Part shown: one piece after another, positions 1 to 36,462 of the stretch
Layout: each line of letters opens with the position of its first letter
Numbering within the stretch: position 1 is the stretch's first letter
Source of the DNA: a virus
Direction: 5' to 3' (one strand)
Length of the DNA: 36,462 nt
Virus record (IMG/VR): IMGVR_UViG_3300032092_002653
Span: 1-36,462 of that record
Translations under genes and position numbers: made by a program
Notes under the pieces: model-generated
Database searches by the model: none
Told to the model about the DNA's origin: nothing
Seen by the model: only the letters and a program-made list of their open reading frames with translations

Positions 1-738
1 AACTTTTTTTTTGTCAATTGAAGAAAAGATTGGCTTTTTATAGATAAAAGCTTTTATCAACATTGTTTGAATGTTGTCATAAACAGGGTCGAATAGATCA
101 GAAGGAAGATTTCTTATCGCAACCACACCTTGTTTTATATATCCTTCACGAACAATCAATTCAAAATATAGTTCACCTTCGATTAAAAATTGTCTAAAAT
201 AATTCCATCCATTATCTTCCAATTCAAGCATCCCAGCGAATTTTTTAAATTCTTTTTGAATTTCTTCTTTCTCTTTAGAACCCAAATCATCATCATAACG
301 AATACGCAATTTCACGATGTCATCATATTCATCGACATTAATTGCCTCATCACAAATTTCATCCAAAGCATCGGCAACTTCTGAATAAGCTGCCATCATA
401 CGGTAATCTCTTAAACGTCCCGGCTTTTCTTCTGAAATAGCCGAATACATGAGTTCACTAAAGGTTTTATCTTGCTGGATCGCTGAATACGCAGTATTGT
501 TCCAATCGTTATTCAGAGCTACCGAATTTTTGGCGATAGCTTCTGGTCTACGCATTCCAACCTTCTGGAAATACTTATATTTCGGATTTTTATTATCTTC
601 TGGTTCTTGTATCGAATATATCATTCGATTTTTAAGGTTCGAACGCAAATCTCTATCATAATTATACCCCCTATTATTTGATGTTGGGGAATAATTTTTT
701 TGTGAATTTGGAGTTGTAGAACTTCCGCTACCAGTCAT
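1..738 (-). CDS. 20: Portal vertex protein gp20, N-terminal part (cut by window edge)
   Basis: This is the first 246 residues of a T4-type portal protein; the gene continues past the left edge. The portal forms the dodecameric ring at one capsid vertex that nucleates head assembly, docks the terminase and passes DNA. The diagnostic stretch, near residues 95-130, reads GRLRDYRMMA, then EVADALDEICDEA, then NVDEYDD, which is highly conserved among T4-like gp20 proteins. A second conserved part is WNYFRQFLIEGELYFELIV. The start is the ATG whose complement is at 736-738. A late-promoter element lies 6 nt upstream and there is no Shine-Dalgarno sequence. The N-terminal 25 residues are Ser/Thr/Asn-rich, as is usual for this flexible segment. 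The family call is firm; function follows from homology. Confidence 0.93.
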   Translation of the reverse strand, partial: MTGSGSSTTPNSQKNYSPTSNNRGYNYDRDLRSNLKNRMIYSIQEPEDNKNPKYKYFQKVGMRRPEAIAKNSVALNNDWNNTAYSAIQQDKTFSELMYSAISEEKPGRLRDYRMMAAYSEVADALDEICDEAINVDEYDDIVKLRIRYDDDLGSKEKEEIQKEFKKFAGMLELEDNGWNYFRQFLIEGELYFELIVREGYIKQGVVAIRNLPSDLFDPVYDNIQTMLIKAFIYKKPIFSSIDKKKV

Positions 739-744
739 ATTTAT

Positions 745-751
745 TATTTAG
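745..751 (-). promoter_or_regulatory. T4-type late promoter of gp20 (CTAAATA)
   Basis: Read leftward the element is CTAAATA, followed by 6 nt and the ATG of gp20. It matches the gp55-dependent late consensus (TATAAATA in T4, CTAAATA in many marine relatives). The predicted start of transcription falls at or one base before the A of the ATG. Confidence 0.7.
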
Positions 752-767
752 GGCGATAATAAAAATA

Positions 768-1865
768 TCAACCAATTTGAGTGATCACTTTGTTTAAATT
801 TGTCCAAGATGCACTATTTGAAGTCATTAACGTGTAATTACCAGAAGATAATGCGCTCAATGGAATTTTTATATTGGCAATATTATCATTTAAAACGTTC
901 ACATATTCATCAGGTATCTTATAAGCTGAAATTATTGGACTTTTCGCAGTGATCACTTCCTCGAAATCGAAATTGGAAGAATTTGTCCCACTAAGATACC
1001 ACTTATTATCATACGAAAACCTTTTACCATATAACAAAACATTCAATGGATTATCGATAATAATATCGTCAATAATTTCATTCAAATTAGAATTATCATT
1101 GTAATAAAAAGCATTCGTAAATATCGGATAAGCACAGACACTCACAGTTTCGCTGGTAGGATATTGACCAGAAAGTGCTGGATAATCCTCCCACGTATAG
1201 ACTCTATTTGAAAGTGTGATATCGCTGAATGTCGCGTCAACTTTATAAATTGGTGCAGCTTTTTCATCAATCGATTTGAACAACCAACCTTTAATAGTAA
1301 AACTTGTATCTGCCGAAATTCTCCATTTCGTCTCAGGAGACAAGTCTTTTGGATTGGTAATCGAAGAATCACCAGACCATTGGATCTCTGTTCTAATTTC
1401 TTCTAGGAAAGGTAAGTCGAAATCTTCTGGTGTCTTCCAAGATACAATAATGTATGGATTACAATTCGTAATGAAGTTCTGAAGAATTTGATCCAAATCT
1501 TCTTTAAAATAGCAAATCACCGATACAGACAATTCAATATTGACTGGTATCGGTGTAGGTATTTTGGAGATTTCATTTTCTGTCAGACCTTTATGATAAA
1601 AGAATTTATTTTTGTTAAAAATCCTAGAAGTATCTCTCGAAATACTTGTTTGCTCTATTGTTACTACTGGAAGAGTGAGCGTTTTTGCACGATCATTTAA
1701 ATCATGTAATACACGATGTTTCGGACCATGGACATAACGAACTTGTATTTTTTCTTTGCTTTCTTTCGTATTGTGATCATATCTATATACAAAAGCTTCA
1801 TCAAAAGCTGAAACGAAAAGGTTCAGCAAATTTGATTGTTCGAAAAAATATGAATATTGTTGCAT
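768..1865 (-). CDS. 15: gp15-like tail sheath stabilizer / tail completion protein
   Basis: A 365-residue protein whose pattern fits T4 gp15, which caps the tail tube and sheath and joins the tail to the head. Three blocks align by eye with T4 gp15: the N-terminal YSYFFEQSNLLNLFVSAFDE region with a following VRYVHGPKHRVLH block (T4: VPITYASKEHFMM); the block PTPIPVNIELSVSVICYF followed by a Gln-Ile-Leu helix; and the WRISADTSFTIKGWLF block (T4: RRIEWSLTFEVNGWMY). It is about 90 residues longer than T4 gp15, the extra length being C-terminal. It sits between a late promoter and the portal gene, consistent with a structural role. The assignment is from recalled motifs, so a different neck or tail protein is possible. 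Confidence 0.6.
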   Translation of the reverse strand: MQQYSYFFEQSNLLNLFVSAFDEAFVYRYDHNTKESKEKIQVRYVHGPKHRVLHDLNDRAKTLTLPVVTIEQTSISRDTSRIFNKNKFFYHKGLTENEISKIPTPIPVNIELSVSVICYFKEDLDQILQNFITNCNPYIIVSWKTPEDFDLPFLEEIRTEIQWSGDSSITNPKDLSPETKWRISADTSFTIKGWLFKSIDEKAAPIYKVDATFSDITLSNRVYTWEDYPALSGQYPTSETVSVCAYPIFTNAFYYNDNSNLNEIIDDIIIDNPLNVLLYGKRFSYDNKWYLSGTNSSNFDFEEVITAKSPIISAYKIPDEYVNVLNDNIANIKIPLSALSSGNYTLMTSNSASWTNLNKVITQIG

Positions 1866-1872
1866 CTATCTA

Positions 1873-1879
1873 TATTTAG
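1873..1879 (-). promoter_or_regulatory. Late promoter of the gp15-like gene (CTAAATA)
   Basis: Leftward CTAAATA with 7 nt to the ATG at 1865. It overlaps the stop codon of the upstream AAA+ ATPase gene, so late transcription of the structural genes starts at the very end of an early gene. Confidence 0.65.
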
Positions 1880-3033
1880 GATGCATGGAATCCTATAGGT
1901 CTTGCAACAAAAGCATCTTCGTCAGAATTTTTTTCTTGATTGAAGATTTCAGCCAAAGTCATATCTTTATCAATCGTCACATCCATTTCAAGATAATCTA
2001 CTAATTTTTTCGCTTCCGATTTTTTCAAAGCTTTGAAATGGTGCTCATAATATAATCTACCTTTACGGAGAAGTGCCTGATCAATCTTGTTGATGTCACA
2101 ATTCATTGTAGCAATCACTTTTATCTGAAGAGAATCTTTCAAAAATCCATCAGTCAATCCGAGGATATTCTGTGTACCAGAATTTCTTTCAATCGAAAGA
2201 ATCTCTTCGGCATCCTCAATCAACAAAATAGATTTTTTATTTTGAAGCATGAAAGGAACAAAGTTGGGTGTCGAAATGATAGATACCATTCCGGGTGGAA
2301 TATAGATGACATCATAAATCGATTCAGTGATCAAATTTTTAATAAAATTGGATTTTCCGCTTCCCGGATCACCATGAAGAATCATCAAATTTCCATTATC
2401 CTTTTTCACAAAATCGAAAAGAATATCTTTCGGAAAGTTCTCACCATAATATAAATCATATCTACCATCTTTTATAGTAATATTTTTGAATTTGGTTCTC
2501 TGTTTATACAGACCTTGTGAATTTTGGGCAATCATATAGAAGTCTCTGGAATCTTCTTTTATGTGAATTAAATGTTCAAAATCCCAAAAATCTTCAATGA
2601 ATTTTTTAATACTTTCTTTATTTTTCTCTAATGGACAAAAAGTGAGACTTGTGTTTTCAGAAAATTCTGAATTGAGAGAATACGAAAGTTCATCACCATC
2701 ATCTTCAACTTCTTCTACGAAATTTTCGTCGATTTCGTATGCCACATTTAGAACTATCATCAAATCTTTTTGAATGAAATACGCATCTTTCATTGTGATA
2801 TAGTCACCGCATCTCATGGAGGTAAATCCACGCTCTTTCAAAAAAGATACCAGAGAACTTTTTCCAGCTTTTGCTATTCCAAAATCTGGAAGTAATAGAG
2901 AGATATATTGAACACTGCCAAATTGTTGAGTATACCTTCCGGGATACCCATCATTCAATTTTCCTTCTACGACATCATCATCCCATAAGATATGATCCAA
3001 TTTATCTAATAAATCTTGTTTTTTTATTTTCAT
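1876..3033 (-). CDS. BCS1-like AAA+ ATPase
   Basis: A 385-residue protein with a C-terminal AAA+ module. Walker A is GDPGSGKS (221-228), Walker B is LLIEDAEE (270-277), sensor 1 is ATMN (308-311), and candidate arginine fingers are R323 and R326 in LLRKGRLYYEHHF. This layout resembles the BCS1/ClpX-related ATPases annotated as AAA family ATPase in many phages. The N-terminal 190 residues contain an acidic stretch (about 104-116) and no domain I recognise; they may bind the substrate. It is separated by 1 nt from the upstream small gene and is preceded by a clear Shine-Dalgarno sequence (AGAGGA, 8 nt before ATG), as expected for an operon-internal gene. It probably remodels or unfolds a partner protein; the target is unknown. 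Confidence 0.8.
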   Translation of the reverse strand: MKIKKQDLLDKLDHILWDDDVVEGKLNDGYPGRYTQQFGSVQYISLLLPDFGIAKAGKSSLVSFLKERGFTSMRCGDYITMKDAYFIQKDLMIVLNVAYEIDENFVEEVEDDGDELSYSLNSEFSENTSLTFCPLEKNKESIKKFIEDFWDFEHLIHIKEDSRDFYMIAQNSQGLYKQRTKFKNITIKDGRYDLYYGENFPKDILFDFVKKDNGNLMILHGDPGSGKSNFIKNLITESIYDVIYIPPGMVSIISTPNFVPFMLQNKKSILLIEDAEEILSIERNSGTQNILGLTDGFLKDSLQIKVIATMNCDINKIDQALLRKGRLYYEHHFKALKKSEAKKLVDYLEMDVTIDKDMTLAEIFNQEKNSDEDAFVARPIGFHAS

Positions 3034-3034
3034 A

Positions 3035-3223
3035 TTATTTTCCTCTAAATTCTACTTCTTCTGTGTAATCATCATGTCTAAAAGACATAATCGAAACCCA
3101 TCCTCCTAACATTTTACAAAAACCATACCCCAAAAATTTCCAACCTCTGGAGAGATTAAATTGTAAAATGTTATTGATTTGATCAATTCCTAAATCATCT
3201 ATATTGATTGTTCTTATATTCAT
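3035..3223 (-). CDS. Small hypothetical protein, DUF4177-like pattern
   Basis: A 62-residue protein between the helicase and the AAA+ ATPase. Its start overlaps the helicase stop codon by 4 nt, so it is translationally coupled. The pattern INNILQFNLSRGWKFLGYGF followed by a hydrophobic strand ending in MSFRHD recalls the small DUF4177-type fold (a helix, then Gly-Trp, then a beta strand). I have no firm family match and assign no function. Its place in an early operon of two ATPases suggests an accessory role. Confidence 0.6.
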   Translation of the reverse strand: MNIRTINIDDLGIDQINNILQFNLSRGWKFLGYGFCKMLGGWVSIMSFRHDDYTEEVEFRGK

Positions 3224-4842
3224 ACAAATCTTTCTAAAAAGAATTTTGGTAACTTACTTTTATTTCTTTGAATGGCATCGTAGATAGATCCGTCGAGGAT
3301 GTATGTCTCACATTCATCTTCAGCAGTTCTAACTCCTCTACCACACGCTTGCACAAGCGTCTTCAACATCATATTAGAATACCATGATTTGTCAACCTCC
3401 ATCAACTTAGCCACACGAATATCTTTTGTAGGTAGCCAAGGTGCTTTCATGACAATTTGGAATCTTCCAAGATCACCCTTCAAATCAACTCCATACGTCA
3501 TCGATGGTGACACTAGAACAGTTGGTTCATCACTATTCTCATGAATCTCTAAAATTTCTTCATTCCTAACACCAGCTTCCCGAATCAATAATCGATCTGA
3601 TTTTATATTATTTTTGATGTAATCTGCCAAGTATTGTGTATGTGTATGGATAATGCCTTTCTCATCGGAATGGTGGTCGAGAATACCTTTGATTTGTTTC
3701 ATCAAGTCTGGTAATTTCGATTGTAGATTCTTAAAATTCAATTTCTGATTGGTCATAATATGAATTGGTGCTTTCTCTGGGTCGAAACCAGAATCCACAT
3801 TAATATATTCATAATCAGTAATACCAAGCGACTTACAAAAAGATTTGTGATCAATAATAGTGGCAGACATGATCACGACTCTTTCAGCATATCCAAACAA
3901 GTATTTGGATAATTGATCAACTTTCAGAGGAATGAAACGAATTAATTTATCAACCTTTTCAATCAAATATTCACCATATTTGTATGCTTGATCAAGTGTC
4001 GTCAGACTACTGTTGAAATTATTCAATTTGGAATACTCATTCTTAATTTTGTTGTATTCGATTTTATCTGCGAGCAATTTACTATCTCCCAATTTATCTT
4101 TATACGATTCAATCTTTTTCTGAACTTCACCAGAAACTCTACCAATCCATTCTTGAACTTTCTGTGGAGTTTCTTGAGTAGGAAAAGATGGCATCATAAT
4201 TCCACATTTGATTAGGAATGGAATGTCTACTTCGCAAGTAAATTGACCGACCAATTGTTCCTCCAATTCAGAACCTTCATCGCAAATTATGATCTCTCGT
4301 CTTTTCAGATGATCTGGTAATGAGAAGAACATGCTGTAATTCAATGACGCGAAATGTGAGGTGAGCATCTCATTTCTCTGATTATAATATGGGCATCTGT
4401 TTTCTGCCCAACATTCACGCTTCAAATTATTGACATAAATGCATGGTGCGACATCGACGGTAAGTTCGTCATCTACATCACATTGATAATTAGATTGTCC
4501 TTTGAGGATTCCAGTATCTTTAAAGGTATCTTGATATTGGTCTTGTAATGACTTGGTAATTGTGAGTGCGAAAGTTCCAAATGATGGAATATCATCCATC
4601 AAAACTCCACCATCTTCTCCAAAGATTTTGTATGAATGGACGAGATTTTTAAATTCTAAAGGAACTTCTTTAGATGTATTTGCGATGGTTTTTGCGGTAT
4701 GTGATTTACCCACACCAGTTGGCGCATCGATGATTACGAATTTTTTACCAGAATCAAAAGCCTTTTCTACCTTTTCAAGAATTTTGACTTGACCTGTTCT
4801 GGGCGTGAAACCCTCTGGAAATTTCAGTATGAATTTGGACAT
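3220..4842 (-). CDS. XPD/DinG-type superfamily 2 DNA helicase with Fe-S cysteines
   Basis: A 540-residue helicase of the Rad3/XPD/DinG class, which unwinds DNA 5'-3'. Walker A is APTGVGKS (40-47) and the DEAH-equivalent box is DEGS (188-191). Four cysteines at 121, 134, 144 and 150 lie between motifs I and II, exactly where this class carries its 4Fe-4S cluster. Downstream, VIMSATI is motif III and the stretch from SPSMTYGVDLKGD to QACGRGVRTAED carries motifs V and VI, with the arginines expected to contact ATP. The gene follows a strong early-type promoter, with the ATG 6 nt from the -10 box, and heads the operon 4842-1876. The family call is firm. The role could be repair, R-loop removal or replication; T4 itself uses the unrelated Dda and UvsW. 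Confidence 0.85.
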   Translation of the reverse strand: MSKFILKFPEGFTPRTGQVKILEKVEKAFDSGKKFVIIDAPTGVGKSHTAKTIANTSKEVPLEFKNLVHSYKIFGEDGGVLMDDIPSFGTFALTITKSLQDQYQDTFKDTGILKGQSNYQCDVDDELTVDVAPCIYVNNLKRECWAENRCPYYNQRNEMLTSHFASLNYSMFFSLPDHLKRREIIICDEGSELEEQLVGQFTCEVDIPFLIKCGIMMPSFPTQETPQKVQEWIGRVSGEVQKKIESYKDKLGDSKLLADKIEYNKIKNEYSKLNNFNSSLTTLDQAYKYGEYLIEKVDKLIRFIPLKVDQLSKYLFGYAERVVIMSATIIDHKSFCKSLGITDYEYINVDSGFDPEKAPIHIMTNQKLNFKNLQSKLPDLMKQIKGILDHHSDEKGIIHTHTQYLADYIKNNIKSDRLLIREAGVRNEEILEIHENSDEPTVLVSPSMTYGVDLKGDLGRFQIVMKAPWLPTKDIRVAKLMEVDKSWYSNMMLKTLVQACGRGVRTAEDECETYILDGSIYDAIQRNKSKLPKFFLERFV

Positions 4843-4848
4843 GTCACC

Positions 4849-4876
4849 AGTATAGAGGAGAAAATCAGTTTGTCAA
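4849..4876 (-). promoter_or_regulatory. Early (sigma70-type) promoter of the helicase operon
   Basis: Leftward TTGACA (4871-4876), 16-nt spacer, TATACT (4849-4854), then 6 nt to the ATG at 4842. The usual start site, about 7 nt after the -10 box, is the start codon itself, and no Shine-Dalgarno sequence is possible. It sits just past the stop of the upstream gene (4873). Confidence 0.75.
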
Positions 4877-5211
4877 GTGGATGACAATTCTCGCACATAA
4901 AGGTAATTGTTGTGTAGATTTGATGATTCGCTTTTGTCCATCAAAAGCATCTTCCAATAAGAATCTTCATTTTTTGGGCAAAATGCACTCAGACAATAAT
5001 CAAAAATCATATAATTCTCTCGAACATGTATTTTATATGGATAAGTCAACTCCCATTCTTTGGTAGAGTTTTCTGTTTCAAATCTGAATTTTATAAAATT
5101 TTGTTTAGTGTTGAATACTCGAATAAATCCATGTTTGATAACTTTATTATCAACTACGAACGAAATATTCTTATAAATCATTTTTTTCAAATATTTGTCA
5201 ACTCTTTCCAT
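4873..5211 (-). CDS. Hypothetical protein, 112 aa
   Basis: I do not recognise this protein. It is basic at the N-terminus (MERVDKYLKKMIYKN) and rich in aromatic residues. The alternating pattern FIRVFN, FIKFRFET, WELTYPYKIHV suggests a small beta-barrel or beta-sheet domain. Its start overlaps the stop of the upstream gene (5198) by 14 nt, so it belongs to the leftward run that begins with the GroES-like gene. Its stop overlaps the -35 region of the helicase promoter. Confidence 0.65.
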   Translation of the reverse strand: MERVDKYLKKMIYKNISFVVDNKVIKHGFIRVFNTKQNFIKFRFETENSTKEWELTYPYKIHVRENYMIFDYCLSAFCPKNEDSYWKMLLMDKSESSNLHNNYLYVRELSST

Positions 5212-5665
5212 ATAATTTCAAATTTTTTATTAATTTATTCGTTCTTTTCTGCTTCTTGGGTTGGTAGGTTGGCAAATCCTCTAAATCATCCATGTATTGC
5301 ATTTTCTCATTTGCACTCATGGTATACAGAACATTATTATAATACTCCCAAAAATTTTCGGGTGGTATAGCTTGAACAATGTAACATCTTTCCATCGAAA
5401 CATTTCGATAATCTTGCATAAAGAGATCCCATACAACCACCACATTGTGAAATCTTTCATCTATTTTTTTAGGACCTTCTGGTTTTCTAAAATTCAATGA
5501 ACGAACTCCATTCTCACTATTAAGAATTTCATTACAAGTGGAGCAGACCATTTTTCTATATTCTGGTCTCCTTGGTGCGCGTTCGGGTCTTCTACGCATA
5601 AAGAATATTTCACAAACATTGTTTGCTAATAATCTATCTAATTCTGTTCTCCCAATTTTTCTCAT
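5198..5665 (-). CDS. WYL_2 (DUF2693)-like small phage protein
   Basis: A 155-residue protein. The pattern is ELDRLLANNVCEIFFMRRRP, then a Cys-x-x-Cys (VCSTCNEIL), then SLNFRKPEGPKK, then VVVVWDLFMQDYRN. This closely recalls the WYL_2/DUF2693 family of T4-like and cyanophage genomes, predicted to have an Sm-like SH3 barrel. The core ends near residue 110 and the last 30 residues are lysine-rich. Known members have no established function; nucleic-acid binding is a reasonable guess from fold and charge. It overlaps the GroES-like gene by 4 nt (ATGA), so it is co-translated with a late gene. Confidence 0.6.
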   Translation of the reverse strand: MRKIGRTELDRLLANNVCEIFFMRRRPERAPRRPEYRKMVCSTCNEILNSENGVRSLNFRKPEGPKKIDERFHNVVVVWDLFMQDYRNVSMERCYIVQAIPPENFWEYYNNVLYTMSANEKMQYMDDLEDLPTYQPKKQKRTNKLIKNLKLYGKS

Positions 5666-6081
5666 TTCTTATTGGATTCACAAACACCAAACATACGTTG
5701 TTCATTTAAGAATAGACCATTTCTTATTCTGCCGTAATCTTTAACTTCCAGATTGGAGATACCGATACCCATATTATTTGGGAACACTACAATATCACCA
5801 ATTTCTGTATATCGAACATTTGGTCCTACGAGAATTACTTTACCTTTTCTCCATGCATTATGCACCTGATTTACTGGAATCGCAATTCCATTACGAGTGA
5901 CCCATTCATTACCCAATTCATCAGTTTCAATATCGGCGTATTCTACCAACACGACATCATCGTAAATTTTGGTTAGAACATAATCATTCAAACCAAAGTC
6001 AGTAGGTAGTTGCTTATCGCTAAGATCGATATGGGATTTTTGTGTTTTTAAAACATCAATAGATACTTTTTCTTGTTGCAT
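5662..6081 (-). CDS. 31: GroES/gp31-like co-chaperonin
   Basis: A 139-residue protein resembling phage co-chaperonins, which cap host GroEL so that the large major capsid protein can fold. The central domain has the GroES pattern: a leading strand (YVLTKIYDDVVLVEYAD), then the block WRKGKVILVGPNVRYTEIGDIVVF (compare GroES VxxVGPG and VKxGDxVxF), and a later YGRIRNGLFLNEQRMFGV strand. The segment IETDELGNEWVTRNGIAIPV takes the place of the mobile loop. The N-terminal 25 residues are an extension. A late-promoter element lies 5 nt upstream, fitting a need during capsid production. Divergence from bacterial GroES is large; the call rests on the beta-barrel pattern and on similar proteins in marine T4-like phages. 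Confidence 0.65.
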   Translation of the reverse strand: MQQEKVSIDVLKTQKSHIDLSDKQLPTDFGLNDYVLTKIYDDVVLVEYADIETDELGNEWVTRNGIAIPVNQVHNAWRKGKVILVGPNVRYTEIGDIVVFPNNMGIGISNLEVKDYGRIRNGLFLNEQRMFGVCESNKK

Positions 6082-6086
6082 GAATA

Positions 6087-6093
6087 TATTTAT
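6087..6093 (-). promoter_or_regulatory. Late promoter of the GroES-like gene (ATAAATA), possible composite
   Basis: Leftward ATAAATA with 5 nt to the ATG at 6081. A TTGACA hexamer (6108-6113) lies 15 nt upstream of the TAAATA core, so the site could also act as a sigma70 promoter, allowing early and late expression of the chaperonin cap. Confidence 0.68.
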
Positions 6094-6117
6094 TTGTATA
6101 TTTTCATTGTCAACAAT

Positions 6118-6178
6118 TTAATTTCCTTGAAAATATCCTCTGGAAGTATCGATCATGTCCATCAACAAACGTTCATCA
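6118..6178 (-). other. Open +1-frame tail after the gp62-like stop codon
   Basis: Directly after the TGA of the gp62-like gene the +1 frame stays open for about 20 codons (GAT GAT GAA CGT onward, giving DDERLLMDMIDTSRGYFQGN) and ends in TAA at 6118-6120. It has no plausible start codon of its own apart from short internal ATGs. It may be the original C-terminus lost to a one-base indel, or non-coding. The A-run in the codons CAA AAA ATA just before the stop is a likely site of an indel. Confidence 0.3.
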
Positions 6179-6517
6179 TCCGAATATTTTTTGGTATTCT
6201 TCGATTTCACGAGAGGACGAGAATTCAGGAATTTTACTTTGAATTTCTTCATCTTCTGTTTCCACTTTTTTTCTTTTGACATAATCGATATTTTTTCTTT
6301 TCAATTTTGGAATAATATTTTCGTAAAATCTCAATTGATCTTCCTTATTATCAAATATCTTACCATAAACATTTAAAGTTTCATTTACATATGATACGAA
6401 AGATTTATCATACATTGAGAGATATCTTCCAACCATGTATGGGTGAAATTCTTCGAGAATTTCAGAATCCAAAGGTTTTCTATTTTCAAACAGTAGATAG
6501 TTAATTGCTTTAAACAT
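6176..6517 (-). CDS. 62: gp62-like clamp-loader small subunit
   Basis: A 113-residue protein fitting the small clamp-loader subunit of T4-like phages, which with gp44 loads the sliding clamp gp45. Recognisable parts are FKAINYLLFENRK near the start (the NAIN...K helix of the family), HPYMVGRYLSMYDKSFVSYVNE (T4: [24 protein letters not shown]), and ENIIPKLKRKNIDYVKRKK (T4: MAAVPRGKRYGKWAK). It is shorter than T4 gp62 (187 aa), as are the cyanophage versions. The start codon shares one base with the upstream kinase stop. The +1 frame stays open past the stop, so the true C-terminus may be longer. Confidence 0.6.
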   Translation of the reverse strand: MFKAINYLLFENRKPLDSEILEEFHPYMVGRYLSMYDKSFVSYVNETLNVYGKIFDNKEDQLRFYENIIPKLKRKNIDYVKRKKVETEDEEIQSKIPEFSSSREIEEYQKIFG

Positions 6518-6978
6518 TACATCAATTTCAAATCATTTTTGAGAGCATCATGTTGACGTTGGAGAACATGACTTGGTACATTATGAACATTAACATTGTC
6601 GTGTCTTTTTTCAAGTATAACAGAAATATATTTTACGTTATATTCATTTGCCTTCTCGACATAATATTGATAATCCGATGGTCGAACATTTGTATTGGCT
6701 ACGATAATCAATTTCACTGTTTTGTCTTGTAATGCACATTCGAATTTGTTTTGACATGATTTATGGGCATCTCCAAGTTTAGAAGCATCAAAATTATATT
6801 TCCCTTTTTGATCATAGAAAAAATCATCAGCAGTACAGATAACTTTTGGTTCTGCGAATAAATTAGCAAATGTTGTTTTACCTGATCCGCTTGTGCCACG
6901 AATTATGATGACAAAACGATCAGAATCATTTCCATTAATATTCTCGTAGATTTTAATTATTTCGTTGAATGAGTCCAT
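6517..6978 (-). CDS. P-loop kinase of the N4BP2L/polynucleotide-kinase-like type
   Basis: A 153-residue single-domain P-loop protein. Walker A is GTSGSGKT (28-35). It is followed by ICTADDFF (about 47-54), the hallmark of the N4BP2-like AAA_33 family, and by KLIIVANTNVRPSDYQYYVEKA, with the conserved Asn-Thr-Asn-Val and the lid-region RQ helix (VPSHVLQRQHDAL). Relatives phosphorylate nucleic-acid ends or small molecules; the substrate here is unknown. A decayed second copy of this gene lies at 9652-9847, upstream of the next three genes. The start is the ATG at 6978; upstream is a TATAAT-like box without a good -35. Confidence 0.75.
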   Translation of the reverse strand: MDSFNEIIKIYENINGNDSDRFVIIIRGTSGSGKTTFANLFAEPKVICTADDFFYDQKGKYNFDASKLGDAHKSCQNKFECALQDKTVKLIIVANTNVRPSDYQYYVEKANEYNVKYISVILEKRHDNVNVHNVPSHVLQRQHDALKNDLKLM

Positions 6979-7008
6979 ATTGTATGATTATAATCTAGTT
7001 TTTATTTA

Positions 7009-7749
7009 TTATACTTCAGATAAAATAAAGTCTTCCCTGTAAATGTCGTGATTTTTTCTCCCATTAAACCATCTAGAAGGAGCAATAATTTTTTCTTTTT
7101 CAATACCTAATAAAGATGCCCACCAAGAAAATGAACTATTACTAATAATTAAATTTTCATAATTGGACATAGCTGCCAAATCACTCAATTCAGATTCTGT
7201 ATGAATTATTTCGATATTATCGCAGCAAAATTCTTTTGTGACATATTCCTTTGAATCAGTGAATATGTGTATATTTTTGTCTGGAAAATTTTTAATATTT
7301 TCACGAAAATAATTAGTTTTACACACATTAAAACGTTTACCTTTTAAATAGTCTCCTCGACGAATATGAACAGCTACAGAATTTTTAACAATTGGATATG
7401 TTGGCAACCATAATTTAGAAATAAATTCATCTTTTACTTCTTCAAAATATTTTAAACTTTGATAACGACCAGAAAATTTTACATCAAAATCAAATTTTGG
7501 AATTTCAACGTAATCAAGTTTTGGTTCTTTATATTCTTGTATATTCGTAATTCTATTTTTACTAACATATTCAAAATTTTTGAAAATTGTTTCTTTATAA
7601 ATCTTTGGAGATTTTCCTTGGTGGGCATACCATTTAGAAACATCCAAAATTAAATTTTTACCATATTTTTTTGAATATGCGTAGCCATTTGCTACTTGAA
7701 ATATTTGATTTCCAAGTCCACCCCTCAAACTCACATATATATTTGACAT
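7009..7749 (-). CDS. GT11 family alpha-1,2-fucosyltransferase
   Basis: A 246-residue glycosyltransferase of CAZy family GT11, which moves fucose from GDP-fucose, usually onto galactose. The three signature motifs are present: GGLGNQIFQ (10-18), HIRRGDY (128-134, the donor phosphate-binding motif) and SNSSFSWW (203-210). Length is slightly short for the family (about 280-300 aa) but all motifs are intact. It is the last gene of the leftward glycan operon, 8 nt from the upstream fusion gene. No GDP-fucose synthesis genes lie in the window, so the donor must come from the host or from genes elsewhere. The family call is firm; acceptor and linkage are inferred. Confidence 0.9.
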   Translation of the reverse strand: MSNIYVSLRGGLGNQIFQVANGYAYSKKYGKNLILDVSKWYAHQGKSPKIYKETIFKNFEYVSKNRITNIQEYKEPKLDYVEIPKFDFDVKFSGRYQSLKYFEEVKDEFISKLWLPTYPIVKNSVAVHIRRGDYLKGKRFNVCKTNYFRENIKNFPDKNIHIFTDSKEYVTKEFCCDNIEIIHTESELSDLAAMSNYENLIISNSSFSWWASLLGIEKEKIIAPSRWFNGRKNHDIYREDFILSEV

Positions 7750-7756
7750 TTAGTAA

Positions 7757-9115
7757 TCATTTATGATGTTCTAAGAAGTAATTTAAATCTTCGGGTGTTC
7801 CAATACCCCACATTTTTTCTACCATAAAAATTTTTATTTTTTTACCGTCAGCTATAGCCTCGTTAAAGACAGGGCATACATAAAACTCATTGTTATGTCT
7901 TAGATTTTTACTAATCATTTGTTCGGCGTATTTCACATAATCAGATCCTTTCTTCCAAAAATATATTCCTACTGTTGCAATATCTGAGATAGGTTGTTTT
8001 TCCGCAACCTCAGTAACATATCCTCGTTCGTCAACTTTCGCAAATGACCATTTTGGATGAGAAGAATTAAAGCATACAATACCAGCATCAACATCCTGTT
8101 CTTGCATTTTATACATAAATTCACTCACATTCCAATCAACATATTGGTCAGAATTTGCAAGCACTAAAGGATTATCATTATTAATGATATCTTTTGCTAG
8201 TAAAGTTGTACATGCTGCCCCTTCTGTCAACCCATCAACTTCAATTACATTACAGTCTGATGAAATCAATCTAAGCATAAAATCGAGGCTATATTTTGAT
8301 CTATGTGATTTTTGAACTATAAAAGTGTGTTTACTATCAAAATTCAGGTTTTCCACAACAGTTTGAATCATTGGTTTGCCATTAACCTCAATTAAAGGTT
8401 TTGGAAAAACATAACCTGCTCGCTCAAAGCGACTTCCTGCTCCAGCCATTGGTATTAAGACATTCAATTTTTTATCTTGCCATTTTGTAGTCATCTTGGC
8501 ATTATTATACAACGCACCTTCAAGTTTGTCAATAGTTAAATCCATAGAATTTTTAACTCTCAATACCTTCGCACCGCTTCTTTGTGCTGACAATAGACCG
8601 TGAGGAGAATCTTCTACGATCAGAGTATCTTCCGGTAATAATCCGAACATTGACATACCTTTCCAATATATTTCGGGATGTGGTTTAGGATTTTTAATAT
8701 CCTCATTGGATAGTATAAGGTCAAAATATTCAATGATTCCTATTTTTGATAACATTGCATAAATCGACCTTCTAATAGAATTAGAACAACATGCTAATTT
8801 ATAATTAGATTCTTTTAATTTTTTAAATATATATATTAAGTTATCATTTATTTTTAACTCATTAATTTTTTTTATAGTTAGCATTTGTTTGATATCCCAT
8901 ACTGTCTGATGATGGTTAAAATCTAATCCGCGAGTATCGGATAATATTTTCAACTTTTCATAGGTCTTCAGTCCATCAAAGATGGATATATGATCGTCAC
9001 GAGATATTACATACTTAGGGTCAATAGAATTCAACGCATCATTTAATGTATTGTAGTGTATATCTTTTGCATCTACCAACACTCCATCTAAATCAAAAAT
9101 AATCAATTTAATCAT
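7757..9115 (-). CDS. HAD phosphatase fused to sugar-phosphate nucleotidyltransferase
   Basis: A two-domain protein of 452 residues. Residues 1-205 are a HAD hydrolase of the beta-phosphoglucomutase type: DLDG nucleophile motif (D8, D10), CSNS (110-113), NPKPHP (142-147, with the conserved lysine) and VEDSPHG (167-173). Residues 217-452 are a GT-A nucleotidyltransferase: IPMAGAGSRF (221-230) with the G-x-G-x-x-R signature, FPKPLIEV (237-244), NSDQY in the metal-binding position and NEFYV...VFNEAI near the end. It would dephosphorylate or isomerise one sugar phosphate and activate another with a nucleotide. Both active sites look complete. The exact sugar cannot be told. It sits 5 nt from the GDPD-like gene, so the two are probably co-translated. 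Confidence 0.85.
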   Translation of the reverse strand: MIKLIIFDLDGVLVDAKDIHYNTLNDALNSIDPKYVISRDDHISIFDGLKTYEKLKILSDTRGLDFNHHQTVWDIKQMLTIKKINELKINDNLIYIFKKLKESNYKLACCSNSIRRSIYAMLSKIGIIEYFDLILSNEDIKNPKPHPEIYWKGMSMFGLLPEDTLIVEDSPHGLLSAQRSGAKVLRVKNSMDLTIDKLEGALYNNAKMTTKWQDKKLNVLIPMAGAGSRFERAGYVFPKPLIEVNGKPMIQTVVENLNFDSKHTFIVQKSHRSKYSLDFMLRLISSDCNVIEVDGLTEGAACTTLLAKDIINNDNPLVLANSDQYVDWNVSEFMYKMQEQDVDAGIVCFNSSHPKWSFAKVDERGYVTEVAEKQPISDIATVGIYFWKKGSDYVKYAEQMISKNLRHNNEFYVCPVFNEAIADGKKIKIFMVEKMWGIGTPEDLNYFLEHHK

Positions 9116-9120
9116 AAAAT

Positions 9121-9561
9121 TTACCTATATTTTTTAATAAAGTCTGAACAGATTCCATAGGAATCTTCTATATTATTGAATTTTTCTTTTTCTGGTAAAA
9201 CAGCTATCGAATGATTTGTCAATTCTTTTCCGGGATATGTCCAAAAAAAACCTTTTGAGGTGATTGTAATATCATCAGTTTGATGCCAGAAATAATGTAA
9301 ATGTTCATCCAAATCCTTCATATATTTCAAAGATGTTATATTTTTACTATGAATCCATAACATTTCTTTTCTATCTAATAGCCAATTCAAGTCGAGAGTA
9401 TACGTTGGAGCATCGTGACCACTATACAAGATTTTATCAACATACCAGATATCTATTTCCACATCATAACCAAGATTTAATGCTTTGTCAATATATTGAG
9501 GATCATTTTCCGACGATTCAATAACTCCTTCTATATTTCCACGATGTGATATCAGTTTCAT
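9121..9561 (-). CDS. GDPD-like (PI-PLC superfamily) TIM-barrel protein
   Basis: A protein of about 146 residues beginning MKLISHRGN, with DVEIDIWYVDKILYSGHD about 30 residues later. These are the catalytic His-Arg-Gly-Asn and Glu-x-Asp...Gly-His-Asp motifs of glycerophosphodiester phosphodiesterases. It is short for a full TIM barrel (usually 230 aa or more), though compact relatives occur in polysaccharide clusters. I place the start at the ATG at 9561 because homologues begin right before ISHRGN. An in-frame GTG at 9603 would add 14 residues and has AGGAG 13 nt upstream, so it remains possible. It is the first of three genes lying between two copies of the P-loop kinase sequence. Substrate unknown; a phosphodiester in a glycan or lipid is likely. 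Confidence 0.7.
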   Translation of the reverse strand: MKLISHRGNIEGVIESSENDPQYIDKALNLGYDVEIDIWYVDKILYSGHDAPTYTLDLNWLLDRKEMLWIHSKNITSLKYMKDLDEHLHYFWHQTDDITITSKGFFWTYPGKELTNHSIAVLPEKEKFNNIEDSYGICSDFIKKYR

Positions 9562-9651
9562 AATTTTGGTAATAAAGTTCTCATTATATAATTTTCTACC
9601 CACTTTTACTTATCTTCTCCTATAGTATTGTATACCATATGAATACAAAAA

Positions 9652-9847
9652 CCTTCTTGACATAATAATGATAATCAATTTCACTGTCTTATCTTGTAAT
9701 GCACATTCGAATTTGTTTTACCTGATCCGCTTGCGCCACGAATTATGATGACGATACAATCAGAATCATTTTCATTAATATTCTCATAGATTTTAATTAT
9801 TTCGTTGAATGAGTCTATATTGTGTTGCTATAATCTAGTTTTTATTT
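9652..9847 (-). pseudogene. Decayed, internally deleted copy of the P-loop kinase gene (6517-6978)
   Basis: This stretch matches 6651-7007 at about 92% (15 mismatches in 196 aligned bases by my count), with two internal deletions. One removes 34 bp between GATAATC repeats (6669-6675 and 6703-6709 in the intact gene); the other removes 127 bp between TTGTTTT repeats (6746-6752 and 6873-6879). In each case a single repeat remains at the junction (9670-9676 and 9713-9719), the mark of slippage deletion. Neither deletion keeps the frame, and the start codon has become ATA. The Walker A coding part survives in sequence only. The gene that would have been truncated on the right now ends inside this copy (stop at 9828). 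Confidence 0.9.
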
Positions 9848-10472
9848 TTACCAAATTCATCAATTTTATCTTGTTTTCTACGCCGAGTGTAAAATTAGCA
9901 TGATGCATTTTTAAATTTGGTGGAACAAAGATATTGTCGGAACCATACCATAAACCATGATAATTTCCAACAGTGTAATATTTATCTGTTGGTAGAAATG
10001 AATATTTGATCTTGTTTGAATGTACATTAACACAGCATTGATCGTTATCATGATTTGGACATTCATCTATCATCAAATTAATAAAATTGATCATATTTGG
10101 GCTTTTTTTAATCACCATAAATCCCGTGCATATGGTATTTTGATCGTGTTGACAAATAATATCGGAATCATTATTCTGACAATTTGACAAAATATCATCG
10201 TATATGTTATCAAAGAATTGTATATCACAATCAGAATATAAAATTCTTTCACCATCATCAATCTCCTCCAAAGCATTTTTTATAATAATCAATTTGTCAA
10301 TTGTAGTTTCATTGAAACCGGGAGAATTAAAATCACCAGAGTCGGATTTTTGATCAACTTTCACTGTAAATAATGTAAAAGATTTATCCATCCCACATTC
10401 ATTATAAGATTTCAGAAAAAAATCATTATATAATTCGGTATGGCTATCACTATAAAAAGTATACATTCTCAT
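9828..10472 (-). CDS. GT77-like (Nucleotid_trans) glycosyltransferase
   Basis: A protein of about 214 residues with a GT-A type donor site: GERILYSDCDIQFFDNI carries the DxD metal motif, preceded by KLIIIKNALEE and followed by CTGFMVIKKSPNMINFINLM and NDQCCVN. These are the usual features of the Nucleotid_trans domain (galactosyl- or arabinosyltransferase-like). The C-terminal HHANFTLGVENK is also typical. I start it at ATG 10472 (MRMYTFYSD); a TTG at 10478 is the longer alternative. The last six or so codons and the stop lie in sequence copied from the kinase region, so the natural C-terminus was probably replaced during that duplication. Donor and acceptor are unknown. Confidence 0.72.
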   Translation of the reverse strand: MRMYTFYSDSHTELYNDFFLKSYNECGMDKSFTLFTVKVDQKSDSGDFNSPGFNETTIDKLIIIKNALEEIDDGERILYSDCDIQFFDNIYDDILSNCQNNDSDIICQHDQNTICTGFMVIKKSPNMINFINLMIDECPNHDNDQCCVNVHSNKIKYSFLPTDKYYTVGNYHGLWYGSDNIFVPPNLKMHHANFTLGVENKIKLMNLVKIKTRL

Positions 10473-10492
10473 ATTCAATATTTCTTTTATTT

Positions 10493-10591
10493 TTAATACG
10501 TGTCCAAATAAGAATGAACAGTTCCTTTATCTCCACCACCCATATCAATTTTTACTGAGTATTTATTGTAACTATCTAATATCTTTTTCAT
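10493..10591 (-). pseudogene. N-terminal remnant of a class I methyltransferase-like gene
   Basis: A 32-codon reading frame starts at ATG 10591 and ends in TAA at 10493. It reads MKKILDSYNKYSVKIDMGGG and then DKGTVHSYLDTY. The Asp-Lys-Gly-Thr...His-Ser-Tyr block is the typical N-terminus of SAM-dependent methyltransferases in O-antigen and macrolide clusters, where it is followed by a helix and the SAM-binding glycine loop. Here all of that is missing. I read it as the stump of a deleted gene; a genuine 32-residue peptide is less likely. It fills the 160-base gap between two intact glycosyltransferase genes. Confidence 0.55.
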
Positions 10592-10631
10592 AATACTCAA
10601 ATACTTAATTATATTATTGATAATTACAACA

Positions 10632-11255
10632 CTATTTTTGTATTATTTTTTTTAATCCATCATAACTTTCAAAACACTTATTTATATCACTAAAATTTGG
10701 CATCTGCCAAGATAATTGATAATCATCAGCAGTTATCAAATAAGCAGATATCTCAGAATGTATATGTCCGTAAAAAGCATCAAATGGAATTTTCAAATTG
10801 GGTATTGTCTGTATTAAAAAATCGTATAGAGTATTTTTCACAGTATATGCATGTGCAGCATAAGTATGTGTTAATTTGTAAACATTATTTGTAACAGGCA
10901 ACAATCTACCTAAATGATTACCACCATAATACAACATATCCCAATTCGGGACATCTTCTATGTTTTTAGAAATCACATCTTTAAAATTTTCATGTAAAAC
11001 AACATCATCTTCAAATATAGTAACATGAGGTAATCCATCAGATTTTGCTTTTTTTATAATTTCTAAATGTGATAAACCACAAGCAATTATATTTTTATGC
11101 ATTTTTTTTGAGATATCTTCTAAAGAACTACCATCAATAGCGGAGAAACGTTCCACTTTTAAATTATGTTTTTCAAATTCTTTTTCAGCGTGTTCCCATC
11201 TATCAACACGATGATCCAAATTTATACAATAACAATTATCAAATATATTAATCAT
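10632..11255 (-). CDS. GT25 (LPS-type) glycosyltransferase
   Basis: A 207-residue protein of family GT25, which adds galactose or glucose in LPS and collagen-type glycans. Signatures: CINLDHRVDRW (10-20) at the N-terminus, RFSAIDG (36-42), ACGLSHLEII (58-67) and FEDDV (81-85), the acidic motif that binds the metal and UDP-sugar. Then WDMLYYGG and HAYTVKN follow as in the family. The length is normal for the short bacterial forms. The start overlaps the upstream gene by 8 nt, so the two are coupled. The protein has no membrane segment and would act in the cytoplasm. The family call is firm, the sugar is not. Confidence 0.88.
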   Translation of the reverse strand: MINIFDNCYCINLDHRVDRWEHAEKEFEKHNLKVERFSAIDGSSLEDISKKMHKNIIACGLSHLEIIKKAKSDGLPHVTIFEDDVVLHENFKDVISKNIEDVPNWDMLYYGGNHLGRLLPVTNNVYKLTHTYAAHAYTVKNTLYDFLIQTIPNLKIPFDAFYGHIHSEISAYLITADDYQLSWQMPNFSDINKCFESYDGLKKIIQK

Positions 11256-12066
11256 ACCAAATTTTAGGGTTATATTGTTCTTTATTTTTTTTCCAATTTT
11301 CTATTTTAACAAAAACATTTCTTTGAATATCTTGCCCATTTTTATATTCATTTTCTCTAATAATTATCGGCTCATAACCACACATTTCAGGAATAGATTT
11401 GAAAACTCCTTCAAAAAAATACCTATCAAATCCGCACAATTCATAGATATTTTTTTCAAAAAATCCATCAGAAATTTTGTGTATAAAATCATGAACTATG
11501 TCACCTCTCATTATATAATGAGTTCCACAATAAAAGAAACCAATTGGTTGATAAGACAATTTCAAATCTTTTTTAATTTTTAGAGAACTACTAATATGAT
11601 CATATACAGAAAAAACGCTAGGCTCATGTCCAATAATACCCACCATAGGATTATCCATAAAAAGTTTTTCATGTTTATTTATATTCAAACAAAAATCAGT
11701 CAACACCAAATTTCGATATTGCTCAGAGCTTTCAAAATTTTTATGTGATGAACCTTTGGTATGAAAAAAATAACAAGATGAATATTTGATATTCGATTTT
11801 TTTAAAATTTTTAAAGCTGTTATGAAACCACAAGAATCAGAATTTATTCTTATATTTTGTTGAACTTCTTCGTATCTATACTGTTTTATTTTGTCAAATA
11901 ACCATTCATCGACGATTCCATTCACTCCAATATACACATCAAAATTTTTAAAAAATTGATTTAAAAGATTGATATAAAAATCAATTACTAATTTATTTGT
12001 ATCAGATCCATTATAATATAATGAAAATAATACACAATTAGATTTTTGATCTGTAAATGTCTCCAT
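11248..12066 (-). CDS. Putative glycosyltransferase of unrecognised family (HTKGS motif)
   Basis: A 272-residue protein without a family I can name. Visible features: an N-terminal strand CVLFSLYYN; VYIGVNGI followed by YRYEEVQQN; SSCYFFHTKGSSHKNFES, where the His-Thr-Lys-Gly-Ser motif resembles the acceptor/donor loop of rhamnan-synthesis (RgpF-like) and related transferases; GIIGHEP; and IGFFYCGTHYIMRG followed by CGFDRYFFEGVF near the end. The arrangement is that of a GT-A-like enzyme, and all neighbours are glycosyltransferases. I chose ATG 12066 (METFTDQK), 17 nt past the upstream stop; the longer frame to 12132 would overlap the neighbour by 49 nt without added homology. Confidence 0.6.
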   Translation of the reverse strand: METFTDQKSNCVLFSLYYNGSDTNKLVIDFYINLLNQFFKNFDVYIGVNGIVDEWLFDKIKQYRYEEVQQNIRINSDSCGFITALKILKKSNIKYSSCYFFHTKGSSHKNFESSEQYRNLVLTDFCLNINKHEKLFMDNPMVGIIGHEPSVFSVYDHISSSLKIKKDLKLSYQPIGFFYCGTHYIMRGDIVHDFIHKISDGFFEKNIYELCGFDRYFFEGVFKSIPEMCGYEPIIIRENEYKNGQDIQRNVFVKIENWKKNKEQYNPKIWYD

Positions 12067-12083
12067 TTTTGTATTATTCAAAA

Positions 12084-12947
12084 TTATAAAATTCTCACAT
12101 TTTCGCGAGCAATTTGTTCCATTTTTGAACACAAATAATCATCAGATGATAGATATTTGTGAGCCAATTCGAAATTTTCTTTGATTGCATCTTTACGTTT
12201 ATAAAAATTATCATCATCCAATTTAATTTTTTCCAAATCATCAATCGAATTAAACATGATAAACCCATCGGTATTAAAAAATTTGTCGATATTCGGAGCA
12301 CCATAATAAATCGGCACACAACCAGTCACAAGACTATCGATAAGTTTTTCCGTGAAATAATATGGAGCAACAACATTTTCAATTACAAAATGATATTTAT
12401 ATTCCTTCAAACCATCAACTTTATTGTTAAGATATCCTTTTGTAGAACCCCACCCAAAAAAATCTATATCGGGTGGTTGAATTGACTGGATTTGATGTCT
12501 CAAAATATGTCCCGGAAAAAATTGTTTACCGGAAAGAATCATGGAACATTTTTTCGTCTTTATATCTTCATATAAAGATATTTCGTCATCAGCAACTAAT
12601 GCACCACCCGGAGAATTTGGATAAAACTTTTCTGGAAATTGATTTATCAAATCTTCTCTGTATGTGAATACATAATCAAATTTATGAGCGACTTTTTCTA
12701 TATTTCTATGTACATTAAGTTGAACCGCTGGAGATTCCAAACACCACGCAATTTTTATTTTCGAATTAACTTTATCAACTTCTGGAGATAAAATATAATC
12801 ATCTGTGAATAGTGTAACACCATCAAATTCATATTGTCTTTGGACAAATTTGATGGTTTGTGGTGGTCGTTTATCAGTAGACATCCAACATCCATAATCT
12901 TTCAAATGATGTTGGCATGTATTATCAAATATATTAACTGTTTTCAT
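12084..12947 (-). CDS. GT10 family alpha-1,3/4-fucosyltransferase-like protein
   Basis: A 287-residue protein with the GT10 core. YKYHFVIENV, VAPYYFTEKLIDSLVTGCVP and IYYGAPNIDKFF reproduce the conserved family block (F-x-x-x-x-E-N...Y-x-T-E-K...G-x-V-P-V-x-x-G). The N-terminal half has WCLESPAVQLN and FDYVFTYREDLI, matching the usual Trp...Glu-Ser-Pro segment. GT10 enzymes use GDP-fucose, so the operon carries two fucosyltransferase families (see GT11 at 7009). The start overlaps the stop of the upstream gene by 14 nt. GT10-like folds occasionally use other sugars, so the donor is inferred. Confidence 0.85.
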   Translation of the reverse strand: MKTVNIFDNTCQHHLKDYGCWMSTDKRPPQTIKFVQRQYEFDGVTLFTDDYILSPEVDKVNSKIKIAWCLESPAVQLNVHRNIEKVAHKFDYVFTYREDLINQFPEKFYPNSPGGALVADDEISLYEDIKTKKCSMILSGKQFFPGHILRHQIQSIQPPDIDFFGWGSTKGYLNNKVDGLKEYKYHFVIENVVAPYYFTEKLIDSLVTGCVPIYYGAPNIDKFFNTDGFIMFNSIDDLEKIKLDDDNFYKRKDAIKENFELAHKYLSSDDYLCSKMEQIARENVRIL

Positions 12948-13650
12948 AAATTTTTAAAATATCTTTTTCGTATTGATCTTCAACTTTTAAACCATACTCA
13001 TACAATTGTTTATTATTATGAGTTCCTCCAAAATCGATGTCGGTGTCTGGAGCTAAAGGATTATATTTTTTCGTTCTCCATGACATACCTTCGTAATGTT
13101 TGAAATATTTATTTTCCAATTGAACATTTGCAACTAATAAACCATTTTTCATTACATCTTCAAACATTGTTGAGCCGACATCATATACCCTAATCAATTG
13201 ACGAGATTTTTTCGTTCGCTCCTCATCAAAAAATTTGATATCATGATTCTTCAATTGGTGCAGATCCATGAAACAGAACCAAGGATCAACTCTAGGAAAT
13301 AATTTTTTCCCTCCACGATCACCTGATACATTACCCATCAATGCAAATCCTCCTTCCAAAAAGCGATTGTAAGGCTTATTACATTCATTTAGAATGAGAA
13401 CATCGGAATCGATTAGAAGCATGTATCTCGTGTCAACCAGACCCATAGCGATGTTCACCGCTCTCCCATGCGTCAGACCAGAAATATTAACTTGTGTGAT
13501 ATCTGGAAATTCATACTTCTCATTTATTGTCGAAGTATTTATGACAAGAATTTTCACATTTTCACCCATATGAAATCTAATACTACGTCGAAGATTTTTA
13601 ATCAAATTTGGAGTATTGTAATCACAGGTTACTATCGTTAAATCTTGCAT
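12934..13650 (-). CDS. GT2-like glycosyltransferase
   Basis: A 238-residue GT-A fold protein. MQDLTIVTCDYNTPNLIKNL is the typical first strand and helix, VKILVINTS the second strand, and YMLLIDSDVLIL (DSD at 81-83) the metal/nucleotide-sugar site. The gene also encodes VDPWFCFMDLHQLK and FKHYEGMSWRT. I start it at ATG 13650, 1 nt beyond the stop of the MazG-like gene (13652); the longer frame to 13776 would lie inside that gene. Mid-operon position. Substrate unknown. Confidence 0.78.
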   Translation of the reverse strand: MQDLTIVTCDYNTPNLIKNLRRSIRFHMGENVKILVINTSTINEKYEFPDITQVNISGLTHGRAVNIAMGLVDTRYMLLIDSDVLILNECNKPYNRFLEGGFALMGNVSGDRGGKKLFPRVDPWFCFMDLHQLKNHDIKFFDEERTKKSRQLIRVYDVGSTMFEDVMKNGLLVANVQLENKYFKHYEGMSWRTKKYNPLAPDTDIDFGGTHNNKQLYEYGLKVEDQYEKDILKIYENS

Positions 13651-13651
13651 A

Positions 13652-14002
13652 TCAAAATTTCTTTCCGTTTTCACTTCTACGTGCTTCATGAGAATGATCT
13701 TTTCTAGTCTTGTTATATTCCAATTTTTCCTCAAATGCTCCTTGGATATCGTATCCAAATCCTCCAACGTAATCAAGAATTCTGATTAGAGCATCTGCTA
13801 ATTCTACCTCTGCCATTTTTCTATGTGGCAATTTATCATCCATTAAATTTTTCCGTTCGCCCTCAAGTGCTTCCGAAATTTCGCTATGAATCAATGCCAA
13901 TAGTTCACCTTTATTTCTTTCGATTGGTTCACCTGTATTAATATCAGTCCACCATTTTTTATTGTTTTCAAATACTTGTTTTGCTAATTCATTTAAGTTC
14001 AT
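13652..14002 (-). CDS. MazG-like nucleotide pyrophosphohydrolase
   Basis: A 116-residue all-alpha protein. The two acidic helices that bind magnesium are HSEISEALEGERK (E41, E44, E47) and AEVELADALIRILDYV (E67, D70). Then come GYDIQGAFEEKLEYNKTR and DHSHEARRSENGKKF, the C-terminal tail common in phage MazG-like proteins. It would hydrolyse NTPs or dNTPs to monophosphates; in marine phages it is suspected of adjusting nucleotide pools or alarmones. It is flanked by glycosyltransferase genes, overlapping the upstream one by 14 nt, which is unusual company; it may act on a nucleotide by-product of the pathway or simply be a passenger. Confidence 0.82.
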   Translation of the reverse strand: MNLNELAKQVFENNKKWWTDINTGEPIERNKGELLALIHSEISEALEGERKNLMDDKLPHRKMAEVELADALIRILDYVGGFGYDIQGAFEEKLEYNKTRKDHSHEARRSENGKKF

Positions 14003-14828
14003 AATTTTTTTTAATTTCTTTTAAATTTTGATAAAATTGTTGCACACTCATTGTAGGTGTTTGCATCGGTAAATGACCATGTTTTTTCACAAAAATCTGA
14101 TCAGCTTCCATAACATTTTTTCTGAAATCTGGTGCTGAACAAATAGATGAAGTCTCAATAGACCATCCATCATCACCCAAATATTCATTGGAATTTTTAA
14201 TATCTGCAAAATACCAAAATGGTGGGTGCATTCCTTTTTTAATAATTTCATATGTATGATCAACATGTTCACATGCATTATAATAATCTTCATCCATCAA
14301 CCCACATTCTTCCAAACATTTTCGAGAATAATACGAAAATGCTCCTACACAATGTTGGTAAAATTCAATATTACATCCATCATAGTTCACCACATTATGA
14401 GGATTCGGTTTACCTTCTGATGTTTTATTTGCCAGACCGTGCTGAGAAAAATTAAAATGTTGAATACCAGATTTTTTAGATGCATCAATATATCTTTGAA
14501 ATACTGATTCATCTTTGATGAATATATCATCTTCGATCAAAAATATATGGTCACATCCTTTTTCTAAGAGAAATTTTAAAGCTTCATTTTTGGATTTACC
14601 AACTCCTAAATTTTTATTATGTTGTATAATTTCTTGGGGTGCTGAATAAAATGTTGGATTTGCCGAATACGGTTTACCATCATTGATGACCACAACTTCA
14701 TCCAATAAATGGGAACATTTCTCTAATGATTTCCAAGATTTCCAAAAAGTTTCTTCTCTGTTACATGTTACAATTCCAACTCCAATTTTTTCATTCATAT
14801 GTTTTATAGTATCATTATTATTACTCAT
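13989..14828 (-). CDS. GT2-like glycosyltransferase
   Basis: A 279-residue GT-A protein. IGVGIVTCNREETFWKSWKSL (from residue 15) is the first strand-helix, EVVVINDG (44-51) the second strand with the Asn-Asp-Gly motif, and FLIEDDIFI (97-105; EDD at 99-101) the metal site. The downstream CEHVDHTYEIIKKG, with a conserved His-Val-Asp, and the FADIKNSNEYLG segment resemble predicted glycosyltransferases of phage and capsule loci. The first 10 residues are polar; an internal ATG at residue 11 may be the real start. It overlaps the MazG-like gene by 14 nt and is 2 nt from the sulfotransferase-like gene. Confidence 0.78.
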   Translation of the reverse strand: MSNNNDTIKHMNEKIGVGIVTCNREETFWKSWKSLEKCSHLLDEVVVINDGKPYSANPTFYSAPQEIIQHNKNLGVGKSKNEALKFLLEKGCDHIFLIEDDIFIKDESVFQRYIDASKKSGIQHFNFSQHGLANKTSEGKPNPHNVVNYDGCNIEFYQHCVGAFSYYSRKCLEECGLMDEDYYNACEHVDHTYEIIKKGMHPPFWYFADIKNSNEYLGDDGWSIETSSICSAPDFRKNVMEADQIFVKKHGHLPMQTPTMSVQQFYQNLKEIKKNYELK

Positions 14829-14830
14829 GT

Positions 14831-15358
14831 CTAGACTTTTTCATCATTTTTCAGAAATTTGGTCATAAAATTATGTATTCTTTGATTATAAATTTCCGTC
14901 AATCTTAAACCTTTTTCAATGGAAAAATTATTTCTCAAATTTAAAGATTTTGCGACATCCAATGGTTTTCTATAACATACCACAAATTGAGGATTTTCTA
15001 AGAAAGGCATCCACAAATCTATTGTTAGACAAGTTCTTGGATCTTTAAATCCCCAACTTTCCAAACCCATTTTTTCAGCCTTTTCAATTTCTTTAGATAC
15101 GATACTTCGCATATCATCATCAAATACACCAGAACATTCCAATATTCTTTCTTCGCTTGGTGGATTGTCCCACCACCCTCCAGATTTAGCCAAAATTTTA
15201 TCATTTAATCGGATAATATCGACATTTTCATAATGACCTTTTGGATTATCTTTGAGACCACGTAATAAATTAGTTCCCATATTCACCTCTGAATGTAAAG
15301 TTCTGGCAACTAATGATGTTGCAGATCTATGCATCCCCAATACTACTATCGTTTTCAT
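14831..15358 (-). CDS. Sulfotransferase-family protein
   Basis: A 175-residue P-loop-like protein. GMHRSATSLVART (8-20) is the 5'-phosphosulfate-binding loop of PAPS-dependent sulfotransferases (usually GxxRSGTS). ESWGFKDPRTC and FVVCYRKPLDVAKSL supply the second part of the cofactor site, with Arg and Ser in the 3'-phosphate-binding positions. It is shorter than full-length family members (about 250-300 aa) but has both signature regions. In this context it would sulfate a sugar made by the neighbouring transferases; the sulfate donor would come from the host. It overlaps the next gene upstream by 32 nt. Confidence 0.75.
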   Translation of the reverse strand: MKTIVVLGMHRSATSLVARTLHSEVNMGTNLLRGLKDNPKGHYENVDIIRLNDKILAKSGGWWDNPPSEERILECSGVFDDDMRSIVSKEIEKAEKMGLESWGFKDPRTCLTIDLWMPFLENPQFVVCYRKPLDVAKSLNLRNNFSIEKGLRLTEIYNQRIHNFMTKFLKNDEKV

Positions 15359-16085
15359 GTAAATAATTTTTTAAGATTTCCATATAATCAACTTTCCATT
15401 TCGGTTCCAATTCAATGATCCCGCTAGGTATCTCACCATTATTCAATTGTTTCAACGTATGTTGGCGATAGATTTCTAATGCTTGATCTTGGTTTTCTTT
15501 TTTTGGTATTCCCGATAAATGGTATGATCTACCACCCCACATATAAAACCATGATACATCAGAATCATCTGGATCTGCTAAAACTTTACGACCCTTATGT
15601 TTATTAATTTTTTGGATAAATGCTGTGTCATATCCATAACTCATTTTCTCATGTTTACCAACATCTTCCCAAATTTTTTTGGTATATACAATACCAGATT
15701 GCCCCACAGATGTTATTTTCGATATTTTTGATCCATGTAATAATGCACCTTTTTTCCAGCTAAGTAGATCACAATCTTTGAACCATTTGTTAATATTACT
15801 CAAATGATTTGGTAGAGCAACATCATCATCATCCCATACCGCAATAATTGGATATTTGCATTGATCTATTGTAAAATTTTCCTTCTCACCTAATGTTTCA
15901 AATCTATTTTTGATATTAAAAATTTTTACATCTGGGTGGTCAAATTTTAATTCTTGAAATTCACAATCATTAACTATAATCAATTCCCTTTCGCCATCAT
16001 ATTCTTGATTTAAGAATGAATATATAGATTCTTCTAAAGTCTTTACTCTAGCATTTGTAATACATTTACAAGATATTTTCAACAT
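15327..16085 (-). CDS. GT2-like glycosyltransferase
   Basis: A 252-residue GT-A enzyme of family GT2. The motifs in order are KISCKCITNARVKTLEESI (first strand and helix), SFLNQEYDGERELIIVND (second strand) and PIIAVWDDDDVALPNHL (78-94), where the four aspartates (85-88) form the metal site. DVGKHEKMSYGYDTAFIQKI follows as the acceptor-side region. The next gene starts inside its 3' end with a 32-nt overlap, tight packing that favours co-translation. It is 5 nt downstream of the NadR-like kinase gene. Donor and acceptor unknown. Confidence 0.82.
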   Translation of the reverse strand: MLKISCKCITNARVKTLEESIYSFLNQEYDGERELIIVNDCEFQELKFDHPDVKIFNIKNRFETLGEKENFTIDQCKYPIIAVWDDDDVALPNHLSNINKWFKDCDLLSWKKGALLHGSKISKITSVGQSGIVYTKKIWEDVGKHEKMSYGYDTAFIQKINKHKGRKVLADPDDSDVSWFYMWGGRSYHLSGIPKKENQDQALEIYRQHTLKQLNNGEIPSGIIELEPKWKVDYMEILKNYLHENDSSIGDA

Positions 16086-16090
16086 ATAAT

Positions 16091-16825
16091 TTAATATTTT
16101 AATTTACTAATTTCTTTACTGAGATTTTTAAATTGATTATCCTTTTCAGACCATTCTATTTGCTCACTCAGCATTTTTTCCATCAATTCAAGATTTTCTG
16201 GAGCTAAAATACTACTCTCAGTTTCTACTAAATTTCCCATACTATCAATAAATTCACCTACCCATGCTAATCTTTCATCGACAGTTTTACCTTCAACAAT
16301 GATAATTGCAGGACAATCTTCTTTATCAAAAAATGGCGTATCTTCTAAATGATCAGCATATTGCTGATATAAACCATCAAACATGCTATCGATCTCTAAT
16401 AGATAATCTTTATTGATATCTCTAATTCCATCATCAACAATTTTAATATCTGGATCATATTTCAAAACAAATATGATATCAAGATGTTTCATTGCCTTTT
16501 TAGTAATTTCAATTGTCAGTGCGGCAGTTTCATCAGTGATTTGATTCTTTTCATTAGCTACTAATGTATATACCAAATTATCCAATGGACATCTATCATA
16601 GATAACTTTTGATCCTTTCGGATTTTTTTCCAATTCTTCAGTCATCCAATTCAAAATTGCCAATTGAGTTATATCATTGGTATTGGAAGAATGTGGTAGG
16701 TTCAATTCATTGATCACATCGCGATAAGTTTTTGTCGGTGTCGAATACATCGACCACCTACTCAAAAAATTTTTCACTAATGTTGATTTACCTGTATTTT
16801 GTGCTCCAGAAATGGCAATTCTCAT
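16091..16825 (-). CDS. NadR-like AAA_28 P-loop kinase, first gene of the glycan operon
   Basis: A 244-residue P-loop protein. MRIAISGAQNTGKST holds Walker A (GAQNTGKS, 7-14). TYRDVINEL, DITQLAILNWMTEEL and VIYDRCPLDNLVYTL are the typical family blocks, the Asp-Arg being in the nucleotide-kinase DR position. Similar proteins are called ATPase/kinase involved in NAD metabolism or deoxynucleoside kinases; the substrate is uncertain. The frame is open to 16873, but I start at ATG 16825: homology begins there, and TTGACT, 16 nt, TAAAAT, 7 nt, ATG forms an early promoter placing the transcript start at that codon. This would be the promoter of the whole 16825-7009 run. Confidence 0.75.
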   Translation of the reverse strand: MRIAISGAQNTGKSTLVKNFLSRWSMYSTPTKTYRDVINELNLPHSSNTNDITQLAILNWMTEELEKNPKGSKVIYDRCPLDNLVYTLVANEKNQITDETAALTIEITKKAMKHLDIIFVLKYDPDIKIVDDGIRDINKDYLLEIDSMFDGLYQQYADHLEDTPFFDKEDCPAIIIVEGKTVDERLAWVGEFIDSMGNLVETESSILAPENLELMEKMLSEQIEWSEKDNQFKNLSKEISKLKY

Positions 16826-16832
16826 ATTACAT

Positions 16833-16860
16833 ATTTTAACAAATATATCGCCAAAGTCAA
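16833..16860 (-). promoter_or_regulatory. Early promoter of the glycan operon
   Basis: Leftward TTGACT (16855-16860), 16-nt spacer, TAAAAT (16833-16838), 7 nt, ATG at 16825. Same architecture as the helicase promoter at 4849. It decides the start codon of the kinase gene, because the longer start at 16873 lies upstream of the promoter. Confidence 0.7.
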
Positions 16861-16915
16861 TATATTTAATCATTCAAATACGAAATAGAGATGCATATTT
16901 GTGACAACAATTACA

Positions 16916-16923
16916 TATAAATA
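16916..16923 (+). promoter_or_regulatory. Late promoter of phoH (TATAAATA)
   Basis: A perfect match to the T4 late consensus TATAAATA, 7 nt before the ATG of phoH at 16931. It diverges from the early promoter of the glycan operon (16833-16860). Between the two promoters (16861-16915) I see nothing else. Confidence 0.78.
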
Positions 16924-16930
16924 ATATTAG

Positions 16931-17671
16931 ATGACAAATAAACGCTCTCCGAAACGTAAAAAGGAATCTGATGAACTCGAAAATGAATTCTTCAAAGAAT
17001 ATAAAAAAAATTATGATTGTGCAAATATTGATATAAAAAAATTGCCAAGATTAACAGCAAATCATCTAAGCTTTTATTATACTACCCAAAAACCTAGCAC
17101 TAATGTTGTGTTCGTTAATGGTGTTGCTGGTTCAGCAAAAACTTTCATTGCAGTATATGCAGCACTAGAATTACTAAAAGCTAGAAAAGTTGAACAAATT
17201 ATCTATGTTCGTTCAGTAGTAGAAAGCTCTTCTAGAAGTATTGGTGCATTGCCCGGTGAACTGAATGAAAAATTTGCATTATATACCACACCTCTCATCG
17301 ATAAATTACAAGAATTGATAGATCATTCAACGATAAAAACATTGTTTGATCAAGGATATATTAAAGCAATACCTATCAATTTTGTCCGTGGTATGACCTT
17401 TCACAACTCAGTAGTCATTTTCGATGAAGCGCAAAATGCTAATCGAAGCGAGATCACAACTGTTCTGACACGTATAGGTAAAGATACAAAATACTTTATT
17501 TTAGGTGATTCAAAACAAAGTGATATTAAAGACTCAGGATTTGAAAAAGTCTATGAACTATTTGACCAAGAATTTTCTAGAAAGAATGAAATTCATTGTT
17601 TCAAATTTGATCATACTGATGTTGTCAGATCTCCGATATTGAAACATATCGCCCAAATCCTGAGCGTGTAA
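16931..17671 (+). CDS. phoH: PhoH-like P-loop ATPase
   Basis: A 246-residue PhoH-family ATPase, common in marine phages. Walker A is GVAGSAKT (64-71); the Walker B region VVIFDEAQNANRSEITTVLTRIG and the GDSKQSDI motif (sensor 1) are diagnostic. The family is linked to phosphate starvation in bacteria and may act on RNA; its role in phages is unsettled. The N-terminal 30 residues are highly charged. The gene stands alone on the plus strand between two leftward clusters and has a perfect late promoter, so it is predicted to be made late rather than as an early metabolic gene. It ends next to the stop of the convergent small gene at 17672. Confidence 0.92.
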   Translation: MTNKRSPKRKKESDELENEFFKEYKKNYDCANIDIKKLPRLTANHLSFYYTTQKPSTNVVFVNGVAGSAKTFIAVYAALELLKARKVEQIIYVRSVVESSSRSIGALPGELNEKFALYTTPLIDKLQELIDHSTIKTLFDQGYIKAIPINFVRGMTFHNSVVIFDEAQNANRSEITTVLTRIGKDTKYFILGDSKQSDIKDSGFEKVYELFDQEFSRKNEIHCFKFDHTDVVRSPILKHIAQILSV

Positions 17672-17857
17672 CTACTTCGTACCCCAAGAAGTTCCATCAA
17701 ACCAGCCTATACCTTTATTATTGTGTAGTGGCGCAGGTTTTTTGACTTTGCTTGGGATGATTTCCTCTGGTTCAACTTCAAGAGGTTTATCCACCACATC
17801 TGTAGGTTTTACAATTTTAAAATTTTCATCCTCTTCTGTTTTAATTTCTACTTTCAC
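17672..17857 (-). CDS. Small late hypothetical protein, 61 aa, GTG start
   Basis: A small acidic, proline-rich protein (EEDENFKIV, EVEPEEIIPSK) ending in GIGWFDGTSWGTK, a short Trp/Gly motif that may be a structured tail. I do not recognise it. The start is a GTG at 17855-17857, chosen because a TTAAATA late element lies exactly 5 nt upstream, the same spacing as at seven other late genes. It is convergent with phoH, the two stop codons being adjacent. Confidence 0.6.
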   Translation of the reverse strand: MKVEIKTEEDENFKIVKPTDVVDKPLEVEPEEIIPSKVKKPAPLHNNKGIGWFDGTSWGTK

Positions 17858-17862
17858 TAAAG

Positions 17863-17869
17863 TATTTAA
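17863..17869 (-). promoter_or_regulatory. Late promoter of the 61-aa gene (TTAAATA)
   Basis: Leftward TTAAATA, 5 nt, GTG. A TTGACA hexamer, part of the palindrome at 17879-17918, lies 15 nt further upstream, like the composite site before the GroES-like gene. Confidence 0.62.
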
Positions 17870-17878
17870 AATTAATCA

Positions 17879-17918
17879 AATATTGTCAATATTGAATATT
17901 AAAATATTTGACAATATT
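17879..17918. terminator. 11-bp inverted repeat, possible terminator
   Basis: AATATTGTCAA (17879-17889) and its reverse complement TTGACAATATT (17908-17918) flank an 18-nt AT-rich loop. On the plus strand a run of seven T follows at 17926-17932. It lies between the stop of the 17920-18474 gene and the late promoter of the next gene, a fitting place for a terminator, but the stem is very AT-rich. Each arm also contains a TTGACA hexamer, so it could be a regulatory palindrome. Confidence 0.4.
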
Positions 17919-17919
17919 A

Positions 17920-18474
17920 TTAAGATTTTTTTGGAGGAGTAGTAGGTGGAGGAGTAGATGGAGGAGTAGTAGGTGGAGGAGTAGATGGAGGAGTAGTAGG
18001 TGGCGGAGTAGAAGATCCTGATCCAGATTTATTGTCTTTTTTTACCTTGTGGGTATAATCTCTATCTCTTGGTCTATCAATTATTTTTAATTGGTTATTG
18101 GCATCCCTTTGAATAATAAGTCTAGGATAAGCATATGGTCTACCAGCTTGAGGTTCTCCTTTTTCATTATAATCTAAAGCACTCGCATCAAAAACATATA
18201 TTCTATTACCATCTTTAGATTTATGACCTTTAATTTCACTAGTAGGAAAATATCCACTATCTATAGCATAATCGTATAAAAACTTTTTATCGTTTGTATT
18301 AAGTTTGTAAGCTTGTGTAACGTCCTTAACATTTTGCTTAATACTACTAATAGCTTGCGTGGTCTGTGGCAACACTTTAGATGCAATTTGTTTAGTAGCT
18401 GCACCAAGTCCACTCGCAACAGTTTTAAATTTACCCCAAAAACTTTCTGATAATAAATCTTTTTGTGTTATCAT
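17920..18474 (-). CDS. Late protein with candidate prohead-targeting N-terminus and Pro/Thr repeat tail
   Basis: A 184-residue protein I do not recognise. The N-terminus MITQKDLLSESFWG has a Leu-Ser-Glu site (8-10) resembling gp21 prohead-protease cleavage sites. The middle (about 70-140) contains DYAIDSGYFPTSEIKGH, YVFDASALDYNEKGEPQAGR and PRLIIQRDANNQLKII, a small beta-rich domain. The last 35 residues are a Gly/Ser linker followed by Pro/Thr/Ser repeats encoded by a 27-bp tandem repeat, which should be an extended, flexible tail. The start overlaps the stop of the upstream gene (ATGA), so it is translationally coupled in a late operon. A head-internal or surface role is inferred. Confidence 0.65.
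   Translation of the reverse strand: MITQKDLLSESFWGKFKTVASGLGAATKQIASKVLPQTTQAISSIKQNVKDVTQAYKLNTNDKKFLYDYAIDSGYFPTSEIKGHKSKDGNRIYVFDASALDYNEKGEPQAGRPYAYPRLIIQRDANNQLKIIDRPRDRDYTHKVKKDNKSGSGSSTPPPTTPPSTPPPTTPPSTPPPTTPPKKS
17933..18013. repeat. Three tandem copies of a 27-bp unit
   Basis: Units begin at 17933, 17960 and 17987; the first two are identical and the third differs near its end. On the coding (minus) strand each gives nine residues of the type TPPPTTPPS. Each unit is itself built of near-identical 15- and 12-bp halves. Copy number is likely to vary between isolates. Confidence 0.9.
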
Positions 18475-18911
18475 ACATTAACCTCCATATTTTTATCTGC
18501 AACATCAGTTAATGCAACATCAATTAATGCATCAAGTTGGTGTTGGATGAAATTTTTTCCGATAAGAACTTTATGAATATTTTCTGATCTGTTACCGATG
18601 CTGAATGGTATATTAGGGAATTTTCTTCCACCTATCACACAATCAAAAAGACACACAGGTCTTTCTTCTTTATTTCCAGCACCCAAATTGATGGTGATCA
18701 TTTCTTCTATAGGTTTTTCTAAAACAAAGTTATTCATAGTGGTAAATCGGACAGTATTTTTATCAATTTTCAAATCTTCTCCGTGTAAAACATTGTATGC
18801 ACCATTACCAGTGTCTAATTTGGCACGTATAGTCCCTAGACCATCTAGAGTAATATCCTCTTCCAGTCCTAAGACATATTTTTCTACAAAGAATTTTTTG
18901 AAACTTTTCAT
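18471..18911 (-). CDS. Retropepsin-like (RimK-associated Zn_protease family) late protein
   Basis: A 146-residue protein resembling PF05618 (putative ATP-dependent zinc protease, retropepsin-like fold). The sequence GLGTIRAKLDTGNGAYNVLHG holds the Asp-Thr-Gly triad (33-35), and FDCVIGGRKFPNIPFSIGN followed by HKVLIGKNFIQHQLDALID gives the later strands with the Leu-Ile-Gly-Lys-x-Phe block. The first 18 residues, MKSFKKFFVEKYVLGLEE, look like a T4 capsid-targeting sequence ending at a Leu-Glu-Glu site, after which the domain starts. If cleaved in the prohead, this would be a packaged aspartic-protease-like protein. Catalysis is not proven; many family members have no shown activity. ATGA overlaps occur at both ends. 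Confidence 0.68.
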   Translation of the reverse strand: MKSFKKFFVEKYVLGLEEDITLDGLGTIRAKLDTGNGAYNVLHGEDLKIDKNTVRFTTMNNFVLEKPIEEMITINLGAGNKEERPVCLFDCVIGGRKFPNIPFSIGNRSENIHKVLIGKNFIQHQLDALIDVALTDVADKNMEVNV

Positions 18912-19351
18912 CCATTACAATGTTCGTGATCAGATGCTTGTTCGAATCCTGTGTTGGCGAAATCTGCACCAGCATCCAATCGATGCCAAATTTCAGAAGT
19001 ATAATCAGATGCCTTCACAATTTTCGCCACCATCCACGCATCAAATTCAACTTTTCCACATAAATCTTGCAAACGTTTACTATATTCAGCCAATTTTTTC
19101 AGTTCGGTTGCCATGATCTCATTCATATGGCTATCACCAATTGGTTCTGATTTACCGATAGGTTCCATCGACATTATTACTGTCGAATGATGATCGTCAT
19201 CCATCCCATAATCATCATCGTCATCCATTTCATGCTCCTCATGGTCATCATCTTCATCATCCATGTCAAAGTCCATTTCGTTTTCAAAGTCTTCTTCTGG
19301 GGATGAATACATTTCCCAAATCAATTCCGATTCATGTTTCGTAGTCTTCAT
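18908..19351 (-). CDS. Acidic late virion-associated protein
   Basis: A 147-residue protein with an extremely acidic first half (about residues 19-55, runs of Asp/Glu with several His). The C-terminal half (about 80-140) reads KKLAEYSKRLQDLCGKVE, then FDAWMVAKIVKASDYTSEIW. This matches a short helical domain seen in many cyanophage structural or hypothetical proteins (AW...KI..ASDY.....HYL). The N-terminus has an Ile-Trp-Glu site (11-13) in a position suitable for prohead-protease cleavage. A highly acidic internal head protein could occupy scaffold space or ride with DNA. A late promoter with 5-nt spacing is present. Function is otherwise unknown. Confidence 0.68.
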   Translation of the reverse strand: MKTTKHESELIWEMYSSPEEDFENEMDFDMDDEDDDHEEHEMDDDDDYGMDDDHHSTVIMSMEPIGKSEPIGDSHMNEIMATELKKLAEYSKRLQDLCGKVEFDAWMVAKIVKASDYTSEIWHRLDAGADFANTGFEQASDHEHCNG

Positions 19352-19356
19352 TTCAG

Positions 19357-19363
19357 TATTTAG
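19357..19363 (-). promoter_or_regulatory. Late promoter of the acidic protein gene (CTAAATA)
   Basis: Leftward CTAAATA, 5 nt, ATG at 19351. It overlaps the stop codon of the upstream gene at 19360. Confidence 0.68.
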
Positions 19364-19740
19364 TTTATTTTGTCCAAATCATCTCGAAGAGAATCTTCTT
19401 CAGTAGAAGGTCGAATAAGAGTCAATATATTCGGTAAAATTTCTTCTCTAGCATTTTTAAATTTTTTCATACTCATAACACTTTGAAGATTGGTTAGGAT
19501 TCTTCTTTCTTCTGGTGTCGGTTCAAAAAGTGCTGCTGATATCAAATCAGATATGTAGCTATTTTCCGCTTCAGAAGTTAAAGGAACTTCTTCTTGTGAT
19601 ACTTGTTCTGGATCATCCATAACATCTGCACCAGCTTCTCCACCAGTGGTATCAAATTCTTGAACGTCTTCAGGATTTTGCTCATCCTGTTCACGTAGAA
19701 TTCTATAATAATGATCAATTAATTTTAAGGTTTTTTTCAT
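19360..19740 (-). CDS. Late hypothetical protein, 126 aa, candidate head-internal protein
   Basis: I do not recognise a family. The N-terminus MKKTLKLIDHYYRILREQDE is basic-hydrophobic and contains a Leu-Arg-Glu site (15-17). It is followed by an acidic low-complexity stretch (about 18-60) and then a helical part (YISDLISAALFEPTPEERRILTNL). This layout, a targeting peptide, acidic linker and small helical domain, repeats in its neighbours. The ATG is 4 nt after the upstream stop codon, so translation is probably coupled. It is transcribed from the late promoter at 20212. Confidence 0.6.
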   Translation of the reverse strand: MKKTLKLIDHYYRILREQDEQNPEDVQEFDTTGGEAGADVMDDPEQVSQEEVPLTSEAENSYISDLISAALFEPTPEERRILTNLQSVMSMKKFKNAREEILPNILTLIRPSTEEDSLRDDLDKIN

Positions 19741-19744
19741 ATGA

Positions 19745-20206
19745 TTAATAAGTTGTTTTCATTGATGTTCTTCTGAGATTTGAAAGGGCTTTTTCAATTC
19801 TCTGCGTTCCTTTATCATAAGCATCAACTGCTTTTTTGGCTACATTTTGACGTTTTTTTACAGCACTTTTAGCTTTTTGTGCAGAAGTTCCAAATAATTT
19901 TGCAGCCATTCCTTTTAAACCGCTTGAAGCAGTAGCTCCCAATTTTTCAACTTCTTTATCAACTTCATATGTTCCTGTTCCCACATTTACACTTTCTTCA
20001 TCTTCTGCATCAACATCGGAATCTTTTTCAAATGAGATAACCTTTAAAGTAGCTACACCATATTCGGTAGGAATTTTAATCATATCACCATCACCACTGA
20101 ACGGAATTTCTGCCTCACTTAAAACTTGCTTAATCCATAAAGCAGCTTCTTGAGTATCTTGATTGGATGGATCGAATTGTTCACACAATTTCAAAAATTT
20201 ATTCAT
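19745..20206 (-). CDS. Late hypothetical protein, 153 aa, basic C-terminus
   Basis: A protein of unknown family. MNKFLKLCEQFDPS holds a Leu-Cys-Glu site (7-9) like the prohead-protease motif. Residues 20-55 look like a small alpha/beta domain (AALWIKQVLSEAEIPF, then VATLKVISFEKD), 60-75 are acidic, and 88-150 are Ala/Lys-rich and helical (AAKLFGTSAQKAKSAVKKRQ and onward). A lysine-rich tail suggests DNA binding inside the head. A late promoter lies 5 nt upstream of the ATG. Confidence 0.62.
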   Translation of the reverse strand: MNKFLKLCEQFDPSNQDTQEAALWIKQVLSEAEIPFSGDGDMIKIPTEYGVATLKVISFEKDSDVDAEDEESVNVGTGTYEVDKEVEKLGATASSGLKGMAAKLFGTSAQKAKSAVKKRQNVAKKAVDAYDKGTQRIEKALSNLRRTSMKTTY

Positions 20207-20211
20207 ATTCC

Positions 20212-20218
20212 TATTTAA
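20212..20218 (-). promoter_or_regulatory. Late promoter (TTAAATA) of the 153-aa gene
   Basis: Leftward TTAAATA, 5 nt, ATG at 20206. It overlaps the last codons of the upstream gene (stop at 20215). Confidence 0.66.
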
Positions 20219-20751
20219 TGCATCAGTATTGACATTTTGTTACTTATGTTATCAACACATTCGTCATACAAATAAAACAATCCTTCTTTCTCCAAGAATT
20301 TTTTAATTTTGCGAAAATTCTTACCATTCCTTGTCATCAAAAATGAATCTACGATTTCGACCTGTTCCGAATATCCCTTTTCATAAAAATAAATCAATGT
20401 CGATAAATCCATTCCAGAATCCAATAGAGAAATGCCAAATATCGATTTCAATTTTTTGATGAAAGGATTTTGGAAATCATTCGATATCAACTCACATCGA
20501 AAAAAATAAATCGGATAATCATTTTTCTTCAACATTTGAATGTATGTCTTCACTAATTCATTGAAAAAGAATCTTTTGTTTGTTCGATTTTTGAAATTGA
20601 AACTTATATCCAAACCAAAATTTTCCAATGTTTGTTTGTATGATTGAATACTTTCATCGAAAATGCATTGTATATCAATGATCGATTTCCTTTTCTCATG
20701 TAAATTAACTTGAGTCAGATATTGGTTACTGATTCTTTCAATGCTCTTCAC
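20215..20751 (-). CDS. Late hypothetical protein, 178 aa
   Basis: I do not recognise this protein. It is rich in Phe, Lys, Asn and Ile. The N-terminal 20 residues (MKSIERISNQYLTQVNLHEK) include a Leu-His-Glu triplet, weaker evidence for a targeting peptide than in its neighbours. The centre is predicted to be helical (KRFFFNELVKTYIQMLKKND) and the end reads KKFLEKEGLFYLYDECVDNI. The start overlaps the stop of the GIY-YIG-like gene by 4 nt (ATGA). It shares the late promoter at 21197. Confidence 0.6.
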   Translation of the reverse strand: MKSIERISNQYLTQVNLHEKRKSIIDIQCIFDESIQSYKQTLENFGLDISFNFKNRTNKRFFFNELVKTYIQMLKKNDYPIYFFRCELISNDFQNPFIKKLKSIFGISLLDSGMDLSTLIYFYEKGYSEQVEIVDSFLMTRNGKNFRKIKKFLEKEGLFYLYDECVDNISNKMSILMH

Positions 20752-21191
20752 AATTTCAAGGTATCAGGATTTCTCTCAATGTCAACATAGTCCTTTGGAA
20801 TTACCCCTAAACGAACGTTCAGCATGTTGTTATAAAATCTCTCGTCAATCAAAGCGTTACATTTTATTTGCCATTGTAATTCTGCATACTTGCAATGAAA
20901 TTTTGAGTAACACAACTCGATCACTTCTCTGCTGAAATAACCTATACCATACTTCTCAATATCTGTCAATAGCCTTTTTGAAGATCCCCAATATTTCTCA
21001 ACATCATTGTCCACGAACGATATTCGATTCTTGCTTTTGCCTTTGAGTGGTTTTCTCTTCACTCTCTTCAGCAACTGCTTTGTCCCGATGTAGTAACGTT
21101 GTTTTGCATCTGGATGATGATTCCTGATCAAATAAGTGATGCCGAAAACCTTAGTCGTATCCTCTGGCATGTTGATCCATTCTTGTCCCAT
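20748..21191 (-). CDS. GIY-YIG-like endonuclease-type protein
   Basis: A 147-residue protein whose pattern recalls the phage GIY-YIG-like nucleases. FGITYLIRN and QRYYIGTKQLL stand in for the GIY and YIG strands. YWGSSKRLLTDIEKYG, then FSREVIEL, then CKYAELQWQIKCNAL with the catalytic-position Glu, and FYNNMLNVRLG with the terminal Tyr-Asn, follow in the family order. Such proteins occur in many T4-like phages as stand-alone homing-type endonucleases. However, this one has a late promoter 5 nt upstream and heads a run of presumed virion genes, which is unusual for a homing enzyme and suggests a maturation role. No DNA-binding tail is seen. Confidence 0.62.
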   Translation of the reverse strand: MGQEWINMPEDTTKVFGITYLIRNHHPDAKQRYYIGTKQLLKRVKRKPLKGKSKNRISFVDNDVEKYWGSSKRLLTDIEKYGIGYFSREVIELCYSKFHCKYAELQWQIKCNALIDERFYNNMLNVRLGVIPKDYVDIERNPDTLKL

Positions 21192-21196
21192 GCTCG

Positions 21197-21203
21197 TATT
21201 TAG
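21197..21203 (-). promoter_or_regulatory. Late promoter (CTAAATA) of the GIY-YIG-like gene
   Basis: Leftward CTAAATA, 5 nt, ATG at 21191. Confidence 0.68.
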
Positions 21204-21224
21204 CGCGAAATTTTTTCCAAAAAG

Positions 21225-21241
21225 TTGGCACGGTTCGTGCT
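21225..21241 (+). promoter_or_regulatory. Sigma54-like -24/-12 sequence containing a GCACG/CGTGC palindrome
   Basis: TTGGCACGGTTCGTGCT matches the sigma54 consensus (YTGGCACGrNNNTTGCW) at all but one defined position, with the GG and GC dinucleotides exactly 10 nt apart. The same bases form a perfect 5-bp palindrome with a 3-nt loop (21228-21240). No gene starts close downstream on the plus strand, so this may be an operator or a weak leftward terminator instead. Confidence 0.35.
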
Positions 21242-21288
21242 ATATTAAGATATAGTAAGGATATTATTAAGATTCCTTATTAATCTCC

Positions 21289-21316
21289 TTGACATTCCTA
21301 ATCTTCCGGTTAAAGT
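21289..21316 (+). promoter_or_regulatory. Early-type promoter facing the non-coding region
   Basis: TTGACA (21289-21294), 16-nt spacer, TAAAGT (21311-21316). The architecture equals that of the early gene promoters, but only a 9-codon frame follows (ATG at 21332), so it would make an untranslated RNA or a long leader. Confidence 0.5.
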
Positions 21317-21482
21317 TAATTAGAATTGATTATGATTAATAATAATGATATTCTATTTTAAAATGTAATTTCTTTTTTCTTTGTTTTCATCATACATCTT
21401 AAACACATCAATCGATAATCATTATATATTGATTAAAGATTAACTAGAACAAATTTTTTTCAATTATTTTTTATTATACCGG

Positions 21483-21532
21483 TTGACTTATTAAATTTGG
21501 TGAATACATACGGGTATGGAGTGAGGGTGGGG
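21483..21532 (+). promoter_or_regulatory. Promoter-like pair followed by a G-rich tract
   Basis: TTGACT (21483-21488), 16 nt, TACATA (21505-21510), then four G-runs within 21 nt (21512-14, 21518-19, 21525-27, 21529-32) that could form a G-quadruplex in RNA or in the non-template strand. An ATG at 21516 is followed after one codon by TGA, so no protein is made here. Confidence 0.4.
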
Positions 21533-21581
21533 TCCATTAATAATATACAATATTAGTTAATTATATATGGAAAAATTGAAA

Positions 21582-21806
21582 TCACTTCCTCCTTTTTTTA
21601 CCGTTTTTCTTACCAACTCTGCCTTTTCTTGATACGATACCCAATCCAAAAGGATTTCTCATGTCTCCTTCGGCATAATTATCTTTGTTTGCTATTCCCA
21701 TTTCAAAACCACTACCACCCAAAACTGCCGCTGATGACATATTTTCCTGTAACATTGATTCGTAAATTTCTTCAATATTTTGTTGATCTGATCTTGACAA
21801 TTTCAT
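21582..21806 (-). CDS. Small late protein, 74 aa, candidate head-internal protein
   Basis: A small protein with an N-terminal helix containing Ile-Tyr-Glu (14-16) and Leu-Gln-Glu (19-21) sites, then a Ser/Ala/Gly-rich segment (MSSAAVLGGSGFEMG) and a strongly basic end (SRKGRVGKKNGKKRRK). The pattern of a cleavable N-terminal helix followed by a basic peptide resembles small T4 prohead-core and internal proteins, but I cannot name a homologue. The late promoter ATAAATA lies exactly 5 nt upstream and overlaps the divergent uvsY promoter. Confidence 0.62.
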   Translation of the reverse strand: MKLSRSDQQNIEEIYESMLQENMSSAAVLGGSGFEMGIANKDNYAEGDMRNPFGLGIVSRKGRVGKKNGKKRRK

Positions 21807-21821
21807 ATCATTATTTATGAT
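21794..21821 (+). promoter_or_regulatory. Early promoter of the uvsY-uvsW-55-47-46 operon
   Basis: TTGACA (21794-21799), 16-nt spacer, TATGAT (21816-21821). The uvsY ATG is at 21846, so unlike other early genes here it has a leader of roughly 17 nt with a weak purine-rich GAAGAAAA. The -35 lies inside the 5' end of the divergent late gene and the -10 overlaps its late promoter. Confidence 0.72.
21812..21818 (-). promoter_or_regulatory. Late promoter (ATAAATA) of the 74-aa gene
   Basis: Leftward ATAAATA, 5 nt, ATG at 21806. It shares bases with the -10 box of the rightward uvsY promoter, so the two polymerase forms cannot bind together. Confidence 0.68.
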
Positions 21822-21845
21822 ATTGATAGTGATCGAAGAAAAATT

Positions 21846-22238
21846 ATGGAACTCTTAAAAAAATATCAGGAACAATACGAAGAATTTATGAAGATCGACT
21901 CTTTCAATCTTGAAGAGCGAACGAAACGAATTCCAGCAGAAAAACATTTTTGGGTCTGCCGATTCATCGATGCTAAAATTCAAAGGGATAGATTGATCAA
22001 ACAGAAATCAAAATTGAAATCTGGTATTGAACAAAAACTCATGACCGAATCTCCTGTCAGAATCGATAAATCATACATGAGCAAAATTGAGGACTCTCCA
22101 ACATTGGAAAATATCAATGACAAAATCAAAGAGCAGGAATATCTCATCGAATATCTTGATTTGGTGGTAAGGCAGATCACCTACATCGCACAAGATGTAA
22201 AAAACATGATCGATATTCAAAAATTAGAAACGATGTGA
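21846..22238 (+). CDS. uvsY: UvsY recombination mediator
   Basis: A 130-residue, highly charged helical protein matching UvsY in length (137 in T4), composition and position. UvsY helps UvsX displace the single-stranded DNA binding protein gp32 and load on ssDNA. Visible similarity: an N-terminal region with Asp-Ser and KHFWVCRFIDAKIQRDRLI (T4: ...YSKWLNKHSSIKKEMLRIE), then SKLKSGIEQKLMTE with the Lys...Tyr segment, and a C-terminal helix LIEYLDLVVRQITYIAQDVKN (T4: LQYWGILLDFCSGALDAIKS). The next gene, uvsW, is the T4 neighbour and overlaps its stop codon by one base, which strengthens the call. It is the first gene of the recombination operon. Confidence 0.85.
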   Translation: MELLKKYQEQYEEFMKIDSFNLEERTKRIPAEKHFWVCRFIDAKIQRDRLIKQKSKLKSGIEQKLMTESPVRIDKSYMSKIEDSPTLENINDKIKEQEYLIEYLDLVVRQITYIAQDVKNMIDIQKLETM

Positions 22239-23653
22239 TGGTAACTATTGATTACATTTCTGGTAAAAGGCAGGGTCAGATTCGTTGTGATAAAGCGATT
22301 CTTGAGATGATTCGTAATCATTTTTCAATTGTGAATCCTGATAAAGCTTTTTGCAGAGATCCAATGAAAAAAAGATTTTTGCCAGATCGTAAATCTGCAA
22401 TCACTCCGACTGGATTGTTTTATTTTGGAATGTATTACGAGATTCGCAAATTTCTTATCGAACAGCAAATCACTGACATCACTTTCACAGAAAGCTTCAA
22501 AAAACGTTTGAAATGTGGTGTTGAATCTGAATTCCAGAACAATCTCAAATTCGATGAGAGATACTTTCAAAAAGAAAGTGTGGAGAAAGCTTTGAAGTTG
22601 GGTTGTGGAGTATTTTTGATTGCGACTGGTGGTGGAAAATCATTCTGTCAGGCACTTCTTGTTGATAATTACCGTAAAAATATCCATAATGGATGTTTAC
22701 ACAAGACTTTAATCATAGTTCCGGGTTTATCCCTTGTTGAACAATTACAGAAAGATTTTCAAGATTATGGCGTATCATTCACATATTCTGGTTGGACTGG
22801 TGAAAATCCTCTACAAGAAACTGATGTGGTGATTTGCAATGCACAAAATCTTTTATCCAAATTCGACTCCAATCCATGGATTGTTGATGTTGATCTATTG
22901 ATCGTGGATGAGTGTCATGGAACAAATGATTCTGCAAACTTAACCAAGTTGCTACAGAAAATTAAGACACCAAACAGATACGGTTTTACTGGGACTTTGC
23001 CAGTTCCACTTCTTGATAAGTGTAAAGTTCTTGGCACATTCGGACCTGTATTTTATGAAAAGAAATCAAAAGAATTGAGAGACGAAGGATTCCTGTCGGA
23101 CGTTGAAATTATCAGACTTTGCTTGAAACATCCCAAAATCATTAAGATGAATTATAAAAATGAATTGGATTATTTGTATCATAACAGTGAGCGCAACGAT
23201 ATGGTTTTGAAATTATTATCCAAAATGACCAGTAACACATTGGTGATGGTGAATCATCATAGTCAAATGGATCAGGTATTTGATCGCGTAAAGGGCTTGT
23301 CACGCTTTCAGGTCTATAAAGTGACTGGGGATACCCCTGTGGACGAGCGTGAGCGTATACGGTCAATTATGGAGCAAAACAACGATGTTATTGTGGTGGC
23401 GATGTCTTCTATATTCTCCACAGGTATCAATATTAAAAATTTACATAATATATTTTTCATAGCACTTGGCAAATCATTCATCCGAACCGTCCAATCGATT
23501 GGTCGTGGTCTTCGATTACACCAAGAAAAAAACAAGTTGCGTATCTATGATGTGTATGATAATATGAGATATTCACATGCACATGCAGAAGAACGTAAAA
23601 AAATTTATGAGCAACAAGAAATCCAAATTATCGAGAAAGAAATTTTAATATGA
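22238..23653 (+). CDS. uvsW: UvsW superfamily 2 helicase
   Basis: A 471-residue SF2 helicase. An N-terminal region of about 100 residues precedes the Walker A ATGGGKS (129-135). LIVDECHG (motif II, DECH), FTGTLP (motif III), an MVNHHSQMDQVF helix (motif IV), ITGxD-type VTGDTP, SSIFSTGINI (motif V) and QSIGRGLRLHQEKN (motif VI) follow in order. In T4, UvsW unwinds R-loops and branched DNA, switching replication from origin- to recombination-dependent. It is translationally coupled to uvsY; I use ATG 22238 (TGATG) although GTG 22235 is in frame. T4 makes UvsW late; here it is in an early-type operon. Confidence 0.93.
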   Translation: MVTIDYISGKRQGQIRCDKAILEMIRNHFSIVNPDKAFCRDPMKKRFLPDRKSAITPTGLFYFGMYYEIRKFLIEQQITDITFTESFKKRLKCGVESEFQNNLKFDERYFQKESVEKALKLGCGVFLIATGGGKSFCQALLVDNYRKNIHNGCLHKTLIIVPGLSLVEQLQKDFQDYGVSFTYSGWTGENPLQETDVVICNAQNLLSKFDSNPWIVDVDLLIVDECHGTNDSANLTKLLQKIKTPNRYGFTGTLPVPLLDKCKVLGTFGPVFYEKKSKELRDEGFLSDVEIIRLCLKHPKIIKMNYKNELDYLYHNSERNDMVLKLLSKMTSNTLVMVNHHSQMDQVFDRVKGLSRFQVYKVTGDTPVDERERIRSIMEQNNDVIVVAMSSIFSTGINIKNLHNIFFIALGKSFIRTVQSIGRGLRLHQEKNKLRIYDVYDNMRYSHAHAEERKKIYEQQEIQIIEKEILI

Positions 23654-24090
23654 GCAAAGAAGGACATTATACAAAAGAGGCAGTTTTCAGACAGCACTTG
23701 AAAGAATATTATGACAACGATAGAATGACAAACGAATTGGCAAAACATATCATGGATATTGCTGATGGTTTGTCGAGAAATTATCGTTTTGTCAGATATA
23801 CGAGCAATTGGAAAGAAGACATGGTAGGTGATGCGATACAGAAAATGTATCATGCACTTGAGAAGAAATCATTTGATTTATCTTCCACTTTCAATCCATT
23901 CTCATATTTCAACAGAATTGCATGGAATGCTTTCTGCAATCGTATCAAAAAGGAGAAGCAACAACACGAAGGACTCGAAGAATATCGTGATATGGTGTAT
24001 ACTGAAAATATGGTAGGACCTGATGCGATGGGACATGTTTATACGCGACCAATCCTAGAAGACGATGGGGAGGATTCGAGATATGAGTAA
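23650..24090 (+). CDS. 55: Late-transcription sigma factor gp55
   Basis: A 146-residue protein matching the gp55 family, a divergent sigma factor lacking the usual -35 reading domain. With host core polymerase and the sliding clamp it recognises the TATAAATA-type late promoters. The key block is WKEDMVGDAIQKMYHALEKK, then FNPFSYFNRIAWNAFCNRIK, the sigma region 2-like helices that bind core and the late element. T4 gp55 is 185 aa. The start overlaps the uvsW stop by 4 nt. Its presence explains the eleven late-promoter elements annotated in this window. Confidence 0.9.
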   Translation: MSKEGHYTKEAVFRQHLKEYYDNDRMTNELAKHIMDIADGLSRNYRFVRYTSNWKEDMVGDAIQKMYHALEKKSFDLSSTFNPFSYFNRIAWNAFCNRIKKEKQQHEGLEEYRDMVYTENMVGPDAMGHVYTRPILEDDGEDSRYE

Positions 24091-25090
24091 AGTCGCAATA
24101 TTTAGCGACCTCCACATGGGTCTTTATGGTAATTCAGAGCAATGGCATAATGTTGCTCTGAATTGGGCAGATTGGATCGTGCAGGATTTAAAGAGTAAAA
24201 ATATCGAACATATACTATTTCTTGGAGATTTTTTCCATGATAGACATGAGATATCTGTGCAGACAATGCACGTAGCATCAGAAGTCATATCCAAATTTTC
24301 TGATTTTGATATGGCAATTATCGTGGGAAATCATGATGCTTATTACAAAAATAGATCAGACATCCATAGTTTGGGATTTTTGAAAGGTCACAAAAATATT
24401 CACATTGTGGATAAAGTTCATACATTAGAAAGAGATGGTAAAAAATTAACATTCATTCCATGGGGTGAACAAATTCCCGATGGCAAATATGATTATGTAT
24501 TTGGACATTTTGAAATCCAAACATTCAAAATGAACAATTACAAGATTTGTGATCATGGTGATTCACCATCTGAGATGCTGAAAAAATCTCCCAGAATATT
24601 CAGTGGTCATTTCCATACCAAATCTTTGAAGCAATACAAGGAAGGTGAGATTCGTTATGTGGGCAACTGTTTTGCACACGATTTCAATGATGAGGGTGAT
24701 GCGAAAGGGTATTATATTCTCGACATAAAAAGTGGAGAATTGGAATTTTTTGAGAATGTGAATTCTCCTAAATTTGTTCGTATGCGTTTGTCGAATCTGG
24801 CATCTCTGAAGAAGGATGATGTGTTTGGAAACGTGTTCAAATTAATAATTGACAAGGAAATCGATGATGTTAGACTATCGAAGATAAAGGATGGCATTTT
24901 TAAAATGAAACCTTTCCGATTCGATCATGAGTATGATATTGTTTCACATGGAACAAATAAAATTCAAAAAATAGATTCATTGAATATACCTGCGATGTTT
25001 GATGAATTTTATGATAAAATCGATATAACAGATGAACAAAAAAATCGTGTCCGACAAATTAACGAGGATTTATACGAAAAATTTAAGTGA
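24083..25090 (+). CDS. 47: gp47 recombination nuclease subunit (Mre11/SbcD-like)
   Basis: A 335-residue calcineurin-like phosphoesterase. The metal-binding motifs are in order: FSDLHMG, LGDFFHDRHE, VGNHDAYY, FGHFE and SGHFHTKS. With gp46 it forms the T4 Mre11-Rad50 equivalent that resects DNA ends for recombination and degrades host DNA. I use the ATG at 24083 (MSKVAIFSD), which overlaps the gp55 stop by 8 nt and has GGGGAGG about 10 nt upstream; an in-frame ATG at 24065 would start before that sequence. The strong Shine-Dalgarno sequence contrasts with the first genes of transcripts in this phage. Confidence 0.95.
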   Translation: MSKVAIFSDLHMGLYGNSEQWHNVALNWADWIVQDLKSKNIEHILFLGDFFHDRHEISVQTMHVASEVISKFSDFDMAIIVGNHDAYYKNRSDIHSLGFLKGHKNIHIVDKVHTLERDGKKLTFIPWGEQIPDGKYDYVFGHFEIQTFKMNNYKICDHGDSPSEMLKKSPRIFSGHFHTKSLKQYKEGEIRYVGNCFAHDFNDEGDAKGYYILDIKSGELEFFENVNSPKFVRMRLSNLASLKKDDVFGNVFKLIIDKEIDDVRLSKIKDGIFKMKPFRFDHEYDIVSHGTNKIQKIDSLNIPAMFDEFYDKIDITDEQKNRVRQINEDLYEKFK

Positions 25091-26877
25091 TGAAAAAAGT
25101 AATTTATAAAACACTGAGAGGTAGAAATTTTCTCAGTATAGGAAATGATGAGATCGTAATTGACTTCAAAGAAGGACTATCTCTTATTACAGGTGAAAAT
25201 ATTGATCTCCCAGAACGTAAAAATGGAATCGGTAAATCTGCGATTTGCGAGATGTTCTATTATGCATTATTCGATAAAACGATTCGGGACATTTCAAAAC
25301 CATTGATCGTCAATAATGTCACAAAAGGTAAGGGAAATGTTGAATTGGAATTCGATGTAATCGATGAGCAAGGTAGTAAATCGTATATTGTCAAGCGTCA
25401 GGTAAAACCATCATCCGTTGAATTGTTATGCAATGGTGTCGATATTACAAAAGATTCGATCAAAAATACGAATGATTATATTTGTGATTTGATCAGTTCA
25501 AATGCAATTTTGTGTAAATCTTGCGACATCCTTTCACTTTCTGATAATACACCTTTCATGGCTAAAAAACCAGAAGACAAGAGAAAATTCGTCAATGACA
25601 TTTTCTCATTGGAAGTATTTGGAAAGATGTTGAAGGAATTAAAAGGGATGGTGACTGAAAATAATAAAGATATTTCTACCATCACTACACAAATTTCGGA
25701 GATTGCCAACACCATTAATATTCTCGAACGTCAGAAAGCTGAATATGACGAGAATATCCGCAAGCAAAAACAGATCATTGAGAATAAAAGAAAAGAAATT
25801 GAACAAGATATTGAGGATACTCAGGAGAGTATTTCCAAAATTATTATTGAAGATATTGAATTGTTGAAAGCAGATAAAGAAAAATATGATACTTTGTATG
25901 ATAAAATTGAGAGAAACATCACAAAATTGACTGGTCAGATTTCCAATCAAGAAGCAATGATGCGTTTGAAAAGAAAAAGTATTGATTCTTTTGCAAATGT
26001 TGATGGTGTTGAATGTGATAAATGTTTACAATCAATTCCACATTCACATATTGAGCATTTGGAGAAATTGAAAGAGCAATATGAGAAAGAATACGAAGAC
26101 ATGGAAAATATTTTAAATGAATTTGTCAAAAATAAGGCAGATCTTCGTGAAAAAAAGTCAAAAATTGTTCGTAAAATTGATGAAATTCAAGAAAAAATCC
26201 AAAAACAGAGAATAAATGCCGACAAAATTACTATGTTGACTGGTAATTTGGACAAATATAAGAAGGATTTGGAGAATTTGGAGAGTAATTATACTATTCC
26301 AGAATTTAAAAATGATATTGAATCGGTAGTAAACAGAAAACAACAAGCTGAAAGAGTTTTGGGTGAATTGAGAGAGAAAGAATCCGATTACGAAATCTGC
26401 AAATTCATCCTTGGAGAAGAAGGTGTTAAATCATTCATTGTGAAACGTCTTTTGGATATGCTCAATCAAAGTATTCAGAAGTATATCACCGATCTGGGTA
26501 TGACAATGCGCTGTCAATTTGATGAATTCTTTGAGGATAAGATGACCAATGATAAAGGTAAGGAAATATCTTACTGGAATCTTTCTGGTGGCGAGCGTAG
26601 AACTGTCGATTTGGCATGTGCATGGGCATTTAAAGATATAAAAAGAACTATCTCAGGTGTTCATTCAAATGTGGAATTTTGTGACGAGATTTACGACTCT
26701 GCTTTCGATTCAAAAGGTTATGACTTATTGATAGATGCCACTAATAAGAGAATTTCCAAGAATAATCTTTCGATTTATGCTATCTCCCATAGAAAAGAAA
26801 TGCTTAAACATGTGAACGGTGATATTATTCACTTGGAGAAAGAAAATGGAACCACTCGAAGAGTGTTTAAGAATTAA
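25090..26877 (+). CDS. 46: gp46 recombination nuclease ATPase subunit (Rad50/SbcC-like)
   Basis: A 595-residue SMC-like ATPase. Walker A is in ITGENIDLPERKNGIGKSAI, with an unusual longer loop before Gly-Lys-Ser. Two long coiled-coil arms (about 190-300 and 320-440) flank a zinc hook Cys-Asp-Lys-Cys (C309, C312). The signature LSGGERRTVDLACAW and the Walker B-containing end (FCDEIYDSAFD, AISHRKEM) complete the ABC-type head. It partners gp47. The start is the ATG overlapping the gp47 stop (TGATG). The operon ends here, followed by a nested inverted repeat. Confidence 0.95.
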   Translation: MKKVIYKTLRGRNFLSIGNDEIVIDFKEGLSLITGENIDLPERKNGIGKSAICEMFYYALFDKTIRDISKPLIVNNVTKGKGNVELEFDVIDEQGSKSYIVKRQVKPSSVELLCNGVDITKDSIKNTNDYICDLISSNAILCKSCDILSLSDNTPFMAKKPEDKRKFVNDIFSLEVFGKMLKELKGMVTENNKDISTITTQISEIANTINILERQKAEYDENIRKQKQIIENKRKEIEQDIEDTQESISKIIIEDIELLKADKEKYDTLYDKIERNITKLTGQISNQEAMMRLKRKSIDSFANVDGVECDKCLQSIPHSHIEHLEKLKEQYEKEYEDMENILNEFVKNKADLREKKSKIVRKIDEIQEKIQKQRINADKITMLTGNLDKYKKDLENLESNYTIPEFKNDIESVVNRKQQAERVLGELREKESDYEICKFILGEEGVKSFIVKRLLDMLNQSIQKYITDLGMTMRCQFDEFFEDKMTNDKGKEISYWNLSGGERRTVDLACAWAFKDIKRTISGVHSNVEFCDEIYDSAFDSKGYDLLIDATNKRISKNNLSIYAISHRKEMLKHVNGDIIHLEKENGTTRRVFKN

Positions 26878-26879
26878 AA

Positions 26880-26927
26880 AATGTAATTATAATACTTGCA
26901 TTACGTAAATGCTGGCATAATTACATT
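26880..26927. repeat. Nested inverted repeat filling the gp46-glycosyltransferase gap
   Basis: AATGTAATTAT (26880-26890) pairs perfectly with ATAATTACATT (26917-26927). Inside, GCATT (26898-26902) pairs with AATGC (26908-26912) around a TTACGTAA palindrome. The outer arm ends exactly at the base before the next ATG (26928). No T-run follows, so it does not look like a terminator. It could hide or present the start codon, or bind a repressor. A CATAAT box (26916-26921) inside it may be the -10 of the next gene. Confidence 0.7.
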
Positions 26928-28112
26928 ATGATCAATACGCCTTTCGTATCACCGTTTCCACAAGCTTTTCCTCAAGTGATGACTATCAATAATCCTAAAA
27001 AGGATAAAGGTAATGTGTATTTGAATCTGTTAGCAGATCATGGTGGTTGCGGTTTTTATCGTATTATTTTCCCCGAAATTCAGATCAATATGAGTAATTT
27101 GGGGCAATCGACATCTCTATGCAAGATGATTCTGAATAAAGATTTCTTCCACGATGTCAAAGTCGTAAAATTACAAAGACAAGCAGCATCCCATCAAAAG
27201 GAATATGTCAGATGGTTGAAATCCATTCAAAGTGAAATGCAATTTAAATTGATTTATGAGGTGGATGATGTCGTATTCCATGAGGAAATTCCCGATTACA
27301 ATGTTTACAAAGAAGCATTTGCTGATAACGAAACTCGTCAAAATTGTATTGACATGATCAATATGGTGGATGAAGTTACTGTGCCATGCAAATACATGAG
27401 AGACCTTTATATTGAAAAAACAGGTAAGAAAGAGATATCTGCCGTGCCTAATTTCCATCCTGAATGGTGGATTGGGAATCATTATGATCTTCATAAGAAG
27501 ATTGCATTATACGAAAAAAATAAAAAGAAACCAAGAATTTTGTATGCTGGTTCTGGAGCGCATTTTGATGTTAAGAATTTGGCAGGTTTCGATGATTTCT
27601 CACATGTGATGAAATTTATCATTGATAATGTTGACAAATATCAATTCATTTTCATTGGAGCATATCCTCCAGCACTCAAACCTTTTGTGGATGCTGGAAA
27701 AATAGAATTCCATCCATGGCAGAATTTGATGAACTATCCAAAATTCTTGGACTCATTGAATGCTCAATTGTTCCTCGCGCCTTTACACGATAATCGTTTT
27801 AATAGATCAAAATCAGATATCAAATATGTTGAAGCGGCAGCATTAGGTGTTCCATGTATGTGTCAAGATATGGTGACTTATCAAGATGTTCCAGATTTCT
27901 TGAAATTCAATAATTCAGATGATCTCGCTGAAAAAGTAGAAAATCTTTTGAATTGGAAGAATAGTAAAAAATATTTCAAATTGCTTCCCGAATTGAGGAA
28001 AATTGGTGAAAGCAGATTCTTGGAAAGACCAGAAAATATCGGTGCTTTCATGGAGAGTCTGAATACTGAATACGGCTCAGTAATGCGAAAATATATGCTA
28101 CCTTGGAATTAA
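26928..28112 (+). CDS. GT-B type glycosyltransferase (GT4-like)
   Basis: A 394-residue glycosyltransferase. LADHGGCGFYRIIFPEIQ near the N-terminus, FKLIYEVDDVVFHEEIPD, and a DEVTVPCKYMRDLYIEKTG strand-helix come from the first Rossmann domain; KPRILYAGSGAHFDVKNL, YQFIFIGAYPP, FLAPLHDNRFNRSKSDIKYVEAAALG-type residues and VPCMCQDMVTY from the second, nucleotide-sugar-binding domain. Similar proteins are common in marine T4-like phages, placed among replication genes. The length equals T4 alpha-glucosyltransferase (400 aa), so glycosylation of modified DNA bases is possible, but I see no base-modifying hydroxymethylase in the window. Protein or surface-glycan targets are alternatives. Confidence 0.82.
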   Translation: MINTPFVSPFPQAFPQVMTINNPKKDKGNVYLNLLADHGGCGFYRIIFPEIQINMSNLGQSTSLCKMILNKDFFHDVKVVKLQRQAASHQKEYVRWLKSIQSEMQFKLIYEVDDVVFHEEIPDYNVYKEAFADNETRQNCIDMINMVDEVTVPCKYMRDLYIEKTGKKEISAVPNFHPEWWIGNHYDLHKKIALYEKNKKKPRILYAGSGAHFDVKNLAGFDDFSHVMKFIIDNVDKYQFIFIGAYPPALKPFVDAGKIEFHPWQNLMNYPKFLDSLNAQLFLAPLHDNRFNRSKSDIKYVEAAALGVPCMCQDMVTYQDVPDFLKFNNSDDLAEKVENLLNWKNSKKYFKLLPELRKIGESRFLERPENIGAFMESLNTEYGSVMRKYMLPWN

Positions 28113-28360
28113 TACCCAATTTCTTCGTATTGGTCATATTGTCCAATATCTGGTGATGCTTTAGATATGCCGAAAAATTTCAATCTGTCATTTTCCCATT
28201 CTGGTGGGATTATGTCAGCAAAATTTAAATTTTTATCGAAAGAAATTTTCTGTTTTTTGTCCAAGTTCACAACGACATGTGATTTAGTTTCCATATCATC
28301 GAAGAAATTGTTTAAATTTTCGTAGATATTTTGAAGATTTTTTTGATCGTTTGTGAACAT
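28109..28360 (-). CDS. Small late hypothetical protein, 83 aa
   Basis: An 83-residue acidic protein I do not recognise. The N-terminal half is a charged helix (NDQKNLQNIYENLNNFFDDM) and the second half has a short strand (HVVVNLDKKQKISF) and a Pro-Pro-Glu-Trp motif. It runs against its neighbours and overlaps the stop of the glycosyltransferase gene by 4 nt. It has a late element (TTAAATA) exactly 5 nt before the ATG, so it is a lone late gene inserted in the replication block, likely a small virion or assembly protein. Confidence 0.6.
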   Translation of the reverse strand: MFTNDQKNLQNIYENLNNFFDDMETKSHVVVNLDKKQKISFDKNLNFADIIPPEWENDRLKFFGISKASPDIGQYDQYEEIGY

Positions 28361-28365
28361 ATGTA

Positions 28366-28372
28366 TATTTAA
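28366..28372 (-). promoter_or_regulatory. Late promoter (TTAAATA) of the 83-aa gene
   Basis: Leftward TTAAATA, 5 nt, ATG at 28360. The next base, 28373, is the first base of the rightward TTGACA of the DNA polymerase promoter. Confidence 0.68.
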
Positions 28373-28400
28373 TTGACAAACAGCAATATCATGTTAGCAT
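28373..28400 (+). promoter_or_regulatory. Early promoter of the DNA polymerase gene
   Basis: TTGACA (28373-28378), 16-nt spacer, TAGCAT (28395-28400), 7 nt, ATG at 28408. The -10 is weak, and CATAAT at 28398-28403 with a 19-nt spacer is the alternative. In both cases the transcript would start at or within a few bases of the start codon. Confidence 0.58.
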
Positions 28401-28407
28401 AATATAA

Positions 28408-30930
28408 ATGTATAGAAATTGCGTATATTCCAACAAAGACAAACGAGTCATTCTATGGACTTGGGACAGTGACGGTAATCGAATCCGTCAGGAATGGGAA
28501 TACAAACCTTATTTGATGCTTGAAGATAAGGAAGGCTCATTCAAATCGATTTATGGGACAAAATTAAAGAAGAAAGAATTTGACAGTAATTATGATCGAA
28601 ATAATTTCATCAAAGATTATGGCAAGAAAAGAATCTTTGAAAACCTTCCACCTTATCAGCAATATCTAATCGATAATTTTTGGCATTCCTGTGAGAAAGC
28701 ACAATTCTCACAACATCCTTTAAAGGTATGCTTCTTCGATATTGAATGTCCGGGAGCTAAATTTGCCGAACCAGAGAGTCCAGATAATGTGATCAATTTG
28801 CTCACATGTTACGATTCTCTCACGAAGAGATATACCATGTTTGGATTGAAATCATATGTTCCGACAAAGGATAATGTTGATTATCATCATTGTAAATCGG
28901 AGCATGATCTCTTGAAAAAATTTATTGGTCATTTCTCAAATGATTTTCCCGATGTTCTTGTAGGTTGGAACAGTGCAGGATTCGATATTCCATATTTGGT
29001 TAATAGAATCACATTTGAATTGGGTAAGGAATGGGCAGATGAATTGTCCCCTATCGGCAGAATCTATGAAAAGATTAATCCCGAAGGTAAATTTGGACAA
29101 CCTTCTAAAGAATACGTGATTGAAGGTCTTTCATGTGTTGATTATTATGTGTTGTATCAAAAATTTAACCTCGAAAAACAAGAGAGTTACAAATTAGATT
29201 ACATCGGAGAGAATGAATTGGGTATCAATAAGATCGAATTTGACGGTTCTCTTTGGGAATTGGCTAGAAATGATTGGAATACATATTGCAATTACAACAT
29301 TCGAGACGTTGAAATCATAGTTAAATTGGATGATAAACTGAAATATCTAGATATTCTCAGATTCTTGGCATATACTGGTCTATGCAATCTTGAAAATGCC
29401 ATCAAAACATTGCCTTGTATGAATGGTGCGATTGCTATAAGAGCAAGACATCGAGATGAGTATATACCGACCTTTATCAAGCCTGTAACAGACTATAAAG
29501 CACCCGGTGGATATGTATCTGATCCGATTGTTGGATTCGCTGAGAATGTCGTATCTTTCGATGCCAACTCACTATATCCATCTGTTATGATTTCTTTGAA
29601 TTTATCACCAGAGACTAAAATTGGTCGATTGGAAGTCGTCGATAATGAGTATCATATATACCATGTTTCTGGTAAATTGTATAAATTGTCGAAGGAGAAT
29701 TTTATCAAATTCATTAAATCAGAAAAGGCAGCAATATCCAAAGCAAACTTCTTATTTTCCCAGAAAAAACGAGGCATAGTTCCAGAATTCTTGGACAACC
29801 TTTATACCAAACGTAAAGAGATGAAGGGTAAAATGTTAGATGCTCGAAAGAATGGTGATAAAGAGTCTGCGAAATTGTTTGATAGTATCCAATATGCATA
29901 CAAGATTCACTTGAATTCATTGTATGGTTACATGTTGAACAAATATGCTCCTCTTGGAGATGAAGATATTGGAACGTCCGTGACCACAACTGGTCAGGCA
30001 GTTATTAAGAAAAGTAATGACATTTTCAAAAACTTTTTGAAATCAAAAATTCCAGATATATCGGAAGAATCTTTGGAGAAAAGTTGTATCTATAATGATA
30101 CTGATTCTTTGTATGTGTCATTCAAAGCATTTGATAATGTGTCCGTATTTGATGGAGAGAAAGTTACTCCTAATTTTTATCAATTATGCGATGAGGCAGA
30201 GAATCATATCAATCAAGAGATGGGTAAATGGGCAGCTACCATGTTACGATCTGAAGATCCACGATTCGTCTTCAAAAGAGAATCCATATGTAAGTCTTCC
30301 ATTTTCATCGGTAAAAAATATTATGTGAATCATATATTGGATGATGAAGGTGTTCCAACTAATAAGTTCAAATATAAAGGTGTCGATGTAGTTAAAACGA
30401 CGATGCCAAAAGCGATTAAACCATATGTGAAAAAAGTCATTGAACATATGATCAGAACAAAAGATTTACATTCGACAAATGAACTTTTTTCTGAAGCATA
30501 TGAAATCTTCAAGTCCCTTCCTATTGAAGAAATTTCATCCATATCTGGTATGAACAATTTGGAAGAATATTCTAAAAAATGTAAGGGTCTTCAAACAGCC
30601 AAAGGTATGCCAGTAGCTTTGAAATGTGCTTATTACCATGACAGAATCATGGAACAGATTGGTGCTGATGGTAAGTATGAAAAATTTAAATCAGGTGATA
30701 AGATTAGAATGGTGTTCGTGAAACAGCCAAACAAATATAATATTGATCGTATCGGTTTCAGAACCAAATATCCAAAAGAATTTAAAGACATATTTGAAGT
30801 TGACTACGAAAAAATGTTTGTTAAGATATTCTATGCAGCAATTAAACGTTTTTATGATGCTGTTGGATGGAAATTAAGAATGCCATCCGATAGTGTGGTG
30901 ATAGAATTGGATGAATTATTCGGTATCTAA
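28408..30930 (+). CDS. 43: Family B DNA polymerase gp43
   Basis: An 840-residue replicative polymerase with proofreading exonuclease. Exo I is FFDIECPG (D111, E113). Exo II is in LVGWNSAGFDIPYL, and exo III is YNIRDVEII. Polymerase motif A is FDANSLYPSVM (D385), motif B is KIHLNSLYGYM (from K499) and motif C is YNDTDSLY (D564, D566). All catalytic residues are present. T4 gp43 is 898 aa. The gene starts with ATG at 28408 without a Shine-Dalgarno sequence. It works with the clamp, the clamp loader (see the gp62-like gene) and helicase gp41 at the right edge. Confidence 0.97.
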   Translation: MYRNCVYSNKDKRVILWTWDSDGNRIRQEWEYKPYLMLEDKEGSFKSIYGTKLKKKEFDSNYDRNNFIKDYGKKRIFENLPPYQQYLIDNFWHSCEKAQFSQHPLKVCFFDIECPGAKFAEPESPDNVINLLTCYDSLTKRYTMFGLKSYVPTKDNVDYHHCKSEHDLLKKFIGHFSNDFPDVLVGWNSAGFDIPYLVNRITFELGKEWADELSPIGRIYEKINPEGKFGQPSKEYVIEGLSCVDYYVLYQKFNLEKQESYKLDYIGENELGINKIEFDGSLWELARNDWNTYCNYNIRDVEIIVKLDDKLKYLDILRFLAYTGLCNLENAIKTLPCMNGAIAIRARHRDEYIPTFIKPVTDYKAPGGYVSDPIVGFAENVVSFDANSLYPSVMISLNLSPETKIGRLEVVDNEYHIYHVSGKLYKLSKENFIKFIKSEKAAISKANFLFSQKKRGIVPEFLDNLYTKRKEMKGKMLDARKNGDKESAKLFDSIQYAYKIHLNSLYGYMLNKYAPLGDEDIGTSVTTTGQAVIKKSNDIFKNFLKSKIPDISEESLEKSCIYNDTDSLYVSFKAFDNVSVFDGEKVTPNFYQLCDEAENHINQEMGKWAATMLRSEDPRFVFKRESICKSSIFIGKKYYVNHILDDEGVPTNKFKYKGVDVVKTTMPKAIKPYVKKVIEHMIRTKDLHSTNELFSEAYEIFKSLPIEEISSISGMNNLEEYSKKCKGLQTAKGMPVALKCAYYHDRIMEQIGADGKYEKFKSGDKIRMVFVKQPNKYNIDRIGFRTKYPKEFKDIFEVDYEKMFVKIFYAAIKRFYDAVGWKLRMPSDSVVIELDELFGI

Positions 30931-30931
30931 C

Positions 30932-30959
30932 TTGACAAATAAAATACCACAAGTAAATC
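30932..30959 (+). promoter_or_regulatory. Early promoter candidate before the 84-aa gene
   Basis: TTGACA (30932-30937), 16 nt, TAAATC (30954-30959), 5 nt, ATG at 30965. It begins 2 nt after the DNA polymerase stop codon. The -10 is a 4 of 6 match. It would start a separate transcript for the small genes, uvsX and the methyltransferase. Confidence 0.5.
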
Positions 30960-30964
30960 ATATC

Positions 30965-31216
30965 ATGACACCGCAGCAAGCATATAATAAGGGTTTAGAT
31001 GATGCTGAAAATGTTGTTATTAACAAATTCATTGCCATCATGAATGGCGAAGATGATGATACACCTTTTACCAATCCAAAATTAGAAGCTCTTCGTAGAG
31101 TTATCCAAGAAAGAACAGATTATTTCTTGGATATGTCTAAGAGAACCAATAATGTTGGTGTTGGATTCAGAAGCAGAATCGAAGAACAAAGAGAAAAAAT
31201 TAGAAAAATACAATAA
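30965..31216 (+). CDS. Hypothetical protein, 83 aa, between gp43 and uvsX
   Basis: A short helical protein beginning MTPQQAYNKGLDDAENVVIN, then NPKLEALRRVIQERTDYFLD, ending in a charged RSRIEEQREKIRKIQ. I do not recognise a family; similar short proteins stand at this place in other marine T4-like phages. I use the ATG at 30965 rather than the in-frame ATG at 30911, because the latter lies inside the polymerase gene and upstream of the promoter candidate at 30932. The stop is 3 nt before the next ATG. Confidence 0.65.
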   Translation: MTPQQAYNKGLDDAENVVINKFIAIMNGEDDDTPFTNPKLEALRRVIQERTDYFLDMSKRTNNVGVGFRSRIEEQREKIRKIQ

Positions 31217-31219
31217 TTT

Positions 31220-31564
31220 ATGAAAGAAAAATACGTAGCAATTATCGATCAAATTGGTCGAACCATTATCGGCAAATTCTTCAAAGAAGATGCGGCAACC
31301 ATTACACTATCGAATCCTGTGATTCTACATGTTCAGCCTGATCAGGGTGGACAGATTCAAGTTCAGAGTTTCCCATTGTTCTTTTTTGAATTTATCAATA
31401 AAGCAAACCGCGATAACAACAACTGGACATACACTAAATCGTCTATCGTAACATCTGATGTCGATCTTGATGATCGTATCATCTCTCAGTATGATAAGAT
31501 TAATACCCCTCCAGCACCAGCAGTTGCACCAAATCCTAAAATCGTGGATATCAACGATCTCTGA
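31220..31564 (+). CDS. Conserved marine T4-phage hypothetical protein (pre-uvsX)
   Basis: A 114-residue protein with a small beta-domain: YVAIIDQIGRTIIGKFFKED, TITLSNPVILHVQPDQGGQI, VQSFPLFFFEFI, then NNWTYTKSSIVTSDVDLDDRII and a Pro-rich acidic end. The pattern (a loop-closed barrel with the Asn-Pro...His-Val-Gln-Pro turn) recurs in cyanophage proteins encoded just before uvsX; I recall no known function. The C-terminal acidic tail ending IVDINDL could be a protein-interaction tail. It is 3 nt from both of its plus-strand neighbours, so it is probably co-translated. Confidence 0.72.
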   Translation: MKEKYVAIIDQIGRTIIGKFFKEDAATITLSNPVILHVQPDQGGQIQVQSFPLFFFEFINKANRDNNNWTYTKSSIVTSDVDLDDRIISQYDKINTPPAPAVAPNPKIVDINDL

Positions 31565-31567
31565 TAT

Positions 31568-32674
31568 ATGGATAAGCAAATTACATCAATTTTAGACAGT
31601 CTTAATGACGTTGTGCCATATTCGGCATATCTATCTGATTCGACTTTATCGTCTGTAAATGACTGGATCGATACTGGTAGTATGGTTTTGAATGCTTTGA
31701 TTTCTGGTTCATTGTATGGTGGAGTTCCGAAAGGACGTATCACGCAATTTGCAGGTCCTTCTCAGACATTTAAGACTGGTATTGTCCTCCAAATCATTGC
31801 AAATGCTCAAAAACAGGGCATGTTTCCAGTGATTTTCGATACCGAAGGTGCTATTGATCCAGAATCAGCAGCAAAATTTGGTTTGGATACATCCAAAGTG
31901 AAGTATGTTGGTTGTGAATCAGTTGAACAGACGAGAAACGCAATTTACAAGTTTCTTAAAAAGGTTCGTGACGAAAAACAATTCGGAAAATTCATCATTG
32001 TCATCGATTCATTGGCAAATTTGAATTCCGAAATGGAATTAACTCGAATGGATAAAGATTCTATGTCTGCTGATATGGGAACTTTTGCCAAATCGGTTAA
32101 GAGTTTGCTCAAGACATGCACGAACATGTCCACTCTTACTAAGACCCCTATCATCATCACTAACCACGTATATGATGATCCTAGCGCAATGTATCCATCT
32201 CTGGAGAAGAACATGCCCGGTGGCAAAGCTGCGGTCTATCTTCCATCTGTTACGGTTCAATTGGCTAGAAAGTTAGTTAAGGACGGTGAGATTAAGCAAG
32301 TAAATGATAAATTATCAGCATCACAGAAAAATTATTCGGGTGTTGTGATTAGAATGTTGACCGTTAAAAATCGTTTTATTAAACAATACCTTGAGGGTGA
32401 GATGTATCTATCTTTCAGTAAAGGTTTGGATAAGTATTACGGTCTAGTTGACATCATGAAAGGTATGGGAGTGATTTCCAATTCTGGTTCATCTTATTCA
32501 GATTGGGAAGGTAATAAACTTGGTTATCTCAAATCATTCTCAAAAGACACTGAATTGTGGGAGAATAAACTTCTTCCCGAATTGGAGAAAAGAATCAAAA
32601 TCAATTGGGATTATGGTTCTGCGCCAGAAGATGATGACCTGATTGGTTTGGAAGAAGACGAAAGTGAAGATTGA
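31568..32674 (+). CDS. uvsX: UvsX RecA-like recombinase
   Basis: A 368-residue strand-exchange protein. Walker A is GPSQTFKT (63-70; GPSKSFKS in T4). Walker B is FIIVIDSLANLNS, and IIITNHVYDDPSAMYPSLEK, followed by GGKAAVYLPSVTVQL, covers loop L1/L2 and the core end. The acidic C-terminal tail (EDDDLIGLEEDESED) resembles that of RecA and T4 UvsX. It coats ssDNA with the help of UvsY and gp32 to start recombination-dependent replication. The start codon is ATG 31568. The next gene starts inside its 3' end. Confidence 0.96.
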   Translation: MDKQITSILDSLNDVVPYSAYLSDSTLSSVNDWIDTGSMVLNALISGSLYGGVPKGRITQFAGPSQTFKTGIVLQIIANAQKQGMFPVIFDTEGAIDPESAAKFGLDTSKVKYVGCESVEQTRNAIYKFLKKVRDEKQFGKFIIVIDSLANLNSEMELTRMDKDSMSADMGTFAKSVKSLLKTCTNMSTLTKTPIIITNHVYDDPSAMYPSLEKNMPGGKAAVYLPSVTVQLARKLVKDGEIKQVNDKLSASQKNYSGVVIRMLTVKNRFIKQYLEGEMYLSFSKGLDKYYGLVDIMKGMGVISNSGSSYSDWEGNKLGYLKSFSKDTELWENKLLPELEKRIKINWDYGSAPEDDDLIGLEEDESED

Positions 32675-33410
32675 AGAAGGTATTCATCTGTTTCATGGGG
32701 ATTGCTTGGAAGTTCTAAAAAAGCTTCCAAGCAATTCTATTGATTTGGTTTTAGCTGATCCACCATATGGCGTATTGAAATATAATACGCATTGGGATAA
32801 TGTCATAGATTTAGATATTTTATGGAGTGAACTGAATCGAGTAAAAAAACAAAAAACTCCCATATTATTATTTGCACAACAACCATATGCTTCAGCATTG
32901 GTGAGCAGTAATTTAAAACAATTTAAATATGAATGGGTCTGGGATAAGCACATTTCAAGGGGTATGCAATCAGCTAAATTTAAACCAATGGTTAGGCATG
33001 AAAGCATTTTGGTATTTGGTGATAAAGGTCATAATTATTACCCTATAATGGTAGAACGTGATAAGCCTATAAAAAGAAAATTGTATAAGAAAGATGATAC
33101 ATATTTCCATGGGGAAAATGATGGCGAATATCGAACATATACACACAAAAATCCCGAAACAATTTTGACTGGTTTTTGGGAAAAAAATAAAGGAAAAGTC
33201 CATCCAACACAAAAACCAGTTTCATTGTTGGAATATTTGATTAAAACTTATTCAAAAGAAGAAGATATTGTATTAAATTTTTGTTTTGGATCTAATTCCA
33301 CAGGAGTAGCGGCATATAATACCAATAGAAAATATATAGGAATCGAAAAAGATCCCATTTTCTTTGAGATTGGTAAAAACAGACTTCAAGAATTGATAGA
33401 TAACCAGTGA
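32664..33410 (+). CDS. DNA methyltransferase, N4/N6 (beta-class order)
   Basis: A 248-residue DNA methyltransferase of the N6_N4_Mtase family. Motif IV, LADPPYG (D32-PPY), is N-terminal and the SAM-binding motif I, NFCFGSNSTGVAA, is C-terminal, the beta-class order. HPTQKPVSLLEYLI, found just before motif I in these enzymes, is intact. The usual F-x-G-S-G-S-T is F-G-S-N-S-T here, a change that may still bind SAM. No restriction partner is visible, so it is a solitary enzyme, perhaps protecting against host restriction. The start is uncertain: GTG 32664 is best by homology; TTG 32643 is also in frame. It overlaps uvsX by 11 nt. Confidence 0.88.
   Translation: MKIEEGIHLFHGDCLEVLKKLPSNSIDLVLADPPYGVLKYNTHWDNVIDLDILWSELNRVKKQKTPILLFAQQPYASALVSSNLKQFKYEWVWDKHISRGMQSAKFKPMVRHESILVFGDKGHNYYPIMVERDKPIKRKLYKKDDTYFHGENDGEYRTYTHKNPETILTGFWEKNKGKVHPTQKPVSLLEYLIKTYSKEEDIVLNFCFGSNSTGVAAYNTNRKYIGIEKDPIFFEIGKNRLQELIDNQ
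32701..32735. repeat. Perfect 12-bp inverted repeat inside the methyltransferase gene
   Basis: ATTGCTTGGAAG (32701-32712) and CTTCCAAGCAAT (32724-32735) are exact reverse complements around an 11-nt loop. It begins 37 nt into the methyltransferase frame and 27 nt after the uvsX stop. No T-run follows. In mRNA it would be one of the strongest hairpins in this AT-rich region and could protect the uvsX 3' end or limit ribosome passage; in DNA it is a possible operator. Confidence 0.75.
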
Positions 33411-34825
33411 TGATAATTCACTGGTTTTTTGAAACCTCTATCTTTATACTCACCGATGGTGTGTAATAAACCGTCTTTCTTGACTTGTTCAGCCATGTAA
33501 GACATCACACCAACTTCTTCATCTTCATCTTCATCATCTTCAATATTTGAAGATTTTCTTTTATTTTTTGAAGAACTCTTTTTCGATTCTCTTTCTTCTT
33601 TAGCTTTTTCTGACTCGTATTTTCTAAGAGCTTTTAAATCTTCACGAGAATCCATGTCATATTCGTCATCTACCGATAGACCAGCTTGCTTTCTATTCAT
33701 TGCAACTTCTTTCTTTTCCAAGTTTTCTGCGCTTTGAATCAAATCTTTCCATTTCAGAACAATATCAATTTCTGGTTTAGTGATGATACCTTTAGCTTCA
33801 ATATCATTTAAAAGACTTGGAGTATAGATATCCAACACACTTTCAATTGCTTTTTTCTGATCATCGATTATTTCTTCAGAAACTCCTTTAGTTTCTCTCG
33901 ATTCCAAATCAGTTTCGTATTCATCTAATAGATATTCTGCAATTTCTTCTGGAAATCGATTGATGACATTTTTTATTATTTTGTCTTTTGATAAAGGTTG
34001 AGAATTATTTAAACGGTCTTGTAGAATTTTCAATGTTTTTCTAGCTTCTTCAACATTTACACTATAGTATTCGACTAAATCGACATCATCTACAAGACTC
34101 ATTAAAGTTTCAACGAAAGTATCTAAAGGTACCATTTCTTCAGAAACATTTACTCCAGTATCTTGTGAAATAATAATCTTTTCATTTCTTCTAAGAGCTT
34201 GAAGTGCTCCCGCAGGAAGTAATGACCTACTTTTCCTATTAATTTTGACTATAATAGGCGATACTTCAGCTTTCATAGTTGCAAAATCATCTGCACTCAT
34301 GGAATATTTTGATTGTATTTTATTTTGATATCCCTTTGCTCTGCTTCGGAATTCTGCTTTATCAGACATGGATGCTCTGTAATTTTTTACATATTCCTCA
34401 TCTGTAATTTTATCTAAAAATTGTTGAGACAAAATTTTATTTGGGATCTTATTTGCCAAATAAGATAAAACATATTGATTTCTTTTATTACTGTCTTCCG
34501 AACCTCCTCGAATGAAATCTAAATAATCATCATAGAAACCATCGACAGTATCTTTGAGTGTTTTAAATAATTTTTCAACACTGGAATATGTGTATGTGGT
34601 TTTAAACACTTCTTCGTATAGTGCTTCCACGATAAAATCGTTGAGAGTTTTGGAAGGTGATGGTGGCGACCATTTTTCGAAAATCTTTTTCGCTATGAAT
34701 TTTCTACCTTCCTTCATAAATTTTGCGACTTTTTCATTTTCTTCTGGTCGTGTAGTGGATGGTCTAGCCATTTCTTTAATGACTTCCACTTTTTCTACCA
34801 AATAATCGAATCCGTAATTTCTCAT
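33386..34825 (-). CDS. Large late protein of unknown function, 479 aa
   Basis: A 479-residue, mainly helical, highly charged protein that I do not recognise. Residues 30-290 form several helical segments (KEGRKFIAKKIFEKW, YQNKIQSKYSMSADDFATM, PIIVKINRKSRSLL). Residues 385-440 are low-complexity Lys/Glu/Ser followed by an acidic run, and the last 40 residues include a MSYMAEQVKKDGLLHTIGEY helix. A Leu-Val-Glu site (9-11) lies near the N-terminus. A late element stands 5 nt before the ATG, so a virion, scaffold or assembly protein is likely. It is convergent with and overlaps the methyltransferase gene by 25 nt. Confidence 0.7.
   Translation of the reverse strand: MRNYGFDYLVEKVEVIKEMARPSTTRPEENEKVAKFMKEGRKFIAKKIFEKWSPPSPSKTLNDFIVEALYEEVFKTTYTYSSVEKLFKTLKDTVDGFYDDYLDFIRGGSEDSNKRNQYVLSYLANKIPNKILSQQFLDKITDEEYVKNYRASMSDKAEFRSRAKGYQNKIQSKYSMSADDFATMKAEVSPIIVKINRKSRSLLPAGALQALRRNEKIIISQDTGVNVSEEMVPLDTFVETLMSLVDDVDLVEYYSVNVEEARKTLKILQDRLNNSQPLSKDKIIKNVINRFPEEIAEYLLDEYETDLESRETKGVSEEIIDDQKKAIESVLDIYTPSLLNDIEAKGIITKPEIDIVLKWKDLIQSAENLEKKEVAMNRKQAGLSVDDEYDMDSREDLKALRKYESEKAKEERESKKSSSKNKRKSSNIEDDEDEDEEVGVMSYMAEQVKKDGLLHTIGEYKDRGFKKPVNYHHWLSINS
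33402..33430 (+). terminator. Rho-independent terminator of the rightward transcript
   Basis: AACCAGTGA (33402-33410), a 7-nt loop and TCACTGGTT (33418-33426) followed by TTTT. It terminates the uvsX-methyltransferase transcript. The left arm contains the methyltransferase stop codon, and the whole hairpin lies within the C-terminal codons of the convergent late gene (33386-34825), so one sequence serves as terminator and as code on both strands. Confidence 0.85.
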
Positions 34826-34830
34826 ATTTG

Positions 34831-34837
34831 TATTTAA
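34831..34837 (-). promoter_or_regulatory. Late promoter (TTAAATA) of the 479-aa gene
   Basis: Leftward TTAAATA, 5 nt, ATG at 34825. The rightward early promoter starts 9 nt away at 34846. Confidence 0.68.
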
Positions 34838-34845
34838 TCAAACCA

Positions 34846-34873
34846 TTGACATTCCGCTTGCTTGTGTTACAAT
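34846..34873 (+). promoter_or_regulatory. Early promoter of the glycosyltransferase-gp41 transcript
   Basis: TTGACA (34846-34851), 16 nt, TACAAT (34868-34873) with an extended TGT just upstream, then 7 nt to the ATG at 34881. The predicted transcript starts at the start codon. Confidence 0.72.
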
Positions 34874-34880
34874 AAAATAT

Positions 34881-35546
34881 ATGGAAATTAAAAATATGGT
34901 GATTTGTTCTGCCACGAAGCAGAAATATCCAAAAGATACGTTATTATATCAGAGTTTTAATGATATGAGTCTCGATGGGGAGTTTGATGTCAATTTCGCT
35001 ACTGAGAACACTCATGGACTACCTAAAGTATATAATGTCTTTCTTGATCAGGCATTGAAAGATGGCAGAGATTGTGTGATTCTGGTGCATGACGATGTAT
35101 ATCTAGAGCATAATCCGATTCCCAAATTGGAGAAATTGTTTAAAGAATACGATCTGGTAGGTGTTGCGGGATGTTCTAGAGCAGAAATTAAATCACCAGC
35201 ATTGTGGCATATTATGGGACAAAGACATCTACATGGTGCAGTAGCTCATTCACACGGAAATTCCAAAGTTATGACATCATTTGGTGTATATCCGCAACGA
35301 GTGGTGATGATTGATGGTGTTTTCATGGCATTTAATCGAAAGGCTATTGAACAATTGAGATTTGATGAAAATTGTCCATCAGGTTTCCACTTTTACGACT
35401 TAAATGTTTGTCAAAAAGCTTTAGAATTGGGGTTGAAAATTGGGGTTGGTGGTATTATGATTACTCATGCGTCACCCGGTTTAACAGAATTTACTGAAGA
35501 TTGGCGCAAAGGAGAAGAATATTACTTAGGACTTTATAGTAGATAA
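34881..35546 (+). CDS. GT2-like (Glyco_tranf_2_5 type) glycosyltransferase
   Basis: A 221-residue GT-A-like protein. MVICSATKQKYPKDTLLYQS is the first strand-helix, GLPKVYNVFLDQALKDGRD and CVILVHDDVYLE give the donor site (HDD), and VVMIDGVFMAFNRKAIEQL, then FHFYDLNVCQKALELGLKIG, the acceptor side, with the conserved Asp-Gly-Val-Phe and His-Phe-Tyr-Asp-Leu motifs. Such proteins occur in many marine T4-like phages directly before gp41. It stands apart from the main glycan island, in a replication transcript, so DNA or a replication-linked target is conceivable but not shown. The stop is 1 nt before the gp41 ATG. Confidence 0.8.
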   Translation: MEIKNMVICSATKQKYPKDTLLYQSFNDMSLDGEFDVNFATENTHGLPKVYNVFLDQALKDGRDCVILVHDDVYLEHNPIPKLEKLFKEYDLVGVAGCSRAEIKSPALWHIMGQRHLHGAVAHSHGNSKVMTSFGVYPQRVVMIDGVFMAFNRKAIEQLRFDENCPSGFHFYDLNVCQKALELGLKIGVGGIMITHASPGLTEFTEDWRKGEEYYLGLYSR

Positions 35547-35547
35547 T

Positions 35548-36462
35548 ATGTCAGCAATTGATTTAGATTATTTTGAGAACGTTTTGGTGAAGAGTGCGAT
35601 GCTTGATGCATCGTATCTTTCTACTATTGCTGATCATGTCAAACCAAAGTATTTCAATAACAAAAACATCGCAAAATACTTTGAAATTGTTGCTGATTTC
35701 TATGAAAAGAACCAGAAATTACCAACATTCACTGAAATCAAGGTTTATCTGACTGATGACAACCTTAAAAAAGGTTTTAAGGGTCTTATTGAATCATTCA
35801 AAGAGATTGATGAACATTTAGATAAGGAAGAATTATACAAAAATACTGAGAAGTTCCTCAAGGAAAGAGGAATGTATTATGCAATTCTTGAATCCGCTGA
35901 GATTATCAGTGAAGAATCATCCAACTTAGAAAGTGTTGTCGAAAAATTTGAGAAGATTGCTGGCATCAATCTTAATGTGGATCGAGGAATTGAATTGTAT
36001 GGTGATGTAGATAAGATCATCGATGATATTGTGTCAGAGCAGACCACTATTTCCTCTAAATGGGCATGGTTTGATGAGCATTCTGGTGGTGGATTTCGTG
36101 AAGCTGGTAAGGCATTGTATGTATTTGCAGGTCAAGCCAACATTGGTAAGAGTATTGTGCTTGGTAATGTGGCTGAGAACATTGCATCACAGGGTAAAAC
36201 GGTGCTTGTAGTGACACTGGAGATGTCTGAAACACTCTATGGTCAAAGGATCGCATCCAAGGTTACTAAGATACCTATGAAAGACTTTAAGGATGATCCC
36301 CATACACTTAGATATGCATTGAAACAAGAGAAATCGCGAAATCCTAATGGTAAGATTTTCATTAAGGAGTTTCCACCATCTACGATTACACCAAAACAGC
36401 TTCAAGCATTTTGTAAAAAGTTGACAGATTCTGGTGAGAAGTTGGACGCGATTGTGATCGAT
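35548..36462 (+). CDS. 41: Replicative helicase gp41 (DnaB-like), N-terminal 305 residues
   Basis: The start of a T4 gp41-type hexameric helicase, cut by the right edge. The N-terminal helical domain (MSAIDLDYFENVLVKSAMLD and onward, residues 1-140) has the usual gp41/DnaB pattern. The RecA-like domain starts about residue 165 (SKWAWFDEHSGGGFREAGKA). Walker A is GQANIGKS (195-202), followed by VVTLEMSETLYGQRIASK, the H1a-type motif with the catalytic Glu. The fragment ends at the Walker B strand (LDAIVID). It unwinds DNA ahead of gp43 and interacts with primase gp61. The preceding stop is 1 nt upstream, so translation is probably coupled. Confidence 0.95.
   Translation, partial: MSAIDLDYFENVLVKSAMLDASYLSTIADHVKPKYFNNKNIAKYFEIVADFYEKNQKLPTFTEIKVYLTDDNLKKGFKGLIESFKEIDEHLDKEELYKNTEKFLKERGMYYAILESAEIISEESSNLESVVEKFEKIAGINLNVDRGIELYGDVDKIIDDIVSEQTTISSKWAWFDEHSGGGFREAGKALYVFAGQANIGKSIVLGNVAENIASQGKTVLVVTLEMSETLYGQRIASKVTKIPMKDFKDDPHTLRYALKQEKSRNPNGKIFIKEFPPSTITPKQLQAFCKKLTDSGEKLDAIVID

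What the first reader, a model, noticed from the sequence alone, without database searches (positions are those of the whole stretch)
17920..21806. A set of late genes with prohead-targeting-like N-termini and L/I-x-E sites
In T4, internal proteins begin with a short targeting peptide (MKTYQEFIAEA type) removed by gp21 protease after L/I-x-E. Here adjacent late genes begin with short basic-hydrophobic peptides carrying such a site within about 21 residues: 18474 (LSE at 8-10), 18911 (MKSFKKFFVE..., LEE at 16-18), 19351 (IWE at 11-13), 19740 (LRE at 15-17), 20206 (LCE at 7-9) and 21806 (LQE at 19-21). The site is followed by otherwise unrelated acidic, basic or enzymatic domains. This suggests a block of packaged head-internal proteins, some of which may be injected into the host.
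Basis: partly seen in the sequence, partly recalled or inferred. Interest (0 to 1): 0.7.

Follow-up and report, generated by a model that had tools for sequence, protein, structure and literature searches.

The report
T4-style capsid-targeting tags on a late operon
Six genes of an uncultured T4-like phage start with short conserved peptides that resemble the tag phage T4 uses to load internal proteins into its head, and related phages put the same tag on unrelated enzymes, which suggests a set of proteins carried inside the virion.

Summary
Six of six is unlikely by chance (P about 0.0002), and hydrophobic-x-E at the same place is kept in 89-100% of 15-57 distinct homologous N-termini per family; two other genes of the block score 35-44%. 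One triplet is misassigned: LEE16-18 of the 18911 protein lies in beta-strand 1 of a retropepsin-like protease. The real tag is MKSFKKFFVE|K. It matches T4 IPIII MKTYQEFIAE|A at the residues T4 genetics showed to matter (4 and 7 targeting, 8 and 10 cutting), and these are the conserved ones in 41 distinct N-termini. In T4 this motif at E10 finds only IPII and IPIII. The late promoter [ACT]TAAATA precedes the block. The 21806 protein resembles the major capsid protein's N-arm just past its predicted cleavage site. In distant relatives the locus gains unrelated enzymes with the same tag. Best reading: late proteins loaded into the prohead by N-terminal propeptides cut by a gp21-type protease. 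Presence in virions, cleavage and injection are not shown.

The parts
17920..18474 (-). 184-aa late protein; propeptide MITQKDLLSE|S (18445-18474); basic mature part with Pro/Thr-rich tail
   Evidence: [ST]Q[KR]xLLxE|G conserved in 98% of 42 distinct N-termini, syntenic; mature pI 9.8
18471..18911 (-). 146-aa retropepsin-like protease (PF05618, RimB/RloA fold, DTG motif kept) with CTS MKSFKKFFVE|K (18882-18911)
   Evidence: PF05618 residues 13-140; model me9bc9ca948da matches 9g58/2pma; F4, [FY]7, [FI]8 and E10 (E9 in some) conserved in 41 distinct N-termini
18858..18866 (-).
   Evidence: aligns to GLNE of the bacterial enzyme 9g58
18908..19351 (-). 147-aa acidic late protein; propeptide MKTTKHESELIWE|M (19313-19351)
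   Evidence: hydrophobic-x-E conserved in 89% of 57 distinct N-termini; mature pI 4.1
19360..19740 (-). 126-aa acidic late protein; propeptide MKKTLKLIDHYYRILRE|Q (19690-19740)
   Evidence: YxxILxE fits the [FY]xxhhxE motif
19745..20206 (-). 153-aa late protein; propeptide MNKFLKLCE|Q (20180-20206); propeptide tandemly duplicated in one group of relatives
20215..20751 (-). 178-aa gene of the block without a conserved site (internal control; has a chance LHE)
   Evidence: 0.44 conservation
20748..21191 (-). SegE-like GIY-YIG protein (PF19835), no conserved site (internal control)
21582..21806 (-). 74-aa late protein; propeptide ...IYESMLQE|N (21744-21806); very basic mature peptide
   Evidence: mature pI 10.7
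21651..21698 (-). GIANKDNYAEGDMRNP: segment resembling the gp23 N-arm that follows gp23's predicted cleavage site
   Evidence: best pair in relatives scores 82 against 43 for the next proteome piece
19357..19363 (-). late promoter CTAAATA before 19351
20212..20218 (-). late promoter TTAAATA before 20206
21197..21203 (-). late promoter CTAAATA before 21191
21812..21818 (-). late promoter ATAAATA before 21806
33386..34825 (-). further candidate outside the finding: 479-aa late protein starting MRNYGFDYLVEKVEVIKE|MARP (34772-34825), late promoter TTAAATA at 34831-34837
   Evidence: site conserved in all three relatives compared

Best explanation
The block is a late operon of an uncultured T4-like myophage. 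At least six of its products carry N-terminal propeptides of about 9-21 residues that act as capsid-targeting sequences: the leader binds the prohead core, and the phage's gp21-type protease then cuts after hydrophobic-x-E, leaving the mature protein inside the head. Cargo includes a retropepsin-like protease (18911), a small basic peptide resembling the gp23 N-arm (21806), a basic protein (18474), two very acidic proteins (19351, 19740) and a mixed-charge protein (20206). Shown computationally: the leaders, their conservation, the exact T4 register in one family, late promoters, a gp21 homolog and matching predicted gp23 sites in relatives, and the same leader on unrelated enzymes. Inferred: core binding, cleavage, presence in the virion, and injection of some of them.
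For: Conservation of the site in six families against in-block controls. The 18911 family keeps F4, [FY]7, [FI]8 and E10 (E9 in ten of 41), the residues that T4 genetics assigned to targeting (4, 7) and processing (8, 10) of MKTYQEFIAEA (PMC9026906). In three relatives the motif [FY]xxhhxE has 10 hits with E exactly at residue 10 and at most 3 at any other position; in T4 the only E10 hits are IPII and IPIII. Relatives encode gp21 (PF03420) and gp23 (PF07068); predicted gp23 sites are CLEE|S, CIEE|A and CFQE|S, so F, L and I are all plausible at P3. Promoter-proximal late genes are enriched for [LIF]xE at residues 6-12 (29% vs 12%, p=1.1e-7) but not for hydrophobic-x-E in a control stretch (p=0.81). 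In distant relatives the locus holds adjacent unrelated enzymes with the same leader: CTP_transf_like, DUF6267, NTP_transf_2; cyanophage homologs of two of these begin directly at the domain. CCA-adding enzymes of this clade also carry it.
Against: No virion proteomics and no cultured close relative (gp23 about 34% identical to the best-listed isolates). The window holds no gp21, gp22 or gp23 of its own. Hydrophobic-x-E is a weak motif, and over all ortholog triplets it is not enriched at N-termini; only late genes and the exact register stand out. P1' is usually Lys in the 18911 family, unlike the Ala/Ser of predicted gp23 sites. The 19351 and 20206 leaders do not fit the aromatic-4 / aromatic-7 register.
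Confidence: 0.76

Rival explanations
1. The leaders target the proteins to the prohead core but several products, above all the acidic 19351 and 19740, are core or scaffold components of the gp67/gp68 type that are cut up and leave; they are not cargo and are not injected.
For: Mature pI 4.1 for both; T4 gp67 and gp68 are core proteins and T4 gp67 is likewise strongly acidic; no homolog of them was noticed next to gp21/gp22 in relatives.
Against: Does not fit the protease or the enzymes tagged in relatives; sequence similarity to gp67/gp68 was not exhaustively tested.
Confidence: 0.35
2. The leaders are docking helices that are never cleaved; the E is conserved for binding. Proteins are packaged with intact N-termini.
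For: T4 genetics separates targeting from processing: Asp at 10 blocks processing but not targeting (PMC9026906); Lys at P1' in most of the 18911 family.
Against: Invariance of E and a hydrophobic residue two before it, with a variable residue between them, is the gp21 pattern; the 21806 site lies where gp23's own predicted site lies.
Confidence: 0.17
3. Coincidence: L/I-x-E triplets by chance at ordinary N-termini.
For: 22% of proteins have one by residue 21; the chosen triplet of 18911 was indeed in a folded domain.
Against: Conservation in six families with controls, the E10 peak, late-gene association, T4 control.
Confidence: 0.05

Closest known systems
T4 internal proteins IPI, IPII, IPIII with capsid-targeting sequence (CTS) and gp21 processing
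   Same: N-terminal leader of about 10-20 residues; exact register F/Y4, aromatic 7, hydrophobic 8, E10 in the 18911 family; late expression; mature parts unrelated to each other; gp21 homolog in the related genomes
   Different: No homology of cargo to T4 IPs was seen; cargo includes a retropepsin-like protease, and in relatives nucleotidyltransferases, DUF6267 and a CCA-adding enzyme; genes clustered in one block near phoH and uvsW; leaders of several types, some without the position-4 aromatic
T4 Alt (packaged ADP-ribosyltransferase cut by gp21)
   Same: Enzyme carried on a short gp21-type leader, as proposed here for the protease
   Different: No ART domain found in the block
Phage P1 DarB N-terminal packaging signal (PMC9024508)
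   Same: N-terminal signal sufficient to load protein into the head
   Different: Different phage, 30 residues used, no sequence comparison made
phiKZ/SPN3US ejection proteins cut by a gp21-like prohead protease
   Same: Many processed head-internal proteins, cleavage after a Glu
   Different: Motif S/A-x-E in phiKZ and mostly long propeptides; not T4-type leaders
RimB/RloA retropepsin-like bacterial proteases (9g58, 9g59, 2pma; PMC11957791)
   Same: Fold and DTG motif of the 18911 mature domain
   Different: Phage copy stands alone, carries the leader, and no RimK partner was found in the window or four relatives

Membership tests
T4-type CTS / gp21 substrate | N-terminal leader of about 10-20 residues ending in [LI]-x-E | tested here: met
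   Five of six with [LI]xE; the sixth (18911) has F-V-E, with F also at P3 in one relative's predicted gp23 site
T4-type CTS / gp21 substrate | Targeting residues aromatic 4 and 7, processing residues 8 and 10 in register | tested here: inconclusive
   Met in the 18911 family; shifted register in 19740 and 21806; no aromatic at the equivalent place in 18474 or 19351; partly in 20206
T4-type CTS / gp21 substrate | Site conserved among homologs | tested here: met
   0.89-1.00 of distinct N-termini, controls 0.35-0.44
T4-type CTS / gp21 substrate | Cognate gp21 protease and gp23 with matching site | tested here: met
   In relatives, not in the 36-kb window
T4-type CTS / gp21 substrate | Late expression | tested here: met
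   Late-promoter motif 12 nt before three of the six and before 20748; the other three follow closely in the same operon
T4-type CTS / gp21 substrate | Mature protein in the virion starting right after the E | not testable with these tools
   No proteomics of this phage group
T4 internal proteins (IPI-III) | Sequence homology of the mature part | not tested
   No significant PHROG or Pfam family for five of the six; direct comparison with the T4 IPs not run
RimB/RloA retropepsin-like protease (18911) | PF05618 domain over the curated cut-off | tested here: met
   33.6 bits against 27
RimB/RloA retropepsin-like protease (18911) | Fold and catalytic Asp motif | tested here: met
   Foldseek 9g58 E 6.5e-9, TM 0.69/0.76; D33 and G35 invariant in 27 sequences, DTG or DSG
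RimB proper | Partner RimK and activity on poly-glutamylated S6 | tested here: not met
   No RimK (PF08443) match in the window or four relatives; activity untested. So called RimB/RloA-like only

The most novel reading that the evidence does not exclude
Uncultured T4-like phages use one short capsid-targeting tag as a plug-in loading system for a large, clade-specific payload of enzymes (retropepsin-like protease, adenylyltransferase-like enzyme, DUF6267, CCA-adding enzyme, NTP_transf_2 protein and others) that enter the host with the DNA to act on translation, tRNA and NAD metabolism or on host defences before phage gene expression starts.
Probability: 0.4. Interest if true: 0.8.

Novelty: new variant of a known kind. 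Interest (0 to 1): 0.62.

Why it matters
The T4 capsid-targeting sequence has been known since 1996, mainly from T4's own internal proteins. Here the same four-position grammar, at the same register, sits on unrelated enzymes in uncultured T4-like phages. If right, virion payloads can be predicted from sequence by a late promoter plus a leader, which gives testable functions to many hypothetical late genes and suggests that phages deliver proteases and RNA or NAD enzymes with their DNA.

Tried and rejected
DNA-level search of INPHARED phages with the block and with a relative's gp23 region: no match. PHROGs on the block and on divergent members: nothing significant for the six proteins. Counting conserved hydrophobic-x-E over all 115 ortholog triplets: no overall N-terminal excess, so the simple triplet count is not the evidence. 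T4-consensus late promoter TATAAATA: rare here; replaced by [ACT]TAAATA. The idea that the protease works with a packaged RimK in this phage: no RimK in the window or four relatives. The RimK-RimB hybrid of Mosig starts MQVQPFKNYLEE and the RimK of Melnitz (LTQKFSQFITEE) also looks tagged, and a RimK-RimB hybrid is annotated 'structural protein' in YerA41, but without a T4-type leader; kept as a lead, since the passages of the YerA41 paper that were read do not name that protein. The search for related loci with 33386: no relative.

Full report
What was checked. The six ORFs and triplets are in the sequence exactly as described. The independent test is conservation. Twenty IMG/VR loci carry homologs, in the same order, and 80 loci were found with the 18911 protein. 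Aligned N-termini keep hydrophobic-x-E in 0.98 (18474), 1.00 (18911), 0.89 (19351), 1.00 (19740), 1.00 (20206) and 1.00 (21806) of 15-57 distinct sequences, while 20215 and 20748 inside the same block score 0.44 and 0.35. Among other window genes with such a triplet, only 33386 and 6176 are comparably conserved (three relatives).

One site is wrong. The 18911 protein is a retropepsin-like protease: PF05618 from residue 13, AlphaFold model with residues 1-8 at low confidence and strand 1 at 12-22, best Foldseek hits RloA 9g58, Lpg0085 2pma and RloA2 9g59. The leader is MKSFKKFFVE|K. In 41 distinct N-termini F4 and the E are invariant, 7 is F/Y, 8 is F/I, and 2, 3 and 9 vary; in ten sequences one residue is missing and E is at 9. 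T4 work assigned targeting to residues 4 and 7 and processing to 8 and 10 of MKTYQEFIAEA (PMC9026906).

Is the motif specific? In three related genomes (G001-G003) [FY]xxhhxE has 10 hits with E at residue 10 and at most three at any other of 60 positions; three of the ten are orthologs of the protease, so about eight families. The same scan of T4 gives IPII and IPIII as the only E10 hits. In all other loci the E10 peak recurs (15 and 35, against at most 5 elsewhere), inflated by repeated families. Simple counting of conserved hydrophobic-x-E over 115 ortholog triplets showed no N-terminal excess, so the claim rests on register, conservation and lateness rather than on the triplet.

Lateness. 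[ACT]TAAATA, starting 12 nt before the start codon, peaks sharply in three relatives and precedes their gp21 and, in two of them, gp22. In the window it precedes 19351, 20206, 21191 and 21806, and also the genes starting 768, 5662, 16931, 28109 and 33386 (low coordinates), and no plus-strand replication gene. Promoter-proximal late genes are enriched for [LIF]xE at residues 6-12 (51/178 vs 75/647, p=1.1e-7), with no difference in a control stretch.

The phage group's own protease sites. gp21 and gp23 are found in four relatives. Predicted gp23 sites, by position relative to T4 and not measured, are CLEE|SG, CIEE|AG and CFQE|SN. gp21 and gp22 of relatives start with similar sites (LIAE; LFSE or LFTE). 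The 21806 family resembles gp23 just past that site: AGIFGATTAAGSG..GDNYAAGDSRLPKIL against AGIMGGAPTSG..VDGFAAGDTRIPKIL, score 82 against 43 for the next unrelated piece of the proteome.

Same tag, unrelated cargo. In distant relatives the genes between the 19740-like and 19351-like genes also begin with this leader: an adenylyltransferase-like protein (CTP_transf_like), DUF6267, and after the protease a protein with a weak NTP_transf_2 match, plus unknowns. Cyanophage homologs of DUF6267 and the cytidylyltransferase start directly at the domain, so the leader is an add-on. CCA-adding enzymes of this clade carry it too, most with a late promoter.

How it most likely works. Late proteins are drawn into the prohead core by the leader, trimmed by the gp21-type protease, and remain in the head with the DNA. 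Shown: sequence features. Inferred: binding, cutting, virion presence, injection. Confidence in this mechanism for the block as a whole: about 0.76. For 19351 and 19740 a core or scaffold role is a real alternative.

Relation to the known. It works like the T4 CTS system, and the 18911 family meets its sequence-level criteria; virion presence and processing could not be tested. The cargo is not that of T4. YerA41 carries a RimK-RimB hybrid annotated 'structural protein', which is suggestive for the protease family but lacks a T4-type leader. No RimK was found in four relatives, so the protease should be called RimB/RloA-like only.

Noticed in passing
17672-17857 (-) and L124:6666-7313, L160:6654-7301, L157:4613-5290: A C-terminal tail WF[DA]GTSWG (WFDGTTWG in L157) is shared by the 61-aa window protein and by about 215-225-aa proteins of relatives that look QueD-like: a common C-terminal motif on unrelated proteins near phoH.
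   Followed up: no
33386-34825 (-): 479-aa late protein with a CTS-like start (YGFDYLVE, then IKE|MA), conserved at E18 in three relatives although the rest is only 22-26% identical.
   Followed up: partly
28109-28360 (-): 83-aa gene with a late promoter inside the plus-strand replication genes; its start (DQKNLQNIYE) resembles the 21806 leader.
   Followed up: no
7009-16085 (-): Run of genes whose N-terminal sequences look like glycosyltransferases and a sulfotransferase-like protein next to the block; not annotated here.
   Followed up: no
G002:129037-129219: 60-aa ORF carrying a piece of the gp23 N-arm (KLPKILIPMIRRTFPEIISAEI), matched weakly by the gp23 Pfam model.
   Followed up: no
L004-L017, homologs of 19745-20206: The leader is tandemly duplicated (SKFLKLIEEHDPA...SKFLEILEQYDPA), both copies keeping the site.
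   Followed up: partly
L067:3008-4393 (Mosig EXVC030M), L079:82-1131 (Melnitz-3), L078:2351-3772 (YerA41): RimK-RimB hybrid or RimK enzymes of other myophages; two begin with CTS-like peptides, one is annotated 'structural protein'.
   Followed up: partly
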